DNA of 64,000 bases. It comes from Paracoccaceae bacterium. GTDB taxonomy: Bacteria; Pseudomonadota; Alphaproteobacteria; Rhodobacterales; Rhodobacteraceae. The stretch lies in NCBI GenBank assembly GCA_018222585.1, contig JAAFAB010000007.1:1-64000 (forward strand), given 5' to 3'. A program made the translations under genes and the position numbers. The notes under the pieces were generated by a model. That model did not search any database. It saw nothing but the letters and a program-made list of their open reading frames with translations, and had not been told where the DNA came from. Shown piece by piece: positions 1 to 64,000 of the stretch; within the stretch, counting starts at the first letter, position 1; every line of letters begins with the position of its first letter.

Positions 1-2265
1 TATCACCTCGCAGCGTCAGAGCTCATCTACAACGTGGGCCGCAGACGCCGCTTACACAATAGCGGCAAGACTTCCGCGATGGTCGCTCTACGCATCTTTC
101 TCCTTTCGCCGAACCGCCTTGCACTGCGTGACGTGACGATCGCCAACTGGACTAAGATTGACCTGTTGGGTGAGGACTGGGAGACGGATGCCGAGGCGAC
201 AGTCGATTTTGACGCGCTCCTTCCCTCGGTGGACGTCTGGCTAGACGTGCCGCTTAGCGAGATTCAGCACGTCGTTCACATTTTGCCAACGCTGGATTGG
301 TCCGGCGGATTGCTCGGCGTTCGACTAAAATATCATGCCAAAGACTTGGAAAAGCTAAAGGCTGAATATCTCGCGCAGCGAAGTGCTGCTCGGGATGCGT
401 CAACTGCCGGCCCGAATGGAGAAGCGATCAAGATAGCGGTGTGGCCTCGCAACCTAACCGACTTTCTCGAACGGCGGTTGCGAGCGCATATCGAACTTTC
501 GGCTTATCCGCTTGATCCGGCTGAGGTCACGCCACCGGGCAAGAACGGTCTGGCTATACCGCAAACCCTGCCCGCCAGTGCTCTTGCATTCGATCAGCCG
601 CCTTTCAGGAAACTGATAAAGATCGACGAGATCGCGGCACAGCGTGACTTCGCCGATGCGGTCGGCAACGAAGGTGGAGAAGACAAAGGCGAGGCAACCA
701 GCCGTCGTTTTAAGCGCCGTTTGTCCGACCAGTTGCGCTCCTACTACGATCGCCATCTCGACCCATCCAAAACCCCGTCCGACAAGGATTATGAGGCGCT
801 CGGGGCAATACAGGCCGCCGAACGAAGCTTTGACGCGAGACTTGAGGCAGGCTTCGCGACTGCATTTGAAGAGTTAGAAGATCTTGGATATCCGGGGATG
901 AACAACCCCAAGCTTAAACTCTCCACGCTCCTTCGCGCGACGGATGGGCTGAAACATGGCTCCTCCGTACAGTATCAAGTCGCGGATCCTTCCGGTGATG
1001 GCACCAAGACCCTCAAACTCCCTGAAGACTATTCGGGTCTCGGTTATCAGAATCTGATCGCAATGGTGTTCATGCTGATGGGTTTTCGCGACGAGTGGAT
1101 GCGCGTCGAAAAGGCTGGCCTCCTCGAAGGCGTGGATGTGTCACACGAGATTCAACCTCTCCACTTGGTGCTTGTCGAGGAGCCTGAAGCCCATCTCCAT
1201 GCCCAGGTCCAGCAGGTCTTCATCAACAAAGCCTACAACCTTCTCAGAAAGCATCCCGATCTAGGTGCCGAGGAAAGCTACTGCACCCAGCTCGTCGTCA
1301 GCACCCATTCCAGCCATGTTGCGCACGAGGCCGATTTCGCGAGCCTGCGATATTTTCGGCGCCGAGCCGCTGCGAGCAAAGGAGAAACGCCAACCACAAC
1401 GGTCGCGAACCTCTCTCACATTTTTGGTGACGGCGACGACACAAAGCGCTTCGTAAAACGGTACCTCAAGGCGACGCACTGCGACCTGTTTTTCGCGGAC
1501 GGGGTCATATTTGTGGAAGGCCAAGCCGAACGCATCCTTGTGCCGCACTTCATTCGCCATCATTTCCCCGAACTATCTCGTCGATATGTCACGCTGCTTG
1601 AGCTCGGCGGCAGCCATGTGCACAGTTTTCGGGATCTGATCGATGCTCTTGGAATCGCGACCCTGATCATCGGCGACCTCGACGCTACTGCGGCAGTCAA
1701 GATCATAGACAAGAATGGCAAGGAAGCAACGCGCTGGAAGTCGGCGCGCCCCGAACAAGGCAAGGAGCAGCGTACCGCTAACTCTGTCCTCAAGGAATGG
1801 CATCCCAAGAAGAAGCTGATCGACGAATTGGTCGCGCTCGCGCCCGAAGGGCATGTATCGGACGAAGGAGAGGACTACGAGCTCTACGTCGCCTATCAGA
1901 AGCCGGTGAAAATCAAGTCCCTCGGTCCGGGCGATGACATCATCATTCCACGAACATTCGAGGACGCCCTGATCTTGGAGAACCTCGCCACTATCGGAAA
2001 TGTCGAGGGCTCTGTGACGTCGGTCAAGGTCAGATCCATCGTTGCGCAAGGCCTTTCGGGCGATGATCTTGAGGATGAACTGTTCGAGTTGTTGAAGACC
2101 GCTGAAAAAGCGGCATTCGCACTCGATTGTCTGATGATTGAGAACCCCACGGCCTTGGAACCACCGAGCTATATCGCGGCTGGACTTAAATGGTTCGAGC
2201 GGGCCGTCAGCAAAGATATTGCGGAAAGCGAACTCAAGACGGGTAAAGCAGATGGCGGACATTGA
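1..2265 (+). CDS. Gabija-like OLD-family ATP-dependent nuclease (GajA-like), 5' end cut by window
   Basis: The reading frame is open to base 1, so the true start lies outside the window; 754 residues are visible. The N-terminal part is an ABC/SMC-like ATPase. NSGKTS is the end of a Walker A loop, but the first glycine of GxxxxGK is not seen (RLHNSGKT). Walker B is LHLVLVEEPEAHLHAQ. The C-terminal part is a TOPRIM nuclease domain with VEGQAE (Glu506, counting from base 1) and GDLDAT (Asp559, Asp561). AAA plus TOPRIM is the OLD family layout, and in Gabija GajA is a DNA nickase controlled by nucleotide levels. The start codon of the UvrD-like helicase overlaps this gene by 14 nt, the gajA-gajB arrangement. 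It is longer than the roughly 580 residues of Bacillus GajA, so a class 2 OLD/UvrD relative outside Gabija proper is possible. Confidence 0.8.
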   Translation, partial: YHLAASELIYNVGRRRRLHNSGKTSAMVALRIFLLSPNRLALRDVTIANWTKIDLLGEDWETDAEATVDFDALLPSVDVWLDVPLSEIQHVVHILPTLDWSGGLLGVRLKYHAKDLEKLKAEYLAQRSAARDASTAGPNGEAIKIAVWPRNLTDFLERRLRAHIELSAYPLDPAEVTPPGKNGLAIPQTLPASALAFDQPPFRKLIKIDEIAAQRDFADAVGNEGGEDKGEATSRRFKRRLSDQLRSYYDRHLDPSKTPSDKDYEALGAIQAAERSFDARLEAGFATAFEELEDLGYPGMNNPKLKLSTLLRATDGLKHGSSVQYQVADPSGDGTKTLKLPEDYSGLGYQNLIAMVFMLMGFRDEWMRVEKAGLLEGVDVSHEIQPLHLVLVEEPEAHLHAQVQQVFINKAYNLLRKHPDLGAEESYCTQLVVSTHSSHVAHEADFASLRYFRRRAAASKGETPTTTVANLSHIFGDGDDTKRFVKRYLKATHCDLFFADGVIFVEGQAERILVPHFIRHHFPELSRRYVTLLELGGSHVHSFRDLIDALGIATLIIGDLDATAAVKIIDKNGKEATRWKSARPEQGKEQRTANSVLKEWHPKKKLIDELVALAPEGHVSDEGEDYELYVAYQKPVKIKSLGPGDDIIIPRTFEDALILENLATIGNVEGSVTSVKVRSIVAQGLSGDDLEDELFELLKTAEKAAFALDCLMIENPTALEPPSYIAAGLKWFERAVSKDIAESELKTGKADGGH

Positions 2266-4171
2266 GACTGCGCCGGCGGACTTCGATGATGGCGCTGACG
2301 CCCAGATACGAGACTGCTTGAACCCCGCCAATCCACAGAGCTTCTTCCTGTACGCGGGAGCGGGCTCAGGGAAGACGCGCTCGCTTAAGAACGCACTGGA
2401 TGCTTTCCGCGAAGATCACGGCACAGCTTTCAGGCGTAGCGGTAAGAAGATCGCGGTGATCACCTATACGAATGCAGCAGCCAATGAAATCGCTGAACGC
2501 GTAGGTGAGGATCCCGTGTTTCCGATTTCGACAATCCACAGTTTCTGCTGGAAGCATATTGGAACCTACCATAGCGACATCCAGGCGTGGCTGCTCGCGA
2601 CGCTCCCTGTCGATCTGGCCGAACTGCACGAGAAGCAAGCAAGGGGGCGCGCCGGCACCAAGGCGGCGCTGGATCGCGAACGCGCAATTGCCTCTATTAC
2701 GCGGCGTCTCGAATGGCTTAGAACTCCCCGGCGGTTCACTTACAATCCGAACGGAGACAATTTCGGCCAAGACTCGCTGTCCCATTCCGAGGTCCTGAAG
2801 ATCACGGCGGCGTTCATTGAAAACAAACCATCGATGCAGGCGGTCCTCGTCAACAAGTATCCCTTCCTGCTCATCGATGAGAGTCAGGACACAAACAAGG
2901 GCCTACTCGAGGCCTTTTTCGCACTCGCAGCTTCGAACAAGGGCATGTTTGCTGTGGGCCTGTTCGGGGATATGATGCAAAGGATTTTTCTCGACGGTCA
3001 TCCGGAACTGGAACGCCTGGTTCCGGAAGATTGGGCCCGTCCCGTAAAGCGACTGAACCACAGATCACCTCAGCGCGTGATCGCGCTTGGCAATGTGCTT
3101 CGCGCTCCGATTGATCATCAAAGCCAGGTGGCCCGCGAAGATAGCGATGTCGGGCTTGTTCGCTTGTTTGTCGCCTCCAGCAGCACGCCCGACAAGCCGG
3201 CGTTCGAGCGGCAGGTTCAGGAGCGAATGGCTGAATTTTGCGGCGATCCTGATTGGCGGGACCAAGCAGGAGTGAAGGCGCTCACGCTCGAACACCATAT
3301 GGCGGCGTCAAGGTACGGGTTCCTTGAAATGTTCCAGGCGCTTGACCGGGACTCGCGCCTATCGACCGGGCTTCGGACAGGAGAGATGGCGGGCCTAAGG
3401 CTTTTTACCGAACGCGTCGCTCCGCTAGTCGCGGCTGCACAGGCGAACAATGCCTTCGCGGTCATGGCTCACCTCCGCGCAACTTCTCCCCTTCTGAAGC
3501 GATCAGCGATTGCTGAGAGGTCGATAGCCGACGATCCGTTGCAGCCAATTCGTGCAGGTGTAGACGCGCTGCTGGGCCTCGACACCGAAAGCCCAGATGC
3601 AACCTTTCTCACCGTTCTCCAATGCGTGGCGGAACATGGACTGTTCGAAATTCCTGCTGCCCTGCAGCCGTTTGTCGCTGATGAACCGAAGGCCGATGCG
3701 GCCGCGCCTGAGCCAACTAGTGAAGATGCAGAGTCGAACGAGGAGGAGGCAGTCGCGGAGGCATCTCCCGAGAGCCTGGAGGCTTGGCGGGCATTTCTTG
3801 AGACACCGTACCACCAAACGGTCCCTTTCGCAGAATATGTCAGCGATCGTGGTCCCTTCGGAACCCATCAGGGCGTAAAGGGCCTTGAATTCGACCGCGT
3901 ATTGGTAATTCTTGACGATAGCGACGCGCGTGGTTTTCTGTTTTCTTACGATAAGCTGTTCGAAGCCAAACCGCTGTCGGGCACTGACCGCAAGCATCTT
4001 GCCGATGGCACCGAAGGCGGCATCACGCGCACGCGGCGCCTCCTCTACGTCACCTGTACACGAGCGCAGAAAAGCTTGGCGCTAGTCGCCTATTCCGAAG
4101 ATCCCGATACTCTCGTCGCCTCCGCACTTCGTAACGGTTGGTTCGAAGTTCATGAGATCGAACGATTTTGA
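2252..4171 (+). CDS. UvrD/Rep-type superfamily 1 helicase (GajB-like)
   Basis: A 639-residue protein. The ATG at 2252 is preferred over an upstream in-frame start because it begins just before the end of the nuclease gene and places Walker A near the N-terminus, as usual. SF1 helicase motifs appear in order: AGAGSGKT (residues 35-42), LLIDESQDTN (about residue 205), GDMMQRIF, NHRSPQRVI, THQGVKGLEFDRVL (about 535) and RRLLYVTCTRAQKSL (about 595). An acidic low-complexity stretch rich in Glu and Ala lies near residues 480-510, between the helicase lobes. Overlap with the OLD nuclease gene implies translational coupling and a shared complex, as GajA and GajB form in Gabija. GajB is usually about 500 residues, so this is a larger variant. 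The helicase assignment is firm; the system name is an inference from the pair. Confidence 0.82.
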   Translation: MADIETAPADFDDGADAQIRDCLNPANPQSFFLYAGAGSGKTRSLKNALDAFREDHGTAFRRSGKKIAVITYTNAAANEIAERVGEDPVFPISTIHSFCWKHIGTYHSDIQAWLLATLPVDLAELHEKQARGRAGTKAALDRERAIASITRRLEWLRTPRRFTYNPNGDNFGQDSLSHSEVLKITAAFIENKPSMQAVLVNKYPFLLIDESQDTNKGLLEAFFALAASNKGMFAVGLFGDMMQRIFLDGHPELERLVPEDWARPVKRLNHRSPQRVIALGNVLRAPIDHQSQVAREDSDVGLVRLFVASSSTPDKPAFERQVQERMAEFCGDPDWRDQAGVKALTLEHHMAASRYGFLEMFQALDRDSRLSTGLRTGEMAGLRLFTERVAPLVAAAQANNAFAVMAHLRATSPLLKRSAIAERSIADDPLQPIRAGVDALLGLDTESPDATFLTVLQCVAEHGLFEIPAALQPFVADEPKADAAAPEPTSEDAESNEEEAVAEASPESLEAWRAFLETPYHQTVPFAEYVSDRGPFGTHQGVKGLEFDRVLVILDDSDARGFLFSYDKLFEAKPLSGTDRKHLADGTEGGITRTRRLLYVTCTRAQKSLALVAYSEDPDTLVASALRNGWFEVHEIERF

Positions 4172-4472
4172 GCACGGACCACGGAGAATATGATCGATTG
4201 TCTGACAATTCGTCCAGCACCCAGCGACAGTACAGTGGGTCAGAAAACCTCCGCTGCCCTTGTGTTGTGAAGACCTGCTTCAGTCATCCGGATCACTTCA
4301 TGACAGGCGCCGCCGAACCTCTCACCAACCCTTAATCTTTCACCGCCAGCCGGCCCGGTCTGCTCCTCTTTGGTCTGACGGAGCTCCGCGATCGCGGCTC
4401 GTCATGCGCGATTGAGTTGGAGCCTTCCCATTCGTTGGTAGGTTCTCTATCCATAGCTAGAGGAGATATTTG
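4172..4472. other. Intergenic gap between the Gabija-like pair and the DUF2235 gene
   Basis: About 300 bases without a convincing reading frame, RNA gene or strong hairpin. The gap separates the nuclease/helicase pair from the next gene, so a separate promoter for 4473 is likely inside it. A clear Shine-Dalgarno AGGAG at 4461-4465 belongs to the downstream gene. Confidence 0.5.
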
Positions 4473-5633
4473 ATGCCGAAGAACATTGTCATTTGCTGTG
4501 ACGGGACGGGTAATGAAATTGGCGTCAAGATGTCAAATGTCCTCAAGCTGTATCGAACCCTTGAGAAGGACGACGACCAAGTTGTGTACTACGACCCCGG
4601 CGTCGGGACGCTAGGACAACGAAAGACGTGGGGACGACTTACCCAAAACGCAAGAGGCATATTGGGCCTCGCCACTGGCTATGGATTGGACGACGATGTC
4701 CTAGGCGCGTATCGCTTTTTGGCCCAGAACTACAGTGAAGGTGACCAGGTGTTTCTTTTCGGCTTTAGCCGCGGCGCCTACAGCGTTCGCATCTTAGCCG
4801 GCTTCATTCATCTCCTTGGGTTGCTGCGCCCGGATCAGCTGAATTACGTCGGCTACGCATTTGCCGCCTACAAGCGCGCCGCTATGGATGGGGAGGATCT
4901 TTCTGTCGCTTGGCATTTCCGAAGAATCGTAGGGGGGCGGACGATGCCGATCAAATTTCTTGGCGTATGGGATACCGTTGCATCGGTCATCGTGCCACGT
5001 CCAGACCGCTTCTATATCCCTAGCCTGGAGACGTTGCCCTACACACTGCAGAACCCCAGTGTTGAAGTCTTTCGTCAAGCGATCGCTATCGATGAATCCC
5101 GCCGGATGTTCCGTTTGCGGCCCTGGAAAGATGACCAAGATTTTAGGCCGAACCGCTTTTCGACGTCGGAGCCTCAAAAGCAGGACAGTCGACAGGTTTG
5201 GTTCGCGGGCTGCCATTCCGACATCGGTGGGGGGTATCCCGAATCTCAAAGCGGGCTGTCAAAGTTTCCGCTCCGTTGGATGACCCAACACGCCAAGGCA
5301 TATGGGTTGAACATAAATACGTCGATGTTCAATCATCTTGTAGAAGGGCGGGCGAGACGTGGGAGCGAGCATGAATACGTGGAACCTTACGCGGGTGCAG
5401 AGCTGCATAAATCAGCAACCGGTGCCTGGCGCATCCTCGAGTGGCTGCCCAAGGAGGTGAAATTGCGAGAGTGGCCGGCGCGCAAGGCCATGTTCGGATT
5501 GTATCTGCCGCACTGCGAACCGCGCTTGATTCCGGAAAATGCTCTTATCCACGAGTCGGTATTCCAGCGGAAAAATACCCTTCCAGCCTACCAGCCGCAG
5601 AATTTACCAAAATCATTTGAGATCGAGGCATGA
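4473..5633 (+). CDS. DUF2235 alpha/beta-hydrolase-fold protein (Tle1-like phospholipase family)
   Basis: A 386-residue protein; the ATG at 4473 follows AGGAG with 7-nt spacing and is preferred over the adjacent TTG. It has the DUF2235 hallmarks: N-terminal CCDGTGN, the nucleophile elbow GFSRG with Ser99, an Asp167 in GVWDTVA, and His248 in AGCHSDIGGGY, giving a plausible Ser-Asp-His triad. The family includes type VI secretion lipases of the Tle1 group, but no VgrG, PAAR or immunity gene is nearby, and no signal peptide or membrane segment is visible. It sits between a Gabija-like pair and CBASS genes, 67 nt before the 622-residue gene on the same strand. A lipid- or ester-cleaving defence effector is therefore possible, but that is inference; the substrate cannot be read from sequence. 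Confidence 0.85.
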   Translation: MPKNIVICCDGTGNEIGVKMSNVLKLYRTLEKDDDQVVYYDPGVGTLGQRKTWGRLTQNARGILGLATGYGLDDDVLGAYRFLAQNYSEGDQVFLFGFSRGAYSVRILAGFIHLLGLLRPDQLNYVGYAFAAYKRAAMDGEDLSVAWHFRRIVGGRTMPIKFLGVWDTVASVIVPRPDRFYIPSLETLPYTLQNPSVEVFRQAIAIDESRRMFRLRPWKDDQDFRPNRFSTSEPQKQDSRQVWFAGCHSDIGGGYPESQSGLSKFPLRWMTQHAKAYGLNINTSMFNHLVEGRARRGSEHEYVEPYAGAELHKSATGAWRILEWLPKEVKLREWPARKAMFGLYLPHCEPRLIPENALIHESVFQRKNTLPAYQPQNLPKSFEIEA

Positions 5634-5700
5634 GCGCGCGGAGAAACTGATTAGACCCCTACTGGTCATCCACCCAAGACCGGCAAGCTGAGAGATCCCA

Positions 5701-7569
5701 ATGGCAATATCCAGCGATCAATGCACACCGTACCTGTCTGTTGCGCTTTACCGTGCAAAAAATGAACAGGCGATTGGACCGAGCGATTTGCTCACTGCGA
5801 TCCGCGATTTTGCCAAGGAAAATGCTGAGAAGAAAGGCAAGGAAAAGCCTAGATTTCCGACTGTTCTGGACCCCTGGATCGAAGTTGAGGGAACGACGAT
5901 CGCCCTGGCGCACTATGTCGAAAAGAGAGTTCCGAGTTGGTTCGTTGGTGAAGGTATTACAGACACACTAAATCAGCTGATCATCGTCGCCAGACGCGGA
6001 AGTCTGTACGCCTTACTGTTCTCCGACAATGGCCTTCGAAGCTCGGTTTCAAAGAAGGTCTTACGAGCCGCCGACGGACCCTTTGCGAGCATCACGCGGC
6101 TCAGCTCGAGCCAGATCAACAAGGCATTTGTCGAGAGCGAGGTTCGGACGCTTTGGCTCAGCGGGACACACCGTCGAACCGCAATCAAGCCTGACTCTAA
6201 GATTCTCTCGGGACTCGAATTGGAGACCTCCCTCGATCCGCTTGGGGACCAGACCTATTACTTCAGCTCGGTCCGCAGTACGATGTCGCTATCAGACGAC
6301 TTGACGGGTGCGGTCGTCGGTGCAAGCCCGTCGGGAGGCCGTATCTGGATTGGCCCCACCCGGTCCTGGAACGAATTCACCAGATCCATCGGCATCATTC
6401 TCGACCGAGCGGCCACCTGCATGAACGATGCTGCGCGGCCGGACAAACCTCTCCCAATTCTCGCCTCGACGATCTCTACTCTAGATGGAATTGAGCAGCC
6501 CTACGACCTCGCGTTCATTGTACCCGAACAGGTGCACGATGGCGACGGCGAGGCAGATGAGGGCGAACTTCGATGGCTCCAGCAGTTTGGCGATGCAGCT
6601 CGGTTTGAGGTCACAGCCGTCGCCGGAAGCGCAAACTTTGAGGCTGACGTATACTGGGCAACAGACAGGCTTGGGCGACTGGCCTACGACTTCGAGCAAT
6701 CCACAGGCGCAGATATCCGACTCAAAATTCGGCAGGTGGACGGTTTCAACAACAATGACCGGGATCCTGAAATTCTTACGATCTGCCGGGACCCAGGAAA
6801 CCTCACGGTCTATTTCGACACGGGCCATACGTACTCGCGCGGTCATTTCTACGAAGCCCGCTTCAGAGACGCCAGGTTCTCCGACTGGCAGTGGGTTTCG
6901 ATGGCACACGATGAAACTGACTTTTGGCAAGAGAAGCCATTGGACGGCAAACGGTTTGCGGTTGAGAACACCGGCAATGCCGAAGACAAATCCCTTTTTG
7001 GCATGGTTGCAAGGCACTGGCCAAATCTGGCGGAACGAGGTCCGCAGACCGGCTGGCTCGTGTGCGACGACGGAGCCATGGAGTCGGCCGATTTCATCCA
7101 TATCGACGACGCGAGTAACCCGCCTGAACTGACATTGATCCACGTGAAAGGAAGCGGGTCTGACAAAAACAACCGCGGGCTGTCCGTGTCCGACTATGAG
7201 GTTGTCGTCGGTCAGGCGATCAAGAATCTCCGCCACATCGACCGCGGGTTGCTGCGAGAGAAGTTGGGGGCAAACGCCGACGGCGTACTTGAGAACGCAG
7301 TCTGGCATAATGGTCAAAGGCAGGAAAACCGAGGCGCGTTACTCGCCATGCTCGATGGGTTGGGCTCAAACATGAAAACGACTGTGGTTGTGTTCCAGCC
7401 GCGGGCGCGCCGTTCCGTTTTCAACAGCATTCGAGGAAGGATGGATGATGGTGACATGAACCGATCAGATGTCCGTCGCATGCAGCAACTGGATGCTCTT
7501 CTTCTCGGAGCGCGGGCTGATTGTTTTTCGCTGGGAGCGGAGTTCCGCGTGATTGCGGATGATAGCTAG
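5701..7569 (+). CDS. Unrecognised 622-residue defence-island protein with a possible PD-(D/E)XK-like nuclease motif
   Basis: I do not recognise this as a named family. No Walker motif, signal peptide or membrane helix is visible. Near the C-terminus, residues 452-485 contain Glu461, Asp464 in SADFIHID, then His481-Val-Lys483 in TLIHVKGSG. The spacing and strand pattern resemble the D...(E/Q)xK core of restriction-like nucleases, with His in place of the second acid, and a following helix carries Gln (VVVGQAIKNLR). The N-terminal 250 residues, including PSWFVGEG and GRIWIGPTRSW, vaguely recall regions accompanying large defence helicases, from memory only. The gene lies 67 nt after the DUF2235 gene and 92 nt before the CD-NTase on the same strand. 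It could be an extra CBASS effector, a partner of DUF2235, or independent. No strong Shine-Dalgarno precedes the ATG. Confidence 0.7.
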   Translation: MAISSDQCTPYLSVALYRAKNEQAIGPSDLLTAIRDFAKENAEKKGKEKPRFPTVLDPWIEVEGTTIALAHYVEKRVPSWFVGEGITDTLNQLIIVARRGSLYALLFSDNGLRSSVSKKVLRAADGPFASITRLSSSQINKAFVESEVRTLWLSGTHRRTAIKPDSKILSGLELETSLDPLGDQTYYFSSVRSTMSLSDDLTGAVVGASPSGGRIWIGPTRSWNEFTRSIGIILDRAATCMNDAARPDKPLPILASTISTLDGIEQPYDLAFIVPEQVHDGDGEADEGELRWLQQFGDAARFEVTAVAGSANFEADVYWATDRLGRLAYDFEQSTGADIRLKIRQVDGFNNNDRDPEILTICRDPGNLTVYFDTGHTYSRGHFYEARFRDARFSDWQWVSMAHDETDFWQEKPLDGKRFAVENTGNAEDKSLFGMVARHWPNLAERGPQTGWLVCDDGAMESADFIHIDDASNPPELTLIHVKGSGSDKNNRGLSVSDYEVVVGQAIKNLRHIDRGLLREKLGANADGVLENAVWHNGQRQENRGALLAMLDGLGSNMKTTVVVFQPRARRSVFNSIRGRMDDGDMNRSDVRRMQQLDALLLGARADCFSLGAEFRVIADDS

Positions 7570-7661
7570 CCAGGATTGTCGGCCATCCACAAAAACACCC
7601 CCGCAGGACCCTCGGGATCTCGTGTACCATTTGTCGCTTTGATTAAAAGGAGGCCATTTGC

Positions 7662-9203
7662 ATGGCGTTCACGCTGCCGAATACCCGACCCCTCGACGAT
7701 CTGCTCGAAGACCTTGTCGAGGAACTGCAGGTGCCGCCAGGCCGCTACGAGCAGGCCGAGAGAAGCTACAAGTCGCTTGGTGAGTGGTTGCACAGGCCGG
7801 AGTCAACCGTGCGGGAGAGCGATCCTGACGTTTATGTGCAGGGCTCATTCCGCTTGGGGACGGCGATCAAGCCCGCGTCGGACGAGGAAGACTACGACAT
7901 CGATATGGTCTGCCGTCTCGGCTACGAGAAGTCCTCCCTGAGCCAGGCGGAGCTCAAGCGGCGGGTCGGCGTCGAAATCAGGGCCTATGCAAAGCGCCAC
8001 GGCATGAGCAAGCCGGATGACGGTCGGCGGTGCTGGACGCTGGTCTACGCCGACGGTGCTCAGTTTCACATGGACGTTCTGCCGGCCGTGCCGGATTCCG
8101 AGAAGAGGCGATACCTCAGGGAAGCAGGTCCGGTCCTTGCCCGTCTCGGGGCCACCGCCCTCGCCATCACGGATAATGAACACCCTGATTTCCAGCGGAT
8201 TGCGGGAGACTGGCCGCGCAGCAATCCGAAAGGCTACGCTCTGTGGTTCAGGGATCGCATGGGCCAAGCCTTCCGAACCCGTGCCCTGAACGAGGCCCAC
8301 AAGATGCGGGCCAGCGTCGAGGAAGTGCCAACCTACCGCGTGCGCACGCCTCTGCAAGGGACCATCCAGATCCTCAAGCGTCATCGTGATATGATGTTCA
8401 GCGACCGAACTGACGAGAAACCGATCTCGATCCTGATTACGACGCTTTCCGCCCACGCTTACAATCAAGAAGATGATCTCTCTGGTGCACTCTTTTCCAT
8501 CCTCCGCAACATGGACAGGTACATCATGCAGCGCGAAGGTGTTGACTGGGTCGAGAACCCGGCCGACCCTGCGGAGAACTTCGCGGACAAATGGGAAAAA
8601 AATCCGGAGCGGCGGGACGCATTTCACGAATGGCTCGCGCAGGCCCGCGCCGATTTCGCGTCCGCTCACCGGGCCGCCACCGCCGATGTCGCGGGAACCA
8701 TCCTGAGCGAGCACATGGGCACGGCACTGGTCAATCGGGCCCTCGGGCGGCGCAATCCGGTCCAGAAATCGGGATACGTAGCGCCGCTTGTGCGCGCCGC
8801 CAACCTTATCCTAGCGCCGGCCTATATGCGCAAACCGCGCTGGCCCCATAAGCCGGAAGGCAGAGTCTCCATCGACACCGCGACATTCACGCAGAAGGGG
8901 TTTCGTCCCCAGCCTTTCATCAGTGGCGGCGCTGCATTGCCGAAGCACAGCTCACTGAACTTCAAGGCCGAAACGACCCTGACGGGCCGGTTCAAGGTTT
9001 ATTGGCAGGTAGTGAACACCGGGCGTGAAGCAGAGGTGGCAGATTGTCTACGCGGCGGATTCAACCTGGATTCAGCGGTGCGGGGCGGGCTGACCCATAC
9101 CGAGAGCACACTCTATCGCGGTCAGCACAGTATTGAATGTTTCATCGTCAAGAACGGTAAGCTGGCGGCGCGCAGCGGCCAGTTCATCGTCAACATCGCC
9201 TGA
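7662..9203 (+). CDS. CBASS CD-NTase (cyclic oligonucleotide synthase) with AGS-C sensor domain
   Basis: A 513-residue protein with an excellent Shine-Dalgarno (AAAGGAGG at 7646-7653, 8 nt before ATG). The nucleotidyltransferase core has GSFRLGT (Gly61-Ser62) followed by DYDIDMVC with Asp79 and Asp81, and a third Asp138 in FHMDVLP, the complete metal-binding triad of CD-NTases. The last 140 or so residues, from about 370, match the AGS-C domain often found at the C-terminus of these synthases, an immunoglobulin-like sensor module. On sensing phage the enzyme would make a cyclic di- or trinucleotide that activates the HNH-SAVED protein encoded next. No Cap2/Cap3 (E1/E2-JAB) or HORMA/TRIP13 genes are present, so this is a minimal synthase-effector CBASS unless the upstream orphan gene takes part. 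The nucleotide product cannot be predicted here. Confidence 0.92.
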   Translation: MAFTLPNTRPLDDLLEDLVEELQVPPGRYEQAERSYKSLGEWLHRPESTVRESDPDVYVQGSFRLGTAIKPASDEEDYDIDMVCRLGYEKSSLSQAELKRRVGVEIRAYAKRHGMSKPDDGRRCWTLVYADGAQFHMDVLPAVPDSEKRRYLREAGPVLARLGATALAITDNEHPDFQRIAGDWPRSNPKGYALWFRDRMGQAFRTRALNEAHKMRASVEEVPTYRVRTPLQGTIQILKRHRDMMFSDRTDEKPISILITTLSAHAYNQEDDLSGALFSILRNMDRYIMQREGVDWVENPADPAENFADKWEKNPERRDAFHEWLAQARADFASAHRAATADVAGTILSEHMGTALVNRALGRRNPVQKSGYVAPLVRAANLILAPAYMRKPRWPHKPEGRVSIDTATFTQKGFRPQPFISGGAALPKHSSLNFKAETTLTGRFKVYWQVVNTGREAEVADCLRGGFNLDSAVRGGLTHTESTLYRGQHSIECFIVKNGKLAARSGQFIVNIA

Positions 9204-9366
9204 TGCGGAATGCTGGCAAGATGAAGCGACGGAGGCCTTGTCATTGGTAAGACCCTCCCGGGTGAATTCGACTGTCCGCCAAGTATGAAGATGGTAACCA
9301 CCCCGACCCGTTCTAATATGAGATCGTTCGCCATTCCAAGGGCGGCCTGAATTTGGAGGATGACCC

Positions 9367-10497
9367 TTGTCCAGTTCCTATATCCCGAAGGCGACGCAGA
9401 TTTCCCTTTGGACACTCGCGGCCGGACGGTGTGAATTCGCCGGTTGCAACCGCTTGCTGATCGGCGACCTTATCGCCGGAAAGGAAGACGGCAAGTTCGG
9501 CTTCATCGCCCATATCGTGGCCGACAGCGAAAACGGCCCGCGTGGCGACAAGGTCAGGTCCCCTTTGCTGAAACAGGACATCAGCAACCTGATGTTGATG
9601 TGCCCGATCCATCACAAGCTCATCGATGTAGATCATGTGGACGACTACCCGGAGGCCACGCTCATCGCGATGAAGCAGGAACATGAGAGCCGGATCGAGA
9701 TCGTGACGGACATGGATGCCGACCGCGCGGCACACGTTCTGCGGTTCGCCGCCAATATCGGACAGCTCGAATCGCTTGTCTCCACCAAGGCGATATTCGC
9801 AGCCATGCCGCCTGACCGGCATCCGGCGGAGAGACGCACGATCGACATCGAGCTCAACGCCGAGGTGCGTGACGGGGAGCCGGCCTTTTGGGCCATGCAA
9901 AGCGAGCACCTACGCAGGCAGTTCGCGCGCAAGGTCAAGGAACGGGTCGAACAGAGGGAAATCCAGCAGCTGAGCGTCTTCGCGCTTGCACCGCAGCCGC
10001 TTCTGATTGAACTCGGTACCCTGCTCGGAGACATCATGCCGGTGTCGGTTCATCAAAAATATCGGGAACCGGCGACCTGGAAATGGCAGTCACAGCAACC
10101 TGCTATCACATTCCGAACCCAAGACCATTTCGGTGCGAAGGAGTTGCCCGTCGCCCTGAAACTGGGTGTGAGCGCCACGATTGATGACGGCAGGATCTTT
10201 TCTGTCCTAGGAGAGCATGCCGCCATCTGGTCGATTACCGCGGAGACCCCTCATAACGACATCATGAGGCGGCAAGACGATCTATCGGTCTACAAACGAC
10301 ATCTTCGCGGCATGTTTGATCGGATCAAGGCGCACCATGGCGAAAACGCTCTCATCAACGTCTTCCCCGCCGTTCCGGTGTCCCTGGCCGTGGAAACCGG
10401 TCGCGCCTGGATGCCCAAGGCCGATCTGCCCATGCGCATCTTCGACCAGAGCCGAGAGGCCAAGGCGTTCGTTGCGGCAATCACTATCGGTGGGTAG
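9367..10497 (+). CDS. cap5: CBASS effector Cap5 (HNH endonuclease-SAVED)
   Basis: A 376-residue protein starting at TTG 9367, with GGAGGA at 9355-9360 and no nearby ATG. The N-terminal HNH nuclease has Cys22 and Cys27, His49 in FIAHIVAD, Asn74, Cys79 and His82/His83 in NLMLMCPIHHKLID, so zinc-binding and catalytic ββα-metal residues look complete. The C-terminal half, from about residue 150, has the length and pattern of a SAVED domain, which binds the cyclic nucleotide made by the CD-NTase. Cap5 proteins of this layout (about 380 residues) assemble on ligand binding and degrade double-stranded DNA, killing the infected cell. The gene follows the synthase by 163 nt. Identification of HNH is firm; SAVED is inferred from context and overall architecture. 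Confidence 0.9.
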   Translation: MSSSYIPKATQISLWTLAAGRCEFAGCNRLLIGDLIAGKEDGKFGFIAHIVADSENGPRGDKVRSPLLKQDISNLMLMCPIHHKLIDVDHVDDYPEATLIAMKQEHESRIEIVTDMDADRAAHVLRFAANIGQLESLVSTKAIFAAMPPDRHPAERRTIDIELNAEVRDGEPAFWAMQSEHLRRQFARKVKERVEQREIQQLSVFALAPQPLLIELGTLLGDIMPVSVHQKYREPATWKWQSQQPAITFRTQDHFGAKELPVALKLGVSATIDDGRIFSVLGEHAAIWSITAETPHNDIMRRQDDLSVYKRHLRGMFDRIKAHHGENALINVFPAVPVSLAVETGRAWMPKADLPMRIFDQSREAKAFVAAITIGG

Positions 10498-10504
10498 CCG
10501 CAGA

Positions 10505-10525
10505 CCAAATCTAAAGAGGATTTGG
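10505..10525 (+). terminator. Weak hairpin after cap5
   Basis: Arms CCAAATC (10505-10511) and GATTTGG (10519-10525) pair perfectly across a 7-nt loop just after the cap5 stop codon. The stem is AT-rich and lacks a U-tract, so it is only a weak terminator candidate. Confidence 0.3.
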
Positions 10526-10729
10526 TACTTGGTACAGACAAGTCACGGCTTACAAATTGCTTTCAAAGCATTATTTACGATCAACCCGTCCAATCCATCA
10601 TGGGCGCCACGGACAGGCGGGAGGCCACTGAAAGATCTATGTTCTTCTCTTCTTCAGCCACTTACGAGACCTTCGCCAGCATACGATTGAGCATCATTGT
10701 TCCCTGCTGCGCGCCATTTTTCGCCTCCT

Positions 10730-10770
10730 GTACACCAAATGGTGTACGGGATTAGCTCATGGTGTACACC
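10730..10770 (+). promoter_or_regulatory. GGTGTAC palindromes directly upstream of the integrase remnant
   Basis: GTACACC (10730-10736) and GGTGTAC (10741-10747) form an inverted repeat with spacer AAAT. Fourteen bases on, GGTGTACACC (10761-10770) is itself a perfect 10-bp palindrome ending two bases before the integrase ATG. Three copies of the same half-site at an integrase start suggest an operator, or integrase arm-binding or crossover sites. There is no room for a Shine-Dalgarno between the last palindrome and the ATG, so initiation may be leaderless. Confidence 0.5.
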
Positions 10771-10772
10771 AC

Positions 10773-11219
10773 ATGGGAAGCATCACCGAAAGGCGCCGAG
10801 GAAACGGCTCGATAGCATATCGCGCAGCGGTCGTCATCCGTCGAGATGACAGGCGCCACACCTTCACCCAAGCTTTCGATCGCGAGCAAGCGGCGAAGCA
10901 GTGGATCGCAAAGGAGGAAAGAGAGCTCTCCGCACCCGGCGGCCTCGAACGCGCGACCACGCCTGAGGCGACGCGTGGCGATGCAATTGACCGATACCTG
11001 AGCGAAAGTCGACCTGCGGTCGGCAAGACCAAGGCACAGGTTCTGGAGACGATAAAAGGGTTCGATCTTTCTTCCCGACCTTGGGCCGAGATCACAAGCG
11101 ACACATACGTTGAGTTCGCAGATGAGATCTCGGAGGGCCGCAAGCCTCAAACGGTTGGAAATTATCTCTCTCACCTGTCAGCAATCTTCGCGATTGCTCG
11201 GCCGGCCTGGGGCCTCTAG
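10773..11219 (+). pseudogene. Truncated tyrosine recombinase/integrase (N-terminal half only)
   Basis: The 148-residue frame begins MGSITERRRGNGSIAYRA, the N-terminal DNA-binding segment typical of phage-type tyrosine integrases. It continues through the SAM-like core-binding domain up to LSHLSAIFAIARPAWGL and then stops. The catalytic domain with R...HxxR...Y is absent, and I find no continuation of it in other frames of the next 600 bases. The gene is therefore a 3'-deleted remnant and cannot recombine. It lies at the right edge of the defence genes, where an island integrase would be expected, and marks the likely junction between acquired DNA and the resident catabolic region. No tRNA gene or obvious attachment-site duplicate is visible within the window. 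Confidence 0.8.
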
Positions 11220-11784
11220 CACCCTACCTCCCGGAGCCAGGCCGACAGCTAGATACCCTCACTCGGCGGAGTGCCAAGATTGCATTGCTGTTCCTTTGGG
11301 CCCCAATGAAGGACTTTGAGCAAGTACAGCACACCTGCACTCCCCCCAAGTAGGCAATCAATGGCAAAGCTCAGCGATCACGCTGATCAACGGCCCTGAC
11401 CCACTGGGTACAAAGCCAATCCTACTGCCCTTTACCATTACTTTTCTATTACTTACGGATCGAATTCTCGACAGCGCCAGGCCGCGCCACCTGCGATAGT
11501 AGAGACGCACTCAGCAACGCTGCAATGGAGGATACGAGCCCGCCATCAGAGGAATGGCATGCTTAGCGCGGCCTAGGGTGGCTGGGCGTTTGAGCGTTCC
11601 TGTCAGAACGCGCCTCAAAGACCGCAAAGCAAAGCGAATGCACTCTGGACTGGTCGACAGGGACAAGCGAGAACGGTCGAAGCCGTCGTTCAAATGTGCT
11701 GACCCCATCTAGTGGTCCGGTCGTCCCCGCTGCCGCGCAAACAATCTGCCCCACTCTCGACAACATATTAGATTGTGCCATTCG
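11220..11784. other. Long intergenic stretch right of the defence island
   Basis: About 565 bases between the integrase remnant and the first catabolic gene. Short frames on both strands show no family features. Base composition is intermediate. This is where the missing 3' half of the integrase should be, so a deletion scar probably lies here. I see no repeat or tRNA. Confidence 0.45.
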
Positions 11785-11808
11785 TCATACGAATCCCGCT
11801 TCGTATGA
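11785..11808 (+). promoter_or_regulatory. Perfect 9-6-9 inverted repeat (operator candidate) upstream of dctP pseudogene
   Basis: TCATACGAA (11785-11793) and TTCGTATGA (11800-11808) are perfectly complementary around the 6-nt spacer TCCCGC, 19 nt before the dctP ATG. The size and position fit an operator for a dimeric regulator, and the decayed GntR/FCD gene in the same cluster is the obvious candidate. The repeat has stayed intact although the downstream genes are broken. Confidence 0.55.
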
Positions 11809-11827
11809 TAAAACGGGATGAGATAAC

Positions 11828-12802
11828 ATGATCAGACGCAGGACCGTGCTCAGCTGCATCGCCGGTGCAGCGCTCATGCTCGGAGTCGCGGGGGCGACAA
11901 TCGCGCAGGACAAAACCGAACTGTCTTTCTCGGCCGTGTTCTCGCAGCAGGACATCCGGGCAGAAATGATGGAAAAATTCAAAGAGGCGGTCGCCGAAAT
12001 GCAGCTCTACTAAGGTGGCACGCTGTTTCAACAGGGCACAGAGATCACGGCGATCCAGCGTGGCAACCTGAGCATGGGCAAGGTCGCGCCTCAGGACATC
12101 GCAAAACAGATCCCGGCGTTCTCCATCCTGACCTCGGCCTATCTCTTCCGTGACGCGGAACACCTCAAGGCGTTCTTCGAAAGCGACGCCGGGGCTGAAA
12201 TGAAGGCCATGGCCGAGGACCAGCTGGGCATCCCCATCCTCGGACCCACCTATTTCGGCACGCGTCAGGTCAGCCTCCGCGGCGACAAGGTCATGAACAC
12301 GGCGGAGGATATCGCCGGCATCAAGCTTCGCATGCCCCGTGGCGATGCCTGGCAGTTCCTCGGCAGGGCCCTTGGCGCAAACCCCACCGCCATGGCCTAT
12401 TCCGAGGTCTAAACTGGGCTCCAGACCGGCGCGATCGACGGACAGGACAACCCTTTTCCCAAAGTCGAGAACATGAAGTTCTACGAGATGATGGACCAGA
12501 TCGTGCGCACGTCGCACCTCGTGGCATATGACCCTCTCGTGATCTCGCAACAAGCCTAGGATGCGATGAGCCCCGACCAGCAGGAAGAATTCCAGGCGGC
12601 GGCCGACGAGGCGATCGCTTGGAGCACCGAACACCACCTTGCCCAGGAAGCCGAGCTCGGAGCGTTCTTCGAAAGTGAGGGCCTCAAGATATCGACACCG
12701 GATGTGGATGCATTCGGCCAGCGCGCGCAGGGCATGTACCTGAATTCCGAGCTGTCCAGGGATTGGCCGGACGGCATGCTGGATCGCATCAATGCTGTCT
12801 GA
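11828..12802 (+). pseudogene. dctP: dctP-type TRAP solute-binding protein, broken by three nonsense codons
   Basis: One continuous reading frame encodes a DctP-family protein of about 324 residues: an Ala-rich signal peptide ending near TIAQ, then TLFQQGTEITAIQRGNL, TYFGTRQVSLRGDK, KLRMPRGDAWQFLG and a C-terminus DWPDGMLDRINAV. It is interrupted by TAA at 12011, TAA at 12410 and TAG at 12557. Alignment with the intact paralogues at 16620 and 22293 indicates that the stops replace an aromatic codon or Tyr, Tyr (…EVYT…) and Trp (…KWD…). No frameshift is present, so decay is by point mutation only and probably recent. The same paralogues suggest it once bound a shikimate/quinate-like solute. It would not make a full protein without suppression at three sites. 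Confidence 0.88.
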
Positions 12803-12916
12803 ACACCCGGCCCGTCCGGCCCGGCCGGGCGGGCGCCCAATCAAGAGCCGGTCCCGGGGCACGCGCTCTGCGGCCCAGCAGTGCGCCGTTCCGGAAGGCC
12901 GCGCAAAGGGATGATC

Positions 12917-13359
12917 ATGTCTAAGCCAATCCGTGTCCTGAACGGCCCGAACCTGAACCGCCTCGGCAAGCGGGAACCCGAGATCTATGGCAAGACGACA
13001 CTGGCTGAAGTCGAAGAAATCTGCCGGGAGGCCGCCGGTCCCGAAGAGATCGTCTTCCGACAAACGAACTCGGACGCGCAACTGATCGACTGGATTCACG
13101 GCGCGATCGACGAGTCTTCCGCGCTCTGATCCATCCGGCGGCGTTCACCTTCTACTCGATGGCGGCAATGGACGTCCTGAAGATGTATCCTCACCCCATG
13201 ATCGAGTTCCACATCTCCAACGTGCACAAACCCGAGAAGATGTACCACGAGTCACTTGTCTCGCCTGTCGCGACCGCCGCAATGGCCGGCACCGGAGCCC
13301 GTGGCTATGGCCACGCCGTGCGTATCCTGCGCGAAATGGTCGAAGACGCAGCCGCCTGA
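12917..13359 (+). pseudogene. aroQ: Type II 3-dehydroquinate dehydratase (aroQ), frameshifted
   Basis: The first frame gives [20 protein letters not shown]...IYGKTT...[25 protein letters not shown] and then hits TGA near 13127. Reading resumes one frame over as [19 protein letters not shown]...IEFHISNVHKPEKMYHESLVSP...GHAVRILREMVEDAAA. Together these make a full-length AroQ of about 147 residues with the catalytic Tyr (IYG), the NGPNLN motif, and the histidines and Arg-type loop of the family. The enzyme interconverts 3-dehydroquinate and 3-dehydroshikimate. It sits 114 nt after the decayed dctP and belongs with the shikimate/quinate genes further on. A single indel around 13110-13130 explains the break. 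A sequencing error is the alternative, but the neighbouring genes are also broken. Confidence 0.85.
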
Positions 13360-13361
13360 CC

Positions 13362-13720
13362 TCAGCCGAATTTTCCCGAGGCGAGGATATGTTCCATCCC
13401 GGCGCGGACGTGTGATGTCAGCAAGTCCACCGCGGCATCGGACTCGCGCGCGACCACCAGGTCGCGCAGTCTCCGGTGCTCGTCGGCCGCCGGCTTGCCT
13501 CGAAAATCGAGCGCCAGCAGATGATATCTCAGGTAGCGGTCGAAGACATTCCAATGCGTCGACATCAGCGCCGGCATGTCACAGGCCGCGACGGTGGAGT
13601 GATGGAAGTCCCAGTCGAACTGAACCCATTGCTCGACAGAGGACGGATTGCCCGACATCAGCCGGCCCTCCAAAGTCACCAACGCCCTCCAAAGTCACCA
13701 ACGCCTTCATCCCACAATCG
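13362..13720 (-). pseudogene. C-terminal (FCD) half of a GntR-family regulator, truncated and frameshifted
   Basis: On the minus strand the frame encodes an all-helical FCD ligand-binding domain: QFDWDFHHSTVAAC, then HWNVFDRYLRY, DEHRRLRDLVVARESDAA and VRAGMEHIL. The N-terminal winged-helix DNA-binding domain of FadR-type GntR proteins is missing. The 5' edge contains a 19-bp tandem duplication that shifts the frame; removing one copy restores MKALVTLEGRLMSG upstream of the visible frame, but a stop codon lies just before that. It ends 2 nt from the end of the aroQ remnant. FCD-type regulators commonly sense organic acids, so it probably controlled the decayed transporter and aroQ. Confidence 0.75.
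13665..13702. repeat. 19-bp perfect tandem duplication
   Basis: The unit GCCCTCCAAAGTCACCAAC occurs at 13665-13683 and again at 13684-13702 without spacer. Its length is not a multiple of three and it lies in the GntR/FCD gene remnant, so it is an inactivating frameshift mutation, typical of replication slippage. Confidence 0.95.
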
Positions 13721-13864
13721 AGATTTCACGGAGGCAAAAGCGCGAGGACCCTATGCTCGCCCATGTCAACGAAGATCGACCACGAACGCCCGTGACGGGT
13801 GCAGCGCCGGAGCCTCTGGCGGGCGGCCCGGGGGTTTGCCCGGCCCGCCGATCTTTTCGAAACC

Positions 13865-14800
13865 TCAATCTGCGGAGAGCCCTTTCAACCAGGCGCACAT
13901 GTCGCGCAGACGTTCTTCGCTGTCCGCGCAGTATTCCATCGCCCGGAGGTAGCCGTGTATCAGACCGTCGCCGCCATGCGTCGTGACCGGCACACCGTCT
14001 GCCGCCAGCTTCTCGGCGTAGGCGAGGCCGCTGTCGCGCAGCGGATCATACTTCGCAACCGCCAGGTAGGTCGGCGGCAGGCCGGCGTGGCTTTCGGCGG
14101 CCAGAGGGGCGATGCGCGGGTCGGTTCGCAATTGATCGACGTCCGCGCAATAGAGCGCGTTGGTCGCGGCCATACCCGCGACCTTGAGCAGCGGGCCCTC
14201 GGCGTTCTCGGCATAGGAAGGCCGGCTGCGGTTGAAATCGCAGGCCGGGTAGATCAGGAGCTGCGCGTAGAGCGGCACCCCCTCGTCCCGGCACGTGAGG
14301 GCCACGGCGGCGGCGAGGTTGCCGCCGGCGCTGTCGCCGCCGATGGCGATCCGCGCCGGGTCGATCCCCAGTGCCGCAGCCTCGCCCCGGGCCCATTTCG
14401 TCACCGCCAGCACCTGCAGGTAGGCGGCGGGAAATGGGTGTTCGGGGGCGAGCGCATAGTCGACCGAGATCACGGTCTGCCGGTTCCACGCCGCGATCCG
14501 GGCCGTGATGTCCCAATGGGTTTCCGGGCTGCCCTGCATCCAGGCGCCGCCGTGCATGTAGATCAGCGCGGGCTGCGTGCCGCCGTCCGAATGCCGGAAG
14601 ATGCGCACGCGGACCGGGCCGCCGTCGCTGTCGATCCAGTGTTCCTCGTCTGTCTCCACCTCCGGCGGTGTCGGCAGGCGCATTTCCCGGGCGATGCCCT
14701 CGAAATGAAGGCGGCGGTCGGCGGCCGTTGCGTCGGGCCCGAGGGTGGACCACTTGTCCTCCCACACTTCGAGGAACCGGAAGATGTCCGGGTTGATCAT
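13865..14800 (-). CDS. Alpha/beta hydrolase fold-3 (HSL-type esterase), internal start
   Basis: Counted from ATG 14800, preceded by GGGAGGAGG, the protein has 311 residues, the usual family length. It carries the oxyanion motif HGGAW (83-87), nucleophile Ser157 in GGDSAGGN, Asp252 in KYDPLRDSG and His282 in GLIHGYL, so the hormone-sensitive-lipase type triad is complete. No signal peptide is visible. The enzyme would hydrolyse a carboxylic ester; in this setting an aromatic or alicyclic acid ester, such as a chlorogenate- or acylshikimate-like compound, is a reasonable but unproven substrate. It may act as a free enzyme or as the tail of the TetR fusion. Confidence 0.85.
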   Translation of the reverse strand: MINPDIFRFLEVWEDKWSTLGPDATAADRRLHFEGIAREMRLPTPPEVETDEEHWIDSDGGPVRVRIFRHSDGGTQPALIYMHGGAWMQGSPETHWDITARIAAWNRQTVISVDYALAPEHPFPAAYLQVLAVTKWARGEAAALGIDPARIAIGGDSAGGNLAAAVALTCRDEGVPLYAQLLIYPACDFNRSRPSYAENAEGPLLKVAGMAATNALYCADVDQLRTDPRIAPLAAESHAGLPPTYLAVAKYDPLRDSGLAYAEKLAADGVPVTTHGGDGLIHGYLRAMEYCADSEERLRDMCAWLKGLSAD

Positions 14801-15514
14801 GCGTGCCTCCTCCCTTGGTCGTGGCACTCCGCTTTCGGCGGAGAGACCTGGCTTCATCACCAGGCCCAGAATCATGTCGCCGACGTGACGGCGCAGCATG
14901 TGCTGGCCGCGTTCCGAGAACAGCTCGTCGCCGAAGATTTTCGAGAACGTCGCGCGGTTCGAGACGTTGAACACCGAGACCGCCGAGATGTGCCAGTGCA
15001 GCTCCAACGCGGTCAGGCCACGGCGGAAGAACCCGTCCTCGACACCGCGCCGGTAGATGTCCTCGAGCAGCCGGATGACCGAGGAGTTCTGCCCCGCGAT
15101 GGCGTCCGAGCCCGACATGTGCCCGGCCTCGTGCACGTTCTCGATCATCACGAGGCGCACGAAATCGGGGTTGTGGCGGTGGTGGTCGAAGGTGAATTCC
15201 GCCAGTTGCCGGAGCGCCGCCACCGGGTCAAGAGCGCCGAGCTCGAGCGCATCCTCGCCGTAGCGCATGCGGCTGTAGGCATCTTCGAGGACGGCGCGGT
15301 AGAGGTTCTGCTTGTCGCCGAAATAGTAGTAGATCATCCGCTTCGATGTACGGGTACGGGCCGCGATCTCGTCAATCCGGGCGCCTGACAGCCCCTGCGC
15401 CGCGAAAACCTCGCGCGCGACCTGCAGGATGTTGCTCCGCACGGCGTCCGGGTCCTGCTTCCAGCCGCGTCGCTGGGGTTCGCCCGGGCCATCGCCCGTC
15501 ATTGCCTCGCCCAT
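13865..15514 (-). CDS. TetR-family regulator fused in frame to an alpha/beta hydrolase
   Basis: One uninterrupted 549-residue frame runs from ATG 15514 (GGGAG upstream) to the hydrolase stop. Residues 1-225 are a TetR protein with HTH IDEIAARTRTSKRMIYYYFGDKQNL and an all-helical ligand domain ending MILGLVMKPG. Without a stop codon the frame passes through SAESGVPRPREEAR into a complete alpha/beta hydrolase (see the internal start at 14800). A good ribosome site, GGGAGGAGG, lies inside the linker, so both a fusion protein and free hydrolase may be made. The simplest view is that a tetR gene lost its stop codon. It diverges from the shikimate dehydrogenase gene, which it probably regulates. 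Confidence 0.8.
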   Translation of the reverse strand: MGEAMTGDGPGEPQRRGWKQDPDAVRSNILQVAREVFAAQGLSGARIDEIAARTRTSKRMIYYYFGDKQNLYRAVLEDAYSRMRYGEDALELGALDPVAALRQLAEFTFDHHRHNPDFVRLVMIENVHEAGHMSGSDAIAGQNSSVIRLLEDIYRRGVEDGFFRRGLTALELHWHISAVSVFNVSNRATFSKIFGDELFSERGQHMLRRHVGDMILGLVMKPGLSAESGVPRPREEARMINPDIFRFLEVWEDKWSTLGPDATAADRRLHFEGIAREMRLPTPPEVETDEEHWIDSDGGPVRVRIFRHSDGGTQPALIYMHGGAWMQGSPETHWDITARIAAWNRQTVISVDYALAPEHPFPAAYLQVLAVTKWARGEAAALGIDPARIAIGGDSAGGNLAAAVALTCRDEGVPLYAQLLIYPACDFNRSRPSYAENAEGPLLKVAGMAATNALYCADVDQLRTDPRIAPLAAESHAGLPPTYLAVAKYDPLRDSGLAYAEKLAADGVPVTTHGGDGLIHGYLRAMEYCADSEERLRDMCAWLKGLSAD

Positions 15515-15606
15515 CGTCTTCTCCCTGTCACCCGGTTCGGAGGCGCTTGATAGCGCATTTCCGGACGGGGCGATATCGCGGCCTTTCAGAATTTTGAACC
15601 GTCGCG

Positions 15607-15632
15607 AACAATTGGTTGACACAATTAACCGC
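15607..15632 (+). promoter_or_regulatory. Promoter/operator candidate between tetR and aroE-like genes
   Basis: The divergent region contains TTGACA (15616-15621), a good -35 match, embedded in an imperfect inverted repeat GGTT...AACC (15614-15630). This is a plausible TetR operator controlling the catabolic operon. No convincing -10 box is seen at the expected distance, so this is a low-confidence call. Confidence 0.35.
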
Positions 15633-15695
15633 ATGGAACATTCTGCCGTCAAGACCGCATCGTCGGAGGGGCGATGCTTTGGAGGAGGCCCCAAG

Positions 15696-16601
15696 GTGCC
15701 GCAGGATGCGTCAGCCCGAGTGACCGTGGATTGCAATGCGCCGGTGCGTATCGGCCTGTTGGGACAGGGGATTGCCGCATCCCGGACCCCGCGGATGCAC
15801 ATGGCAGCGGCCGCGGCGCTCGGCCTTCCCTACGATTACCGCCTGATCGATTCTCAGCGGCGCGATCTGCCCGCGGACGCTGGCGCGATCCTCGACATGC
15901 TCGAGGCGGAGGGGTTCAGCGGCCTCAACGTCACCTATCCGTTCAAGCGCACGGTGATCCCCGCGATCGACGTGCTGTCCGACGCCGCCCGAAACGTCGG
16001 CGCCGTGAACACGGTGGTGTTCCGGGACGGCAAACGGTTCGGGCACAACACTGATCACTGGGGGTTCGGCGAGAGCCTGCGTCAGGGACTGCCGGAGGCG
16101 TCGCTCGGGCGGGTGGTGCTGGTCGGCGCGGGCGGGGCCGGCGGGGCGGTGGCCCATGCGCTGCTCGACGCGGGTGTCGGCACGCTGTTGGTGGCTGACC
16201 TTTCGGACGCGATGGCCCGTGACCTCACTGCGACCCTGGCCGAACGCTACGGGGCGGAGCGGGCTGAGGCGGTGACGGATCTCCCGGCGGCCATCGCCTC
16301 GGCCGACGGGATGGTCAACGCGACGCCGATGGGAATGGACAAGCACCCCGGCATGCCCGTCGCGGCGTCCGATCTGCGGCCCGAGCTCTGGGTCGGCGAC
16401 ATCGTCTATTTCCCGCTGGAAACGGAATTGCTGCGTACCGCGCGCGCCCTGGGTTGCCGGGTGCTGCCCGGTTCGGGCATGGCGCTCTACCAAGCGGCGC
16501 GGGCGTTCCGGCTTTTCACCGGGCTGGAACCCGATACCGAACGGATGTGGGAGGCATTCCGTTCGTTCGACCCGGGACGCGACAGCGCCCCGTTTGCATA
16601 A
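15696..16601 (+). CDS. aroE: Shikimate/quinate dehydrogenase (AroE/YdiB family)
   Basis: GTG 15696 is preferred as start because GGAGGAGG lies 7 nt upstream (15681-15688); it gives 301 residues. Upstream in-frame codons lack a ribosome site. The substrate domain has NVTYPFK with catalytic Lys84, AVNTVV, and GHNTDHWGF with catalytic Asp120. The NAD(P) domain has GAGGAGGAVAHAL and the NATPMGM motif. The usual N-terminal SxS substrate motif is replaced by GQGIAASRTP, as in catabolic family members. It would oxidise shikimate to 3-dehydroshikimate (or quinate to 3-dehydroquinate). It lies 18 nt before a TRAP transporter and a few kb before a dehydroshikimate dehydratase, so a catabolic role is more likely than biosynthesis. 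Confidence 0.88.
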   Translation: MPQDASARVTVDCNAPVRIGLLGQGIAASRTPRMHMAAAAALGLPYDYRLIDSQRRDLPADAGAILDMLEAEGFSGLNVTYPFKRTVIPAIDVLSDAARNVGAVNTVVFRDGKRFGHNTDHWGFGESLRQGLPEASLGRVVLVGAGGAGGAVAHALLDAGVGTLLVADLSDAMARDLTATLAERYGAERAEAVTDLPAAIASADGMVNATPMGMDKHPGMPVAASDLRPELWVGDIVYFPLETELLRTARALGCRVLPGSGMALYQAARAFRLFTGLEPDTERMWEAFRSFDPGRDSAPFA

Positions 16602-16619
16602 CCAGGGAGGAGGACCCAC

Positions 16620-17606
16620 ATGAAACATCTCACACTGACCTCGGCGCTCTGCGGCGCGCTGCTCGCGTCCGGCCTGATCGCCGGACCGGCCAGCGCGCAA
16701 GAGAAGGTCGAACTGATCTATTCCGACACGGTGCAGGAAACCGACCGCCGGTCGACCATCCTGCGCGAGGTCTTCTCGACCTGCCTCGGCGACGGGTTCG
16801 AGTTCAAGCCCTACTTCGGCGCGACCCTCTTCAAGCAGGGCACCGAGCTGACCGCGATGCAGCGCGGCAACCTCGACATGGGGGCGCTGGCGATCTTCGA
16901 CTTCTACAACCAGGTGCCCGAGGCCTCGATCCTCGGCACGGCCTACCTGTTCCGTGACTATGACCACATGCGTGCGGTCTATGACGGCGACGTGCTGGAC
17001 GACCTGGTTGGCAAGATGGAAGAGGCCACCAACATCAAGGTGCTGGCCTGGCCCTATATCGGCACACGCCACGTGAACATCCGCGGCGACAAGCAGGTTA
17101 TGACACCCGCCGATCTCGAGGGCGTGAAGCTTCGGATGCCCGGCGGCGAGGGCTGGCAGTTCGTCGGCGAGGCACTTGGCGCGAACCCGACGCCGCTCGC
17201 CTTCACCGAGGTCTACACCGCGCTGCAGACCGGCGCCGTCGACGGGCAGGACAACCCGCTGCCGGCGGACAAGCAGATGAAGTTCTACGAGGTGACGGAC
17301 CAAATCATCCTGACCGGCCACCTGATCTCGGCCAATGTCTTCTCGATCTCGAAACAGAAGTGGGACTCGTTGACCGAAGAGCAGCAGGCAAAGGTCCAGG
17401 AGTGTTCCATCGAATTCCAGAACGCGCTGGATGCCAACACGATCGACCAGGAAGCCGAATTGGTCGAATTCTTCAAGGGCGAGGGCCTGAGTGTCTATGA
17501 GCCCGACAAGACGGCTTTCCGGGATCACGTGCTCGAGGTTTTCCAGAATTCGAAGTTCTCCGAGGACTGGCCCGAGGGGCTGCTCGACAAGATCAACGAG
17601 CTTTGA
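16620..17606 (+). CDS. dctP: TRAP transporter solute-binding protein DctP
   Basis: A 328-residue periplasmic protein with signal peptide (…LLASGLIAGPASAQE) and a strong AGGGAGGAGGA ribosome site. DctP family features include FKPYFGATLFKQGTEL, the conserved KLRMPGGEGWQFVGEALGANP segment with the Arg that salt-bridges the substrate carboxylate, and GAVDGQDNP. It delivers a carboxylate substrate to the DctQM membrane pair encoded next. Neighbouring shikimate dehydrogenase and dehydroshikimate dehydratase genes suggest shikimate, quinate or protocatechuate. It is a close paralogue of the proteins at 11828 (broken) and 22293. Confidence 0.92.
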   Translation: MKHLTLTSALCGALLASGLIAGPASAQEKVELIYSDTVQETDRRSTILREVFSTCLGDGFEFKPYFGATLFKQGTELTAMQRGNLDMGALAIFDFYNQVPEASILGTAYLFRDYDHMRAVYDGDVLDDLVGKMEEATNIKVLAWPYIGTRHVNIRGDKQVMTPADLEGVKLRMPGGEGWQFVGEALGANPTPLAFTEVYTALQTGAVDGQDNPLPADKQMKFYEVTDQIILTGHLISANVFSISKQKWDSLTEEQQAKVQECSIEFQNALDANTIDQEAELVEFFKGEGLSVYEPDKTAFRDHVLEVFQNSKFSEDWPEGLLDKINEL

Positions 17607-17613
17607 CGCACCA

Positions 17614-17639
17614 GGGGACCCGGACTGACCCGGGTCCCC
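17614..17639 (+). promoter_or_regulatory. Intercistronic hairpin between dctP and dctQ
   Basis: GGGGACCCGG (17614-17623) pairs perfectly with CCGGGTCCCC (17630-17639) across a 6-nt loop. No U-tract follows and the operon continues, so this is more likely an mRNA-stabilising or attenuating hairpin that raises binding protein over membrane components, a common arrangement in transporter operons. Confidence 0.7.
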
Positions 17640-17661
17640 GCCTGACCGACGCGGGGGCAGA

Positions 17662-18183
17662 ATGAACCGCCTTAAATCCACCTTCGATTGGCTCGCACGG
17701 CGCGCGGAGAACTTTCTCGCGCTGATCCTGGGGGCGCTCTTCGTGAGCTTCCTGATCCAGATCGTGTTTCGCTACCTGCTGAACCTGCCGCTGGGCTGGA
17801 CAGTGGAGTTCGTCTCCATCGCCTGGCTCTGGGGCATCCTCTTCGGCTACGCATTCGTCGTCCGGGAAGCCGACGTGATCCGGCTCGACATCCTCTATGC
17901 CGCCCTGCCCCGCTGGGCCCGGCGCGCGCTTGACGTCATCACCGGCACGATCTGCGCCGGCATCTTCATCTGGTCGATCCCGCCGGTCTGGGACTACGTC
18001 CAGTTCATGGCGATCGAAAAGACCGCCTACATGAAGATCCCCTTCGACTGGGTCTTCGCCATCTACATGCCGTTCATGATCTCGGTGATCATCCGCTGCG
18101 GGATCAGCATCTGGCGCGGCATCACCGGCTCCGGACCTGCCTTCGACACGCCGCAATCGGCGGGAACCCACGACTATGATTGA
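17662..18183 (+). CDS. dctQ: TRAP transporter small permease DctQ
   Basis: A 173-residue membrane protein with four predicted helices, including a conserved DctQ core FRYLLNLPLGWTVEFVSIAW near residues 35-55. It is the small TRAP membrane subunit that pairs with DctM. The 3' end overlaps the start of dctM by 8 nt, implying translational coupling. A short Thr/Gly-rich tail after the last helix is cytoplasmic. Confidence 0.9.
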   Translation: MNRLKSTFDWLARRAENFLALILGALFVSFLIQIVFRYLLNLPLGWTVEFVSIAWLWGILFGYAFVVREADVIRLDILYAALPRWARRALDVITGTICAGIFIWSIPPVWDYVQFMAIEKTAYMKIPFDWVFAIYMPFMISVIIRCGISIWRGITGSGPAFDTPQSAGTHDYD

Positions 18184-19471
18184 ACCGTTCACCGCCGCGA
18201 TCCTGCTGATCGCGTTCCTCGCCTTCGGCGGGCTCTCGATGGGCCTCGCCATGATCTGCGGCTCGACCGTCTACCTCGCCATGCGCGGGTTCGACCCCTC
18301 GATCGCCGCAGAAACGCTGCTCCAGGGGCTCTTCAACAGCTACACGTTGCTGGCGATCCCGCTCTTCATCCTCGCCGCCGACATCATGAACATCGGCTCT
18401 CTCGCCGACCGCCTGCTGCGCTTCAGCCAGGCGCTCGTGGGACGCTTCAAGGGCGGGCTGGGGCACGTCAACGTGGTCTCGTCGCTGATCTTCTCGGGCA
18501 TGTCCGGCTCGGCGGTCGCGGACGCGGTCGGCATGGGCAAGATCATCATCAACATGATGACCAAGGACGGGAAATACACCGCCTCCTATGCCGCCGCGAT
18601 CACGGCAGCCTCGGCCACGATCGGTCCGATCATCCCGCCCTCGATCCCGATGGTGCTCTACGCCCTCGTCTCGGACCAGTCGGTCGGCTACCTCTTCGCC
18701 GCCGGGATGCTGCCCGGGCTGCTGATGGGCCTGGTGCTCATGGTGATGAACTTCATCATCGCGCACCGCCGCAATTTCGACGTGGACGAGGTGATCCCGC
18801 TCAAGGCGATGCCCGGCGTGACCTTCCGCGCGATCCCGGCGCTGCTGCTGCCGGTGATCCTGCTGGGCGGCATCTACGGCGGGGTGATGACCCCGACCGA
18901 GGCCGCCGCCGTTGCCGCCTTCTACGCGCTGGCGATCTCGGTGGTCTTCTACCGCTCGGTCAGCGTGCGGCAGTTCTACGAGACGCTGCTCTCCTCGGTC
19001 CGCTCGACCGCCACGGTGGGCATCCTGATCGCCGGAGCACTGACCTTCCAGTACGTCGTCACGCGCGAGAACGTGCCGGAGTCCCTCGCCGCCTTCCTCG
19101 GGCAGTACGACCTCTCGCCGATCGGCTTCCTGATAGCGATCAACGTGCTCTTCCTGCTCCTTGGCTGCATCCTGGAATCCGGGGCGATCCTGCTGATCAT
19201 CGTGCCGATCTTCCTCCCGACCGCACAGGCGCTCGGCATCGACCTGGTGCATTTCGGGGTGATCTGCGTGGTGAACGCGATGCTGGGGCTGATCACGCCG
19301 CCCTACGGGTTGCTGCTCTTCATCGTGTCCTCGATCACCAAGGAACCACTCGGCAAGATCGTGCGCGACCTGCTGCCGTTCCTGCTCGCGCTCTTCGTGG
19401 CGCTGGCGATCATAACCTTCGTTCCGGACTTCGTGCTCTGGCTGCCGCGTCTGCTGGGCTACAAGGGGTGA
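18176..19471 (+). CDS. dctM: TRAP transporter large permease DctM
   Basis: A 431-residue integral membrane protein with about 11-12 hydrophobic helices, the usual DctM length. Typical features are SGMSGSAVADAVGMGKIIINMM, TAASATIGPIIPPSIPMVLY and the repeat-related LGLITPPYGLLLFIVSSI. It forms the sodium-coupled transport path for the substrate delivered by DctP. It starts inside dctQ and is followed after only 4 nt by the quiC-like gene, so uptake and breakdown are in one operon. Confidence 0.93.
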   Translation: MIEPFTAAILLIAFLAFGGLSMGLAMICGSTVYLAMRGFDPSIAAETLLQGLFNSYTLLAIPLFILAADIMNIGSLADRLLRFSQALVGRFKGGLGHVNVVSSLIFSGMSGSAVADAVGMGKIIINMMTKDGKYTASYAAAITAASATIGPIIPPSIPMVLYALVSDQSVGYLFAAGMLPGLLMGLVLMVMNFIIAHRRNFDVDEVIPLKAMPGVTFRAIPALLLPVILLGGIYGGVMTPTEAAAVAAFYALAISVVFYRSVSVRQFYETLLSSVRSTATVGILIAGALTFQYVVTRENVPESLAAFLGQYDLSPIGFLIAINVLFLLLGCILESGAILLIIVPIFLPTAQALGIDLVHFGVICVVNAMLGLITPPYGLLLFIVSSITKEPLGKIVRDLLPFLLALFVALAIITFVPDFVLWLPRLLGYKG

Positions 19472-19475
19472 GCCG

Positions 19476-21365
19476 ATGAAGACCTCGATCGCCACAGTCT
19501 GCATCGCCGGGGACCTTCGCGAGAAACTCGCCGCCATCGCGGCGGCGGGGTTCGACGGGATCGAGATCTTCGAGCAGGATTTCATCACCTTCGACGCCCC
19601 CCCGCGCGAGGTCGGCGCCATGGTGCGGGACCACGGCCTGGAGATCTCGCTCTTCCAGCCGTTCCGCGATTTCGAGGGACTGCCGGAGCCGGAGCGCGCC
19701 CGCGCCTTCGACCGGATGGAGCGCAAGTTCGACCTGATGCAGGAACTCGGCACCGACCTCGTGCTGGTCTGCTCCTCGGTGCATCCCAAGGCGCTCGGCG
19801 GCATCGACCGGATGGCGGGGGACTTTCGCGACCTCGGAGAACGGGCCGCAAGGCGCGGCCTCCGCGTCGGCTATGAGGCGCTGGCCTGGGGCAAGCATGT
19901 CCGGGACCACCGCGACGCCTGGGAGGTGGTGCGCCGCGCGGACCACCCGAACATCGGGCTGATCGTCGACAGCTTCCATACGCTCGGCCGCAAGATCGAT
20001 CCGGACACGATCCGCGTGATCCCCGGCGACAAGATCTTCTTCGTCCAGCTCGCCGACGCGCCGATGATCGAGATGGACCTGCTCTACTGGTCGCGCCACT
20101 TCCGCAACATGCCGGGCGAGGGAGACCTCGACGTGACCCGCTTCACCCGCGCCGTGGCCGCCACCGGCTATGACGGTCCCTTCAGCCTCGAGGTATTCAA
20201 CGACCAGTTCCGGGGCGGCTCTCCCCGCGCCATCGCACTCGATGGGCATCGGTCGCTGGTCTACCTGCTGGACCAGGTGAAACGCGCCGAGCCCGATATC
20301 GCGGTCGAGGTCCCCGATATCCCGCCTCGCATCAAGCCAGAGGGCGTGGCCTTCATCGAGTTTGCCGCGAACGAGGAAGAGGCGGCGTTGCTGCGCAGGC
20401 TGCTCTCATCGCTTGGCTTCCGGCCGGCGGGCAAGCATATCGCCAAGCAGGTCGAGGTCTGGCAACAGGGCGAGATCCGTATCGTGGTGAACACCGATCC
20501 CGAGGGCTTCGCGCATACCGCCCATATCGCGCACGGGCTGAACATATGCGACGTCGGGCTGACGGTGGAAAGCGCCCAGGCTACGGTCGAGCGCGCCACC
20601 GCGCTCGGGGCCACGCCCTTCCGTCAGGCGGTCGGGCCGGGCGAGTTGGAGATCCCGGCGATCCGCGGCGTGGGCAGCGGGCTTCTGCATTTCATCGACC
20701 GTCAGAGCGATCTCAGCGACGTCTGGAAGATCGAGTTCACGCCGGTCGAGGGCGAGTCTGCACCGGACGGCGGGCTGACCCGGATCGACCATATCGCCCA
20801 GACGATGAACTACGAGGAGATGCTGACCTGGTCACTCTTCTACATCTCGCTCTTCGAGACCGAGAAACTGGCGACAGTGGACGTGGTGGACCCGGGCGGG
20901 CTGGTCCGGTCGCAGGCGCTGGAGTCGCCGGACGGCGCGCTCCGGGTGACGCTGAACGGCGCCGAGACGCACCGCACCTTCGCGGGCCGCTTCATCGCCG
21001 ACAGCTTCGGCTCCTCGGTGCAGCACGTGGCCTTCGCGACCGACGACATCTTCGCCACCGCCGCCGCGCTGAAGGAAAGCGGGTTCTCAGGCCTGCCGGT
21101 GCCCGAAAACTACTACGACGACCTTTCCGCCCGGCTGGGGCTGGAGGCGGCATTCGTGGACCGGCTTCGCGGGGCGAACATCCTCTATGACCAGGATGCC
21201 GAGGGCGCCTTCTACCAGATGTATTCCCGAACCTTTGGTGACGGGATCTTCTTCGAGATCGTGCAGCGCGAGAACGGCTACAGCGGCTACGGCGCGCCGA
21301 ATGCCCCGTTCCGGACCGCGGCGCAGCGGCGGCTACGGCCCGCGCCCGGCATGCCGAAGTTCTGA
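19476..21365 (+). CDS. quiC: QuiC-type 3-dehydroshikimate dehydratase (TIM barrel plus HPPD-like domain)
   Basis: A 629-residue two-domain protein. Residues 1-280 are a sugar-isomerase-like TIM barrel with metal-ligand motifs YEALAWG (Glu), IVDSFHTLG (Asp/His), FVQLAD and SLEVFND (Glu). Residues 290-629 are vicinal-oxygen-chelate repeats resembling 4-hydroxyphenylpyruvate dioxygenase, with RIDHIAQTM, VQHVAFATDDI and a C-terminal FFEIVQRENGYSGYG. This fusion and length match the Pseudomonas QuiC1 class, in which the N-terminal domain dehydrates 3-dehydroshikimate to protocatechuate and the C-terminal domain has no proven dioxygenase role. It starts 4 nt after dctM. This is the key evidence for a shikimate/quinate catabolic operon. 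Annotation as HPPD alone would be misleading. Confidence 0.9.
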   Translation: MKTSIATVCIAGDLREKLAAIAAAGFDGIEIFEQDFITFDAPPREVGAMVRDHGLEISLFQPFRDFEGLPEPERARAFDRMERKFDLMQELGTDLVLVCSSVHPKALGGIDRMAGDFRDLGERAARRGLRVGYEALAWGKHVRDHRDAWEVVRRADHPNIGLIVDSFHTLGRKIDPDTIRVIPGDKIFFVQLADAPMIEMDLLYWSRHFRNMPGEGDLDVTRFTRAVAATGYDGPFSLEVFNDQFRGGSPRAIALDGHRSLVYLLDQVKRAEPDIAVEVPDIPPRIKPEGVAFIEFAANEEEAALLRRLLSSLGFRPAGKHIAKQVEVWQQGEIRIVVNTDPEGFAHTAHIAHGLNICDVGLTVESAQATVERATALGATPFRQAVGPGELEIPAIRGVGSGLLHFIDRQSDLSDVWKIEFTPVEGESAPDGGLTRIDHIAQTMNYEEMLTWSLFYISLFETEKLATVDVVDPGGLVRSQALESPDGALRVTLNGAETHRTFAGRFIADSFGSSVQHVAFATDDIFATAAALKESGFSGLPVPENYYDDLSARLGLEAAFVDRLRGANILYDQDAEGAFYQMYSRTFGDGIFFEIVQRENGYSGYGAPNAPFRTAAQRRLRPAPGMPKF

Positions 21366-21375
21366 GGGTAACGAG

Positions 21376-22260
21376 ATGAGCGAACCAACAATCCACTGTG
21401 TCCAGAAGGCGGAAGCCCAGCTCGGCGAGACTCCGCTGTGGGATGCGGCGCGGGGCGTTCTATGGTGGATCGACATCGAGCGCCCGACCCTGTGGCGGCT
21501 CGATCCGGCGAGCGGAGAGACCAGCGCGCTGGAACAACCCGGGACCTACCTCGGCAGCCTCGCGCTGACGCGCTCCGGCCGGCACATGGTCGCCCGCGAT
21601 CTCTCGCTCCTGCTCCTCGACCCCGACACCGGCGTGACCGAGCCCCTTTCGGAGACACCGGGCGAGGCGATGCCCCACACGCGGCTCAACGACGGGCGCG
21701 TCGATGTCAACGGGCGGCTGTGGATCGGCACGATGGACAATGGCCTGAAGGACGGGCGCGGCAGCCTTTACCGGGTCGATCCGGACGGCACGATGGAGGC
21801 GCTGTTCGGCGACGTGATCGTCGCGAACGGTATCGCCTTCGACCCGGACGGGCGGCACATGTACTTCACCGACACACGCCGGTACATCACCTACCGCCTG
21901 ACGCTGGACGCAGCCGGTGAGCGGGTCGAGAGCCGCGAGGTCTTCGCCGACTACAGCGCAACCGGCGATCGCCCGGACGGGGCCTGCGTGGATGCCGACG
22001 GCTGTCTCTGGCAGGCGTTCTTCGGCGGCGGCAAGGTGGTCCGCTACGCCCCCGACGGGCGCATCGACCGCGAGATCGCGCTGCCAGTCACCAACCCGAC
22101 CTGCCTCTGCTTCGGAGGCCCGGACCTGCGGACGCTCTTCGTCACCAGCGCAACGAAATTCCTCACATCCGACCAGCGGGCCGCAGAGCCTCTGGCCGGG
22201 TCGGTCCTGGCCATAGAAGGCGTCGGCCAAGGTGCCCCGGAATATCTCTTTGACGCCTGA
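21376..22260 (+). CDS. SMP-30/gluconolactonase/LRE family lactonase
   Basis: A 294-residue six-bladed β-propeller of the SMP-30 family starting at ATG 21376. Family features are LGETPLW with metal ligand Glu18, MPHTRLNDGRVDVNGRLWIGTM with Asn/Asp ligands, VANGIAFDPDGRHMYFTDT and RPDGACVDADGCLWQAFF. These enzymes open sugar-acid or related lactones using a divalent metal. It begins 10 nt after quiC in the same operon, so the substrate may be a lactone of quinate or shikimate, or a lactone in a side pathway; that is inference. No signal peptide, so cytoplasmic. Confidence 0.85.
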   Translation: MSEPTIHCVQKAEAQLGETPLWDAARGVLWWIDIERPTLWRLDPASGETSALEQPGTYLGSLALTRSGRHMVARDLSLLLLDPDTGVTEPLSETPGEAMPHTRLNDGRVDVNGRLWIGTMDNGLKDGRGSLYRVDPDGTMEALFGDVIVANGIAFDPDGRHMYFTDTRRYITYRLTLDAAGERVESREVFADYSATGDRPDGACVDADGCLWQAFFGGGKVVRYAPDGRIDREIALPVTNPTCLCFGGPDLRTLFVTSATKFLTSDQRAAEPLAGSVLAIEGVGQGAPEYLFDA

Positions 22261-22292
22261 AGACCCTAAGAAATGAAATTGGGAGGAAAGAC

Positions 22293-23276
22293 ATGAAACT
22301 CACATATCTCCGCACCGCCGCCCTCTCGGCGGCGACGGTCATCGGACTGGCGGCGGGGGCCGCCGCCCAGGACAAGATCGAGCTGATCTTTTCGGACGTG
22401 AACCCGGCCGAAGTGCCACGGTCCAAGGCGATGACCGAGATCTTCGCCGCCGAAATCGGCGACGCCTTCGACTTCAAGCCCTATTTCGGCGCCACGCTAA
22501 TGAAGCAGGGGACGGAGCTTGTCGGCCTGCAGCGCGGCAACATCCAGATGGCCGGCCTGCCGCCCTCGGACCTCGCCCAGCAGGCGCCCGAGTTCGACAT
22601 CCTGGGCGCCGCCTACGTGGTCCGCGACCAGCCGCACCTCAAGGCGATCTTCGCCAGCGAAGTCGGTGAGCAGCTCAAGCAGATCGCCCGCGAGAAGCTC
22701 GGGGTCGAGATCCTCGGCACCTTCTACTACGGCACGCGCCAGGTGAACCTGCGCGGTGACATGGAGATCAAGACCCCCGAGGACATGGCGGGCGTGAAAC
22801 TGCGGATGCCGGGCGGCGAAAGCTGGCAGTTCCTCGGCAAGTCGCTGGGCGCGAACCCGGTGCCGATCCCCTACACCGAGCTGTACACCGCGCTGCAATC
22901 GGGCGTCGTGGACGGGCAGGACAACCCGCTGCCGAACGACAAGCAGATGAAGTTCTACGAGGTGACCGACCAGATCGTCATGACCAGCCACAACGTCGGC
23001 TTCGGCATGCTGCTGGTGTCCTCGATGGTCTGGGACGACCTGACGACAGAGCAGCAGGACACCCTGCAAGCCGCCGCCGACAAGGCGACCGCCTGGTCGG
23101 ACCAGCAATACCTCGACCAGGAAGCCGAGTTGGTGGAGTTCTTCGAGGGCGAAGGCCTCAAGGTCTACACCCCCGACGTGAAGGCTTTCCAGGATCATGC
23201 GCAGGAGATGTACCTGAACTCCCCGCTCTCGGACTCCTGGCCGGAAGGGATGCTCGGCGCGATCAACGCGCTCTGA
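22293..23276 (+). CDS. dctP: Second DctP-type TRAP solute-binding protein of the operon
   Basis: A 327-residue DctP paralogue with signal peptide (…GLAAGAAAQDK) and ribosome site GGGAGGAAAG. It shares FKPYFGATLMKQGTEL, KLRMPGGESWQFLGKSLGANPV and GVVDGQDNPLPNDKQMKFYEVTDQIV with the protein at 16620. No second DctQM pair follows it, so it presumably feeds the DctQM encoded at 17662-19471, widening the substrate range. It ends the operon, just before a strong hairpin terminator. Confidence 0.9.
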   Translation: MKLTYLRTAALSAATVIGLAAGAAAQDKIELIFSDVNPAEVPRSKAMTEIFAAEIGDAFDFKPYFGATLMKQGTELVGLQRGNIQMAGLPPSDLAQQAPEFDILGAAYVVRDQPHLKAIFASEVGEQLKQIAREKLGVEILGTFYYGTRQVNLRGDMEIKTPEDMAGVKLRMPGGESWQFLGKSLGANPVPIPYTELYTALQSGVVDGQDNPLPNDKQMKFYEVTDQIVMTSHNVGFGMLLVSSMVWDDLTTEQQDTLQAAADKATAWSDQQYLDQEAELVEFFEGEGLKVYTPDVKAFQDHAQEMYLNSPLSDSWPEGMLGAINAL

Positions 23277-23288
23277 AGCACCAGGATG

Positions 23289-23315
23289 ACGGTTCGGGTG
23301 AGGTGCCCGAACCGT
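23289..23315 (+). terminator. Terminator of the shikimate/TRAP operon
   Basis: ACGGTTCGGG (23289-23298) and CCCGAACCGT (23306-23315) form a perfect 10-bp stem with a 7-nt loop, followed by TTCTCGCTCT. It starts 12 nt after the dctP stop codon, which fits an intrinsic terminator with a short pyrimidine tail. Confidence 0.75.
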
Positions 23316-23642
23316 TTCTCGCTCTGCGTGAGCGGACCTGTTGTGCTCATGCTTCCATTGACGCGCCTCGCTGAGCATTGCGGTCGTTTGTGGACAACGC
23401 AGCGAATGGCCGGACTCCGCCCTTCATGTCGTTGCCTGGCGTCGTGCCGCGTCCTGCACAAATGTCGCGGAGGGGCTGAAAGCTGAAACGCGGCGGCGCA
23501 GCGTCCAAGACGGCAACCTGGGTCGAGCTCGTCGTCACTATCGGTTCATCGCCGACCTTCTCCGCGCTCCGCGTCTAGGTATTGCCTGACAGACATGGGC
23601 TCGCGCCGCAGGGCGGGGTGAAAATGGAGGACCTGAACGGCG
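23316..23642. other. Intergenic stretch without a recognisable gene
   Basis: About 330 bases between the operon terminator and the LysR remnant. Short frames on both strands show no family features. It may hold eroded 5' parts of the LysR gene, but I cannot align any. Confidence 0.4.
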
Positions 23643-23948
23643 AACCTCTTCCTTCTGGAACGGATGCGTGCGCCGAGTCGTGATCTCGGCGCGACATTCC
23701 GGACTGCAGGCCAAGGCCCCTCGGTGCGGAACGAGGCGCCTTCAGTGATGTCCGTGGGGCTGGGGCTGACCATCGTGAACGGGTTGATGGCGCGCGACTT
23801 CGCACACCTGCCAGTGGTGCAGACGCCGATCGCGCCGGCTATGACAGAGCGTTTCGCCTTCAACCCCGAGATGCCATTGAGCTGGGCAGCTGAAGATCTC
23901 ATCGCTTGCGCCAATGACTTTCTGAAGACGTTGCTGGCCAAAGGTTGA
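23643..23948 (+). pseudogene. C-terminal remnant of a LysR-family regulator
   Basis: The frame reads NLFLLERMRAPSRDLGATF, then AGQGPSVRNEAPSVMSVGLGLTIVNGLMARDF and PLSWAAEDLIACANDFLKTL. This matches the last third of a LysR effector-binding domain, with a short internal deletion around VMSVGLG, where functional relatives carry several more residues. The HTH and first half of the sensor domain are missing and an in-frame stop lies just upstream. It cannot bind DNA. Recognition is by pattern, not by a search. Confidence 0.6.
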
Positions 23949-23983
23949 TCCCGGCGCGATTTATTGCGCCGGGAGAGCTTCGT

Positions 23984-25051
23984 TCAAATCTTGAAGACCT
24001 TTCGGGCCACGTCCTCGTAGAAGGCCTTTTTGGCGGCCTCGGGCACATCCATGTGGTCGAAGACCCCGACTTCTTCCGGCACATACTGCCAGGGGTAATC
24101 CATGGCATACATCATCCGGTCGGTGCCGATCACCTCCTGCACGAACTTCACCGGAGGGGCCCAGCCGACACCCGAGGAGGTGTAGTAGAAGTTGTCTATC
24201 AGGTAGTCCCAGGCGCGCCGTTTCAGCGGCTGCACGTTGGGATGGCGCCCGGTCTTCGAGATATGCCCATGCATGTAGTCGATCCGGTAGAGCCAGTAGG
24301 GCAGCGCCTCGCCACAGTGGCCGAGGATGATGTTCAGCTTGGGGAACCGGTCAAAGAGGCCCGAGACCACCAACCGCAAGGCATGCAAGCCCGTCTCGCA
24401 GGCGAACCCGTAGACAGCGGCATCCAGGCAGCGCGGCAGGAAGGGGTCGATCATGTCGGCCGGAGGCGTGTTGGGGTGCAGGTAGATCGGCACGTCCAGC
24501 GCCTCGGCCGCCTCGAAGAGACCCCAGTATTTCTCGTCATCCAGATAGACGCCCAAGGTGTGCGAGTTCAGGATGCCGCCGCGCAGTCCCAGCTTGGTCA
24601 CGCCGCGCTCCAGCTCTTTTTCGGCCTCGCCGATGTCCAGCGGCGAGAAAGCCGCCAGCCCGAGAAAACGGTCGGGATGGGCGGCAACGCCCTCGGCCAG
24701 CATGTCATTGGCCATGCGTGCCAGAGCGGTGCCCTGCGCGGGCTCGAAGACCTGCACGCCGGGGCTGGAGAGCGCCAGCACCGCCATGTCGATGCCCGCT
24801 GCGTCCATGTCCGCCAGCCGCTCCTCTCCCAGCGAGGTGATGCGGCGGTTGTGCGCCTGGGCCTTCTCGGTCTTCGATTTGCCGAAGAAGCCCCAGAGGC
24901 TCTGGAAGCCCGGATCGCTGATGGAACCGTCATCGAGGCCCTTGATGTAGAGATCCTTGATCTCCTGCGGCAGCCAGGCCTCTTCGGTGGCGATCCGCTT
25001 GTAGGGTGGATTGGGGTTGCGCGGAGGCATTTCGGGATAGCGCACACTCAT
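23984..25051 (-). CDS. ACMSD-family amidohydrolase, probable aromatic acid decarboxylase
   Basis: A 355-residue TIM-barrel protein of the 2-amino-3-carboxymuconate-semialdehyde decarboxylase group. Metal and active-site motifs are IATEEAW near the N-terminus, IYLHPNTPP (His), IILGHCGEALPYWLYRID (His/Glu) and MYAMDYPWQYVP (Asp). The same pattern occurs in γ-resorcylate, 2,3-dihydroxybenzoate and 5-carboxyvanillate (LigW) decarboxylases, which remove CO2 from hydroxylated benzoates without oxygen. The exact substrate cannot be read. It overlaps the preceding transporter gene by 4 nt (ATGA), so it acts on the solute imported by the TAXI-TRAP system, probably an aromatic acid. Confidence 0.82.
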   Translation of the reverse strand: MSVRYPEMPPRNPNPPYKRIATEEAWLPQEIKDLYIKGLDDGSISDPGFQSLWGFFGKSKTEKAQAHNRRITSLGEERLADMDAAGIDMAVLALSSPGVQVFEPAQGTALARMANDMLAEGVAAHPDRFLGLAAFSPLDIGEAEKELERGVTKLGLRGGILNSHTLGVYLDDEKYWGLFEAAEALDVPIYLHPNTPPADMIDPFLPRCLDAAVYGFACETGLHALRLVVSGLFDRFPKLNIILGHCGEALPYWLYRIDYMHGHISKTGRHPNVQPLKRRAWDYLIDNFYYTSSGVGWAPPVKFVQEVIGTDRMMYAMDYPWQYVPEEVGVFDHMDVPEAAKKAFYEDVARKVFKI

Positions 25052-26955
25052 GTCGTTCGTCCTTCTTCAAGTGTCTTGTCGTCAGGTATCCGGGAAGTGG
25101 CCCCCTGCCCGCCGCCCGCGAAGCGGGTCAGCAGCCAGGCAGCCGGGATGGAGGCCAGCGCGCCGATCAGCGCGGGCAGGCTTGCGGGGGGCAGCACGGC
25201 GGTCAGCCCGCCGATACAGAGCGCCAGGGCGCCCACCATCAGGCGCCGGGCACCGCCGCCATAGGCGCGGCGGTTGGCCAGCACCTCGGCCAGCAGGAAG
25301 CCCGCCACGGCGATGGTGATGACCGAGACCGCGATCTCTTCCCATGTGCCGTGCCAGACCAGCGCCGGGTTCAGCGCGAAGACGAAGGGCAGCAGGTAGG
25401 CGGTCACCGCCAGCTTCACCCCCGTGACACCGGTCTGCCACATGTCCGATCCGGCGATGGAGGCCGCCGAGTAGCTGGCGATGGCCACCGGGGGAGTCAG
25501 CATCGACAGCAGGCCGAAGTAGAAGATGAAGAGATGCGCGCTCATCTGTTCGACGCCTGCCTTGACCAACGCGGGCGCCAGCAGCACCGAGATCACCACG
25601 TAGACGCCGGTAGTGGGCATCCCCACCCCCAGGATCACGGCCAGGGCGGCGGTGGCGGCGAGCAGCGACAGCAGGCCTCCGGCGGCGGCGATCTTGCCAA
25701 GCGCCAGGGTCAGCGCGAAGCCCAGGCCGGTGACGTTGATCGTGCCGATGACGATGCCCGCCACGGCGCTGACCAGGATCACTGGCACCAGCGTCCGCCC
25801 GGAGGTCGCCAGAAGGTCGGCGAGGAAACGCAGCGAAAGCGTCTGGCGCGGCGCGCGGATGAGGTTTAGCGCCAGGGCCGCGAGCGCCGAATAGAGCGCC
25901 GCCTTGCCCGCCCCGTAGCCGAGCACGAAGAGGAACCAGATCAGCACACCGAGCGGGGCCAGCAGCGGCCAGGCCCCCAGAAGGGCGGCGCCGGGTCTCG
26001 GCAGGCTCTCGCGCGGTTCGCCCTCGATCCCGTGGGCGACGGCGAAGCGATCAACTTGGCGATACAGCAGGTAGTAGTAGAAGAACGCGGGCAGGAAGGC
26101 CGCGATCACCACGTCACCGTATCCCACCTGAAGAAACTCGGCGATGACGAAGGCCGTGGCGCCCATCACCGGGGGCGCGATCTGCCCGCCGTTGGAGGCC
26201 ACCGCCTCAATCGCGGCGGCATAGCGCGACGGGAAGCCCGCCTTCTTCATCATCGGGATGGTGACCACACCGGTCGACATGACATTGGCCACGGTCGAGC
26301 CCGACAACGTGCCGAAGAGAGACGAGGCCAGGATGGCCACCTTGGCCGGCCCGCCCCGGCGGTGCCCCATCAGCGAAAGCGCCAGCCGGGTCATGGCGTC
26401 CGACCCACCCACGGCGGTCAGTACCACGCCGAAAAGGATGAACCCCATGATCTGGTTGGCGGCCACGTTCAGCACCAGTCCGGGCACGCCGTTGCTGTCG
26501 TTGTAGACGTAAAGCAGGTAGCGCGCGGGTTTCAGGTAGGCCCCCTCGAAGAGCCCCGGCGCCAGCCAGCCCCAGAAGCCATAGGCCATGAAGACCACCC
26601 CCAGCACCGCCAGCACCATGCCGCAGTGACGGCGTGTGGCCTCCAGCATGCCGGCGATGGCGAAGGCTGCGGGCACCCACTTCTCGGGCCCCCGCAGATG
26701 GGCCGTCAGCAGCCAGTCCTCGTAGTTCCAGGCCAGCCAGAGCCAGCCGCCCATGGCGGCCAGGGCAAAGGCCAGGTCGGGCCAGCGCCAGCCCCCGGCA
26801 AGAGGCTTGGCCACCAGGCCCGCCAGCACCGCCAGCCCCAGCACCACGGCCAGGTATTGCTCGGTGATGACCACGGCGCCGAGGCGCCCGGGCAGATCGA
26901 GGATCCAAGCGATCCCCAGCACCGGCAGAAGCGCGGTGACGATCCGACTGCTCAT
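25048..26955 (-). CDS. TAXI-TRAP transporter fused permease (DctQ-DctM, 4TM/12TM)
   Basis: A 635-residue membrane protein with many hydrophobic helices. The N-terminal third is the DctQ-like unit and the rest is DctM-like, with FGTLSGSTVANVMSTGVVTI, ASNGGQIAPPVMGATAFVIA and a second-repeat GVGMPTTGVYVVISVLLAP followed by LLSMLTPPVAIASYSAASIA. Fused permeases of this type work with TAXI solute-binding proteins, one of which is encoded just upstream. The 3' end overlaps the decarboxylase start codon by 4 nt. Confidence 0.92.
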   Translation of the reverse strand: MSSRIVTALLPVLGIAWILDLPGRLGAVVITEQYLAVVLGLAVLAGLVAKPLAGGWRWPDLAFALAAMGGWLWLAWNYEDWLLTAHLRGPEKWVPAAFAIAGMLEATRRHCGMVLAVLGVVFMAYGFWGWLAPGLFEGAYLKPARYLLYVYNDSNGVPGLVLNVAANQIMGFILFGVVLTAVGGSDAMTRLALSLMGHRRGGPAKVAILASSLFGTLSGSTVANVMSTGVVTIPMMKKAGFPSRYAAAIEAVASNGGQIAPPVMGATAFVIAEFLQVGYGDVVIAAFLPAFFYYYLLYRQVDRFAVAHGIEGEPRESLPRPGAALLGAWPLLAPLGVLIWFLFVLGYGAGKAALYSALAALALNLIRAPRQTLSLRFLADLLATSGRTLVPVILVSAVAGIVIGTINVTGLGFALTLALGKIAAAGGLLSLLAATAALAVILGVGMPTTGVYVVISVLLAPALVKAGVEQMSAHLFIFYFGLLSMLTPPVAIASYSAASIAGSDMWQTGVTGVKLAVTAYLLPFVFALNPALVWHGTWEEIAVSVITIAVAGFLLAEVLANRRAYGGGARRLMVGALALCIGGLTAVLPPASLPALIGALASIPAAWLLTRFAGGGQGATSRIPDDKTLEEGRTT

Positions 26956-26976
26956 GACAGGTCTCCTTCGCCGCGC

Positions 26977-27972
26977 TTACTGCAGGGCAGCGTCGCGGGC
27001 GGCGTTTTCCTCGGACCAGATCCCCTTCTCGGTGAAGAAGGCGACGGCGGCCGGGTGGTAGGGCACCGTGTTGGTGGGCGCGGCCATCAGGTCCTGCGCG
27101 GCGGCGGCCAGCGGCGGGTAGTCGGCCTTGAGCCCCGGCAACCCGTCGTAAAGCGCGCTCAGAATCGCCGTCGCATCCTCATCCGACAGATCGGCAGAGG
27201 CGGTCAGGTAGACGTCATAGGCCGAAACGGTGACCGGATCGGTGATCTCGGGCATGCGCGGGTTCGGCGCGACTTCCATCAGGTAGACGCCGTTGAACAG
27301 GTCGTTGATCGCCTCGGTCGTGGCGCCCTCGCCGGTGATGGACAGATAGCGGATGCCGCCCGGGATCGTCGCGTGCGCCTGCTGGGTCAGCGGAATGCCC
27401 ACAGCCACGCCGGTCGCATCCACCGCCCCCTCGGTCAGAGCCTCCATCCCCTGGCTCAGGCCGGCGACGGTCACACCCTCGACCTGATCCAGCGACAGGC
27501 CGCCAGCCTGCAGAATGGCCGTGTTCACACGCCCCGTGGCCGCCTGGGCCGACAGCTCGGTGATGACCTTCTTGCCCGCCAGGTCAGAGACTTCGGTCAT
27601 GCCGCTGTCCGCACGCACGACCAGCGCCTGGCGCAGCGGCCAAAGTCGGGCCAGTACGCGGATATCGGTGTAGGGGTCATTGCCGTATTCGCCCCGGTAC
27701 CACGCCCCCACGTCGATCGAGGAATTCAGCCCCAGCGTCACCTCGCCCGCGTCAATCAGCGGGATGTAGACCGAGGATCCGGTGAACGGCTGGACCGTCA
27801 CCTGCCTTTGCAGGCTCTCCTGCAACGAGGCGGCAATACCGCCGCCGATGGTGTAGTAAAGCGTGCCCTGCGGGTTGGTGCCCAGCGTGATGCGCCCCTG
27901 TGCCTCAGCCGGTGCGGCCACACCGATGGTAGCGGCCACCGCGCAAGCAGCGGCCAGAAAACGTCCGATCAT
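26977..27972 (-). CDS. TAXI-family TRAP solute-binding protein
   Basis: A 331-residue periplasmic protein with signal peptide ending …AAPAEAQG. The start of the mature protein, ITLGTNPQGTLYYTIGGGIA, and SSVYIPLIDAGEVTLGLNSSID are typical of TAXI (TRAP-associated extracytoplasmic immunogenic) proteins. It is first in a three-gene operon with the fused permease and the ACMSD-type decarboxylase and diverges from a LysR gene. Substrate by context: an aromatic carboxylate. Confidence 0.9.
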   Translation of the reverse strand: MIGRFLAAACAVAATIGVAAPAEAQGRITLGTNPQGTLYYTIGGGIAASLQESLQRQVTVQPFTGSSVYIPLIDAGEVTLGLNSSIDVGAWYRGEYGNDPYTDIRVLARLWPLRQALVVRADSGMTEVSDLAGKKVITELSAQAATGRVNTAILQAGGLSLDQVEGVTVAGLSQGMEALTEGAVDATGVAVGIPLTQQAHATIPGGIRYLSITGEGATTEAINDLFNGVYLMEVAPNPRMPEITDPVTVSAYDVYLTASADLSDEDATAILSALYDGLPGLKADYPPLAAAAQDLMAAPTNTVPYHPAAVAFFTEKGIWSEENAARDAALQ

Positions 27973-28043
27973 GATATCCTCCCTTGCCGGCAGCTCCTCT
28001 TCCGCCGGGAGGTCAGGTTAACATTGTTCGATTGTCCCTTTTG

Positions 28044-28066
28044 ATGAATGTTACAGGGATATTCAT
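28044..28066 (+). promoter_or_regulatory. LysR-type operator in the TAXI/LysR divergent region
   Basis: ATGAAT (28044-28049) and ATTCAT (28061-28066) form a perfect inverted repeat around 11 nt and include the T-N11-A spacing typical of LysR-type binding sites. It lies between the lysR start (28082) and the TAXI gene start (27972), suiting autoregulation and control of the divergent transport operon. Confidence 0.6.
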
Positions 28067-28081
28067 GCAGGGACTTTATGA

Positions 28082-28978
28082 ATGACCGTCTCCCATCTGA
28101 CCCTTCGGCAATTGCAGGCGATCCGCGCGATCTACGACGCCGGCCAGATCTCGGCCGCAGCGGAGGCGCTGGCTGTCAGCCAGTCGGCGGCCAGTGTCCT
28201 GCTGAGCCAGGCCGAAGCGACCCTGGGCACACGCCTCTTCGACCGGACGACGCGCCGGGTCACCCCTACCGAAGCGGTGGAGCAGATCATCGGCATCGTG
28301 AACCGCATCCTGTCGGACGTGGCCTCGATCGACGCGGTGATGACTGACCTGAAGGAACTGGAGCGCGGGGTGGTGCGCGTCGCCGCGACACCCGCCACCG
28401 GCATCGCCCTGCTGCCACGCACCGTCGAACGCTTTCTCTCCGCGCATCCACGCATTCACCTTGAGATGAACGACTGCGCGCCCGACCAGTTCTTCAGCCT
28501 GATCCGCGAGGAGAAGGTGGATTTCGGCATCGGCATACCTCCCGCCGACCGCGCCGATTTCGACTATCGTGTTCTACACCATGACCCGGTGCATCTGGTC
28601 TGCCACCGAACCCATCCGCTGGCCCGCCGTCCCCAGGTGGCCTGGCGCGCGCTGGACGGTGAACCGCTGATCCTGGCACGGCGCAACTACGGAGTCCGCG
28701 AACAGGTCGAGGCGACGATCCGCGCCGCGGGCGGCACCCCGAATGTCGTCAGCGAAATCGGTTTTCTCTATTCAGCGGAATGGATGGTGGCCAGCGGCAT
28801 GGGCATGGCCGCCTTCCCTGCCCGGCTGGCCCAGGCCATCCGCAATCCCGATGTGGTCGTGGTGCCGCTGGTCGATCCGGTGATCACTCGCACCATGGCC
28901 GTCATCAGCCGCCGCGGCCGCAGCCTGTCGCCACCGGCACAACGTTTCGTCGAGTTGCTGGCCCCGGATCTGAGATAG
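28082..28978 (+). CDS. LysR-family regulator of the TAXI-TRAP/decarboxylase operon
   Basis: A 298-residue protein. The N-terminal winged HTH (LRQLQAIRAIYDAGQISAAAEALAVSQ...) is followed by the linker helix and a periplasmic-binding-like effector domain from about residue 90. It diverges from the TAXI operon with 109 nt between starts and a T-N11-A palindrome in that gap. By the usual rule for divergent LysR genes it should activate the operon in response to the transported acid or a product. Confidence 0.88.
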   Translation: MTVSHLTLRQLQAIRAIYDAGQISAAAEALAVSQSAASVLLSQAEATLGTRLFDRTTRRVTPTEAVEQIIGIVNRILSDVASIDAVMTDLKELERGVVRVAATPATGIALLPRTVERFLSAHPRIHLEMNDCAPDQFFSLIREEKVDFGIGIPPADRADFDYRVLHHDPVHLVCHRTHPLARRPQVAWRALDGEPLILARRNYGVREQVEATIRAAGGTPNVVSEIGFLYSAEWMVASGMGMAAFPARLAQAIRNPDVVVVPLVDPVITRTMAVISRRGRSLSPPAQRFVELLAPDLR

Positions 28979-29235
28979 CCAAGCAGCCGGGAACGACGCG
29001 AGCCATCTCGCCCCGATAGACGCCATGGCTCGACCGATGTGGGACTTCCAGACGGATGAGCGTCTGACTGCGTCTCGCCCCGGTTCCCTGCATGGCACCC
29101 AGATTGCCCGGGCCGTCGACACAAACCCCGGTTGCTTCGGGCTTTTTCGGACGTCCATTCGAAGGTGGGCCATCAGGCGGATCCTTGACCGGTGGTGGCG
29201 GACCTGGGGTTCGACCTTTCGCTGCCGGCTTCGGC

Positions 29236-30141
29236 TCAGAGCGACAGTTGCTCCGCGAAAGGTCTGAGAGCGGCCACATCCCGCTTGGGCGAACAGCCGA
29301 ATTGCCGGGAGTATTCCCGGCTGAACTGCGAAGGGCTCTGGTATCCGACCTCAAGAGCGGCCCGGGTGACGGTCGCCGCTTCCGTCACCATGAGCCGCCG
29401 GGCCTCGATCAGCCGCAGCTGCTTCTGGTACTGCAACGGCGTCATCGACGTCAGGGTCTTGAAGTGCTGATGAAAGGACGACTTGCTCATGCAGGCGACC
29501 TCGGCCAGCTCATCGATCCGAAACGGGCGTTTGAAATCCCGGCGCAGGTGGATAATGGAGTCGGCGATCCGGCGGGTATGGCTGTCCACCTGCACCATCT
29601 TGCGAAGCTCTCCTCCGTTCGGGCCCGTCAGAAGCCAGTAGTACAACTCCCTGATGATTGCCGGATAGAGCACGGGCACCGCCTCGGGGGTGGTCAAAAG
29701 TCGGACCAGCCGGATGATGCAGTCGCGCGCCCCGGCGCTGAGTGTTTCGACAAACAGGCCAGATCCGGGTGGCCGGGCAACCGGCGGCTCGGGCAGCTTC
29801 TCCAGAACCCCCCGCAACGTGTCGCCGTCAAACTCGATCGTCAGCCCAAGGAACGGTTCCGACTTGCTCGCCTTCGTCACGCAACCGAAGGCCGGCAACT
29901 CCACGCTCACGGCCAGGGCGCTGCCCGCCGCGTAGTCCAGGACCTTGTCCGCGACCTCGATCTGTTTCGCCCCCTGCACCACGACGCAAAGGGACGGCTT
30001 GTACATCTGCCTGAAAGGCAGTGTGGCCTGCGTGCTGCACAGCACCAGAACTCCGTCCATCGGTGTGCGGGAAAAGGCGTCGGTCCCACCGGCGGACGCG
30101 ACATATTCGGACAATCGACCTACGACTTCGGCATTCACCAC
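29236..30141 (-). CDS. AraC-family regulator (AraC_N type)
   Basis: About 301 residues when started at one of three consecutive GTG codons (30144, 30141 or 30138) behind AGGAGG at 30153-30148; the longer ATG frame from 30264 lacks a ribosome site and reads as noise. The N-terminal domain has YKPSLCVVVQGAKQIEVADKV, typical of AraC_N regulators. The C-terminal pair of HTH motifs is DELAEVACMSKSSFHQHFK and ALEVGYQSPSQFSREYSRQFG. It diverges from the SDR gene at 30315, about 170 nt away. In this subfamily the regulator commonly controls a neighbouring oxidoreductase gene, which fits here. Confidence 0.85.
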   Translation of the reverse strand: MVNAEVVGRLSEYVASAGGTDAFSRTPMDGVLVLCSTQATLPFRQMYKPSLCVVVQGAKQIEVADKVLDYAAGSALAVSVELPAFGCVTKASKSEPFLGLTIEFDGDTLRGVLEKLPEPPVARPPGSGLFVETLSAGARDCIIRLVRLLTTPEAVPVLYPAIIRELYYWLLTGPNGGELRKMVQVDSHTRRIADSIIHLRRDFKRPFRIDELAEVACMSKSSFHQHFKTLTSMTPLQYQKQLRLIEARRLMVTEAATVTRAALEVGYQSPSQFSREYSRQFGCSPKRDVAALRPFAEQLSL

Positions 30142-30314
30142 CACTTCCCTCCTGCAGCCTGTGCCGGCGAGTCTGGCGAAAGACCACGCGCCACACCAGA
30201 GGTTTGTAGCATTAGGCAAATTTTCCCGCGCTTCAGGCATGCGCCGCTCCGGTGCCGCGTCCATCTAGGTCGGACAAGGGCCGCAGGATCTACCTGCATT
30301 TCAAGGATGCGCAA

Positions 30315-31229
30315 ATGAGCAGATGGACGATCAAAGACCTCCCCTCGCTGCAAGGCCGCTCGGTGGTGATCACCGGGACGGGCGGCATTGGCTATGAAAC
30401 TGCCGTCGCGATGGCGGGGGCCGGCGCCACGGTCCTGCTGTCCGGTCGAAACCCGACCAGCGGCAGGGCTGCGGTCGATCGCATCCGTGCGGCAGCGCCC
30501 GAGGCAGATGTTTCATTCGAACAGGTCGATCTCGCCGACCTCGACTCTGTTGCGGCATTCGCCGAGAGGCTGCGCGCGGAACGCGACAGCCTGGATCTTC
30601 TGATCAACAACGCAGGTGTCATGGCCCCGCCGGACAAGCGCCTGACGAAAGACGGCTTCGAGCTGCAATTCGGAACCAACTTCCTTGGCCACTTCGCGCT
30701 GACCGCGCGCCTGATGCCCTTGCTCCGCCTGGGTCGCGAACCGCGCGTCGTCACCCTGGGGAGCATTGCCGCGAACGCCGGTGCCATCGACTTTTCCAAT
30801 CTCAATGCAGAGCGTTCCTACAAGCCCATGGTCAACTACAGCCAATCGAAGCTGGCCTGCGTGCTGTTCGCTTTCGAATTGCAGCGACGCAGCCAGGCGA
30901 ATGGCTGGGGCGTCAAGAGCATCGGCGCGCATCCCGGGGTTTCGCGCAGCGACCTCATCACCAATTCCGCAAACCGCTGGCACTTCAGCAGCCTTTTGCG
31001 GACTTACCTGCCGTTCCTGTTCCAGCCCGTCGCACAAGGCGCCTTGCCGAGCCTCTATGCGGCCACCTCGGCCGAGGCCCGGCCCGGAGGGTACTACGGC
31101 CCCGACCGCATGGGTGAGACCCGTGGTCATCCGGTCGCGGCGAAGATCGTCGACCAGGCCGCGGACCCGCAGGTTGCCGCCCGCCTGTGGGACGAGGCGA
31201 TCCGATTGACGGGGGTGTCGTTCGGATAA
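30315..31229 (+). CDS. Short-chain dehydrogenase/reductase (retinol dehydrogenase-like)
   Basis: A 304-residue SDR. Cofactor motif TGTGGIGYE, then LLINNAG and catalytic YSQSK with Ser upstream (LGSIAANAG), so the active site is complete. The extended C-terminus and DLADLDSVAAFAERL segment resemble the WWOX/retinol-dehydrogenase-like group common next to AraC regulators. NAD(P)-dependent oxidation or reduction of an alcohol or ketone is expected; substrate unknown. The upstream AraC gene diverges from it. Confidence 0.87.
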   Translation: MSRWTIKDLPSLQGRSVVITGTGGIGYETAVAMAGAGATVLLSGRNPTSGRAAVDRIRAAAPEADVSFEQVDLADLDSVAAFAERLRAERDSLDLLINNAGVMAPPDKRLTKDGFELQFGTNFLGHFALTARLMPLLRLGREPRVVTLGSIAANAGAIDFSNLNAERSYKPMVNYSQSKLACVLFAFELQRRSQANGWGVKSIGAHPGVSRSDLITNSANRWHFSSLLRTYLPFLFQPVAQGALPSLYAATSAEARPGGYYGPDRMGETRGHPVAAKIVDQAADPQVAARLWDEAIRLTGVSFG

Positions 31230-31309
31230 GCGGCCGGGCCTTCCGGGCCGGCGCAAGAGGGCGGAGCACGGCCAGCGGAGCCTTTTCCCTTGGTCAGGCG
31301 TTCGCCCCG

Positions 31310-31600
31310 TCATGACGTTCCGGCACGCCACCCTCGCCGCCCGGCAAGGGCCAGCCCGCCCACGCCGATGCAGGTACGAAAAGGCAGCTTGTCGGCGCTT
31401 GCCCCGCTGAAATCCGGCCCGGAGCCCCGCAGGGCCCCAGGATCGGCGGGAAGCCCCCCGACTGGCGATCGGTGCGCCATGGGGGGACCCATGGCGTATG
31501 ATATTCGCCTCGGCGCCCGCAGCGCGCCATGCAGTGCCTCCAAGATGACCGGATGGGAATGGACGTGGAACGCCGACGCGAACTCGCTCGGGAAATTCAC
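31310..31600 (-). pseudogene. Possible low-specificity threonine aldolase N-terminal remnant
   Basis: Directly after the TctA remnant, the minus-strand frame begins NFPSEFASAFHVHSHPVILEAL and then SYAMGPPMA, which loosely recalls the N-terminus of low-specificity L-threonine aldolases (NFxSDxASxxHPxILEAL, SYGxDP). The similarity is lost after about 45 residues. It may be coincidence. The remaining bases 31230-31310 hold a GC-rich hairpin (GGCCGGGCCTTCCGGGCC-type) after the SDR gene, which could be its terminator. Confidence 0.25.
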
Positions 31601-32106
31601 ATTGCGACACTGCCGGGACTGCCCAGCGTCAGCAGGGGGATCAGGATCGCGCCCGCGACCGCCGACTTCGCCGTTTCCGCCGCCGCGATGCCATGCAGGT
31701 GGCCCTTGCCGAAGCTCTCCGGGTCCTTCGACGTGCGCTTGGTCGCCGCGTAGGACATGAAGGCCGCCGCGGTCGAGCCGATCCCCGGCTGCGCCCAGAT
31801 CGCCACCGAAACCAGCGGCAAGCCGTCATAGGGATAGAACATGCCGAAGATCAGGCCGGGGTGAAATGTTTGGGGTCGTTGCCCAGGGTGGCGCAGAGCA
31901 GGCCCAACGCGGCGGCGACCCCCCCCCTTGACCCGTGATTTGCCCACCAGCGCCGAGAGCACCGCGAAGGCCAGGATCATCAGCGCAAGCACCTCGCCGG
32001 GCCCCATCTTCAGGGCCAGCAGCGCCAGCAGCGCCAGCGGCGCCAAGACGGTCATGAGCAACAGGTCGTTGAACGTGTCCCCGGTGATTGCGGCCAAGAG
32101 CGCCAT
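31597..32106 (-). pseudogene. tctA: Internal fragment of a TctA tricarboxylate transporter permease
   Basis: The frame matches the middle of TctA: LAPLALLALLALKMGPGEVLALMILAFAVLSALVGKSRVKGG, then GLIFGMFYPYDGLPLVSV and SYAATKRTSKDPESFGKGHL, ending IPLLTLGSPGSVAM. Between residues 65 and 85 the reading is off frame; the adjacent frame restores VAAALGLLCATLGNDPKHF, so two compensating frameshifts flank a G-run near 31920. The N-terminal helices and everything after the second conserved GxPG region are missing. It is a dead piece of a second Tct system, distinct from the intact tctA at 34431. Confidence 0.8.
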
Positions 32107-32418
32107 CGTCGTCGCCTTCAGCGGCTATCCCTGCCGCGACTGAGGATAACCGGTTCCAAGAAGGCCCGCGCGTTCGCGTTTGCAAGGGCAGGTCTTGTTT
32201 CGCGTACAATTACAATGTGTGGACCTGTTGGCCGGCCGACCATCCTGCAGCCGCGCGCTCCGGCACAGACGGTCCAGGCCCACCTGTTCCGGCAGCGCCC
32301 CGGGGCTCCTGCAATGTTGCGCCACGGCGAGAACGACACAAAGCTCGCGATCACGGTTCGAGGCCCCGCGGGCTGCGGCACCCGGCTGACCGGGTGCCGT
32401 GACCGAGACCTGTCAGGG
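32107..32418. other. Intergenic region after the class II aldolase gene
   Basis: About 310 bases with no supportable gene. It lies downstream of the 39659-32419 operon. GC-rich stretches such as CCCCGCGGGCTGCGG around 32364-32380 could fold, but no clear terminator with a T-tract is seen. Confidence 0.4.
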
Positions 32419-33138
32419 TCAGGGCGCGCGCGCGACCTCTTTTTCCCAGAGCGCCCAGGCGCGGCGGTTCTGACCCGAGTTGGTCTCATCCGCCGCGCGC
32501 GCCTCTTCCGGGGTCAGCGCCACATAGGCCCCCATCGAGGAGGCGGCCGCCTGCACCCGGGCGTTGACCTCGGTGTAGATCGCGCGGAACACCGCCAGGC
32601 GCACATCGGCGGCGACGACGGTCATGCCGTGACCGCGCATCAGCACCACCGCCTCCTGGCCGAGCGAGCGCGCCAGCTCATCGCCCATCGTGCTGTTGCG
32701 GATCAGCATGTCACAGCCTTCGTGACCGTGGTCGCGCACTTCGTAGACAGGAATCTCCGGCCCCAGGAAACCGCTCATGTGCATCACCGGCTCAAGCGTC
32801 GCCGCCTTGGTGATCGAGAAGGGCAGCACGCTGGCGGTGTGGGAATGCACCACCGCATTCACGTCGGGCCGGTGCCGATAGATCGAGGCATGGATGAACC
32901 GCTCGAGGAACGACCGGCGTCCCGAGTCCTCGACATCGTTGCCGTCGAAGTCCAGCCGCATGATGTCCTCGCGCTGCACCAGCCCCGGGGCCAGGTTGCG
33001 GGACAGCAGGAAGGTGTCGGGATTGTCGGGGTCCCGGGCGCTGACATGTCCGAAACCATCGAGGATGTTCTTCTGGACCAGGATGTGGCTGGCCGTGACG
33101 AGATCGTCCCGGACGTCCGGGGCGGAGAGGTCGGTCAT
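32419..33138 (-). CDS. Class II aldolase/adducin family protein (possible decarboxylase)
   Basis: A 239-residue protein starting at ATG 33138, overlapping the LysR stop by 4 nt. The class II aldolase fold is recognisable from GFGHVSARDPDNPDTFLLSRN near residue 30, VVHSHTASVLPF (metal His pair) and VVLMRGHGMTVV (third His). This subgroup includes L-fuculose-phosphate-type aldolases and decarboxylases of aromatic ring-cleavage or phthalate pathways. The surrounding Tct transporter and aldehyde dehydrogenase favour an acid substrate over a sugar phosphate, but this is inference. Confidence 0.85.
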   Translation of the reverse strand: MTDLSAPDVRDDLVTASHILVQKNILDGFGHVSARDPDNPDTFLLSRNLAPGLVQREDIMRLDFDGNDVEDSGRRSFLERFIHASIYRHRPDVNAVVHSHTASVLPFSITKAATLEPVMHMSGFLGPEIPVYEVRDHGHEGCDMLIRNSTMGDELARSLGQEAVVLMRGHGMTVVAADVRLAVFRAIYTEVNARVQAAASSMGAYVALTPEEARAADETNSGQNRRAWALWEKEVARAP

Positions 33139-34394
33139 GTGGAGGTCGCTCCTGAAGAGTGGACAAGTCTGAGCGCATTGGTGTCGTGCTCGGGCGCCGC
33201 GGCGCAGGCAAGCTCGAGCTGGCGCATGAATTCGGATTGCGGGCGGCTCGGCTGCCAGCCGATGCGCGTGCTGACCCCGATCGGGCGTTCGGTCTCGGGC
33301 AGGTCGATATCCAGCACGGCAAGCTTGCCGACCTCTTCCTCGAACTGCACCTGGTGGCGGGACAGCATCGTCAGCTGATCGCCCCGCATCAGCAGGCCGC
33401 GGATCACCCCGAGCGTGCCGATCTCCAGCAGCCTTTCGGGCAAGGGCAATCCGCGGGTGGTGAACGCCTCGTCGAACAGCGTCCGGCTGGGTGAACCGGG
33501 CGTGTTGACGATCCACTGGCAGGCGCTGGTGTCGGCCAGGGTCAGATCGCTCTTGCCCTGCAGGGGATGGCCTTCACGGGCGATCACCGACAGGTGGCAC
33601 CGCATCAGCAGCGTCTCCGAAATTTCCGGCACCGACTCGGTGCCGCGCAGGGCGCCGACCATCATGTCGATATCGCCGTTGCGCAGCAGGTCCAGCAGGT
33701 ATTCGTGGGATCCCTCCCGGACGTGGATGTGCAGGGCAGGATAGATGTCTATCAGCCGGGTCAGCGCCTCGGGCACCATCTGCGCACGTGGCAACGGCAT
33801 CGCCCCGATGCGCAGGGTGCCCGAGAACTCGCCCCGGATCTGGGCGACCTCCTCCATGCCGATCTGGATTTCCCGGATCGCCAGCTTCGCCGCCCGCGCG
33901 ACCCGTTTGCCCTGGTCGGTGAAGACCACGCCCGAGGGCAAGGACATCAGGATCGCGCTGCCCAGCAGAAGTTCGAGCGAGCGCAGGGTGCGCTTGACCG
34001 ATTGCGGGCTGATCTCCAGCTGGGCAGCCGCCGCAGGCCAGTCGAGCAGGTCGAACAGCGCGGCGACGGTGGCGATCTGGGCGAAGGACAGGCGATACTT
34101 GAGATCGGCCGTATCCTCCCGCGCCTCGCCCCGGCCCACGATGCCGCGCCCCAGTTCGTTGAAGCAGCGGTCGATCCGGTTGACCAGCGCCTCGGCGGCG
34201 GGGGTCGGATAGGTGCCGGTCTTGTAGCGGTTGAACAGGGTCGAGCCGCACCGCTCCTCGACCTGGCGGATCGCGAGGCTGACGGCAGGCTGGGAGAGGC
34301 GCAACATGTCCGCGGCGCCGTTCACACTGTGGTAGCGGGCCACCAGCGCGACCGCGCGCAGGTGTCGCAGGTTGGGCAGATCCGTTGTTTTCAT
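33135..34394 (-). CDS. LysR-family regulator with two HTH domains
   Basis: A 419-residue protein, about 120 longer than usual LysR proteins. Residues 1-80 are a normal LysR HTH (LRAVALVARYHSVNGAADMLRLSQ...). A second HTH-like unit follows at about residues 97-170 (FAQIATVAALFDLLDWPAAAAQLEISPQ...), and then the effector domain begins with GTLRIGAMPLPRAQMVP. Tandem-HTH LysR proteins occur in some aromatic-catabolic clusters. It lies inside an operon-like run, between tctA and the aldolase gene, so it may be cotranscribed with the genes it controls. Confidence 0.87.
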   Translation of the reverse strand: MKTTDLPNLRHLRAVALVARYHSVNGAADMLRLSQPAVSLAIRQVEERCGSTLFNRYKTGTYPTPAAEALVNRIDRCFNELGRGIVGRGEAREDTADLKYRLSFAQIATVAALFDLLDWPAAAAQLEISPQSVKRTLRSLELLLGSAILMSLPSGVVFTDQGKRVARAAKLAIREIQIGMEEVAQIRGEFSGTLRIGAMPLPRAQMVPEALTRLIDIYPALHIHVREGSHEYLLDLLRNGDIDMMVGALRGTESVPEISETLLMRCHLSVIAREGHPLQGKSDLTLADTSACQWIVNTPGSPSRTLFDEAFTTRGLPLPERLLEIGTLGVIRGLLMRGDQLTMLSRHQVQFEEEVGKLAVLDIDLPETERPIGVSTRIGWQPSRPQSEFMRQLELACAAAPEHDTNALRLVHSSGATST

Positions 34395-34430
34395 GCCGTG
34401 CCTCCTCGCTTGTTCGCACGCCGGCCCGGT

Positions 34431-35954
34431 TCAGTCCGGATCGGCCGGTACCGCCTGCTGCGATCCCTTGCCACGCTTGAACAGGTTGAGGCTGAACACC
34501 AGCACCACAACCGCCGCGAGAAGGAACCCGGCGCTGATCGGACGCTCAACGAAGGTGAGCGGGTCGCCCCCGGAAATCAGCATCGCCCGCCGCAGGTTGT
34601 TCTCCAGGATCGGGCTCAGCACCACGCCGAGCAGCAGCGGTGCGGCCGGCAGATCAAGTTTCAGCATCGCGAAGCCCAGTACCCCGAAGAGCAGCACGAG
34701 CAGGATGTCGAACGAGGAATTGCTCACCGAATAGACCCCGATGCAGATGAAGAACAGCATCGACGGATAGAGATACTTGTAAGGCACCAGCAGGATGCGC
34801 ACCCAGACCCCGATCAGCGGCAGGTGCAGGAACACCAGGAAAATGTTGCCGATCCAGAAGCTCATCACCAGGCCCCAGAACAGCTCGGGGTGGCTGGTGA
34901 CCACCTGCGGCCCCGGGGTGATGCCGTGGATGATCAGCGCACCGAGCATCAGCGCCATCACCGCATCGCCCGGTATTCCGAGGCTGAGTGTCGGGATGAA
35001 CCCGGCCTGGGCGGCGGCATTGTTGGCCGATTCCGGCGCGACGATGCCCTCGATCGCCCCGTTGCCAAAGCGGCCCGGGGTCCGGGACCACCGCTTTTCG
35101 AAGGCATAGGCGATGAAGGAGGCGATGGAGGCGCCAGTGCCCGGCAGGATGCCGAAGGCCGCGCCCAGCACCGACCCCCGTCCCATGGGCCCCCAGGAGT
35201 CGCGCCAGTCCTGGCGCGTCGGGTAGAGCTTGCTCCAGCTGTAGTCGGCCCTGGACACCGTCGTCGTGCGCGCGCCGGAGCCGATGTTGTTGAGCAGCTC
35301 CGCCACCCCGAACAGCCCCATGGCGATGGCGACGAAACTGATGCCGTCGGCGATCTCGAGGTGGCCGAAGGTGAAGCGCAGGCGGCCGGTTTCGAAATCG
35401 GATCCGGCGGTGCCGATCAGCAGGCCCAGCACCACCATCGCGATTCCGCGTACCGGCGAACCCGAGGAAATCGTCGAGGCCGCGATCAGGCCCAGCACCA
35501 CCAGCGAGGCATATTCGGCGGGGCCGAAATTCAGGCCGACACGCGCCAGCAGCGGGGTGCAGATCATCAGCAGGATGATGGCGAAGGTGCCGCCGACGAA
35601 AGAGGCGATCGTGGTCATGAAGAGGGCCACGCCGGCCCGTCCCTGGCGCGCCATCGGGTAGCCGTCGAGACAGGTCACCGCTGCGGCGGAGGACCCCGGC
35701 AGGTTCAGCAGGATCGCGGCGGTGGAGCCGCCATAGGTCACGCCGTAGTAGATCCCCGCCAGCATCACCAGCGCGGTCGTCGGCTCGACGTAGAAGGTGA
35801 CGGGCAGCAGAAGCGACACGCCCGCCAGGGCGCCGATTCCGGGCAGCGTGCCCACCAGGGTGCCGAGCAGCACGCCGATGAAGCAGAACAGCAGGTTCTC
35901 GGGAGAGACCGCGACGCTCAGTCCGAGCGCGGCATTGGAGAAGATATCGAGCAT
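34431..35954 (-). CDS. tctA: Tripartite tricarboxylate transporter permease TctA
   Basis: A 507-residue membrane protein with about 11-12 helices. TctA landmarks are LGTLVGTLPGIGALAGVSLLLP, YGGSTAAILLNLPGSSAAAVTCLDGYPMARQG and the second-half ILPGTGASIASFIAYAFEKRWS followed by IPTLSLGIPGDAVMALMLGALIIHGITPGPQ. It pairs with TctB and receives substrate from TctC, all encoded just upstream in the same direction. One nucleotide separates it from tctB. Confidence 0.94.
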   Translation of the reverse strand: MLDIFSNAALGLSVAVSPENLLFCFIGVLLGTLVGTLPGIGALAGVSLLLPVTFYVEPTTALVMLAGIYYGVTYGGSTAAILLNLPGSSAAAVTCLDGYPMARQGRAGVALFMTTIASFVGGTFAIILLMICTPLLARVGLNFGPAEYASLVVLGLIAASTISSGSPVRGIAMVVLGLLIGTAGSDFETGRLRFTFGHLEIADGISFVAIAMGLFGVAELLNNIGSGARTTTVSRADYSWSKLYPTRQDWRDSWGPMGRGSVLGAAFGILPGTGASIASFIAYAFEKRWSRTPGRFGNGAIEGIVAPESANNAAAQAGFIPTLSLGIPGDAVMALMLGALIIHGITPGPQVVTSHPELFWGLVMSFWIGNIFLVFLHLPLIGVWVRILLVPYKYLYPSMLFFICIGVYSVSNSSFDILLVLLFGVLGFAMLKLDLPAAPLLLGVVLSPILENNLRRAMLISGGDPLTFVERPISAGFLLAAVVVLVFSLNLFKRGKGSQQAVPADPD

Positions 35955-35955
35955 G

Positions 35956-36408
35956 TCAGGGCCAGTTGAAGGCTTCGAGCGGCATCCGCAGCCCGAAGAC
36001 GAATACGATATAGGCGAGGACGGAAAGCCCGGCGGCCAGCGTCAGGGTCCCCACCGGTTCGAACGGAGGTTCGGCCAGGCGGGACGTCAGGGTCAGCAGG
36101 ATCACCGCCGGAACCAGGCCAAGCGTTTCCAGCGACAGGGCAAAGACCGCGATGGAGGCGAAGACGGCCAGCGCCCCGAACCACTGGTGGCGCGTCGGCG
36201 CCGGGGGCGGATCGAAGGCGCTGATCAGGTTGAGCAGGCCCAGGGCGACCAGCAGAAGCCCCAGCAGGAACGGAAATGCGCCGGCCCCGAGATGAAAGAG
36301 CTCTCCCAGCCCGTAGCGGTACATGCCCAGGTAGGCGGCGGCCCCACCCGTGGCGCAAAGCGCCGCACTGGCAATGAGCTGCCGGGGTTCGAAATGGCGT
36401 GTGATCAT
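35956..36408 (-). CDS. tctB: Tripartite tricarboxylate transporter small subunit TctB
   Basis: About 150 residues from ATG 36408 (GGAGG upstream). Four hydrophobic helices with YGLGELFHLGAGAFPFLLG after the first, and a C-terminal YIVFVFGLRMPLEAF, the usual TctB end. It lies between tctC and tctA and forms the small membrane subunit of the importer. Confidence 0.9.
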   Translation of the reverse strand: MITRHFEPRQLIASAALCATGGAAAYLGMYRYGLGELFHLGAGAFPFLLGLLLVALGLLNLISAFDPPPAPTRHQWFGALAVFASIAVFALSLETLGLVPAVILLTLTSRLAEPPFEPVGTLTLAAGLSVLAYIVFVFGLRMPLEAFNWP

Positions 36409-36476
36409 GCAACATCCTCCCATTGCGAAACGGACCGGGCCGCCGACCGGCCGCCCGGAACCGATGTCGTGCCGGA

Positions 36477-37439
36477 TCAGTCGATCCGCAGGCCGAGCGC
36501 CTCGACCCGTTCGCCCCAGGACGCCACCTCGTCAGAAACGAAGGCGGTGGTCTGTTCCGGATCGAGGGTCTGGATCGCATTGCCCAGACCTTCGAGCCGC
36601 TCGGCGACGGCGGGATCGGCAATCGCCTCGTTCACGGCGGTGTTCAGCAGCGCGACGATCTCGGCATCGGTGCCGGCTGGCACGAAGAAGCCGACCCAGC
36701 TCTGGGCCACGAAGTCCTCGAAACCCGAGGCCGAATAGGTGGGGCAATCGGGCGCGATGGCGCTCGGCTGCGGGGCCGCGACCGCCACGCAGTTCAGGCC
36801 CCCGGCCTGGAACTGCGAGGCGATGCCCGGGATGGTGATCGCCGTCGCCCCGACCTGCTGACCGAGCACCGCACCGACCGCCGGGGCGCCGCCGCCGAAG
36901 GGGACGTGGATCGCCCGCACGCCCGCCAGTTCCGAAAAGAAGTACCCCGCCGCGATATGCGAGCCGGATCCGACACCGGCCGTCGCATAGGTCACCGTGT
37001 TTTCCCTGGCATAGTCGAGGAACGCCTCAAGCGACTGCGCCGGGAAATCCGGGTGCACCGCCAACACCTCGGGCGCCGCGACCGGAACCGCGACAGCCGT
37101 CAGGTCGTCCATGCCATATTCGAGCGCGCCATAGAGCGTCTGGTTGATCGCGACCGAGGTGGTCGTCGCAAGGATGGTGTAGCCGTCGGCATCCGCCTGG
37201 CTCACCGTCAGCGCGGCGATGTTGCTCGCCGCGCCGGGCTGGTTCTCGACCACGACGGGCTGTCCCAGCGTCTTGCTGATCTGCTCGGCGATGATGCGGG
37301 TGACGGTGTCGGCAAAGCCGCCGGCCGAATACCCCACCACCACCGAGATCGGGCTCTCGGGATAGGTCTGGGCCTGCGCCGCCCCTGCCCCGAGAACAGC
37401 CGCCGCACCGGCGGCCACCGTGATCAGTTTCGTTTTCAT
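36477..37439 (-). CDS. tctC: TctC/Bug-family solute-binding protein
   Basis: A 320-residue periplasmic protein with signal peptide (…AAVLGAGAAQAQ). Bug motifs include YPESPISVVVGYSAGGFADTVTRI and QPVVVENQPGAASNIA near the N-terminus, VTYATAGVGSGSHIA, and VPFGGGAPAVGAVLGQQV. Bug proteins capture carboxylates such as aromatic acids, citrate or aspartate. Here it serves the TctAB membrane pair encoded next. The neighbouring aldehyde dehydrogenase and aldolase-family genes are likely to process the imported compound. Confidence 0.92.
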   Translation of the reverse strand: MKTKLITVAAGAAAVLGAGAAQAQTYPESPISVVVGYSAGGFADTVTRIIAEQISKTLGQPVVVENQPGAASNIAALTVSQADADGYTILATTTSVAINQTLYGALEYGMDDLTAVAVPVAAPEVLAVHPDFPAQSLEAFLDYARENTVTYATAGVGSGSHIAAGYFFSELAGVRAIHVPFGGGAPAVGAVLGQQVGATAITIPGIASQFQAGGLNCVAVAAPQPSAIAPDCPTYSASGFEDFVAQSWVGFFVPAGTDAEIVALLNTAVNEAIADPAVAERLEGLGNAIQTLDPEQTTAFVSDEVASWGERVEALGLRID

Positions 37440-37478
37440 GATAGTCTCCTCCCTTGCGTTCCGGCCTTGAGCTGCCGG

Positions 37479-38951
37479 CTACTTCATCCGGATGTGGATG
37501 TTCTTCTCCTGCGTGAACGCCATCAGTTCAGACAGGCATTCCTCCCGGCCTATCCCCGACTGCTTGAAACCGCCGAAGGGGGTGCCGAGGAAATGCTTCG
37601 ACACCTCGTTGACCCAGATGAACCCCGCCTTCGCGCGGCTTGCCGTGCGGTGCGCCTTGTTGAGGTCGTTGGTCCAGATCGAGCAGGTCAGGCCGTATTC
37701 GACCGCGTTCACATCCTCGATCATGCTGTCCCAGTCCTGCCACTTGAGGATCGACAGCACCGGACCGAAGACCTCTTCCGAGGCGATCCGCATCTGCTGC
37801 GTCACGCCGTGGAAAACCGTCGGCTCGACGAAATAGCCCTTGTCCAGCGCCGGGTCGTCGGGACGCTTGCCGCCGCAGAGAAGCTCTGCGCCCTCGCTCC
37901 TGGCGATCTCGATGTAGGACAGTGTCTTGTCGTACTGCGCCTTGCTGATCAGCGCCCCCATGGTGGTCCTGTCGTCGGTCGGAAGGCCCGGCTTGTGGCG
38001 CTTGATCTTCTCGGCCACCTTCTCGAGCACCGCGTCGTGGATGTCCTCGTGCAGGAAGGCGCGGCTGGTGGAGCCGCAGGACTGGCCGCACCAGATGAAG
38101 TTCATGCCCGAGACGACCGCCTCGGCCACCTCCTCGGGGTCGGCATCCGGGAAGCCGATCAGGGCGTTCTTGCCCCCCAGCTCCAGCAGCACCGGCTTGA
38201 GGGTGTCCGAGGCCGATTTCATCACCGCCCGCCCCGTCGGAACGCTGCCGATCAGGGTCACGACCGAAATGTCGTCATGGGTGGACAGGGCCTGGCCGAC
38301 CTCGGCGCCGCCGGTCAGCACGTTGAAGACACCATCGGGCAGCAGCCCGCCGATCAGCTCCGCCAGGCGCAGCGCCGAGAGCGGCGCCTGCTCCGGCGGC
38401 TTCATGATGACCGCATTGCCGGCGGCGATCGGCGCGGCGGCCTTGGCGGCGGTGAACATGAACGGGTGGTTGAAGGCAACGATCCGCGCGACCACGCCGA
38501 AGGGCTCGCGGGTCGAGAAGTTGACGACATCCGGCCCCATCGGGATCGTGTCGCCCTTCATCTCGGTCACCAGCCCGGCGAAGAACTGCCACTGTGCCGC
38601 GGCATTGGCCGCATCGCGCGACATCTCGGCGACGGGGTTGCCGCCGTCCGCGGCGTCCAGCATCGCCAGTTCGCGCCCGTGCCTGGTGATCACTGCGGAC
38701 ACTTCGCGCATGATGCGGGCGCGCTCCAGCGGCGGCGTCGCCGACCAGACGCGGAAGCCATCCCGGGCCGAGAAGACGGCCGCATCCACGTCCGCGGCGC
38801 TGCCCATGCTGAATTTCCCGACGGCCTCGGCGGTCGAGGGGCTGAGCGAGTCGGTCAGCGCCCCCCCGAGCGAGGCGTGCCAGCCGCCCCCGTAGAACTG
38901 GCCCTGGTGCGTGGGCAAGCTGAGCGCGCCCATGTCTATCTTGGCGGTCAT
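37479..38951 (-). CDS. NAD(P)-dependent aldehyde dehydrogenase
   Basis: A 490-residue ALDH-superfamily protein. Key residues are Asn161 (AFNHPF), Glu257 (LLELGGKN), and nucleophile Cys292 in CGQSCGSTS, with the cofactor loop GSVPTGRAVM, so it looks active. It oxidises an aldehyde or semialdehyde to the acid. It lies between the RutE-like reductase and the tctC gene in a minus-strand run. The substrate could be an aromatic aldehyde or a semialdehyde formed from the imported acid. It is not of the methylmalonate-semialdehyde type because no CoA-linked features are evident. Confidence 0.92.
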   Translation of the reverse strand: MTAKIDMGALSLPTHQGQFYGGGWHASLGGALTDSLSPSTAEAVGKFSMGSAADVDAAVFSARDGFRVWSATPPLERARIMREVSAVITRHGRELAMLDAADGGNPVAEMSRDAANAAAQWQFFAGLVTEMKGDTIPMGPDVVNFSTREPFGVVARIVAFNHPFMFTAAKAAAPIAAGNAVIMKPPEQAPLSALRLAELIGGLLPDGVFNVLTGGAEVGQALSTHDDISVVTLIGSVPTGRAVMKSASDTLKPVLLELGGKNALIGFPDADPEEVAEAVVSGMNFIWCGQSCGSTSRAFLHEDIHDAVLEKVAEKIKRHKPGLPTDDRTTMGALISKAQYDKTLSYIEIARSEGAELLCGGKRPDDPALDKGYFVEPTVFHGVTQQMRIASEEVFGPVLSILKWQDWDSMIEDVNAVEYGLTCSIWTNDLNKAHRTASRAKAGFIWVNEVSKHFLGTPFGGFKQSGIGREECLSELMAFTQEKNIHIRMK

Positions 38952-39032
38952 GTGCTCCTCCTGAAACTGTTTGATCCGTTGTGACAGCGGCCCCGGATCA
39001 GGGCCAATATGAAACCGGATGCAGGTTATAAG

Positions 39033-39659
39033 TTAGATGACCGAGCAGGCTTCATCGAAGGCGAAGCGATATTGCCGTGGGAACAGGACGCTGGGATCGC
39101 CGTAGCCAAGGTTGATGAGGAAATTCGACTTCAGGTTCGTTCCGGCAAAGAAGGTTTCATCCACCACGTCATGCAGGAAACCCGACATCGGCCCGCAGTC
39201 CAGGCCCTTGGCACGGGCAACGATCATGAAGTAGGCGGCTTGCAGCGTCGCATTGCGGAACGCGGCGCGATAGGCCAGATCCGGGTCTTCGCGATAGGCC
39301 GCGATGCGATCGGTTGCATAGGGGGCCAGTCGGTCGAAATTCTCATAGAAATCAAGATCGAATGCCGTGATCGCCGTCACTGGCGCCGCCATGGTCTTGG
39401 CCAGGTTGCCCGGCTTGATACCGGGCTTCAGGCGCTCTCTGGCGGCATCCGACTTGACGAAGATGACCCGCATGGGAGAGCCGTTCGTGCTGGTCGGCCC
39501 CATGCGGGCGACGTCCCAGATCTCTCGCAGCAGCGCATCGGGGACCGCGCGGTCCTGCCATGCGAAATGGGTGCGTGCCTCCAGGAAGATGGCGCGCAAG
39601 GCGGCGTCATGCGACGTCGCAGACGCGGCCACGGCATCGGGCATGGTGGGGTTTTGCAT
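39033..39659 (-). CDS. RutE/HadB-like nitroreductase family protein (malonic semialdehyde reductase type)
   Basis: A 208-residue FMN-dependent nitroreductase-fold protein. It matches the RutE pattern: ARTHFAWQDRAVPDALLREIWDVARMGPTSTNGSPMRVIFVKS, then CGPMSGF and NLKSNFLINLGYGD near the C-terminus. RutE of the Rut pathway reduces malonic semialdehyde to 3-hydroxypropionate. No other rut genes are present here, so it may reduce another semialdehyde or quinone-like compound. It is the first gene of the minus-strand Tct/ALDH run and diverges from a LysR gene. Confidence 0.82.
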   Translation of the reverse strand: MQNPTMPDAVAASATSHDAALRAIFLEARTHFAWQDRAVPDALLREIWDVARMGPTSTNGSPMRVIFVKSDAARERLKPGIKPGNLAKTMAAPVTAITAFDLDFYENFDRLAPYATDRIAAYREDPDLAYRAAFRNATLQAAYFMIVARAKGLDCGPMSGFLHDVVDETFFAGTNLKSNFLINLGYGDPSVLFPRQYRFAFDEACSVI

Positions 39660-40287
39660 GATGATTGATCCTGTAAACGTATAAGTTCCACGCCAGATAC
39701 AAGGGAAAGGTGACCTGTCTCCCTCTCCTGGCGCACCGGGTGCCGCACGCCGCCGGCGCGGGCGTTTGCCTGCACCTTGCGGCGGTCACGACAAGGAAGG
39801 CGGCGCTCCTCTCGTCGGGCCGCAGACCGGGATCGGCTCCCCCGCCCGGCGCAGCGAGAAGAAACGCCGGGCCAGGGCGGCCCTTGGTCTCCCGCAGTCC
39901 CTCACCCGCCGTTTCTTTCTAGGAAACCCATCGTCGGCACCGCAAATTTGAAAGATGTCCGATACATTAGTTCTCTGAGCAGCCCGGGGCCTCCCCGGGC
40001 CGCCGCAAGGGCCGCGCCGGACATGGGCCACATGCGCGCGCTGCACCCTGGTCGGCCCGTATGGACAGTGTCGCAGGCGGAAGGCATTCTGGCCGAACCG
40101 GTTCGCCGCTGCGCCAGACCGGCCACGGTCGCCTGCAGCGCCCTGGCAGGACCGCGGACCGACCAGTCGGTCAATCGGGGCCCGGCCGAACCTGCGCACC
40201 GAGAGCCATCGGGGGCCGGCCCGGCCTCGATCACGCCGCCCAACAACTGCGCCCTGCCCCGGGGCCGACAGATCCGAAGTGGACCCC
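39660..40287. other. Long divergent intergenic region between rutE-like and lysR genes
   Basis: About 630 bases without a credible gene, although long open frames cross it because of high GC. It contains an 8-3-8 perfect hairpin (GCCCGGGG 39982-39989, CCCCGGGC 39993-40000) and the long inverted repeat listed separately. It should contain the promoters of both divergent genes and LysR sites. Confidence 0.5.
39859..39917. repeat. 13-bp near-perfect inverted repeat with 33-nt spacer
   Basis: AAGAAACGCCGGG (39859-39871) and CCCGCCGTTTCTT (39905-39917) are complementary except for one base. The arms could hold a long stem, or could be two regulator half-sites about three helical turns and a half apart. 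It lies 200-260 nt upstream of the rutE-like gene. Confidence 0.55.
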
Positions 40288-41235
40288 ATGCGCCCGCGAC
40301 TGCTCTCCGACCTTGCCGCTTTCCACGCAATCGCCAGGGACCAGAGCTTCACCCTGGCCGCCCGGAGGCTGGGGCTGACGCAATCGGCCCTGAGCCAGAC
40401 GCTGAAACGCCTGGAGGAGGATCTGGGGCTTCAGCTGCTGTCACGCACGACCCGCAGCCTGGCGCCAACCCCCGCCGGCGAGCGCCTTCTGAAGGTCCTG
40501 GCCCCCGCCATCGAGGAACTGAGCGAGGAGATCGACGCGCTGAAGGCCCTCAGCGCAGAGCCGCGCGGGCGCCTGCGGGTGACCTGCGGCAAGCACGCGG
40601 CGGACACTCTCGTCTGGCCGACCCTTTCCCGGCTGATGCAGCTCTACCCCGACATCGAACTGGAGCTGAGTGTCGAGGACCGGCATGTCGACATCGTCGC
40701 AGAGCGGTTCGACATCGGCATCCGCCTGCGGGAGCGGCTAGACCTCGACATGATCGCCCTGCGGGTCGGCCCGCCCCTCAGGACGGTCATCGTGGGCTCG
40801 CCGGCCTATCTCGACAGTCGCGGGGCACCGGCCAGCCCCGAGGAGCTGTCGGATCACCGCTGCCTGGGGTTCCGCAACGCGGAGGGCACGCTGACAAGCT
40901 GGGACTTCCAGAAGGACGGCCGGGCCCTGTCGATGAAGCCCGGGCCCGGCATGGTGCTGAACGACGGCGACGCGCTGGTCGATGCCGCTGTCTCGGGCAT
41001 GGGGCTGGCCTATGTCCTGGAGGACCTGGCGCGACCGGCCCTCGACGACGGCAGGCTGAAGGAGGTTCTGGCGGACTGGAGCGAGCCCTTCCCGGGGTAC
41101 CATGCCTTCTTTCCAAGCCGGCATCATTCGTCCCGCGCGATGACCCTTTTCCTTGCAATGCTGCGGGAGATCGGCCTGGACACGGGCCCCGACCGCGCGC
41201 GCGCCCTCCCCGGCCCGTCCTCCGCCCCCCGTTGA
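40288..41235 (+). CDS. LysR-family regulator
   Basis: A 315-residue protein from ATG 40288. N-terminal HTH LAAFHAIARDQSFTLAARRL and then QSALSQTLKRLEEDLGLQLL, followed by an effector domain of the type with GRLRVTCGKHAAD and FDIGIRLRERLDLDMIALRVGP. This subgroup regulates SDR, nitroreductase or aldehyde-handling genes. It diverges from the rutE-like gene and is the natural regulator of the 39659-32419 run, or of the SDR remnant that follows it. Confidence 0.87.
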   Translation: MRPRLLSDLAAFHAIARDQSFTLAARRLGLTQSALSQTLKRLEEDLGLQLLSRTTRSLAPTPAGERLLKVLAPAIEELSEEIDALKALSAEPRGRLRVTCGKHAADTLVWPTLSRLMQLYPDIELELSVEDRHVDIVAERFDIGIRLRERLDLDMIALRVGPPLRTVIVGSPAYLDSRGAPASPEELSDHRCLGFRNAEGTLTSWDFQKDGRALSMKPGPGMVLNDGDALVDAAVSGMGLAYVLEDLARPALDDGRLKEVLADWSEPFPGYHAFFPSRHHSSRAMTLFLAMLREIGLDTGPDRARALPGPSSAPR

Positions 41236-41357
41236 GGCCGCGAGGCCCAAAGAGGAGATCACCCGACGATCCGAAATCCCGTCGCTGCATCCGGCAGCGG
41301 CTGTCCAGCGGGCAGCCGTACCGCTGGGAATTCGGCCACGGCGCCGAGGAATTCGCC

Positions 41358-41690
41358 ATGGATGACCCGGCGCGTGGGGACAGGGTGTTCGCGGCGGTGC
41401 GCCGGACGGAGGCGCTGTCGGACCTGGCGCGCCGGTTTGACGGCGCCCTGGTGTCGCTTCTCCTCAGCCTCACCGACCCGGAATCGATCCGCAAGGCGAT
41501 TGCCATGGCCTTCGAAGAAACCGGGAGGATCGACGCGATCGAAGCCGCCGCCGGCTACGGGTTGTCCGGCGCCGCGGAAGAGTTGACCGATGCGCAGATC
41601 GAGCGACAGGTGAAGGTGGCCCTGCTGAGGTCGATGCAGCCGATCCGCGCGACCCTGCCTTTTCTGTGCCGACAGGGCGGGGCCAGGAAC
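41358..41690 (+). pseudogene. Internal fragment of a short-chain dehydrogenase
   Basis: The frame reads GDRVFAAVRRTEALSDLARRF, SLTDPESIRKAIAMAFEETGRIDAIEAAAGYGLSGAAEELTDAQIERQV and SMQPIRATLPFLCRQGG. This aligns with residues about 30-130 of classical SDRs of the type with NNAGYGLFGAVEELT; NNAG has become AAAG. The N-terminal glycine motif and the YxxxK half are missing. The frame extends 3' into unrelated sequence. It is a dead remnant lying between an intact LysR gene and an intact SDR of the opposite strand. Confidence 0.7.
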
Positions 41691-41791
41691 GGGGCTCAAA
41701 GGATCCTGCGGCTGAACCCGGGGCGCGCCGGGTCCCGTCCCGGCCTCTCCCCACGGTTTCGGGCGCGGTACTGAACTGGGGCCGGTTGGTC

Positions 41792-42586
41792 CTAGGCCAG
41801 GTCCGCGCTCAACGCGGCGATGGTGGTGCGCACGGCGTCCTCCGCGTCCTCACCGAAGAGCACCCGTTTCGGCGGCTCGGCCTCTCCCGCCAGGCGGGCG
41901 AGGCGCCTGGCAAGCTCCGTCGGATTGCCGGGCTGCTGGTGGTTGGCACCCTCGATGAAGGCCCTGAACTGGCAGGCGGCCTCCGTGTAGTCGGCAATCT
42001 CGATGTCGCCGTGCCGGGCCGAACTGGCATCGAGGAAGTCGGTGCGCATCATCCCGGGGTTGACCACAATCGACCGGATCCCGAAACCCGCCACCTCGTC
42101 GGCCAGGCCCGCGATCCACCCTTCGAGGGCGAATTTCGACGACGAGTAGACGGCGCCGCCCGGCGCCGACACCAGGCCGCTGGACGACGAGATGGTCACC
42201 AGAAGGCCGCTGCCCTGGGCACGCATCCAGGGCAGCACCGCCCGCGTCACGGTCATCGGGCCGAAGAGATTGACCTCGAATTCCTGCCGGATGGCCTCCT
42301 GCCGTGTCATCTCGAAGAAACCGAGCTGCGCATGACCGGCGCTGTTGATCAGCACGTCGATGGTACCGAAGGCGCGGATGGCCTCGTCCACCGCGGCCTC
42401 GACACCCTGCGGATCGGTGACGTCAAGGGCGACGACCCGCAGGTCATCGCGCTGCGGCAGCTTGGCTGCCAGTTTCCCGGGCGACCGGGCGGTCGCGACC
42501 ACGTTGTACCCGGCCTCGAGAAAAGCGTGGACCAGCTGAAGGCCGAGGCCACGGCTGGATCCGGTGATAAGACATGTCCTGGTCAT
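41792..42586 (-). CDS. Short-chain dehydrogenase/reductase
   Basis: A 264-residue SDR from ATG 42586, with GGAGG 5 nt upstream; another ATG 12 nt earlier is less likely. It has TGSSRGLGLQL, VLINSAG (a variant of NNAG), SSSSGLVS with catalytic Ser, and YSSSKFALEGW (YxxxK). It should use NAD(P). The C-terminal part resembles the oxidoreductase subgroup found beside LysR or AraC regulators. The next gene upstream on the same strand is a LysR regulator. Confidence 0.88.
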   Translation of the reverse strand: MTRTCLITGSSRGLGLQLVHAFLEAGYNVVATARSPGKLAAKLPQRDDLRVVALDVTDPQGVEAAVDEAIRAFGTIDVLINSAGHAQLGFFEMTRQEAIRQEFEVNLFGPMTVTRAVLPWMRAQGSGLLVTISSSSGLVSAPGGAVYSSSKFALEGWIAGLADEVAGFGIRSIVVNPGMMRTDFLDASSARHGDIEIADYTEAACQFRAFIEGANHQQPGNPTELARRLARLAGEAEPPKRVLFGEDAEDAVRTTIAALSADLA

Positions 42587-42727
42587 GTTTGCCTCCATTG
42601 CGTTCGTGACGGAGGTAGAGACCGGACCGGCGCGTGACTACCGCGCCATTTCTACTTGGGTCCATTAGGGAGATTAATGGGCCGTGATGGCGCCCTGCCC
42701 AGGTCGCGGCGCCGGCGCAGCGAACGC

Positions 42728-43627
42728 TCAGCCCACGCGCTCGCAGGCCGCCGCCTGACGGAAGAAATCGATGAAGGTCCGCAACGCCGGCGGCACATGC
42801 CGGCGGCTCGGAAAATAGAGGTGCCAGGCCGGCAGCGTGGGTGACCAGTCGGCGAGCACCCGCACAAGACGCCCCTCGGCGAGGGCCTCGGCGGCAAAGG
42901 GCAAGGCGACCCGGGCCAGCCCGATCCCGCCGAGCGCCGCGCGCACGGCGTGCCGGGCATCGTTCACCGTCAACGTCCCCTGTGGCACCAGCACGATATC
43001 CTCGCCATCCCTGTGGAAACGCCAGGGAAAGATCGTCCCGCTCGGGAAGCGGTGACGGATGCAGTCATAGCGCGTCAGGTCCTGCGGCGTCCGGGGAGCG
43101 CCGAGGCGGTCGAGCAGCTCCGGGCTGGCAACGATCGCATAATCCTGTTCCGGACCGATCGGGACCGCGATCATGTCCTTCGCCATTTCCAGCCCCAGCC
43201 GGACGCCGACATCGAAGCCTTCGGCGACGATATCGACATTGCGCGCATCCTCGATGAGTTCGAGCGAGATATCGGGATAGGTCGTCATGAAGCGCACCAG
43301 GTGCGGCATGATGAGGTATTCCAGCACGGGCGCCGGTGCATTCACCCGCACCCGTCCCGTGGGCTGCCCGGTCAGCGAGCGGACCTCTTCCAGCCCCGAA
43401 CGGATCTCGTCGTAGGCCGGGGCCAGCCGATTGGCCAGCAGGCTGCCAGCCTCGGTCAGGGCCACGCTGCGGGTGGTGCGGTTGAACAGCCGGACCTGCA
43501 GATCCTCCTCCAGGCCGCGCACGGCCTGGCTCAGGGCGGATCCCGTCACCCCCCGCTCCTTCGCAGCGTCGCGGAAGCTTCCCGCACGGGCCACGGCCAG
43601 GAAGGATTCGAGATCAGAGTGTCGCAT
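42728..43627 (-). CDS. LysR-family regulator
   Basis: A 299-residue protein with HTH LESFLAVARAGSFRDAAKERGV and QAVRGLEEDLQVRLFNRTTR, and an effector domain from VRVNAPAPVLEYLIMP. The promoter-side gap to the divergent gene at 43757 is 129 nt and AT-rich (AAGTTTTTCTAACTAATGATG), as expected for LysR-controlled promoters. It may control the downstream SDR on its own strand. The gene diverging from it starts with an SDR-like leader (see the cytochrome c entry), which hints that its original divergent target was an SDR. Confidence 0.87.
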   Translation of the reverse strand: MRHSDLESFLAVARAGSFRDAAKERGVTGSALSQAVRGLEEDLQVRLFNRTTRSVALTEAGSLLANRLAPAYDEIRSGLEEVRSLTGQPTGRVRVNAPAPVLEYLIMPHLVRFMTTYPDISLELIEDARNVDIVAEGFDVGVRLGLEMAKDMIAVPIGPEQDYAIVASPELLDRLGAPRTPQDLTRYDCIRHRFPSGTIFPWRFHRDGEDIVLVPQGTLTVNDARHAVRAALGGIGLARVALPFAAEALAEGRLVRVLADWSPTLPAWHLYFPSRRHVPPALRTFIDFFRQAAACERVG

Positions 43628-43756
43628 TCGGGATCTTTGCTAAGTTTTTCTAACTAATGATGTAAGAATTCTATCACTTATCTTCTCAATTTCCAGTCCC
43701 CAGATGGGTCTGAGCGTTGCACCGCATCCTCAGCAGAAAGGGCACCGGAAGCAGAG

Positions 43757-44350
43757 ATGACAGACCAGAGAATTGCACTCGCCACAGGCGGATCCGGCGA
43801 GATCGGCCGCCGCGCCGCACAATCGCGCTCGCCCCATGGGCTTGCCCTCGCCCCCCCGTTCAGTCGCAGCCGAAGGGCCATCGATCTGATCGGCCCCGGG
43901 ATCAGCTCCACCGAGGGCACGGACCCAGCAATCGTACCCGGTACACCGACAGAGACCGGTGACGCCCTGCGCTTGGGCAGCGCCAAGTCCCGGCCCGCGC
44001 TGGCGCTCATCGCCCTGCTGCTGACCATGGCCGCGCCGCAAGGGGCGCAGGCCCAGCAGGCAGAAGGTGAACGGCTGTTTCGCCAGCGATGCGCGGCCTG
44101 CCACAGCCTCGACGCCGACGGCAGAGGCGCAGGGCCGTCCCTGGCAGGCATCCTCGGCCGCGAGGCCGCCAGCCTGGACGGGGTCCGCTACTCCGGGGCC
44201 CTCAGCGACTCCGGGCTGACCTGGGACGCCGAGACCCTGGACCAGTTCCTGAGCAACCCCGGCGAGCTGGTTCCGGGAACCACAATGCGGGTCCGTATCT
44301 CCAACCAGGCACAACGCGAAGCGATCATCCGGTTTCTCGAAGGCGCCTGA
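43757..44350 (+). CDS. Exported c-type cytochrome (class I), with SDR-like N-terminal leader
   Basis: The frame from ATG 43757 has 197 residues. The cytochrome itself starts later: a signal peptide with the hydrophobic core [16 protein letters not shown] ends at GAQAQQ, followed by haem motif CAACH (residues 112-116) and axial Met in GTTMRVRI. The first 22 residues, [20 protein letters not shown], look like the cofactor-binding start of an SDR, not a cytochrome. The true start may be TTG 43973 or nearby, but no good ribosome site is seen there. It would accept electrons from the molybdenum hydroxylase encoded next. Confidence 0.82.
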
Positions 44351-44391
44351 GGGCGCCAGCCACCTCGAAAATAGCACCCCAGGGAGCCACC

Positions 44392-44844
44392 ATGATAAAT
44401 CTCAACGTGAACGGCCAGTCGGTCGACATCGACGCAAGCCCCGAAACCCCACTGCTCTGGGCCCTGCGGGACGAGCTGCAGCTGACCGGAACGCGCTTCG
44501 GCTGCGGGGCCGGCATGTGCGGCGCCTGCACGGTCCATATCGACGGCGAGGCCAGGTTCGCCTGCCAGACCCGTATCGGTGATGTCGGTGAGGGCAGGAT
44601 CACCACCATCGAAGGGCTTCACCCGGAGGGCGATCACGCCGTCCAACGCGCCTGGATCGCCGAGCAGGTGCCGCAATGCGGCTACTGCCAGTCGGGGCAG
44701 ATCATGCGCGCCGCCGCGCTGCTGGCCCGCACGCCCAACCCCAGCCGGCAGGAGATCCTCGACGAGATGTCGGCCAACCTCTGCCGCTGCGGCACCTATC
44801 CCCGCATCATTCGTGCCATCGAACGCGCTGCCCAGGAGGGCTGA
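44392..44844 (+). CDS. iorA: 2Fe-2S subunit of a xanthine-oxidase-family molybdenum hydroxylase (IorA-like)
   Basis: A 150-residue protein with both expected [2Fe-2S] clusters: plant-ferredoxin type Cys38, Cys43, Cys46, Cys58 ([15 protein letters not shown]) and the second CGYCQ...CRC set, Cys96, Cys99, Cys131, Cys133. It is the small subunit of isoquinoline 1-oxidoreductase or aldehyde-dehydrogenase type enzymes that transfers electrons from the molybdenum site. It has no export signal and probably crosses the membrane attached to the Tat-exported partner. Four nucleotides separate it from the large subunit. Confidence 0.92.
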
Positions 44845-44847
44845 GAC

Positions 44848-47034
44848 ATGACCTTGCAGGATATCACCACCTCGCGTCGCGGCTTCCTTCGCGGATCTGG
44901 CGCGCTTTCCTTCGCGCTTCTCAGCGGCGGCGGCCTCGGCGTGGTTGCCGACGGGGCCGAAGCGCAGGCGGTCGCGGACGGCCGCGTCACCGCCTGGGTG
45001 ACGATCACCGCCGATGATCGCATGACAATCATGTTCGGCGCGGCCGAGATGGGCCAGGGCGTCAACACCTCGCTGCCGATGATCATCGCCGAAGAGCTGG
45101 ATGCCGACTGGAGCACGGTCTCTGTCCGGCAGGTCGACTCCGACCCGGACGGGGTCTACGGCAACCCGGGCTTTGGCGGCAATCTCTTCGCGGCCGGCAG
45201 TTCCTCCCTTGAAGGCTATTACAGTGCCCTTCGCCAGGCCGGCGCCCAGGCGCGGCAGATCCTGGTACAGACCGCCGCCGCGCATTGGGGGGTCCCTCCC
45301 CGGGAGGTCACGACCCGGGAGGGCGCGGTGATCCACGACGGCTCGGGGCGCACCATGCGCTATGGCGAGGTTGCGGCATTGCCCGAGCCGGTGACCACCG
45401 TGTCGCAGATCGCCGAGGACGATCTGAAGCCGCGCGCCGAGTGGCGCATCATGGGCACCGATGTCGAGCGCCTGGACTCCCCCGGCAAGACGGTCGGCGC
45501 GCCGCTCTACTCGATCGATGTCACGGTGCCCGGGATGTTTTATGCCGTGCAGTTGCTGGCGCCGGTGGAGGGAGAGACCCCCACGATCATCTCCGACGCC
45601 GCGACACGCGCCGTGCCGGGCGTGGAGGATGTCGTGGTCATGGACCACGCCGTCGCCGTGCTCGCCCGCAGCTTCTGGTCGGCGGTCACCGGGCGCGACG
45701 CGCTGGAGGTCAGCTGGAGTAGCGACTCCGCCTTCAGGAACGCGGACAGCGCCGGAGAGCTCTCCATCCTGGCCGAAGCCGCCGACGACATGGCCGCCGA
45801 TCCCGTCATCTGGGAGGCCCGTGGCGATGCCGAGGGCGCGCTTGCGGAGGGTGAGGAGGTCATCACCGCGCATTACCTGACCGAGCATGTCTATCACGCG
45901 CAGATGGAGCCGCTGAATGCCGTCGCCTCGGTGGACGAGGACGGGCTGGGGGCCGAGGTCTGGCTGGGATCGCAGAGCCAGACGGTGTCCATCGGGATCG
46001 CGGCCGGCACCCTTGGCACCTCGCCCGACCGCATCCGCTACCATGCCATGCAGATGGGGGGTGGTTTCGGCCGCCGCACGGTCTTCGCCCGTGACCTGCT
46101 GCGCGACGCGCTGCTGCTGTCGAAGGCTGTCGGCCGTCCGGTGAAGCTTGTCTGGACCCGCGAGGACGACGTGAAGAACGGCTGGCTGCGCCCCGCCACC
46201 GTGCAGCGCCTGGACGCCCGACTTGACGAAAACGGCACTCTCGCCGCCCTGCGCCACCGGATCGCCGCGCCCTCGATCTTCGAATTCGCCTTTCCCGACC
46301 GGTGGAACCCCGAGACCCGCCGCGACGTGCTGGTGATGGAAGGCAGTGAAAGCGCCGAATACGACATTCCCGATTTCGCGGCCCAGCACGTCCTGGTCCC
46401 GCGACAGTCGCGGGTATCGGCCTGGCGTGGCATCGGCTGGGCGCCGAACTGCTTCGCGCGGGAATGCTTCCTGGACGAGCTGGCCGAACGGGCGGGGTCG
46501 GATCCCGTCACCTTCCGCCGTCAGTTGCTGAGCGGGACGCCACGGGCGCTGGCGGTCTTCGACGCGGCGGTCGAGATGTCGGACTTCGGCAATGCCCCCG
46601 AGGGCCGCGCCCACGGACTTGCCTTCGCCGGCTACAAGGCGACGCTTGCAACCGGCGTGGCAGAGGTCTCGATCGAGGACGGCCAGTTGCGGGTGCACAG
46701 GTTCTGGGCAGCCGTTGATCCGGGCATCGTCATCCACCCCCAGCAATACCGGGCCCAGGTCGAGGGCGGCGTGCTCTTCGGCCTGTCATCGGTGCTGCGC
46801 GAACGCACGACCTTCACCGGCGGCGAGATCGACCAGAGCAACTTCTACGACTACGAACCGATCCGCATCCAGGATGTCCCCGAGATCGAGGTGCGACTTG
46901 TGGAGTCCGGCCATCCCCCCAGCGGGGGCGGCGAGATCGGGGTGCCGATGGCGGCGCCTGCCATCGCCAATGCCGTCAGGGTGCTGACCGGGACCACCCC
47001 GCGACAGCTGCCGTTTCCGCAGTTCGACGCCTGA
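44848..47034 (+). CDS. iorB: Molybdopterin-binding large subunit (IorB-like), Tat-exported
   Basis: A 728-residue protein with twin-arginine signal SRRGFLRG (residues 9-16) and hydrophobic stretch to about residue 40. Molybdenum-cofactor motifs of the isoquinoline-oxidoreductase subgroup include GAAEMGQGVNTSLPMI, MQMGGGFGRRTVF and the C-terminal SGGGEIGVPMAAPAIANAV with the catalytic Glu. There is no FAD subunit gene, fitting the two-subunit plus cytochrome design that delivers electrons to a c-type cytochrome in the periplasm. The substrate is an N-heterocycle or aldehyde; which one cannot be told. It is followed 18 nt on by the intradiol dioxygenase gene. Confidence 0.92.
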   Translation: MTLQDITTSRRGFLRGSGALSFALLSGGGLGVVADGAEAQAVADGRVTAWVTITADDRMTIMFGAAEMGQGVNTSLPMIIAEELDADWSTVSVRQVDSDPDGVYGNPGFGGNLFAAGSSSLEGYYSALRQAGAQARQILVQTAAAHWGVPPREVTTREGAVIHDGSGRTMRYGEVAALPEPVTTVSQIAEDDLKPRAEWRIMGTDVERLDSPGKTVGAPLYSIDVTVPGMFYAVQLLAPVEGETPTIISDAATRAVPGVEDVVVMDHAVAVLARSFWSAVTGRDALEVSWSSDSAFRNADSAGELSILAEAADDMAADPVIWEARGDAEGALAEGEEVITAHYLTEHVYHAQMEPLNAVASVDEDGLGAEVWLGSQSQTVSIGIAAGTLGTSPDRIRYHAMQMGGGFGRRTVFARDLLRDALLLSKAVGRPVKLVWTREDDVKNGWLRPATVQRLDARLDENGTLAALRHRIAAPSIFEFAFPDRWNPETRRDVLVMEGSESAEYDIPDFAAQHVLVPRQSRVSAWRGIGWAPNCFARECFLDELAERAGSDPVTFRRQLLSGTPRALAVFDAAVEMSDFGNAPEGRAHGLAFAGYKATLATGVAEVSIEDGQLRVHRFWAAVDPGIVIHPQQYRAQVEGGVLFGLSSVLRERTTFTGGEIDQSNFYDYEPIRIQDVPEIEVRLVESGHPPSGGGEIGVPMAAPAIANAVRVLTGTTPRQLPFPQFDA

Positions 47035-47052
47035 GCAGGGGAAGGGCTTCTG

Positions 47053-47688
47053 ATGACCAGATCCACTCACGAAACTGCGCCTGACGCGCGCGACCGGCGG
47101 GACAGGAAGATGTCCCGCCGCACCCTCCTGGGGGTCTCTGCCGGCGCGGCGGGCGCCTGGGCCCTCTGGCGACCGCTGCCCGGCGGGGCGCAAACCGCGC
47201 TGGAGCCGACACCGGCCTGCGGCTCGGACCATGCACCGACACCCTCCTCGAACGAGGGGCCTTTCTTCAGCCCCGACAGCCCGGAACGGGCCGATATCAC
47301 GGAGGGGCGCTTTGCCGGGCAGGACCTGCTGGTCGGTGGCTACGTTCTGGACACCGCCTGCCGTCCCGTCGCCGGCGCGCTCGTCGAGATCTGGCAGGCC
47401 GATCCCGGGGGCGACTACGACAACCGGGGCAACCTGCTGCGCGGTCACCAGTATAGCGACGCGGCGGGGCGTTGGCTGTTCACCTCCGTCCTGCCCGGTC
47501 CCTACGGCAGGCGGGCGCGCCATGTTCACCTCAAGGTGCAGCGTCCGGGCGGGGAGGTTCTGACCACCCAGATGTTCTTCCCGGGGGATCCGGCGCAGGC
47601 AGGCGATAGCCAGTTCAATCCGCGACTGCTGGCAGAGTTGAGCTCTGACCAACCACACAGCGCGAGGATGGACATCGTGCTGGGGTGA
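47053..47688 (+). CDS. Tat-exported intradiol ring-cleavage dioxygenase family protein
   Basis: A 211-residue protein with Tat signal (RKMSRRTLLGVSAGAAGAWAL). The mature part has the protocatechuate 3,4-dioxygenase-like core: SSNEGPFFSPDSPERADI, GALVEIWQADPGGDYDNRG, GHQYSDAAGRWLFTS and LPGPYGRRARHVHLKV. Candidate Fe(III) ligands are Tyr in GDYD or GPYG and the HxH pair. Exported intradiol-like proteins are known, but their substrates are poorly defined. The gene is the last of the molybdenum hydroxylase operon, so it may cleave a hydroxylated aromatic made outside the cytoplasm. Confidence 0.85.
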   Translation: MTRSTHETAPDARDRRDRKMSRRTLLGVSAGAAGAWALWRPLPGGAQTALEPTPACGSDHAPTPSSNEGPFFSPDSPERADITEGRFAGQDLLVGGYVLDTACRPVAGALVEIWQADPGGDYDNRGNLLRGHQYSDAAGRWLFTSVLPGPYGRRARHVHLKVQRPGGEVLTTQMFFPGDPAQAGDSQFNPRLLAELSSDQPHSARMDIVLG

Positions 47689-47717
47689 GATGTCAGACCC
47701 CGACATCGAAACACGAC

Positions 47718-47755
47718 GCCCGCCGGTGCTCCATCAACATGGCACGCCGGCGGGC
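47718..47755 (+). terminator. Bidirectional terminator candidate between convergent genes
   Basis: GCCCGCCGG (47718-47726) pairs perfectly with CCGGCGGGC (47747-47755) over a 20-nt loop, and ATGTTCCCTTTTC follows. It lies between the convergent intradiol dioxygenase and PreA-like genes, where termination is needed. Confidence 0.6.
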
Positions 47756-47819
47756 ATGTTCCCTTTTCACGCCGGCCAGTGGCCGGCATGGACGGAGGGC
47801 GACCCCGGGGTCAGGCCGC

Positions 47820-48917
47820 CTAGGCGGTTTTCTGGTAGCCCCCGTTGTAGGCGTCGCTCTTCCGGCGGATCTGGGAATGTTCGACGATCCTTTCGCGCGC
47901 GATGCCCCGGAACTCCTCCAGCGAGGCGAAGCCCTTGCGCTCGAGGTAGTCGGCGAGGTCACTGGTCAGCTCGCCGATGAGTTTCACGCCGATGCCACCG
48001 CTGCCCTTTTCCTCCATCGCCGCGGTGCAGACCTGCAGGTTGCCGGCGCCCTGAACGACGAAGTTGAAGGCTTCATGGAACCCCTTGATGCCGCCGATGC
48101 CGGAAATCGCCTTGTCCGGGTAGGCCCGAGAGATCTCGGACACCCGCTGCAGGGCCTGGTTCAGGATGGCCAGGCCGCCCTGCCCGCCCGAGGTGACGAA
48201 GCCGTCCACCTCGACCTCGAACTTCATGGTTTCGGGGTCCATCAGGGGCATCGACGGGAAGGTGTTGCAAAGGGAAATCGCCGACGCCCCCGCCGCGTAG
48301 GCCGCCCCTGCCGCATCGACGAGGGAAGAGGTCGAAGGCGTCAGCTTGACCCAGATCGGCACGCTGACAACGCTGGTGACCGCCGCCAGGATCGAGCGGA
48401 TGATGTCTTCGTCATTGGCGATGTGGGCGCCCATGTCCTTGCGGTCCATGTGGGGACAGGACATGTTCAGCTCCAGCGCGTCACAGCCCGCGTCGACACA
48501 GGCGGTGGCCAGCCTGCGCCAGTTGTTCATCTCTTCCTCGCCGCCGGCACCGGCCATGATCGAGGCGATCAGCATCCGGTCCGGATAAGTCTTCTTGATC
48601 TCCTCCAGGTCGGGAAGCCATTGCTCAAGCGGCTGGTCCGAGATCAGTTCCCAGTTCCACGAGGAATGCGACACGGTATCGGGGCGCTTGGTGCGCGACA
48701 CGTAGGGCTTTTCCTCGCTCGACCTCTGGAAGATCGTTTTCGGCCCGGCGACGTTCTCGACCGGGTGCAGACCGATCGTCTTGGTGACGACGCCCCCCCA
48801 TCCGGCCTCGAAGGCCCTGAGGATCTTGCGCTTGCTTTCCGTCGGCGGCGCAGAAGCCAGGACGAACGGATTCACGAACTCAAGACCGGTGAAGTTAGTT
48901 GTAAGCGCAACAGGCAT
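47820..48917 (-). CDS. preA: PreA-like dihydropyrimidine dehydrogenase/dihydroorotate dehydrogenase family protein
   Basis: About 365 residues from ATG 48917 (GGGGGATG upstream). FMN-binding TIM barrel: NPFVLASAPPTES, GWGGVVTKTIGLHPVENV, LELNMSCPHM (the NxSCPH motif), VWVKLTPS-like PIWVKLTPSTSS and GIGGIKGFHEAFNFVVQGA. It corresponds to the pyrimidine-reducing domain of NAD-dependent dihydropyrimidine dehydrogenase, but it lacks the C-terminal 4Fe-4S ferredoxin segment of standard PreA and no PreT or dihydropyrimidinase gene is adjacent. The loop after SCPH also differs from the usual HGMGERG form, so another substrate is possible. Confidence 0.78.
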   Translation of the reverse strand: MPVALTTNFTGLEFVNPFVLASAPPTESKRKILRAFEAGWGGVVTKTIGLHPVENVAGPKTIFQRSSEEKPYVSRTKRPDTVSHSSWNWELISDQPLEQWLPDLEEIKKTYPDRMLIASIMAGAGGEEEMNNWRRLATACVDAGCDALELNMSCPHMDRKDMGAHIANDEDIIRSILAAVTSVVSVPIWVKLTPSTSSLVDAAGAAYAAGASAISLCNTFPSMPLMDPETMKFEVEVDGFVTSGGQGGLAILNQALQRVSEISRAYPDKAISGIGGIKGFHEAFNFVVQGAGNLQVCTAAMEEKGSGGIGVKLIGELTSDLADYLERKGFASLEEFRGIARERIVEHSQIRRKSDAYNGGYQKTA

Positions 48918-48930
48918 CGCACATCCCCCA

Positions 48931-49018
48931 TGTTTCATGACCGGGTCCCCTCTGTGATGCCCGGGCCCCCGTGTTTCATGACTAGGAACCCAATCTTTTA
49001 CCAATTAGTCAATATTGG
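48931..49018 (-). promoter_or_regulatory. Repeats and palindrome upstream of the PreA-like gene
   Basis: TGTTTCATGA occurs at 48931-48940 and 48972-48981, within longer copies differing at one base. Further upstream CCAAT (49001-49005) and ATTGG (49014-49018) bracket TAGTCAAT. On the minus strand TTGACT lies just inside this palindrome and could serve as a -35 element. Together these look like a regulated promoter with two direct-repeat sites, but the regulator is unknown. Confidence 0.45.
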
Positions 49019-49301
49019 ACATCAGGCCGGCGAACTGCCCGGGCAAATCAGCGCCCGGCCGGGCGGCCGGTGATCGAAATATGTGCAGCGCGGTGATCGG
49101 ACAGGTGCCGAAAGCCCGCGAAGAAGGGCCGGAGCGCAGAGGGAAACCTGCACCGCGTCCGGGCAGAGACCGCCCTGAAAGAGCGCGTGCAGGGCCGTTG
49201 CGGCGGCGAAGGATACAGGCCGCCCGTGGGGACAGGCCCGGATTCCAGGCCCTCGACGGAACGGCGGCCCTGTCCAGGCATCAAGCCGGGGGCGCAGCGC
49301 C

Positions 49302-49982
49302 TCATTCGTAGAGCTGGGAGATATATTCCCGCAGCAGCCGGACCCGATTGGGGCGGAAGCTCTCGTCGGCGGGCGTGACGGCGGCCATCCGTGACAGCAG
49401 GAACTTCCGAAAGTCCCGGCGAAGGCAACACCAGGCCAGCACCCCCAGCCCGTGATCGAGATAGACGATCGCCAGCGGATAGATGCGCCGCTCAGTCATG
49501 GCGCCGACGGCATCCTGGTAGCGCAGATCGAGGGCCTGCTCGTCCCAGCAGGCCGCACGGAGGACGGAAATGTCCATGGTCGGCTCTGCCGGGCTCTCGT
49601 AGCGATAGACCATGTGGGTCGCGTGGACGATCTGGCGTTGCTGTCGCTCGGGCAGTGTTGCCACGATCTTGGCAAGCGCCGTGTCGGCCGCCCGGGCCAA
49701 TGCCGCATCCCCCCTCTGGCGCACGTCGCTGAGGCCGACCACCAGCGCCTCCATCTCGAGCCGGTCGAAGGTCTGCGGTGGCAGGGCGGAATCCTCGGTC
49801 AGCGTGTAGCCAAGGCCGGGCGCGCCTTCGATCAGGGCCCCGCTTGCGCGCAGGCTTTCGATATCGCGATAGAGCGTGCGCTCGGACACTTCGGTCTCTT
49901 CCGCCAGGCGGGCGGCGGTGACCGGCTTGGGCAGGACCCGCAGCGCATTCATCAAGCGGAAGAGGCGTTCGGAGCGGCTCAT
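49302..49982 (-). CDS. YafY-family HTH-WYL transcriptional regulator
   Basis: A 226-residue protein. The N-terminal winged HTH is RLFRLMNALRVLPKPVTAARLAEETEVSE-like with ERTLYRDIESLRASG, and a central/C-terminal WYL-type domain follows (ALDLRYQDAVGAMTERRIYPLAIVYLDHGLGVLAWC). It diverges from the glutathione S-transferase gene with only 76 nt between starts, so it most likely regulates it. In the chromosome such YafY proteins commonly sit beside GST or glyoxalase genes. Confidence 0.88.
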   Translation of the reverse strand: MSRSERLFRLMNALRVLPKPVTAARLAEETEVSERTLYRDIESLRASGALIEGAPGLGYTLTEDSALPPQTFDRLEMEALVVGLSDVRQRGDAALARAADTALAKIVATLPERQQRQIVHATHMVYRYESPAEPTMDISVLRAACWDEQALDLRYQDAVGAMTERRIYPLAIVYLDHGLGVLAWCCLRRDFRKFLLSRMAAVTPADESFRPNRVRLLREYISQLYE

Positions 49983-50058
49983 GACATCCTGACGGAAACT
50001 GACAGTAGGCCCGATCTATACCGCCCCCGGGAACAAAGCCAGATACGAAAGGCCCAAG

Positions 50059-50685
50059 ATGCTTACCCTCTACCATTCGCCTCACACGCGCGCCTCGCGC
50101 ATCGTCCGCCTGATCGACGAGCTGGGCGCCCTGTCCAAGGTCGACATCCGCAGCGTGAATGTCGCCCGTGTCGATGGCTCCGGAGGACACGACCCCGCGA
50201 ATCCGCATCCCGAGGGCAAGGTGCCGCTGCTCGTCCACGACGGGGTGGAGATCTGGGAATCGAACGCGATCATCCTCTACCTGACCGACCTCTTCCCCGA
50301 GGCCGGCATGGGACCTGTTGCAGGCGATCCCCTGCGCGGGCGCTATCTCAGCTGGCTGGCCTGGTACGGCAACGTGGTCGAGCCGGTCATCGTCATGGGC
50401 GCGGCGGAACTGTCGCATCCGATCCTCGACGCAACCTTCCGCGGCGCCCCGGAGATGGCGGGCCGGCTGGTCGAAGCCCTGGAAAAGTCGCCCTATCTGA
50501 TGGGCGACCAGTTCAGCGCCGCCGACCTGCTGTTGGTGTCGCCCTTCACCTGGTTCCCGGCCTTCGCCCCCGATCACCCCGCCATCAAGGCCTGGATCGA
50601 ACGCTGCGAGGCGCGCCCCTCGGCACAGCGCACCGCGGCCTTCGATGCAAGCCGGATGGCCGGGGTCGCTGACGTCAGCGCCTGA
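50059..50685 (+). CDS. Glutathione S-transferase family protein
   Basis: A 208-residue protein. The N-terminal thioredoxin-like domain begins LTLYHSPHTRASRIVRLIDELG and has the cis-Pro segment GKVPLLVHDG followed by IWESNAIILYLTDLFPE, which binds glutathione. The C-terminal domain is all-helical (MGDQFSAADLLLVSPFTW). Expected role is conjugation or isomerisation in detoxification or aromatic breakdown. It diverges from a WYL regulator and has its own terminator. Confidence 0.88.
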   Translation: MLTLYHSPHTRASRIVRLIDELGALSKVDIRSVNVARVDGSGGHDPANPHPEGKVPLLVHDGVEIWESNAIILYLTDLFPEAGMGPVAGDPLRGRYLSWLAWYGNVVEPVIVMGAAELSHPILDATFRGAPEMAGRLVEALEKSPYLMGDQFSAADLLLVSPFTWFPAFAPDHPAIKAWIERCEARPSAQRTAAFDASRMAGVADVSA

Positions 50686-50720
50686 TTGATTGCCGCCTCC
50701 TGGCGGCCGACAGACCGGAC

Positions 50721-50753
50721 AAGGCCGAAGCCCCTGCTTCGGCCTTTCCTTTT
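50721..50753 (+). terminator. Intrinsic terminator of the GST gene
   Basis: AAGGCCGAAG (50721-50730) and CTTCGGCCTT (50737-50746) form a perfect 10-bp GC-rich stem with a 6-nt loop, followed by TCCTTTT. This is a classical terminator 36 nt after the stop codon. Confidence 0.85.
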
Positions 50754-50920
50754 GCCTGCCCGCCTGGCCGAATTGGGGGCATCCGGCCAGGCGGGCCTCA
50801 CAGCGGCGTGGTGATCGTGCCCAAGGTCTCGACGGTCAGGCTGATACGGCGGGCGAGAACGTCATCGCCATCCTGCCCGGGACCTGCCTGCCGCCCGGAC
50901 GCCGCTCGGGGTCAGCGCCG

Positions 50921-51763
50921 TCAGGCGAGCGTTTCGGGGGCATAGGTCGCCGGGTCGAACATCTCGCGCATCCGGGCCAGGTAATGCGCTTCCGAGGTCT
51001 CGTGCCGCAATTCGGCCAGCATCCGCGAATCCGCCCCCGCCGGGTAGCGGATCCGCCGCCCCTCGTCGGTGGCGGCGGCCAGCACCGCCTCGGCGACCTC
51101 GGTCTCGCTGCAATAGGGCGTCGGATAGTCGGACATCCGGGCGAAATAGGCCGCGGCATAGGCCTGGTAGTGCGGCGGGATCATCCCCTGCATCCGCGTC
51201 CCCGCGTTCTGGCCGAAGTTGGTCGTCGGCGCGAGGCCCGGCTCGACCAGCCGCGCGGTGATGCCGAACCCGTGCAGCTCGTATGAAAGCGACTCGGTGA
51301 AGCCTTCGACCGCCGTCTTGCTGGCGGCATAGACGGCGACCAGCGGCATCGGCCCGAAGCCGGTGCTGGAGGTGACGTTGATGATCACCCCCCGGCCCTG
51401 CCGCCGCATCTGGGGAATGATCGCCCGGCAGGTCGCCATGGTGCCGAAGGTGTTGGTTTCGAAGACCTCGCGGATCGTCGCGTCCGGGGTCACCTCGACC
51501 GCCGAGGCCAGGCCGATGCCGGCGTTGTTGACCAGCACGTCGATGGCGCCGAAGGCGTCGAGACCTTCCGAGATGGCCTCGTCGATGCTCTCGGGGCGCG
51601 TCACGTCCATCGCGACGAGCTTCAGGCGTGGCGAGGGCGCGAAGACTGCCGGATCCGGGCGCCGCATGGCGGCGATGACGTTCCAGCCGTGGTCGAGGAA
51701 AAGTTGCGCCGTGGCGCGGCCGTAGCCGGACGAGGTGCCGGTGATGAGGATGGTGTCTGTCAT
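50921..51763 (-). CDS. Short-chain dehydrogenase/reductase
   Basis: A 280-residue SDR with AGGAG upstream of ATG 51763. Motifs: TGTSSGYGRATAQ, VLVNNAGIG, VTSSTGFGP with catalytic Ser, and YAASKTAVEGF (YxxxK). The active site is complete. It diverges from the AraC gene at 51852 with an 88-nt gap containing AT-rich promoter sequence (GCTATAATTGATGATC), so it is the likely target of that regulator. Substrate unknown. Confidence 0.88.
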   Translation of the reverse strand: MTDTILITGTSSGYGRATAQLFLDHGWNVIAAMRRPDPAVFAPSPRLKLVAMDVTRPESIDEAISEGLDAFGAIDVLVNNAGIGLASAVEVTPDATIREVFETNTFGTMATCRAIIPQMRRQGRGVIINVTSSTGFGPMPLVAVYAASKTAVEGFTESLSYELHGFGITARLVEPGLAPTTNFGQNAGTRMQGMIPPHYQAYAAAYFARMSDYPTPYCSETEVAEAVLAAATDEGRRIRYPAGADSRMLAELRHETSEAHYLARMREMFDPATYAPETLA

Positions 51764-51851
51764 GGGAACTCCTGTTCTGTCCCTCCAAGATAGACAAGCT
51801 TAAGATACGCGCTATAATTGATGATCTCCTATAAATTACGGATCGTCCAGA

Positions 51852-52775
51852 ATGGATCCTTTCTGCGACCTCATCGAGCTGCTCCGGCCCGGGGCGGTCT
51901 TCTCCAAGTCGATCACCGGGCGCGGCACCTGGGGGGTGCGCTATGCGCCCTACGGCGCCCCGGGCTTTGCCATCGTGCTGGCGGGGCGCTGCTGGCTGAC
52001 CCTGGAGGGCCGCGCCCCCGTGGTGCTGGAGCGGGGGGATTTCGTGCTTCTGCCCGCCTCCCCCGCCTTTCGGATGCAGAGCGACCCCGCCGCCCCCTGC
52101 CGCCCCACCGAACCCGCCTTCACCGCGCTGCGGCACGGCGAGGCCGAGGGGACGGCGGATTTCGAGATGCTGGGAGGATCCTTCCGCCTGCAACCCGTCA
52201 ACGCGCCCCTGCTGACCGCCCTGCTGCCCGAGATGGTGCATGTGCGCGCCACCGATCCCCAGGCCGGGCGCATCGAGCGCCTTGTCCGGGTGATCATGGA
52301 GGAATGCGCCGACGAGAGACCTGGCCAGCAGGCCGTGCTGGCCCGCTACCTCGAGGTGCTGCTGCTGGAATGCCTGCGCTGGCCCGGCCTTGCGCGGATG
52401 GAGCTGCCCCCCGGACTGCTGGCCGGCCTGCAGGATCCCGGACTGGCCCGGGCGCTCGGCGCGATGCACGCCGAGGTGCGGGGCACCTGGACCGTTGCGC
52501 ACCTCGGGCAGCTGGCCGGCATGTCGCGCTCGGCCTTCTCGGCACGGTTTTCGCAGGTGCTGGGCTGTCCGCCGATGGAATACCTCGCCCGCTGGCGCAT
52601 GGCCCTGGCCCGGGACGCGCTCAGCCGGGGGGACCGGCCGCTCGACCGGATCGCGGAGGACATCGGCTACGAGTCCGCCAGCGCCTTCAGCACCGCCTTC
52701 CGCCGCCGCATGGGCTGCGCGCCGGGCGCCTTCGCCCGCGACCTGCGGATGACCGGGGCCGCCGCCGCCCCCTGA
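51852..52775 (+). CDS. AraC-family regulator (cupin_6 type)
   Basis: A 307-residue protein. The N-terminal cupin-like sensor includes PFCDLIELLRPGAVFSKSITGRGTWGVRY and ERGDFVLLPASPAFRM. The C-terminal DNA-binding domain has HLGQLAGMSRSAFSARFSQVLG and IAEDIGYESASAFSTAFRRRMG, the two HTH motifs. Proteins of this group often regulate an adjacent SDR; here one diverges from it. The 3' end lies 4 nt from the convergent ABC permease gene. Confidence 0.88.
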   Translation: MDPFCDLIELLRPGAVFSKSITGRGTWGVRYAPYGAPGFAIVLAGRCWLTLEGRAPVVLERGDFVLLPASPAFRMQSDPAAPCRPTEPAFTALRHGEAEGTADFEMLGGSFRLQPVNAPLLTALLPEMVHVRATDPQAGRIERLVRVIMEECADERPGQQAVLARYLEVLLLECLRWPGLARMELPPGLLAGLQDPGLARALGAMHAEVRGTWTVAHLGQLAGMSRSAFSARFSQVLGCPPMEYLARWRMALARDALSRGDRPLDRIAEDIGYESASAFSTAFRRRMGCAPGAFARDLRMTGAAAAP

Positions 52776-52779
52776 CCTC

Positions 52780-54483
52780 TCAGCTGAGGCTGAAGCTGGC
52801 GTTCTTCGAAATCCGGCGCAGCACGGCGATCAGCAGCAGCGGGATCAGCGTGGTGATCAGGATGGCGCAGAACGCCATGGCCATGCCCAGCCCGACGGAA
52901 CCCTGGTCGAACTGGCGCCAGATGTAGACGGCGATGGTCTCGAACCCGATGGGCGCGACCAGCAGCGAGGCGACCAGCTCACGCGAGGCGACGGCGAAGA
53001 CCAGGATCATCGAGGTCACGATGCTGGGCGCCATCAGTGGCAGCACGATGCGCGCGAAGGCGCGGTTGGCGCTGGCGCCCGAGACGCGGGCGGCGGCCTC
53101 CAGGTTGTCTCCGATCTGCTGCAGGGCGGCATTGGCATAGCGCACCGGCTGCGGCAGCAGGATGCAGCAATAGGCCAGCAGCAGGATCAGCGGCGTGTTG
53201 TAGGGCGTCGCGGGCAGCCAGGGCTGGTTCCAGACCAGGATGATCCCGACCGCCACCACGACGCCCGGCATGGCATTTGGCGTCAGGGAAAGCGCGTCCA
53301 GCACCACCCGGAACCGCCCGCGGCCCTTGACCACCGCATAGGCGGTGATCGCCCCCAGCAGACCCGCCAGCAGCGCCGTGCTGATCCCGAGGCCCAGCGA
53401 GTTGCCGAGCGCGGTCAGCCCCTCGCTGCCGCTGTCCAGCAGGGCTGCGAAGTTCTGCAGCCCCATGTTGGCAGGCCGAAGCCCGCCCGAGATCGTCCGC
53501 GACAGGGCCGAGCCGAGGATCGCCAGTACCGGGATCACGGTTGCCAGCGCCGCGACGAAGGCGAACAGCGCCACCACCGGCACCGCCCAGATCCCGAGGG
53601 GCCGCTTCTCGATCGCCTGCGGCTTGCCCGAGAGGATGCGGAAATCGCGCCGGTTCAGCAGCCAGCGTTGCACCAGGAAGGCTGCCAGCGCCATGGTGAC
53701 CAGCACCAGCGACAGCCCCGCCGCGCCGGGCAGGTCGATGGGCCATTCCGAGACCCGGTTCTCGATCCCCGTCACCAGCACCTCAAAGCCGATGCGGCGG
53801 CCAAGGGCAGCCGGGGTGCCGTATTCCTCGATGGTCATGGCGAAGACCAGCAGCAGACTGGCCGCGATTCCGGGCGTCGCCAGCGGGAAGGTGATGCGCC
53901 AGAAGGCCCGCCAGGGCCCGGCGCCGAAGACCCGGCCCACGTCCGAGAAGCGCGCCCCGACCGTCTCGAAGGTGCGCGACAGGATGAAATAGACCACCGG
54001 GAAGGTGTTGAGCGCCATCAGGAACATGATCCCGGGCACCGAAAACAGGAAGGGACCGAGGTGCAGCCCGGTCAGCTGTTGCAGATAGCCGCGCGGTTGC
54101 AGCGTCATGATCCAGGACAGCGCCGCGATATAGGGCGGGATCATGAACGGCACGAGGATCAGCAGGTCCCAGATCAGCGCGCCGGGCACGCGGAACAACG
54201 CCCGCAGCGCCGCCAGCGGCACCGCCAGCAGGGCGGCAAAGCCCACGGTGCCGAGGCCCAGCACCAGCGTGTTGCGGCCCAGAAGCAGCAGCTCGGGATC
54301 GCCCAGCGTGGCGATCAGATGGGCGAAGGGCGCGGCGAGAGAGCCGCTCCCCACGCCCGGGAAGATCGCCACGAGGACGACGAACAGGGCGGGCAGCGCG
54401 ACGATCAGGCCAAGGCCCGCCGCCGAGATCCACAGGAAGCTGCGGCTGCCGTCGGTGCCGCTTGTGCCCGCCCTGCCGGACAT
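52780..54483 (-). CDS. ABC transporter fused permease (FbpB/SfuB-like)
   Basis: A 567-residue membrane protein with two copies of a six-helix permease domain. EAA-type loops are visible in each half (ARFSDVGRVFGAGPWRAFWRITFPLATPG and AARVSGASANRAFARIVLPLMAPS). This is the layout of ferric-ion and 2-aminoethylphosphonate importers. Its start codon overlaps the stop of the binding-protein gene by one base. The final assignment of substrate rests on the binding protein and is uncertain. Confidence 0.9.
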   Translation of the reverse strand: MSGRAGTSGTDGSRSFLWISAAGLGLIVALPALFVVLVAIFPGVGSGSLAAPFAHLIATLGDPELLLLGRNTLVLGLGTVGFAALLAVPLAALRALFRVPGALIWDLLILVPFMIPPYIAALSWIMTLQPRGYLQQLTGLHLGPFLFSVPGIMFLMALNTFPVVYFILSRTFETVGARFSDVGRVFGAGPWRAFWRITFPLATPGIAASLLLVFAMTIEEYGTPAALGRRIGFEVLVTGIENRVSEWPIDLPGAAGLSLVLVTMALAAFLVQRWLLNRRDFRILSGKPQAIEKRPLGIWAVPVVALFAFVAALATVIPVLAILGSALSRTISGGLRPANMGLQNFAALLDSGSEGLTALGNSLGLGISTALLAGLLGAITAYAVVKGRGRFRVVLDALSLTPNAMPGVVVAVGIILVWNQPWLPATPYNTPLILLLAYCCILLPQPVRYANAALQQIGDNLEAAARVSGASANRAFARIVLPLMAPSIVTSMILVFAVASRELVASLLVAPIGFETIAVYIWRQFDQGSVGLGMAMAFCAILITTLIPLLLIAVLRRISKNASFSLS

Positions 54484-55412
54484 CAGTTGAAGATGCCGGC
54501 GAAGGCCGCCAGGACCTCATCGCGCGAGGGGGCGCCCTCGGCCGACAGCAGCTTCAGGTCGCCGATCAGCGGACGGTCGGCGGGCACGTCGGAACGGGCC
54601 GGCATCAGGTAGACCGAGGCGACCATCGCCTGACCCTCGTCCGACAGGACGTAGTCGTAGAAGGCCTTGGCGTCGGCCTCGTTCCGGGTCGACTTCAGGA
54701 TCATCATCGGGCGCGGCGCGATGACGGTGCCCGAGGGCGGGAAGATCGCCTCGATGGACTCGCCCTTGGCGGCATTGCCCATGGTGATGTAGTCGACACC
54801 GGCGAACACGGCGGCCTTGGCGCCCTGCAGCACGGGGTTCAGCGCGGCGGCATTGGCCCCGGCGACGACGGCACCGTTGTCGGCCAGACCCTGCAGCACG
54901 TCGGTCATGTCATTGGCAATCATTGCCTCGACCATGGTGTAGGTGCCGCCCGACGCCGCAGGATCGGGCAGCGTGACGAGGTCCTTGTACTCGGGTTTGG
55001 CAAGATCGGCCCAGTCGGAGGGCTTGGGCGTGCCCGAGGTGGGGTTCCAGGCGATGACCAGACCCGAAACACCCTGCGCGACGGCGCCGGGCATTTTCAG
55101 GAAGTCGGGCACCATGGCAGCGTTCGGGCTGTCGTAGTCCAGCAGCAGGCCCTCGTCGGCGAACTGCGTCGCGGTGCCCCAGGAGGCCGAGATCACCACA
55201 TCGGCGACCGGGTTGGCGGCTTCGGCTTCGAGGCGCGCCATGACCTTGCCGGTGGTGGCCTGGAAGACCTCGACCTTGGTGCCGGTGGCCTCGGTGAAGC
55301 CGGCGGCGAGGGCGTTGATCAGACCGCCGGGACCGGCGGAATAGACGGTGACATCAGCCTGGGCGGTGCCGGCGGCAACGGCCAGGAGAGCGGCGAGGAT
55401 ACGGGTCTTCAT
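54483..55412 (-). CDS. ABC transporter solute-binding protein (family 1, Fe(III)/phosphonate type)
   Basis: A 309-residue periplasmic protein with signal peptide (…LAVAAGTAQA). The mature start DVTVYSAGPGGLINALAAGFTEATG and ATTGKVMARLEAEAANPVADVVISA are typical of FbpA/AepX-like proteins. The C-terminal tyrosine pair that binds iron in FbpA is not obvious, so 2-aminoethylphosphonate or another small anion is an alternative to ferric iron. The neighbouring phosphoesterase gene gives slight support to a phosphorus compound. Confidence 0.85.
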   Translation of the reverse strand: MKTRILAALLAVAAGTAQADVTVYSAGPGGLINALAAGFTEATGTKVEVFQATTGKVMARLEAEAANPVADVVISASWGTATQFADEGLLLDYDSPNAAMVPDFLKMPGAVAQGVSGLVIAWNPTSGTPKPSDWADLAKPEYKDLVTLPDPAASGGTYTMVEAMIANDMTDVLQGLADNGAVVAGANAAALNPVLQGAKAAVFAGVDYITMGNAAKGESIEAIFPPSGTVIAPRPMMILKSTRNEADAKAFYDYVLSDEGQAMVASVYLMPARSDVPADRPLIGDLKLLSAEGAPSRDEVLAAFAGIFN

Positions 55413-55441
55413 CTGGGAAACTCCCTTGGTTGAAAGGCGCC

Positions 55442-56515
55442 TCAGGTCCCCGTGGGGAACCAGCGAAGCGCGTCTTGTGAATAGGAAAGCGCGACCGCCT
55501 CGCCCGGGCGGGCGGGATGCGGGGCGAGCAGGCGCAGCACCTGGTCGGTGCCGGCGATGGTCAGGGTCAGCGCGAAGCCGGTGGAGCGGACCTGCTGGCC
55601 GCGCACCACGGCCTCAAGCCGCGCCGGGCCGCGGGGTCCGAGGCCGAGGGCGCGTTCGGGCAGCAGCACCTGCGCGGCGCTGCCCTCGGCGGCTCCGGGG
55701 CCGTGGCCCAGCGAGATATCGGTGCCCTCGATCACCCAGCCGCCGCCCCTGCGGCGTGCCGGCAGCAGGGTGCCGAGACGCAGGAAGTCGGCGACGGCGG
55801 CGCTGGCGGGCTGGTCGATCAGTTCGGCCGGGGAAGCCAGCTGCTCGATCCCGCCGCCGCGCATGACGGCAATCCGATGCGCCAGCGCCAGGGCCTCGGC
55901 GTGATCATGGGTGACATAGACCGCCGAAAGCTCCAGCTCGGCGACCAGCTGGGCCAGTTCGTCGACCATGGTCTCGCGCAGCTCGCGGTCGAGGTTCGAG
56001 AGCGGCTCGTCGAACAACACCAGCGGCGGCTCGGCGACGATGGCGCGGGCGATGGCGACGCGCTGCTGCTGTCCGCCGGAAAGATCCGAGGGGCGGCGGT
56101 CGGCCATTGCGCCAAGGCCGACGCGATCCAGTGCCCGGGTGACGCGGGCGGCGCGCTCGGGGCCTGAGATGCGGCTCATCTCCAGCGGAAAGGCGACATT
56201 GCGGGCGACCGAGAGATGCGGCCAGAGCGCGTAATCCTGGAAGACCATGCCGAGGCCGCGCTTCTCGGGTGGCAGGGCGAGGCCCTGCGCGGGATCGGCG
56301 ACGGTGCGCCCGGCGATCTGCACCTGCCCCGCGACCGGCATCAACAGGCCCGCGACCAGCCGCAGCAGGGTCGTCTTGCCGGACCCGGACGCGCCGAGCA
56401 GGGCCAGAACCTGCCCTTTCGGCAGATCCAGGTCGATCCCCTCGAGGATGGTCGTGGCCCCATAGGCCATGCCCAATCCCCGGATGGAAAGTGCGGCGGG
56501 AGAGATCGCTGTCAT
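55442..56515 (-). CDS. ABC transporter ATP-binding protein (FbpC/PotA-like)
   Basis: A 357-residue ATPase. Walker A GASGSGKTTLLRL, Q-loop MVFQDYALWPHLSV, signature LSGGQQQRVAIARAI, Walker B VLFDEPLSNLD and switch His in VYVTHDHAEA are all present. A C-terminal TOBE-like regulatory region follows from about residue 240. It powers the permease at 52780-54483. The gene order ATPase, binding protein, permease on the minus strand is compact. Confidence 0.92.
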   Translation of the reverse strand: MTAISPAALSIRGLGMAYGATTILEGIDLDLPKGQVLALLGASGSGKTTLLRLVAGLLMPVAGQVQIAGRTVADPAQGLALPPEKRGLGMVFQDYALWPHLSVARNVAFPLEMSRISGPERAARVTRALDRVGLGAMADRRPSDLSGGQQQRVAIARAIVAEPPLVLFDEPLSNLDRELRETMVDELAQLVAELELSAVYVTHDHAEALALAHRIAVMRGGGIEQLASPAELIDQPASAAVADFLRLGTLLPARRRGGGWVIEGTDISLGHGPGAAEGSAAQVLLPERALGLGPRGPARLEAVVRGQQVRSTGFALTLTIAGTDQVLRLLAPHPARPGEAVALSYSQDALRWFPTGT

Positions 56516-56677
56516 TTCAGATAAATTTTCATGGCTCCGCGCCCTTAGGCCCGGGACATGAAGCTTTCATGACGAACGAAGACTTTCGCGCGATAACACA
56601 CGCATGATCCGTGCCGGAAGATCAGGACACACGCGGAAGATGCGACGCCGGCGCCCCGGCGGGCCTCGCGGGCCCGG

Positions 56678-57490
56678 TCAGTAAACCAACCGCCCGAGCT
56701 CCTCCGCGCCCAGGGTGGCGGCGAATCCCTCCGGCGCCCCCCGAAGGTCCAGATCGACCCGGTGGGTCACAAGCCGCCCATCCGGCAGCACCTGGTGCAG
56801 GTGCATCCCCGGCGCATCGGGGGTGTGGGCATGGGGGGCGCCCCCGACCAGAGACAGGGCAAGCCCATGGGCCAGGGCGGGGCCGGTGCTGGCGGTCACC
56901 CCGGCCCAGGTCGCGGTGATCTCGCGGTGCGTATGCCCGGCGATGACCCGGGTGACGGCGCTGCCCCGGACAAGCGCCTCCAGCGCCTCGGCGCCTTCGA
57001 AGGGCGTGCCGTCGAGACGCGGAATGCCGGTGGCAAAGGGCGGGTGATGCAGGGCCAGCAGCGCATTGCCGCGCGCGCCCTCCAGCACCCCGGCCAGCCA
57101 GTCGAGCCGCGCGGCATCGACGCCGGGCAGCCCTCCGGCGCGGTTGCTGTCCAGCCCGATCACGGTCAGCCCGTCAAGCGGCAGGGCGAAGCTGAGGTGC
57201 CCCTCGGCGAAATCGGCACGGTCTCCGAGGGCGGCACGGAACTCTGCCGCGCGGTCATGGTTGCCGCTGAGCGCGACCAGCGGCACCGGCGCCTGGCGCA
57301 GCAAGGCACAGGCGGGGCCGTAGCCGGCGGCGCTGCGGTCGATCACGTCGCCGGTCAGCAGGATCAGCGCCGGGGCGGGCCGCATCCGGGCGATCCCCTC
57401 GAAGGCCCGCGCCAGCGCCTCGGCCGGATCATGGCGCGGATAGGCGCCGTCGTCGCGCAGGTGCAGGTCGGAAAGCTGGACGATGAGCAT
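56678..57490 (-). CDS. Metallophosphoesterase (CpdA-like cyclic nucleotide phosphodiesterase family)
   Basis: About 270 residues from ATG 57490. The five metallophosphoesterase motifs are visible: QLSDLHL, LLTGDVIDRS, ALSGNHDRA, ALHHPPF and VIAGHTHREI. CpdA hydrolyses cAMP; relatives cleave glycerophosphodiesters. No signal peptide. It lies 162 nt upstream of the ABC ATPase gene in the same direction, so it may process a phosphodiester taken up by that transporter, but a household cAMP role is as likely. Confidence 0.85.
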   Translation of the reverse strand: MLIVQLSDLHLRDDGAYPRHDPAEALARAFEGIARMRPAPALILLTGDVIDRSAAGYGPACALLRQAPVPLVALSGNHDRAAEFRAALGDRADFAEGHLSFALPLDGLTVIGLDSNRAGGLPGVDAARLDWLAGVLEGARGNALLALHHPPFATGIPRLDGTPFEGAEALEALVRGSAVTRVIAGHTHREITATWAGVTASTGPALAHGLALSLVGGAPHAHTPDAPGMHLHQVLPDGRLVTHRVDLDLRGAPEGFAATLGAEELGRLVY

Positions 57491-57555
57491 GGGGCCTCCC
57501 CGGGTCCGCGGGTCGTCTGCCGCAGTGCCAGAAGGGCGACGGCAGGGCAAGGGCG

Positions 57556-58398
57556 CTAGCCCGTCCCCAGCCGGCGCGAGGCGCGCCGCGTGCTCAGGTT
57601 GCGCCACAGGAAGGCAGCCAGGAAGATCGCCGTCAGCACCAGCACCACCGTCGCCGCCGGGGCGCTGTCGAGCCAGAAGCTCGCGTAGCTGCCCGCCAGC
57701 ATCGAGACCATGCAGACCGCCACCGACAGCGCCAGCATCCGCCCGAAGCTGCGCGTCAGCAGGAAGGCGATGGCCCCCGGCGCGATCAGCAGCGCCACCG
57801 CCAGGATCAGCCCTGTGGCGCTGAGCGTGGCGACGATGGTCAGCGACAGCACGGTCAGCAGCCCGTAGTGCAACAGCCCGACCCGCAATCCCGAGGCCCT
57901 GGCCTGCGCCGGGTCGAAGGTGTGCAGCAAGAGGTCGCGCCATTTCAGCAGCAGCGCCCCCGAGACCACAAGCGCGATCAGCCCCGCCGTCCAGAGATCC
58001 TCGGGGCCGACCCCCAGCATGTTGCCGTAAAGGATGTGATCGAGGTGCACGTTGGTATGGATCGAGGTGTAAAGCACGATGCCCAGCCCGAACATGCCCG
58101 AGAAGACGACGCCCATCACGGTGTCCTGCTTCACGCGGCTGTTCTCGGAGAGGTAGCCGGTGGCCAGCGCGGTGGTCATCCCGGCCAGGAAGGCCCCCAG
58201 GATCAGCGGCGCGCCGAGGATATAGGCCAGCACGACGCCGGGCAGGATGGCGTGGGAAATCGCATCTCCCATCAGCGCCCAGCCCTTGAGGACGAGGAAG
58301 CATGACAGCAGGCCCGTCGGCACGGCGACGATCATGCCGATCAGGAAAGCGTTCTGCATGAAGGGGAATTGCAGCGGCATCAGCAGGGTGTCGATCAT
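57556..58398 (-). CDS. sitD: Manganese/iron ABC transporter permease (SitD-like)
   Basis: A 280-residue membrane protein of the ABC-3 family, starting at ATG 58398 and overlapping the preceding gene by 4 nt. Characteristic LVLKGWALMGDAISHAILPGVVLAYILG and VALLIAPGAIAFLLTRSFGRML. About eight helices. It is the second permease subunit of the metal importer. Confidence 0.9.
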   Translation of the reverse strand: MIDTLLMPLQFPFMQNAFLIGMIVAVPTGLLSCFLVLKGWALMGDAISHAILPGVVLAYILGAPLILGAFLAGMTTALATGYLSENSRVKQDTVMGVVFSGMFGLGIVLYTSIHTNVHLDHILYGNMLGVGPEDLWTAGLIALVVSGALLLKWRDLLLHTFDPAQARASGLRVGLLHYGLLTVLSLTIVATLSATGLILAVALLIAPGAIAFLLTRSFGRMLALSVAVCMVSMLAGSYASFWLDSAPAATVVLVLTAIFLAAFLWRNLSTRRASRRLGTG

Positions 58399-59258
58399 GC
58401 CCCGATCTCCTCGGCCAGGGCCTCGGCGGCGCGGCGGCGGGCTGCCAGCATCCCGTGCTTGGGCGCCAGCACGAAGGTGACGAGGAAGACCAGCGTCTGC
58501 AGGATCACGATCACTCCGCCCGTCGCCCCGTCGAGGAAGTACGAGAGATAGGCGCCGGCAAAGCTGGTCAGCGTGCCGATGGCGACCGAGGTCATGATCA
58601 GCCGCGAGAAGCGGTCGCACAGCAGGTAGGCCGTGGCCCCCGGCGTCACAACCATGGCGATCACCAGGAAGGCACCGACGGTCTGCATCGCCGCCACCAC
58701 AGAGGCCGAGAGCAGCACGAAGAACACCGCCTTCAGCAGCCCAGGGCGCAATCCGATGGAACGGGCATGGCTTTCGTCGAAGAAGACCACCACCAGGTCC
58801 TTCCACTTCAGCAGCAGCACCGCCAGCGAGACGAAACCGATGATCGCCAGTTGCAGCGTGTCCTCCGGGGTTATCGCCAGGATATTGCCCATGGTGATGG
58901 TCTGGATCGACACGGCGATCGGGTTGACCGAGGCCATGAACAGCCCCAGCCCGAAGAAGCTGGTGAAGATCAGCCCGATGATCACGTCGACCTTCAACCC
59001 CGAGCGGTCCGACAGGAACAGCATCGCCGCCGCCGCCAGCCCGCCCGACAGGAAGGCGCCAAGCGCGAAGGGCAGACCCAGGATATAGGCCCCCGCCACA
59101 CCGGGCACGACCGAGTGCGAAAGCGCATCGCCGATCAGCGACCAGCCCTTCAGCATCAGGTAGGCGGACAGGAAGGCGCAAACGCCGCCGACCAGGGCCG
59201 AGACCCACATGGCGTTCATCATGTAGCTGTAGGAGAAGGGTTCGAGCAGATGGCTCAT
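58395..59258 (-). CDS. sitC: Manganese/iron ABC transporter permease (SitC-like)
   Basis: A 287-residue ABC-3 family membrane protein with [28 protein letters not shown] and [19 protein letters not shown]. It overlaps the ATPase gene upstream and the second permease gene downstream by 4 nt each (ATGA), showing tight coupling. Two different ABC-3 permeases in one operon is the SitABCD arrangement. Confidence 0.92.
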
Positions 59259-60157
59259 TCCCCGCCCTCCTTCACCTTGGTCTGCTGGCCGTATTGCACG
59301 AAGGGGCGTTCATCGTCGGTCAGGATGGTGACATGGCGCTCGTCCTCGTCGTCATGCAGGTCGGCCCCGCCGAGGGTGAAGTGGCGCAGCACGCCGCCGA
59401 AGGCGCGGGCCAGGTTCTCGTGGGTGAAGGTGGTTTCGGTGGGGCCGTAGTCCAGCACCGTACCCTTGACCAGGACGGTGCGGTCGCAGAATTCGGGCAC
59501 CGAGCCGAGGTTGTGCGTCGAGACCAGCATCACCCGGCCCTCGTCGCGCAACTCGCGCAGCAGGGCGATGATCTGGTCCTCGGTCTTGACGTCGACGCCG
59601 GTGAAGGGCTCGTCCAGCAGGATCACCTGCCCCTCCTGCGCCAGGGCACGGGCCAGGAAGACCCGTTTCTTCTGGCCCCCTGACAGCTCGCCGATCTGAC
59701 GCTTGCGGAAGTCCAGCATGTTGACCCGCGCCAGCGCCTGCTCGACCGCCGCATGATCGGCAGCGCGGGCGCGCCGCAGGAAGCCCATGTGGCCGTAGCG
59801 CCCCATCATCACCACGTCCTCGACCAGCACCGGGAAGGACCAGTCGACGTCCTCGCTCTGCGGCACATAGGCGACGAGGTTCCGGCGCAGCGCCTCCTTC
59901 ACGGTCATGCCCAGCAGGCGGATTTCCCCGCCCGCCACCGGAACGAAACCCATGATCGCCTTGAAAAGGGTGGATTTCCCGGCCCCGTTGACCCCGACCA
60001 GCGCGGTGACGGTGCCGCGCGGGATCTCGAAGCTGGCATGGCGCAGGGCGGTGTGGCCGTTGCGATAGGTGACCGTCAGGTCCCGGGCGCAGATGCCGCC
60101 CTCGGGATCTTCTTGCTGGCCCGGGACAGTGACCGGAGCTTGCTGTTCGTCTTTCAT
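59255..60157 (-). CDS. sitB: Manganese/iron ABC transporter ATP-binding protein (SitB-like)
   Basis: A 300-residue ATPase with Walker [15 protein letters not shown]-loop [20 protein letters not shown] (typical of metal ABC ATPases), signature [15 protein letters not shown] and Walker [13 protein letters not shown]. The C-terminal tail after about residue 260 is rich in Asp, Glu and His ([13 protein letters not shown]), possibly metal-responsive. Confidence 0.93.
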
Positions 60158-60235
60158 CTCATTCGCTTTCCGCCGGCTCCGCCATCAGGGGGCGGGACGG
60201 CCTGCGACGGGCCGCCCAAGGCGGCCGCGCCGCGC

Positions 60236-61138
60236 TTACCTCAGACCGTCTTCGAGGCCATTTGCAATGGTTTCCGCCGTCACCCGCAGCAGATCAAGAT
60301 AGGAGGGCACCGGGCCGCCCTCTTTCGACAGGCTGTCGACGTAGAGAACGCCGCCGTAATGGGCACCTGTCTCACGCGCGACCTGCTCGGCGGGGGCGGT
60401 GTTGACGGTGCTCTCGCAGAAGACGACGGGTATCTCGTTGTCGCGCACCCCGTCGATGACCGAGCGCACCTGCTGCGGCGTGCCCATCTGGTCGGCGTTC
60501 ATCGGCCAGAGGTACAGCTCCTTCATGCCGAAATCGCGGGCCAGGTAGCTGAAGGCGCCTTCGCAGGTCACCAGCCAGCGTTGCGCCTCGGGGATCGTCG
60601 CAATCTCGTCGCGCAGGGGCTCCAGGGTGGCGCTCAACTCGTCCGCATAGGCTGCGGCGTTGGCAGCGTAGACCTCGGCATTGTCCGGGTCCTGTGCGCT
60701 CAGCGCCTTTTCGATATTGTCGATATAGATGAGCGCGTTATCCAGCCCCATCCAGGCGTGCGGATTGGGCTGCCCCTGGTAGGCGCCCTGGGCGATCGGG
60801 ATCGGGTCGATGCCCTCGGACAGGGTCGCCGAGGGCACGTCGCGCAGGTTGGCCAGGAACTGCTCGAACCACAGCTCCAGGTTCAGGCCGTTCCACAACA
60901 CGAGGTCGGCATCCTGCGCCCGCACGATGTCGCGCGGAGTTGGCTGGTAGCCGTGGATCTCGGCCCCCGGCTTGGTGATCGAGGCGACCTCGGCAGCATC
61001 TCCGGCAACCCGCTGGGCCATGTCGGCCAGCACGGTGAAGGTCGTCACCACCTTCAGCTTGTCCCCGGCCAGCGCCCCCTGCCCCAGCATCAGCGCCATG
61101 GCCGTGCCCGCCAGCAGTGATTTCGCCACGATCTTCAT
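60236..61138 (-). CDS. sitA: Manganese/iron-binding periplasmic protein (SitA-like)
   Basis: A 300-residue cluster A-I binding protein from ATG 61138 with AAGGAG upstream and signal peptide (…MLGQGALAG). The metal site reads His62 (EIHGYQPTPRD), His127 (NPHAWM), Glu193 (CEGAFSY) and Asp268 (YVDSLS). A His-His-Glu-Asp set is characteristic of manganese or ferrous iron proteins such as SitA/PsaA; zinc proteins (ZnuA) have His at the third position and a His-rich loop, which is absent. It leads the sitABCD operon. Confidence 0.92.
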   Translation of the reverse strand: MKIVAKSLLAGTAMALMLGQGALAGDKLKVVTTFTVLADMAQRVAGDAAEVASITKPGAEIHGYQPTPRDIVRAQDADLVLWNGLNLELWFEQFLANLRDVPSATLSEGIDPIPIAQGAYQGQPNPHAWMGLDNALIYIDNIEKALSAQDPDNAEVYAANAAAYADELSATLEPLRDEIATIPEAQRWLVTCEGAFSYLARDFGMKELYLWPMNADQMGTPQQVRSVIDGVRDNEIPVVFCESTVNTAPAEQVARETGAHYGGVLYVDSLSKEGGPVPSYLDLLRVTAETIANGLEDGLR

Positions 61139-61154
61139 TCTTGCAGCTCCTTGT

Positions 61155-61219
61155 TGCGAGTTATTCTCAACTAAGAGCGCGCTTCTGGGGTAAGTCAAGC
61201 GTTCTGAGAACCGTTCTCA
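61155..61219 (-). promoter_or_regulatory. Two Fur/Mur-like boxes upstream of sitA
   Basis: A perfect 7-1-7 palindrome TGAGAAC-C-GTTCTCA lies at 61205-61219. A weaker copy, TGCGAGTTATTCTCA, lies at 61155-61169 just before the sitA ribosome site. Both match the shape of Fur-superfamily sites; in alphaproteobacteria sit/mnt operons are usually repressed by the manganese-responsive Mur (Fur homologue). The stronger site could also affect the divergent peptide transporter operon. Confidence 0.75.
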
Positions 61220-61390
61220 ACAAAAGCCCTGTTTCTGCGTGGAAAGATGCCGAGCCTCTGGGGCCAAAGCTTCACTTTCTGCATCTGCACGGTATGCGCT
61301 TGCGTAAAACGCAACAAAACTACCGATCTTTGCAATTTTGGTTGCCTCGGCCCCGCACATAAGGTGAGGCACGATCCAAGGGAGGATACC

Positions 61391-62920
61391 ATGCTTCATC
61401 AACGCTGGCGCCATCTCGGCGCAGCGAGCGCGCTTGCGCTCGCCACCGCGATCACCCCGGCCTTTGCGGGTCCGTCCGACGACACGCTGCGGGCGGCCAT
61501 GGCCGAGGAGATCCTGAACCTCGACTACAACTACACCACCAAGCGCGAGTACATCATCCTGGCGCAGCTGACCGATGCGACCCTGTTCGACATCGACCCC
61601 GAGACGCAGGAGGTGAACCCCTCCATCGCGACCGGCTATGAGTTCATCGACGAGACCACGCTGGACGTGACCCTGCGCGACGACGTGAAATTCCACGACG
61701 GCAGCGCCCTGACCCCCGCCGACGTGGCCTATACCTACAACTGGATCAAGGACGAGCGCAGCGAATCCAACGCCGCCGGCGTCGTGCGCCGCTGGCTGGA
61801 CAACGCCGAGGTCACCGGCCCCAACACCGTGCGCTTCCACCTGAACTCGGTCTATCCGCTGGTGATCCGCGACATGGCCGCCCGGATCATGATCCGCAAG
61901 GACGGCACCTATGACGCCGGCGGCGAGGTCGACCGCGATGCCATGGCGCAGAACCTGAACGCCACCGGCCCCTACAAGGTCGTCTCCTTCGAGCCCGGCA
62001 CCGAGCTGGTGCTGGAGCGCAACGCGGATTACTTCGGCGAAGCGCCCGCCATCGAGCATATCGTCGTGCGCAACATCCCCGATGTCGGCACCCAGCAGGC
62101 GGAAATGATGTCGGGCGGCATCGACTGGATGTTCAACGTGCCGCTGGACCTGGCCGAAAGCCTGGGCGCCACGCCGATGGCCACCCATCTGGCCGGTCCC
62201 GACCTGCGCGTCGCCTTCATCGTGCTGGACAGCCACGGCTACACCGACCCGGAAGGCCCGCTGACCAACGTCAAGGTGCGCCAGGCGATCAACCACGCCC
62301 TGAACAAGCCCGAGATGGCGCAGTATCTCATCGGCGGCTCCGCCGAGGCGATCCACACCGCCTGCCATCCGGCGCAATTCGGCTGCGACACCTCGGTCAC
62401 CAACTACGAGTACGACCCCGAGAAGGCGAAGGCCCTGCTGGCCGAAGCCGGATACGCCGACGGGTTCACCCTGCCGCTCTGGGCCTACCGCGAGAAGCCG
62501 GTGGCCGAGGCCGTCGCCGCTGACCTGACCGCCGTCGGCATCGACGTGGACCTGCGCTACGTCAAGCTGGAAAGCCTCAACCAGGCCCGCGCCGCCCGCG
62601 ACATCCCCGCCTATATCGGCACCTGGGGCTCTGGCGGCACCGCCGACACGGCAGCCATCGCGCGGATCCACTTCGACATGTCGAGCGACCGCAACATGTC
62701 CGGCGACGAGGCCCTGGCCGAGGAAATCCTCTCGGCCGAGCAGACCAACGACCCGGCCGAGCGCAAGGCGATCTACGCCTCCGCCCTCGGCAAGATCGCC
62801 GACGAGGCCCTCTGGGCCCCGCTCTTCACCTACTCGGCGAACTACCTCGTCTCGCCCGAGCTGGACTTCCCGCTGGATCCCGACGGCCTGCCCCGTCTGC
62901 AGAATTCCAGCTGGAAATAA
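61391..62920 (+). CDS. dppA: Dipeptide/oligopeptide ABC transporter solute-binding protein
   Basis: A 509-residue SBP family 5 protein from ATG 61391 with GGAGGA upstream. The signal peptide ends near TPAFAGP. Family features: VTLRDDVKFHDGSALTPADVAYTYNWIKD, NATGPYKVVSFEPGTELVLERNADYF, KVRQAINHALNKPEMAQYLIGG and YEYDPEKAKALLAEAGYADG. It delivers a peptide, or a related compound such as nickel or an opine, to the permeases that follow. It is the first gene of an operon that continues past the window. Confidence 0.9.
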   Translation: MLHQRWRHLGAASALALATAITPAFAGPSDDTLRAAMAEEILNLDYNYTTKREYIILAQLTDATLFDIDPETQEVNPSIATGYEFIDETTLDVTLRDDVKFHDGSALTPADVAYTYNWIKDERSESNAAGVVRRWLDNAEVTGPNTVRFHLNSVYPLVIRDMAARIMIRKDGTYDAGGEVDRDAMAQNLNATGPYKVVSFEPGTELVLERNADYFGEAPAIEHIVVRNIPDVGTQQAEMMSGGIDWMFNVPLDLAESLGATPMATHLAGPDLRVAFIVLDSHGYTDPEGPLTNVKVRQAINHALNKPEMAQYLIGGSAEAIHTACHPAQFGCDTSVTNYEYDPEKAKALLAEAGYADGFTLPLWAYREKPVAEAVAADLTAVGIDVDLRYVKLESLNQARAARDIPAYIGTWGSGGTADTAAIARIHFDMSSDRNMSGDEALAEEILSAEQTNDPAERKAIYASALGKIADEALWAPLFTYSANYLVSPELDFPLDPDGLPRLQNSSWK

Positions 62921-62998
62921 GACGACAGAGCGCCGGGCGACCGGCGTAACCTGCGGCAGGGGCCGAACCGCCGGCCCCTGCCCCTTGGAGGACCCAGA

Positions 62999-63916
62999 AT
63001 GCTCAGATACATCGCGCTGCGGGGGGCCCTTGCCCTGGCCGTGGCCTTCACCGTCTCCCTCGCGGCCTTCCTGTTGCTGAACGTGGCCGGCGACCCCGCC
63101 CAGGCCATCGCCGGCGAGGACGCCACCCCCGAGGTGATCGAGGCGATCCGCGCCCGCTACGGCCTCGACCAGCCGCTGACGGTGCGCTACTTCGAATGGC
63201 TCGGCGGCGTGCTGCAGGGCGATTTCGGCGAAAGCTACTACTGGCACAAGCCGGTGGCCGAACTGGTTGTCGACCGCGCCGACGAGACCATCGCCCTGGC
63301 CCTCTCGGCCCTGAGCGTCACCATCCTCATCGCCCTGCCCCTGGGCGCGCTGGCCGCGCTGAACCCGAATTCCTGGATCGACCGCTTCGCCCTCGGCGTC
63401 GCCGTCTCGGCGCAGGCTGTGCCGAACTTCTGGCTGGGCCTGATCATGATCATCCTCTTCGGGGTGATGATGCCGATCTTCCCGGTCTCGGGTGACAGCA
63501 CCTGGAAGCACTTCGTGCTGCCGGCCTTCGTGCTGGGTGCCTCTTCGGTGCCTGCCGTGATGCGGCTGACCCGCACCGGCCTGATCGAGGTGATGGGCGC
63601 CGACTACATCCGCACCGCCCGCTCGAAGGGGTTCCGCGGCTGGCCCCTGCTGCGCCGCCACGCCATGCGCAACGCCCTGCTGCCGGTGATCTCGGTGCTG
63701 GCGGTGCAACTGGGCCAGAAGTTCGGAGGCTCGGTCATCACCGAAAGCATCTTCGCCATCAACGGCCTGGGGCGGCTGGCGCTGGAAAGCATCCTCGGCA
63801 TGGATATCCCCACCGTGCAGATGCTGATCTTCGTCTTCGCCATCGTCTTCGTCGCCATGAACCTGCTCGCCGACATCCTGAATGCGGCGCTTGACCCGAG
63901 GATCCGCATCGGATGA
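62999..63916 (+). CDS. dppB: Dipeptide-type ABC transporter permease (DppB-like)
   Basis: A 305-residue permease with ribosome site TTGGAGGA and six helices. Features of the first oligopeptide permease: FLLLNVAGDPAQAIAGEDATPEV, RARYGLDQPLTVRYFEWLGGVLQGDFGES, and the EAA loop MGADYIRTARSKGFRGWPLLRRHAMRNALLPV. It follows the binding-protein gene by 78 nt. Confidence 0.93.
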   Translation: MLRYIALRGALALAVAFTVSLAAFLLLNVAGDPAQAIAGEDATPEVIEAIRARYGLDQPLTVRYFEWLGGVLQGDFGESYYWHKPVAELVVDRADETIALALSALSVTILIALPLGALAALNPNSWIDRFALGVAVSAQAVPNFWLGLIMIILFGVMMPIFPVSGDSTWKHFVLPAFVLGASSVPAVMRLTRTGLIEVMGADYIRTARSKGFRGWPLLRRHAMRNALLPVISVLAVQLGQKFGGSVITESIFAINGLGRLALESILGMDIPTVQMLIFVFAIVFVAMNLLADILNAALDPRIRIG

Positions 63917-64000
63917 GCACCACAGACATCACCCTGACGGCCGTCGAGGACAGCGAGACCACGCCCCTCACCCCCGGCCAGATCTTCCGCAAGCGCCTGT
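63913..64000 (+). CDS. dppC: Dipeptide-type ABC transporter permease (DppC-like), cut by window end
   Basis: The ATG at 63913 overlaps the dppB stop (ATGA). Only the first 29 codons are inside the window, reading MSTTDITLTAVEDSE and TPLTPGQIFRKRL, a cytoplasmic leader typical of DppC before its first helix. Assignment rests mainly on operon position. Confidence 0.7.
   Translation, partial: MSTTDITLTAVEDSETTPLTPGQIFRKRL

Follow-up and report, generated by a model that had tools for sequence, protein, structure and literature searches.

A candidate LysR-controlled operon with an IorAB-type molybdenum enzyme, a cytochrome c, and a Tat-signal intradiol dioxygenase

We analyzed a 64,000-nucleotide stretch of DNA from a Paracoccaceae bacterium (hereafter, the window), in which a compact operon of four plus-strand genes at approximately 43.7 to 47.7 kb encodes, in order, a cytochrome c, an IorA-like protein, an IorB-like protein, and an intradiol dioxygenase. 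Our preferred reading, to which we assign a probability of roughly 0.55, is that this operon is a LysR-inducible extracytoplasmic module, one arrangement within a wider set of exported enzymes that is reshuffled among genomes, controlled by LysR, and directed at small aromatics. The operon, its domains and motifs, the site match at its promoter, and the co-localisation of the genes are features of the sequence; from them we infer export, the electron route, LysR binding and induction, and the substrate class.

The operon and its putatively exported enzymes

A sequence-only reading of this DNA had placed an IorAB-type enzyme, a cytochrome c, and a Tat-signal intradiol dioxygenase in an operon at 43757-47688, and we recovered all four genes at the stated place. 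The first gene encodes a monoheme cytochrome c (CAACH; 43973..44350, plus strand; PF00034) with a Sec-type signal, as judged from start codons and translation: the frame open from 43757 is probably over-extended, and a TTG at 43973 would give a clean signal peptide. It is followed by an IorA-like [2Fe-2S] subunit with eight cysteines (44392..44844, plus strand; PF00111 and PF01799), an IorB-like molybdenum subunit with a Tat signal (44848..47034, plus strand; PF02738 and PF20256), and the dioxygenase, also with a Tat signal (47053..47688, plus strand; PF00775; alternative start at 47110), at intergenic gaps of 41, 3, and 18 bp. The Pfam matches above cut-off were Cytochrom_C, Fer2 with Fer2_2, MoCoBD_1 with MoCoBD_2, and Dioxygenase_C, respectively. 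A TatC gene is present in the same genome.

IorAB looks exported and catalytically competent by several features. The Tat motif TSRRGFLRG can be read directly in IorB, and in an alignment of 21 rows, the window's included, R10 and R11 are invariant and E696, which we take to be the catalytic Glu of the molybdenum site, is kept in at least 90%. Separate [2Fe-2S] and molybdenum subunits in an operon without an FAD subunit, together with a catalytic Glu and a Tat signal predicted on the molybdenum subunit, are what we find for an IorAB-type periplasmic molybdenum dehydrogenase. By script, a twin arginine and a hydrophobic N-terminus occur in 39/39 IorB-type rows (the window's own included, and matches lacking the first 60 residues excluded), by a loose test that 5 of 25 LysR controls also pass. 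IorA itself lacks a signal and would have to leave the cytoplasm together with IorB.

The dioxygenase likewise looks exported and competent. Its residues Y122, Y151, H157, and H159 align with the two tyrosines and two histidines of intradiol enzymes, presumably as iron ligands; of 132 aligned rows (two of them the window's own protein), 128 retain the full set. A Tat motif, MSRRTLLG, spans residues 20-27 and is followed by a hydrophobic stretch. The protein has a conserved cysteine pair, both members of which are found in 122 of the 132 rows, one in 3, and neither in 7; we rejected this pair as a clean mark of export, as the proteins at loci L013 and L017 lack both cysteines yet carry RR signals. 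Of 110 close rows (one being the window's own copy), 104 have RR or RK ahead of a hydrophobic segment, by a loose test that one distant, cytoplasmic-looking row (L022) also passes. Given these export-type N-termini, we rejected the view that exported intradiol enzymes are an exception, and the earlier statement that such enzymes are usually cytoplasmic was too strong; the title of the paper on one characterized relative, SACTE_2871, also calls that enzyme secreted.

The same reading had proposed hydroxylation by IorAB followed by intradiol cleavage, that is, hydroxylation of an N-heterocycle or aromatic ring and cleavage of the product by the exported dioxygenase. IorB does belong to the molybdenum hydroxylase superfamily and shares an operon with the dioxygenase. 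However, enzymes of this class place oxygen on an aldehyde carbon or on a carbon beside a ring nitrogen and make no vicinal diol from a benzene ring; the proposed order is weak chemistry because such oxidation does not lead to catechols. In addition, the nearest solved relative of IorB is an aldehyde dehydrogenase, and a scan covering part of the window's open reading frames found neither a monooxygenase nor a ring-hydroxylating dioxygenase. We consider this sequence of reactions very improbable. The broader idea of an extracytoplasmic pathway fares better without that order, given that both enzymes look exported, that an operator-like site precedes the operon, and that relatives have neighboring Tat-signal enzymes, as described below.

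In our preferred reading of an inducible extracytoplasmic module, IorAB would leave via Tat and oxidize a small substrate, with an (aryl) aldehyde the likeliest, and the [2Fe-2S] clusters would relay the electrons to the cytochrome c in the periplasm. The dioxygenase, separately exported via Tat, would use O2 to open the ring of a catechol. The enzymes need not act in sequence; it is more likely that each attacks a different group within a single class of compounds, such as phenylpropanoid-like catechols, aldehydes, and aryl lactones, either to detoxify them or to yield importable acids.

An operator-like site in the LysR promoter

A LysR-family regulator (42728..43627, minus strand; PF00126 and PF03466) is transcribed divergently from the operon, and the intergenic region between LysR and the cytochrome gene holds a 52-bp operator-like site (43638..43689, plus strand). 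The site resembles promoters of clusters, mostly from Rhizobiaceae, that encode a Tat-signal lactonase-like hydrolase of the metallo-β-lactamase (MBL) fold, often an aldo/keto reductase (AKR), and an intradiol dioxygenase. A matrix built from 14 LysR/MBL promoter sites, with the window site outside the training set, scored it best of 127,898 window positions (33.3 bits versus 2.6 for the next best; 0/2000 shuffles), in a register chosen with the window in view, since the promoters, the window's included, had been read side by side before the matrix was made. A 45-bp core pattern of the site has a single match in the 5.15 Mb genome. We found no perfect inverted repeat in the window promoter when promoters were searched for them.

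Among the 32 LysR genes of the loci examined, 19 have a site above 5 bits at the LysR start and the other 13 have none; the 19 comprise the 14 training sites, 4 further sites beside an MBL gene (one weak, at 6.4 bits), and the window's. The only other strong match in 2.27 Mb, at position 15437 of a Rhizobium locus (L093), scores 20.5 bits on a scale on which the window scores 19.1, and lies in the gap before the first gene of a molybdenum operon, which encodes an FeS subunit that itself bears an RR signal. In 247 genomes of the family of genome G549, the core pattern gave 7 matches, 6 of them at LysR/MBL promoters and 3 of those 6 outside the training set, with 3 matches for a reversed control. 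The genomes that hold the three newly found clusters lack the dioxygenase at E<=1e-40.

The window LysR shares 48% identity with the LysR that accompanies a hydrolase/dioxygenase cluster in Rhizobiaceae. Its closest ortholog (71%), in genome G263, adjoins a cytochrome c-IorA-IorB operon and has no site above 5 bits on the flat scale. Behind the window LysR lies a short-chain dehydrogenase gene (41792..42598, minus strand; PF00106), 33% identical to one in a Rhizobiaceae cluster; it is a possible, uncertain member of the regulon.

Gene neighborhoods in relatives and the partner hydrolase

Among the loci and genomes examined, we met the direct junction of IorB and dioxygenase in the window's genome only, and therefore rejected the idea that IorAB and the dioxygenase form a conserved operon. 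In the three closest IorB orthologs the operon ends at IorB, with no dioxygenase following, and across 294 family genomes the next best match to the dioxygenase is 39% identical (E 6e-33). Both observations would fit a chance insertion, in which an exported dioxygenase landed behind an older LysR-cytochrome c-IorAB operon and shares only its transcript. Against this, genes of these kinds are found together elsewhere in different arrangements, and the site preceding the operon matches promoters of dioxygenase clusters; we regard chance insertion as unlikely. In a phylogenetic tree whose bootstrap had not converged, the window dioxygenase forms a long branch by itself, apart from the MBL-linked clade, and we dropped the idea that it belongs inside that clade.

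Speaking against the module, an IorB-type match lies in the stretch examined at only 6 of 80 named dioxygenase loci. The recurrence takes several forms. An IorB homolog lies within 6 kb in 2 of 17 genomes with the dioxygenase (0.096 expected). At one locus (L182), genes for an intradiol dioxygenase, an MBL hydrolase, and LysR are followed 2.8 kb on by cytochrome c, FeS, and MoCo genes. Of 295 family genomes, just 2 have the MBL hydrolase at E<=1e-90; they are the only others whose IorB is more than 70% identical, and the hydrolase gene lies about 2 kb away from it. One of these two, G221, has an IorA-IorB fusion frame without the IorB signal, and the site scores there are low, at 7.8 and 6.4. 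By script, RR and a hydrophobic N-terminus are present in 16/16 MBL and 11/11 AKR proteins.

The wider, reshuffling regulon would add two Tat-signal proteins to the window's enzymes, the lactonase-like hydrolase of the MBL fold and the aldo/keto reductase. An OPHC2-group MBL is absent from the window operon and, at E<=1e-90, from the window genome. The closest solved relatives of the site-sharing MBL are in the OPHC2, methyl parathion hydrolase, and dihydrocoumarin hydrolase group (4le6, 1p9e, 5hif). The partner MBL also matches the NCBIfam model of the quorum-quenching AidB lactonase (E 1e-34), at 120 bits far below the 360-bit cut-off. This match would suit exported enzymes that destroy extracellular lactones, quorum signals, or competitors' catechol-type molecules without feeding metabolism, as would the native substrate of OPHC2, given as unknown in PMC3817169. 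Yet the window genome lacks the MBL at the above threshold, and the same source describes OPHC2, the nearest solved relative, as inactive on acyl-homoserine lactones, with dihydrocoumarin as its best tested substrate; we find such signal or antibiotic inactivation improbable.

What is new here is the wider set, as suggested by a site common to the window promoter and the exported-enzyme clusters. More tentatively, and at less than even odds, we propose that a single LysR-type regulon of Tat-exported MBL hydrolase, AKR, intradiol dioxygenase, and cytochrome c-linked molybdenum dehydrogenase serves as a pathway for aromatics outside the cytoplasm of Alphaproteobacteria. It would open the lactone, aldehyde, and catechol groups of plant phenolics and would place the OPHC2/methyl parathion hydrolase family in a physiological setting. 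In bacteria, the cleavage of aromatic rings is usually regarded as cytoplasmic. If the regulon exports the enzymes for ring cleavage, for aldehyde oxidation, and for hydrolysis of aryl lactones together, part of alphaproteobacterial aromatic catabolism or phenolic detoxification would be periplasmic, and the common site would offer a lead on the natural role of methyl-parathion-hydrolase-type enzymes.

Comparison with known systems

Each enzyme alone is of a known kind: by its model the dioxygenase folds like SACTE_2871 of Streptomyces sp. SirexAA-E, and IorB like a membrane-bound aldehyde dehydrogenase. In the open-licence literature, judged from listings, we recognized no paper on an intradiol dioxygenase in a Tat/molybdenum operon. 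SACTE_2871 structures (4ilv/4ilt) are the best sequence matches of the dioxygenase among solved structures, and its model shares their fold (TMt 0.91-0.93, rmsd 1.4-1.9, 44-45% identity), with no helix before residue 180 and hence no N-terminal helical domain. According to PDB and paper titles, SACTE_2871 is fused to a carbohydrate/lignin-binding domain, whereas the window protein ends at residue 211, after the dioxygenase domain, with only Dioxygenase_C above the Pfam cut-off. The SACTE_2871 locus has an SRK-type signal region, a likeness to the window's signal, but no IorB-type match within 8 kb, in contrast to the 18 bp in the window. PMC9167512 cites its paper for secreted enzymes on caffeic acid-type compounds. 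The intradiol dioxygenases of Tetranychus urticae (5vg2, 6bdj) are, as that article describes them, secreted, small, plant-phenolic-active, and of fungal origin by horizontal transfer; the window enzyme is likewise small and has an export signal, but is only 22-24% identical in the fold alignment.

The IorB model (pLDDT 85.4) aligns at TM 0.85 and 28% identity with the large subunit (8gy3_C) of the Gluconobacter oxydans membrane-bound aldehyde dehydrogenase, a comparison with that subunit alone; the window cytochrome is a small monoheme protein. The aromatic-aldehyde oxidase described in PMC5131310, by contrast with our preferred reading, reportedly did not use cytochrome c. By description in PMC6365646, the deoxyribose and vanillin dehydrogenase clusters PS417_10890-10880 and PP_3621-3623 keep iorA-like, iorB-like, and cytochrome c genes together, as in the window. 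That source reports a potential Tat motif for the Pseudomonas simiae IorB and a requirement for PP_3621-3623 in growth on vanillin, a precedent for an aldehyde substrate; the dioxygenase it names (PP_4655-4656) is a separate locus, unlike in the window. Judging by locus numbers, the cytochrome gene of P. simiae (10880) is beside the iorB-like gene (10885), whereas the window cytochrome comes first, beside IorA.

Operon layout and host genome

The genes form a compact operon on the plus strand: a cytochrome c ORF (43757-44350); after a 41-bp gap, an IorA-like [2Fe-2S] (FeS) subunit (44392-44844); 3 bp further, an IorB-like molybdenum (MoCo) subunit (44848-47034); and, after 18 bp, an intradiol dioxygenase (47053-47688). 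Genes, strand and gaps bear out the operon proposed in the sequence-only reading, with molybdenum hydroxylase genes followed by an intradiol dioxygenase. A LysR gene (42728-43627) diverges from the operon, and the next gene past the dioxygenase (47820-49004) converges on it. Start codons and translation indicate that a TTG at 43973 gives cytochrome c a signal peptide (27 residues, not shown); this is more likely the true start than the ORF start at 43757. The host genome (5.15 Mb, 99.93% complete) has three intradiol matches elsewhere, two of them adjacent on C35, which we take probably to be pcaG/pcaH. Kinship data and the named relatives in the dioxygenase tree point to an alphaproteobacterial host.

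A Gabija defence pair, GajA and GajB, occupies the lower-GC beginning of the window (34-4171). A CBASS-like set follows (5701-10497), with a cyclase bearing an AGS_C sensor (7662-9203) and a SAVED-HNH effector (9367-10497); a further ORF in this stretch (5701-7569) has a weak match to a candidate defence model only.

The molybdenum enzyme and the dioxygenase

IorB carries the motif TSRRGFLRG, in which R10 and R11 are invariant across 21 aligned rows, the window's included; E696 is conserved in at least 90% of these rows. Its structure model (pLDDT 85.4) fits the Gluconobacter oxydans membrane-bound aldehyde dehydrogenase (8gy3_C) at TM 0.85, with the next entry at 0.61. IorB homologs are common in the organism's own family (202 of 295 genomes, own included, at E<=1e-60), and, own genome aside, only G263 (71%) and G221 (73%) exceed 70% identity. 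A copy on a plasmid of Roseibium aggregatum shares 70% identity.

The best solved relatives of the dioxygenase are 4ilv and 4ilt, both structures of the SACTE_2871 dioxygenase from Streptomyces. A model built from 52 rows (mean pLDDT 83.7; ten-residue block means 88-97 from residue 61 onward) matches them at TMt 0.91-0.93. After these, the closest fold is that of 9yh9, a catechol 1,2-dioxygenase of phage origin recovered in a soil metagenomic survey. All four iron ligands are present in 128 of 132 aligned rows, the exceptions being L172 and L108, which have gaps at those positions, L180 and L008; two of the 132 rows are the window's own protein, and two further copies of it, L003 and L005, were excluded. 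The L172 homolog (genome G691) also has one in-frame TAG within the matched region. The 110 close rows include the window's own copy, L118; in 104 of them RR (75) or RK (29) comes ahead of a hydrophobic stretch. Among the 21 distant rows, 17 have RR, counting L022, probably a false positive. A tree built on 128 rows, after removal of four partial ones, leaves the window protein alone on a long branch that joins no supported group.

Partner genes in relatives

None of the three closest orthologs (G263, G221, Roseibium plasmid) has a dioxygenase behind IorB. G263 has LysR (71%), cytochrome c, FeS and MoCo genes, with an MBL-fold lactonase-like hydrolase carrying a Tat signal (MBL) 2.0 kb further. 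In G221, an aldo/keto reductase (AKR), MBL and LysR are adjacent, and cytochrome c with a fused FeS-MoCo ORF lies 2.2 kb from MBL. In this ORF (L153:7468-9750), IorA residues 1-137 are joined in frame to IorB, which begins at about its residue 103 and lacks its Tat signal, reflecting a natural fusion by deletion, a degenerate gene or an assembly fault. On the Roseibium plasmid, a LysR-MBL-intradiol-AKR cluster and the orthologous cytochrome c-FeS-MoCo operon lie about 17 kb apart; that operon is followed by an IS6 transposase and by a cluster for gallate-type catabolism (annotated 4-oxalomesaconate tautomerase, CHA aldolase; L148:8484-14151).

MBL precedes the predicted exported intradiol dioxygenase in several Rhizobiaceae, one Sphingobium and this Roseibium, directly or with AKR between; AKR sometimes follows the dioxygenase and is sometimes missing. 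AKRs at L028:5791-6870 and relatives have Tat-like N-termini (11/11). Because aldo/keto reductases normally use NADPH, this is odd outside the cytoplasm; a bound cofactor may be carried.

Searched at E<=1e-90, MBL turns up in only two of the 295 family genomes, again G263 and G221; two random pairs among 294 genomes would coincide with a chance of 2e-5, a rough figure because genes move together. An FeS or MoCo homolog falls within the fetched stretch in 9 of 18 MBL-bearing loci not chosen for a molybdenum gene (a hand count; many are related, and stretches and E limits differ). Among dioxygenase loci without MBL, the figures are 1 of 73 named loci, some with short stretches, and, for the unnamed loci, 2 of 14 (L183, and an edge match in L196). 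In 17 dioxygenase genomes of G549's family (Rhizobiaceae, judged by tree position), an IorB homolog lies within 6 kb of the dioxygenase in two (0.096 expected, Poisson P 0.004) and within 1 kb in one versus 0.03 expected, counts that ignore relatedness.

A shared operator-like site and the proposed pathway

LysR/MBL intergenic regions have in common a 52-bp sequence adjoining the LysR start. Trained on 14 such sites, window excluded, a matrix gives its top score in the window, 33.3 bits, at 43638 in the gap separating LysR from cytochrome c. Among 127,898 places the runner-up has 2.6, and 0 of 2000 shuffles of this intergenic stretch attain the top score. In 2.27 Mb of loci scanned with a flat background (overlapping and duplicate stretches included), non-training places above 5 bits, duplicates left off, were in L093 (20.5), the window (19.1), L153 (7.8 and 6.4), L115 (7.6) and L091 (5.1). 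The fetched loci contain 32 LysR genes (matched at E<=1e-20 with the start within the match; duplicate loci excluded), and at 19 of them a site above 5 bits stands at the start: the 14 training sites, L208, L209 and L210 (37-38 bits), L153 (6.4) and the window's, the four non-window additions all adjoining MBL. The other 13, G263's included, have none. A 45-bp core pattern has seven matches in 247 genomes of G549's family (reversed control, three). Six are at LysR/MBL promoters, in training genomes G549, G721 and G873 and newly in G886, G837 and G814, the last three having no dioxygenase match at E<=1e-40; the seventh (G749) is among genes labelled sugar-nucleotide-type from their translations. 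In the window organism's own genome the core occurs once, at this operon.

The likeness of divergent promoters could be explained by a shared LysR ancestor. L093 has, besides a training site, a second, non-training site in the gap between the stop of one molybdenum subunit gene (15540) and an FeS subunit with its own TRRQVL signal. Because no LysR is found beside this second site among the matches, an operator reading is favoured.

The proposal of periplasmic IorAB hydroxylation followed by ring cleavage by a Tat-exported dioxygenase was half right: an IorAB product feeding the dioxygenase goes against the class chemistry, which is not known to yield a catechol for it. Our analysis better supports a set of predicted exported enzymes that would be induced together and attack different groups on related small aromatics, with IorAB electrons passing to cytochrome c. 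The components are known individually; the gene combination and shared site had no precedent in the open-licence papers searched. As precedents, growth on vanillin is reported to depend on an iorAB-like/cytochrome c cluster (PMC6365646), and secreted intradiol enzymes act on plant phenolics (PMC9167512). A member of the xanthine oxidase family oxidises aromatic aldehydes, but it used O2, not cytochrome c (PMC5131310). For OPHC2, the nearest solved relative of MBL, dihydrocoumarin is reported as the best tested substrate (PMC3817169).
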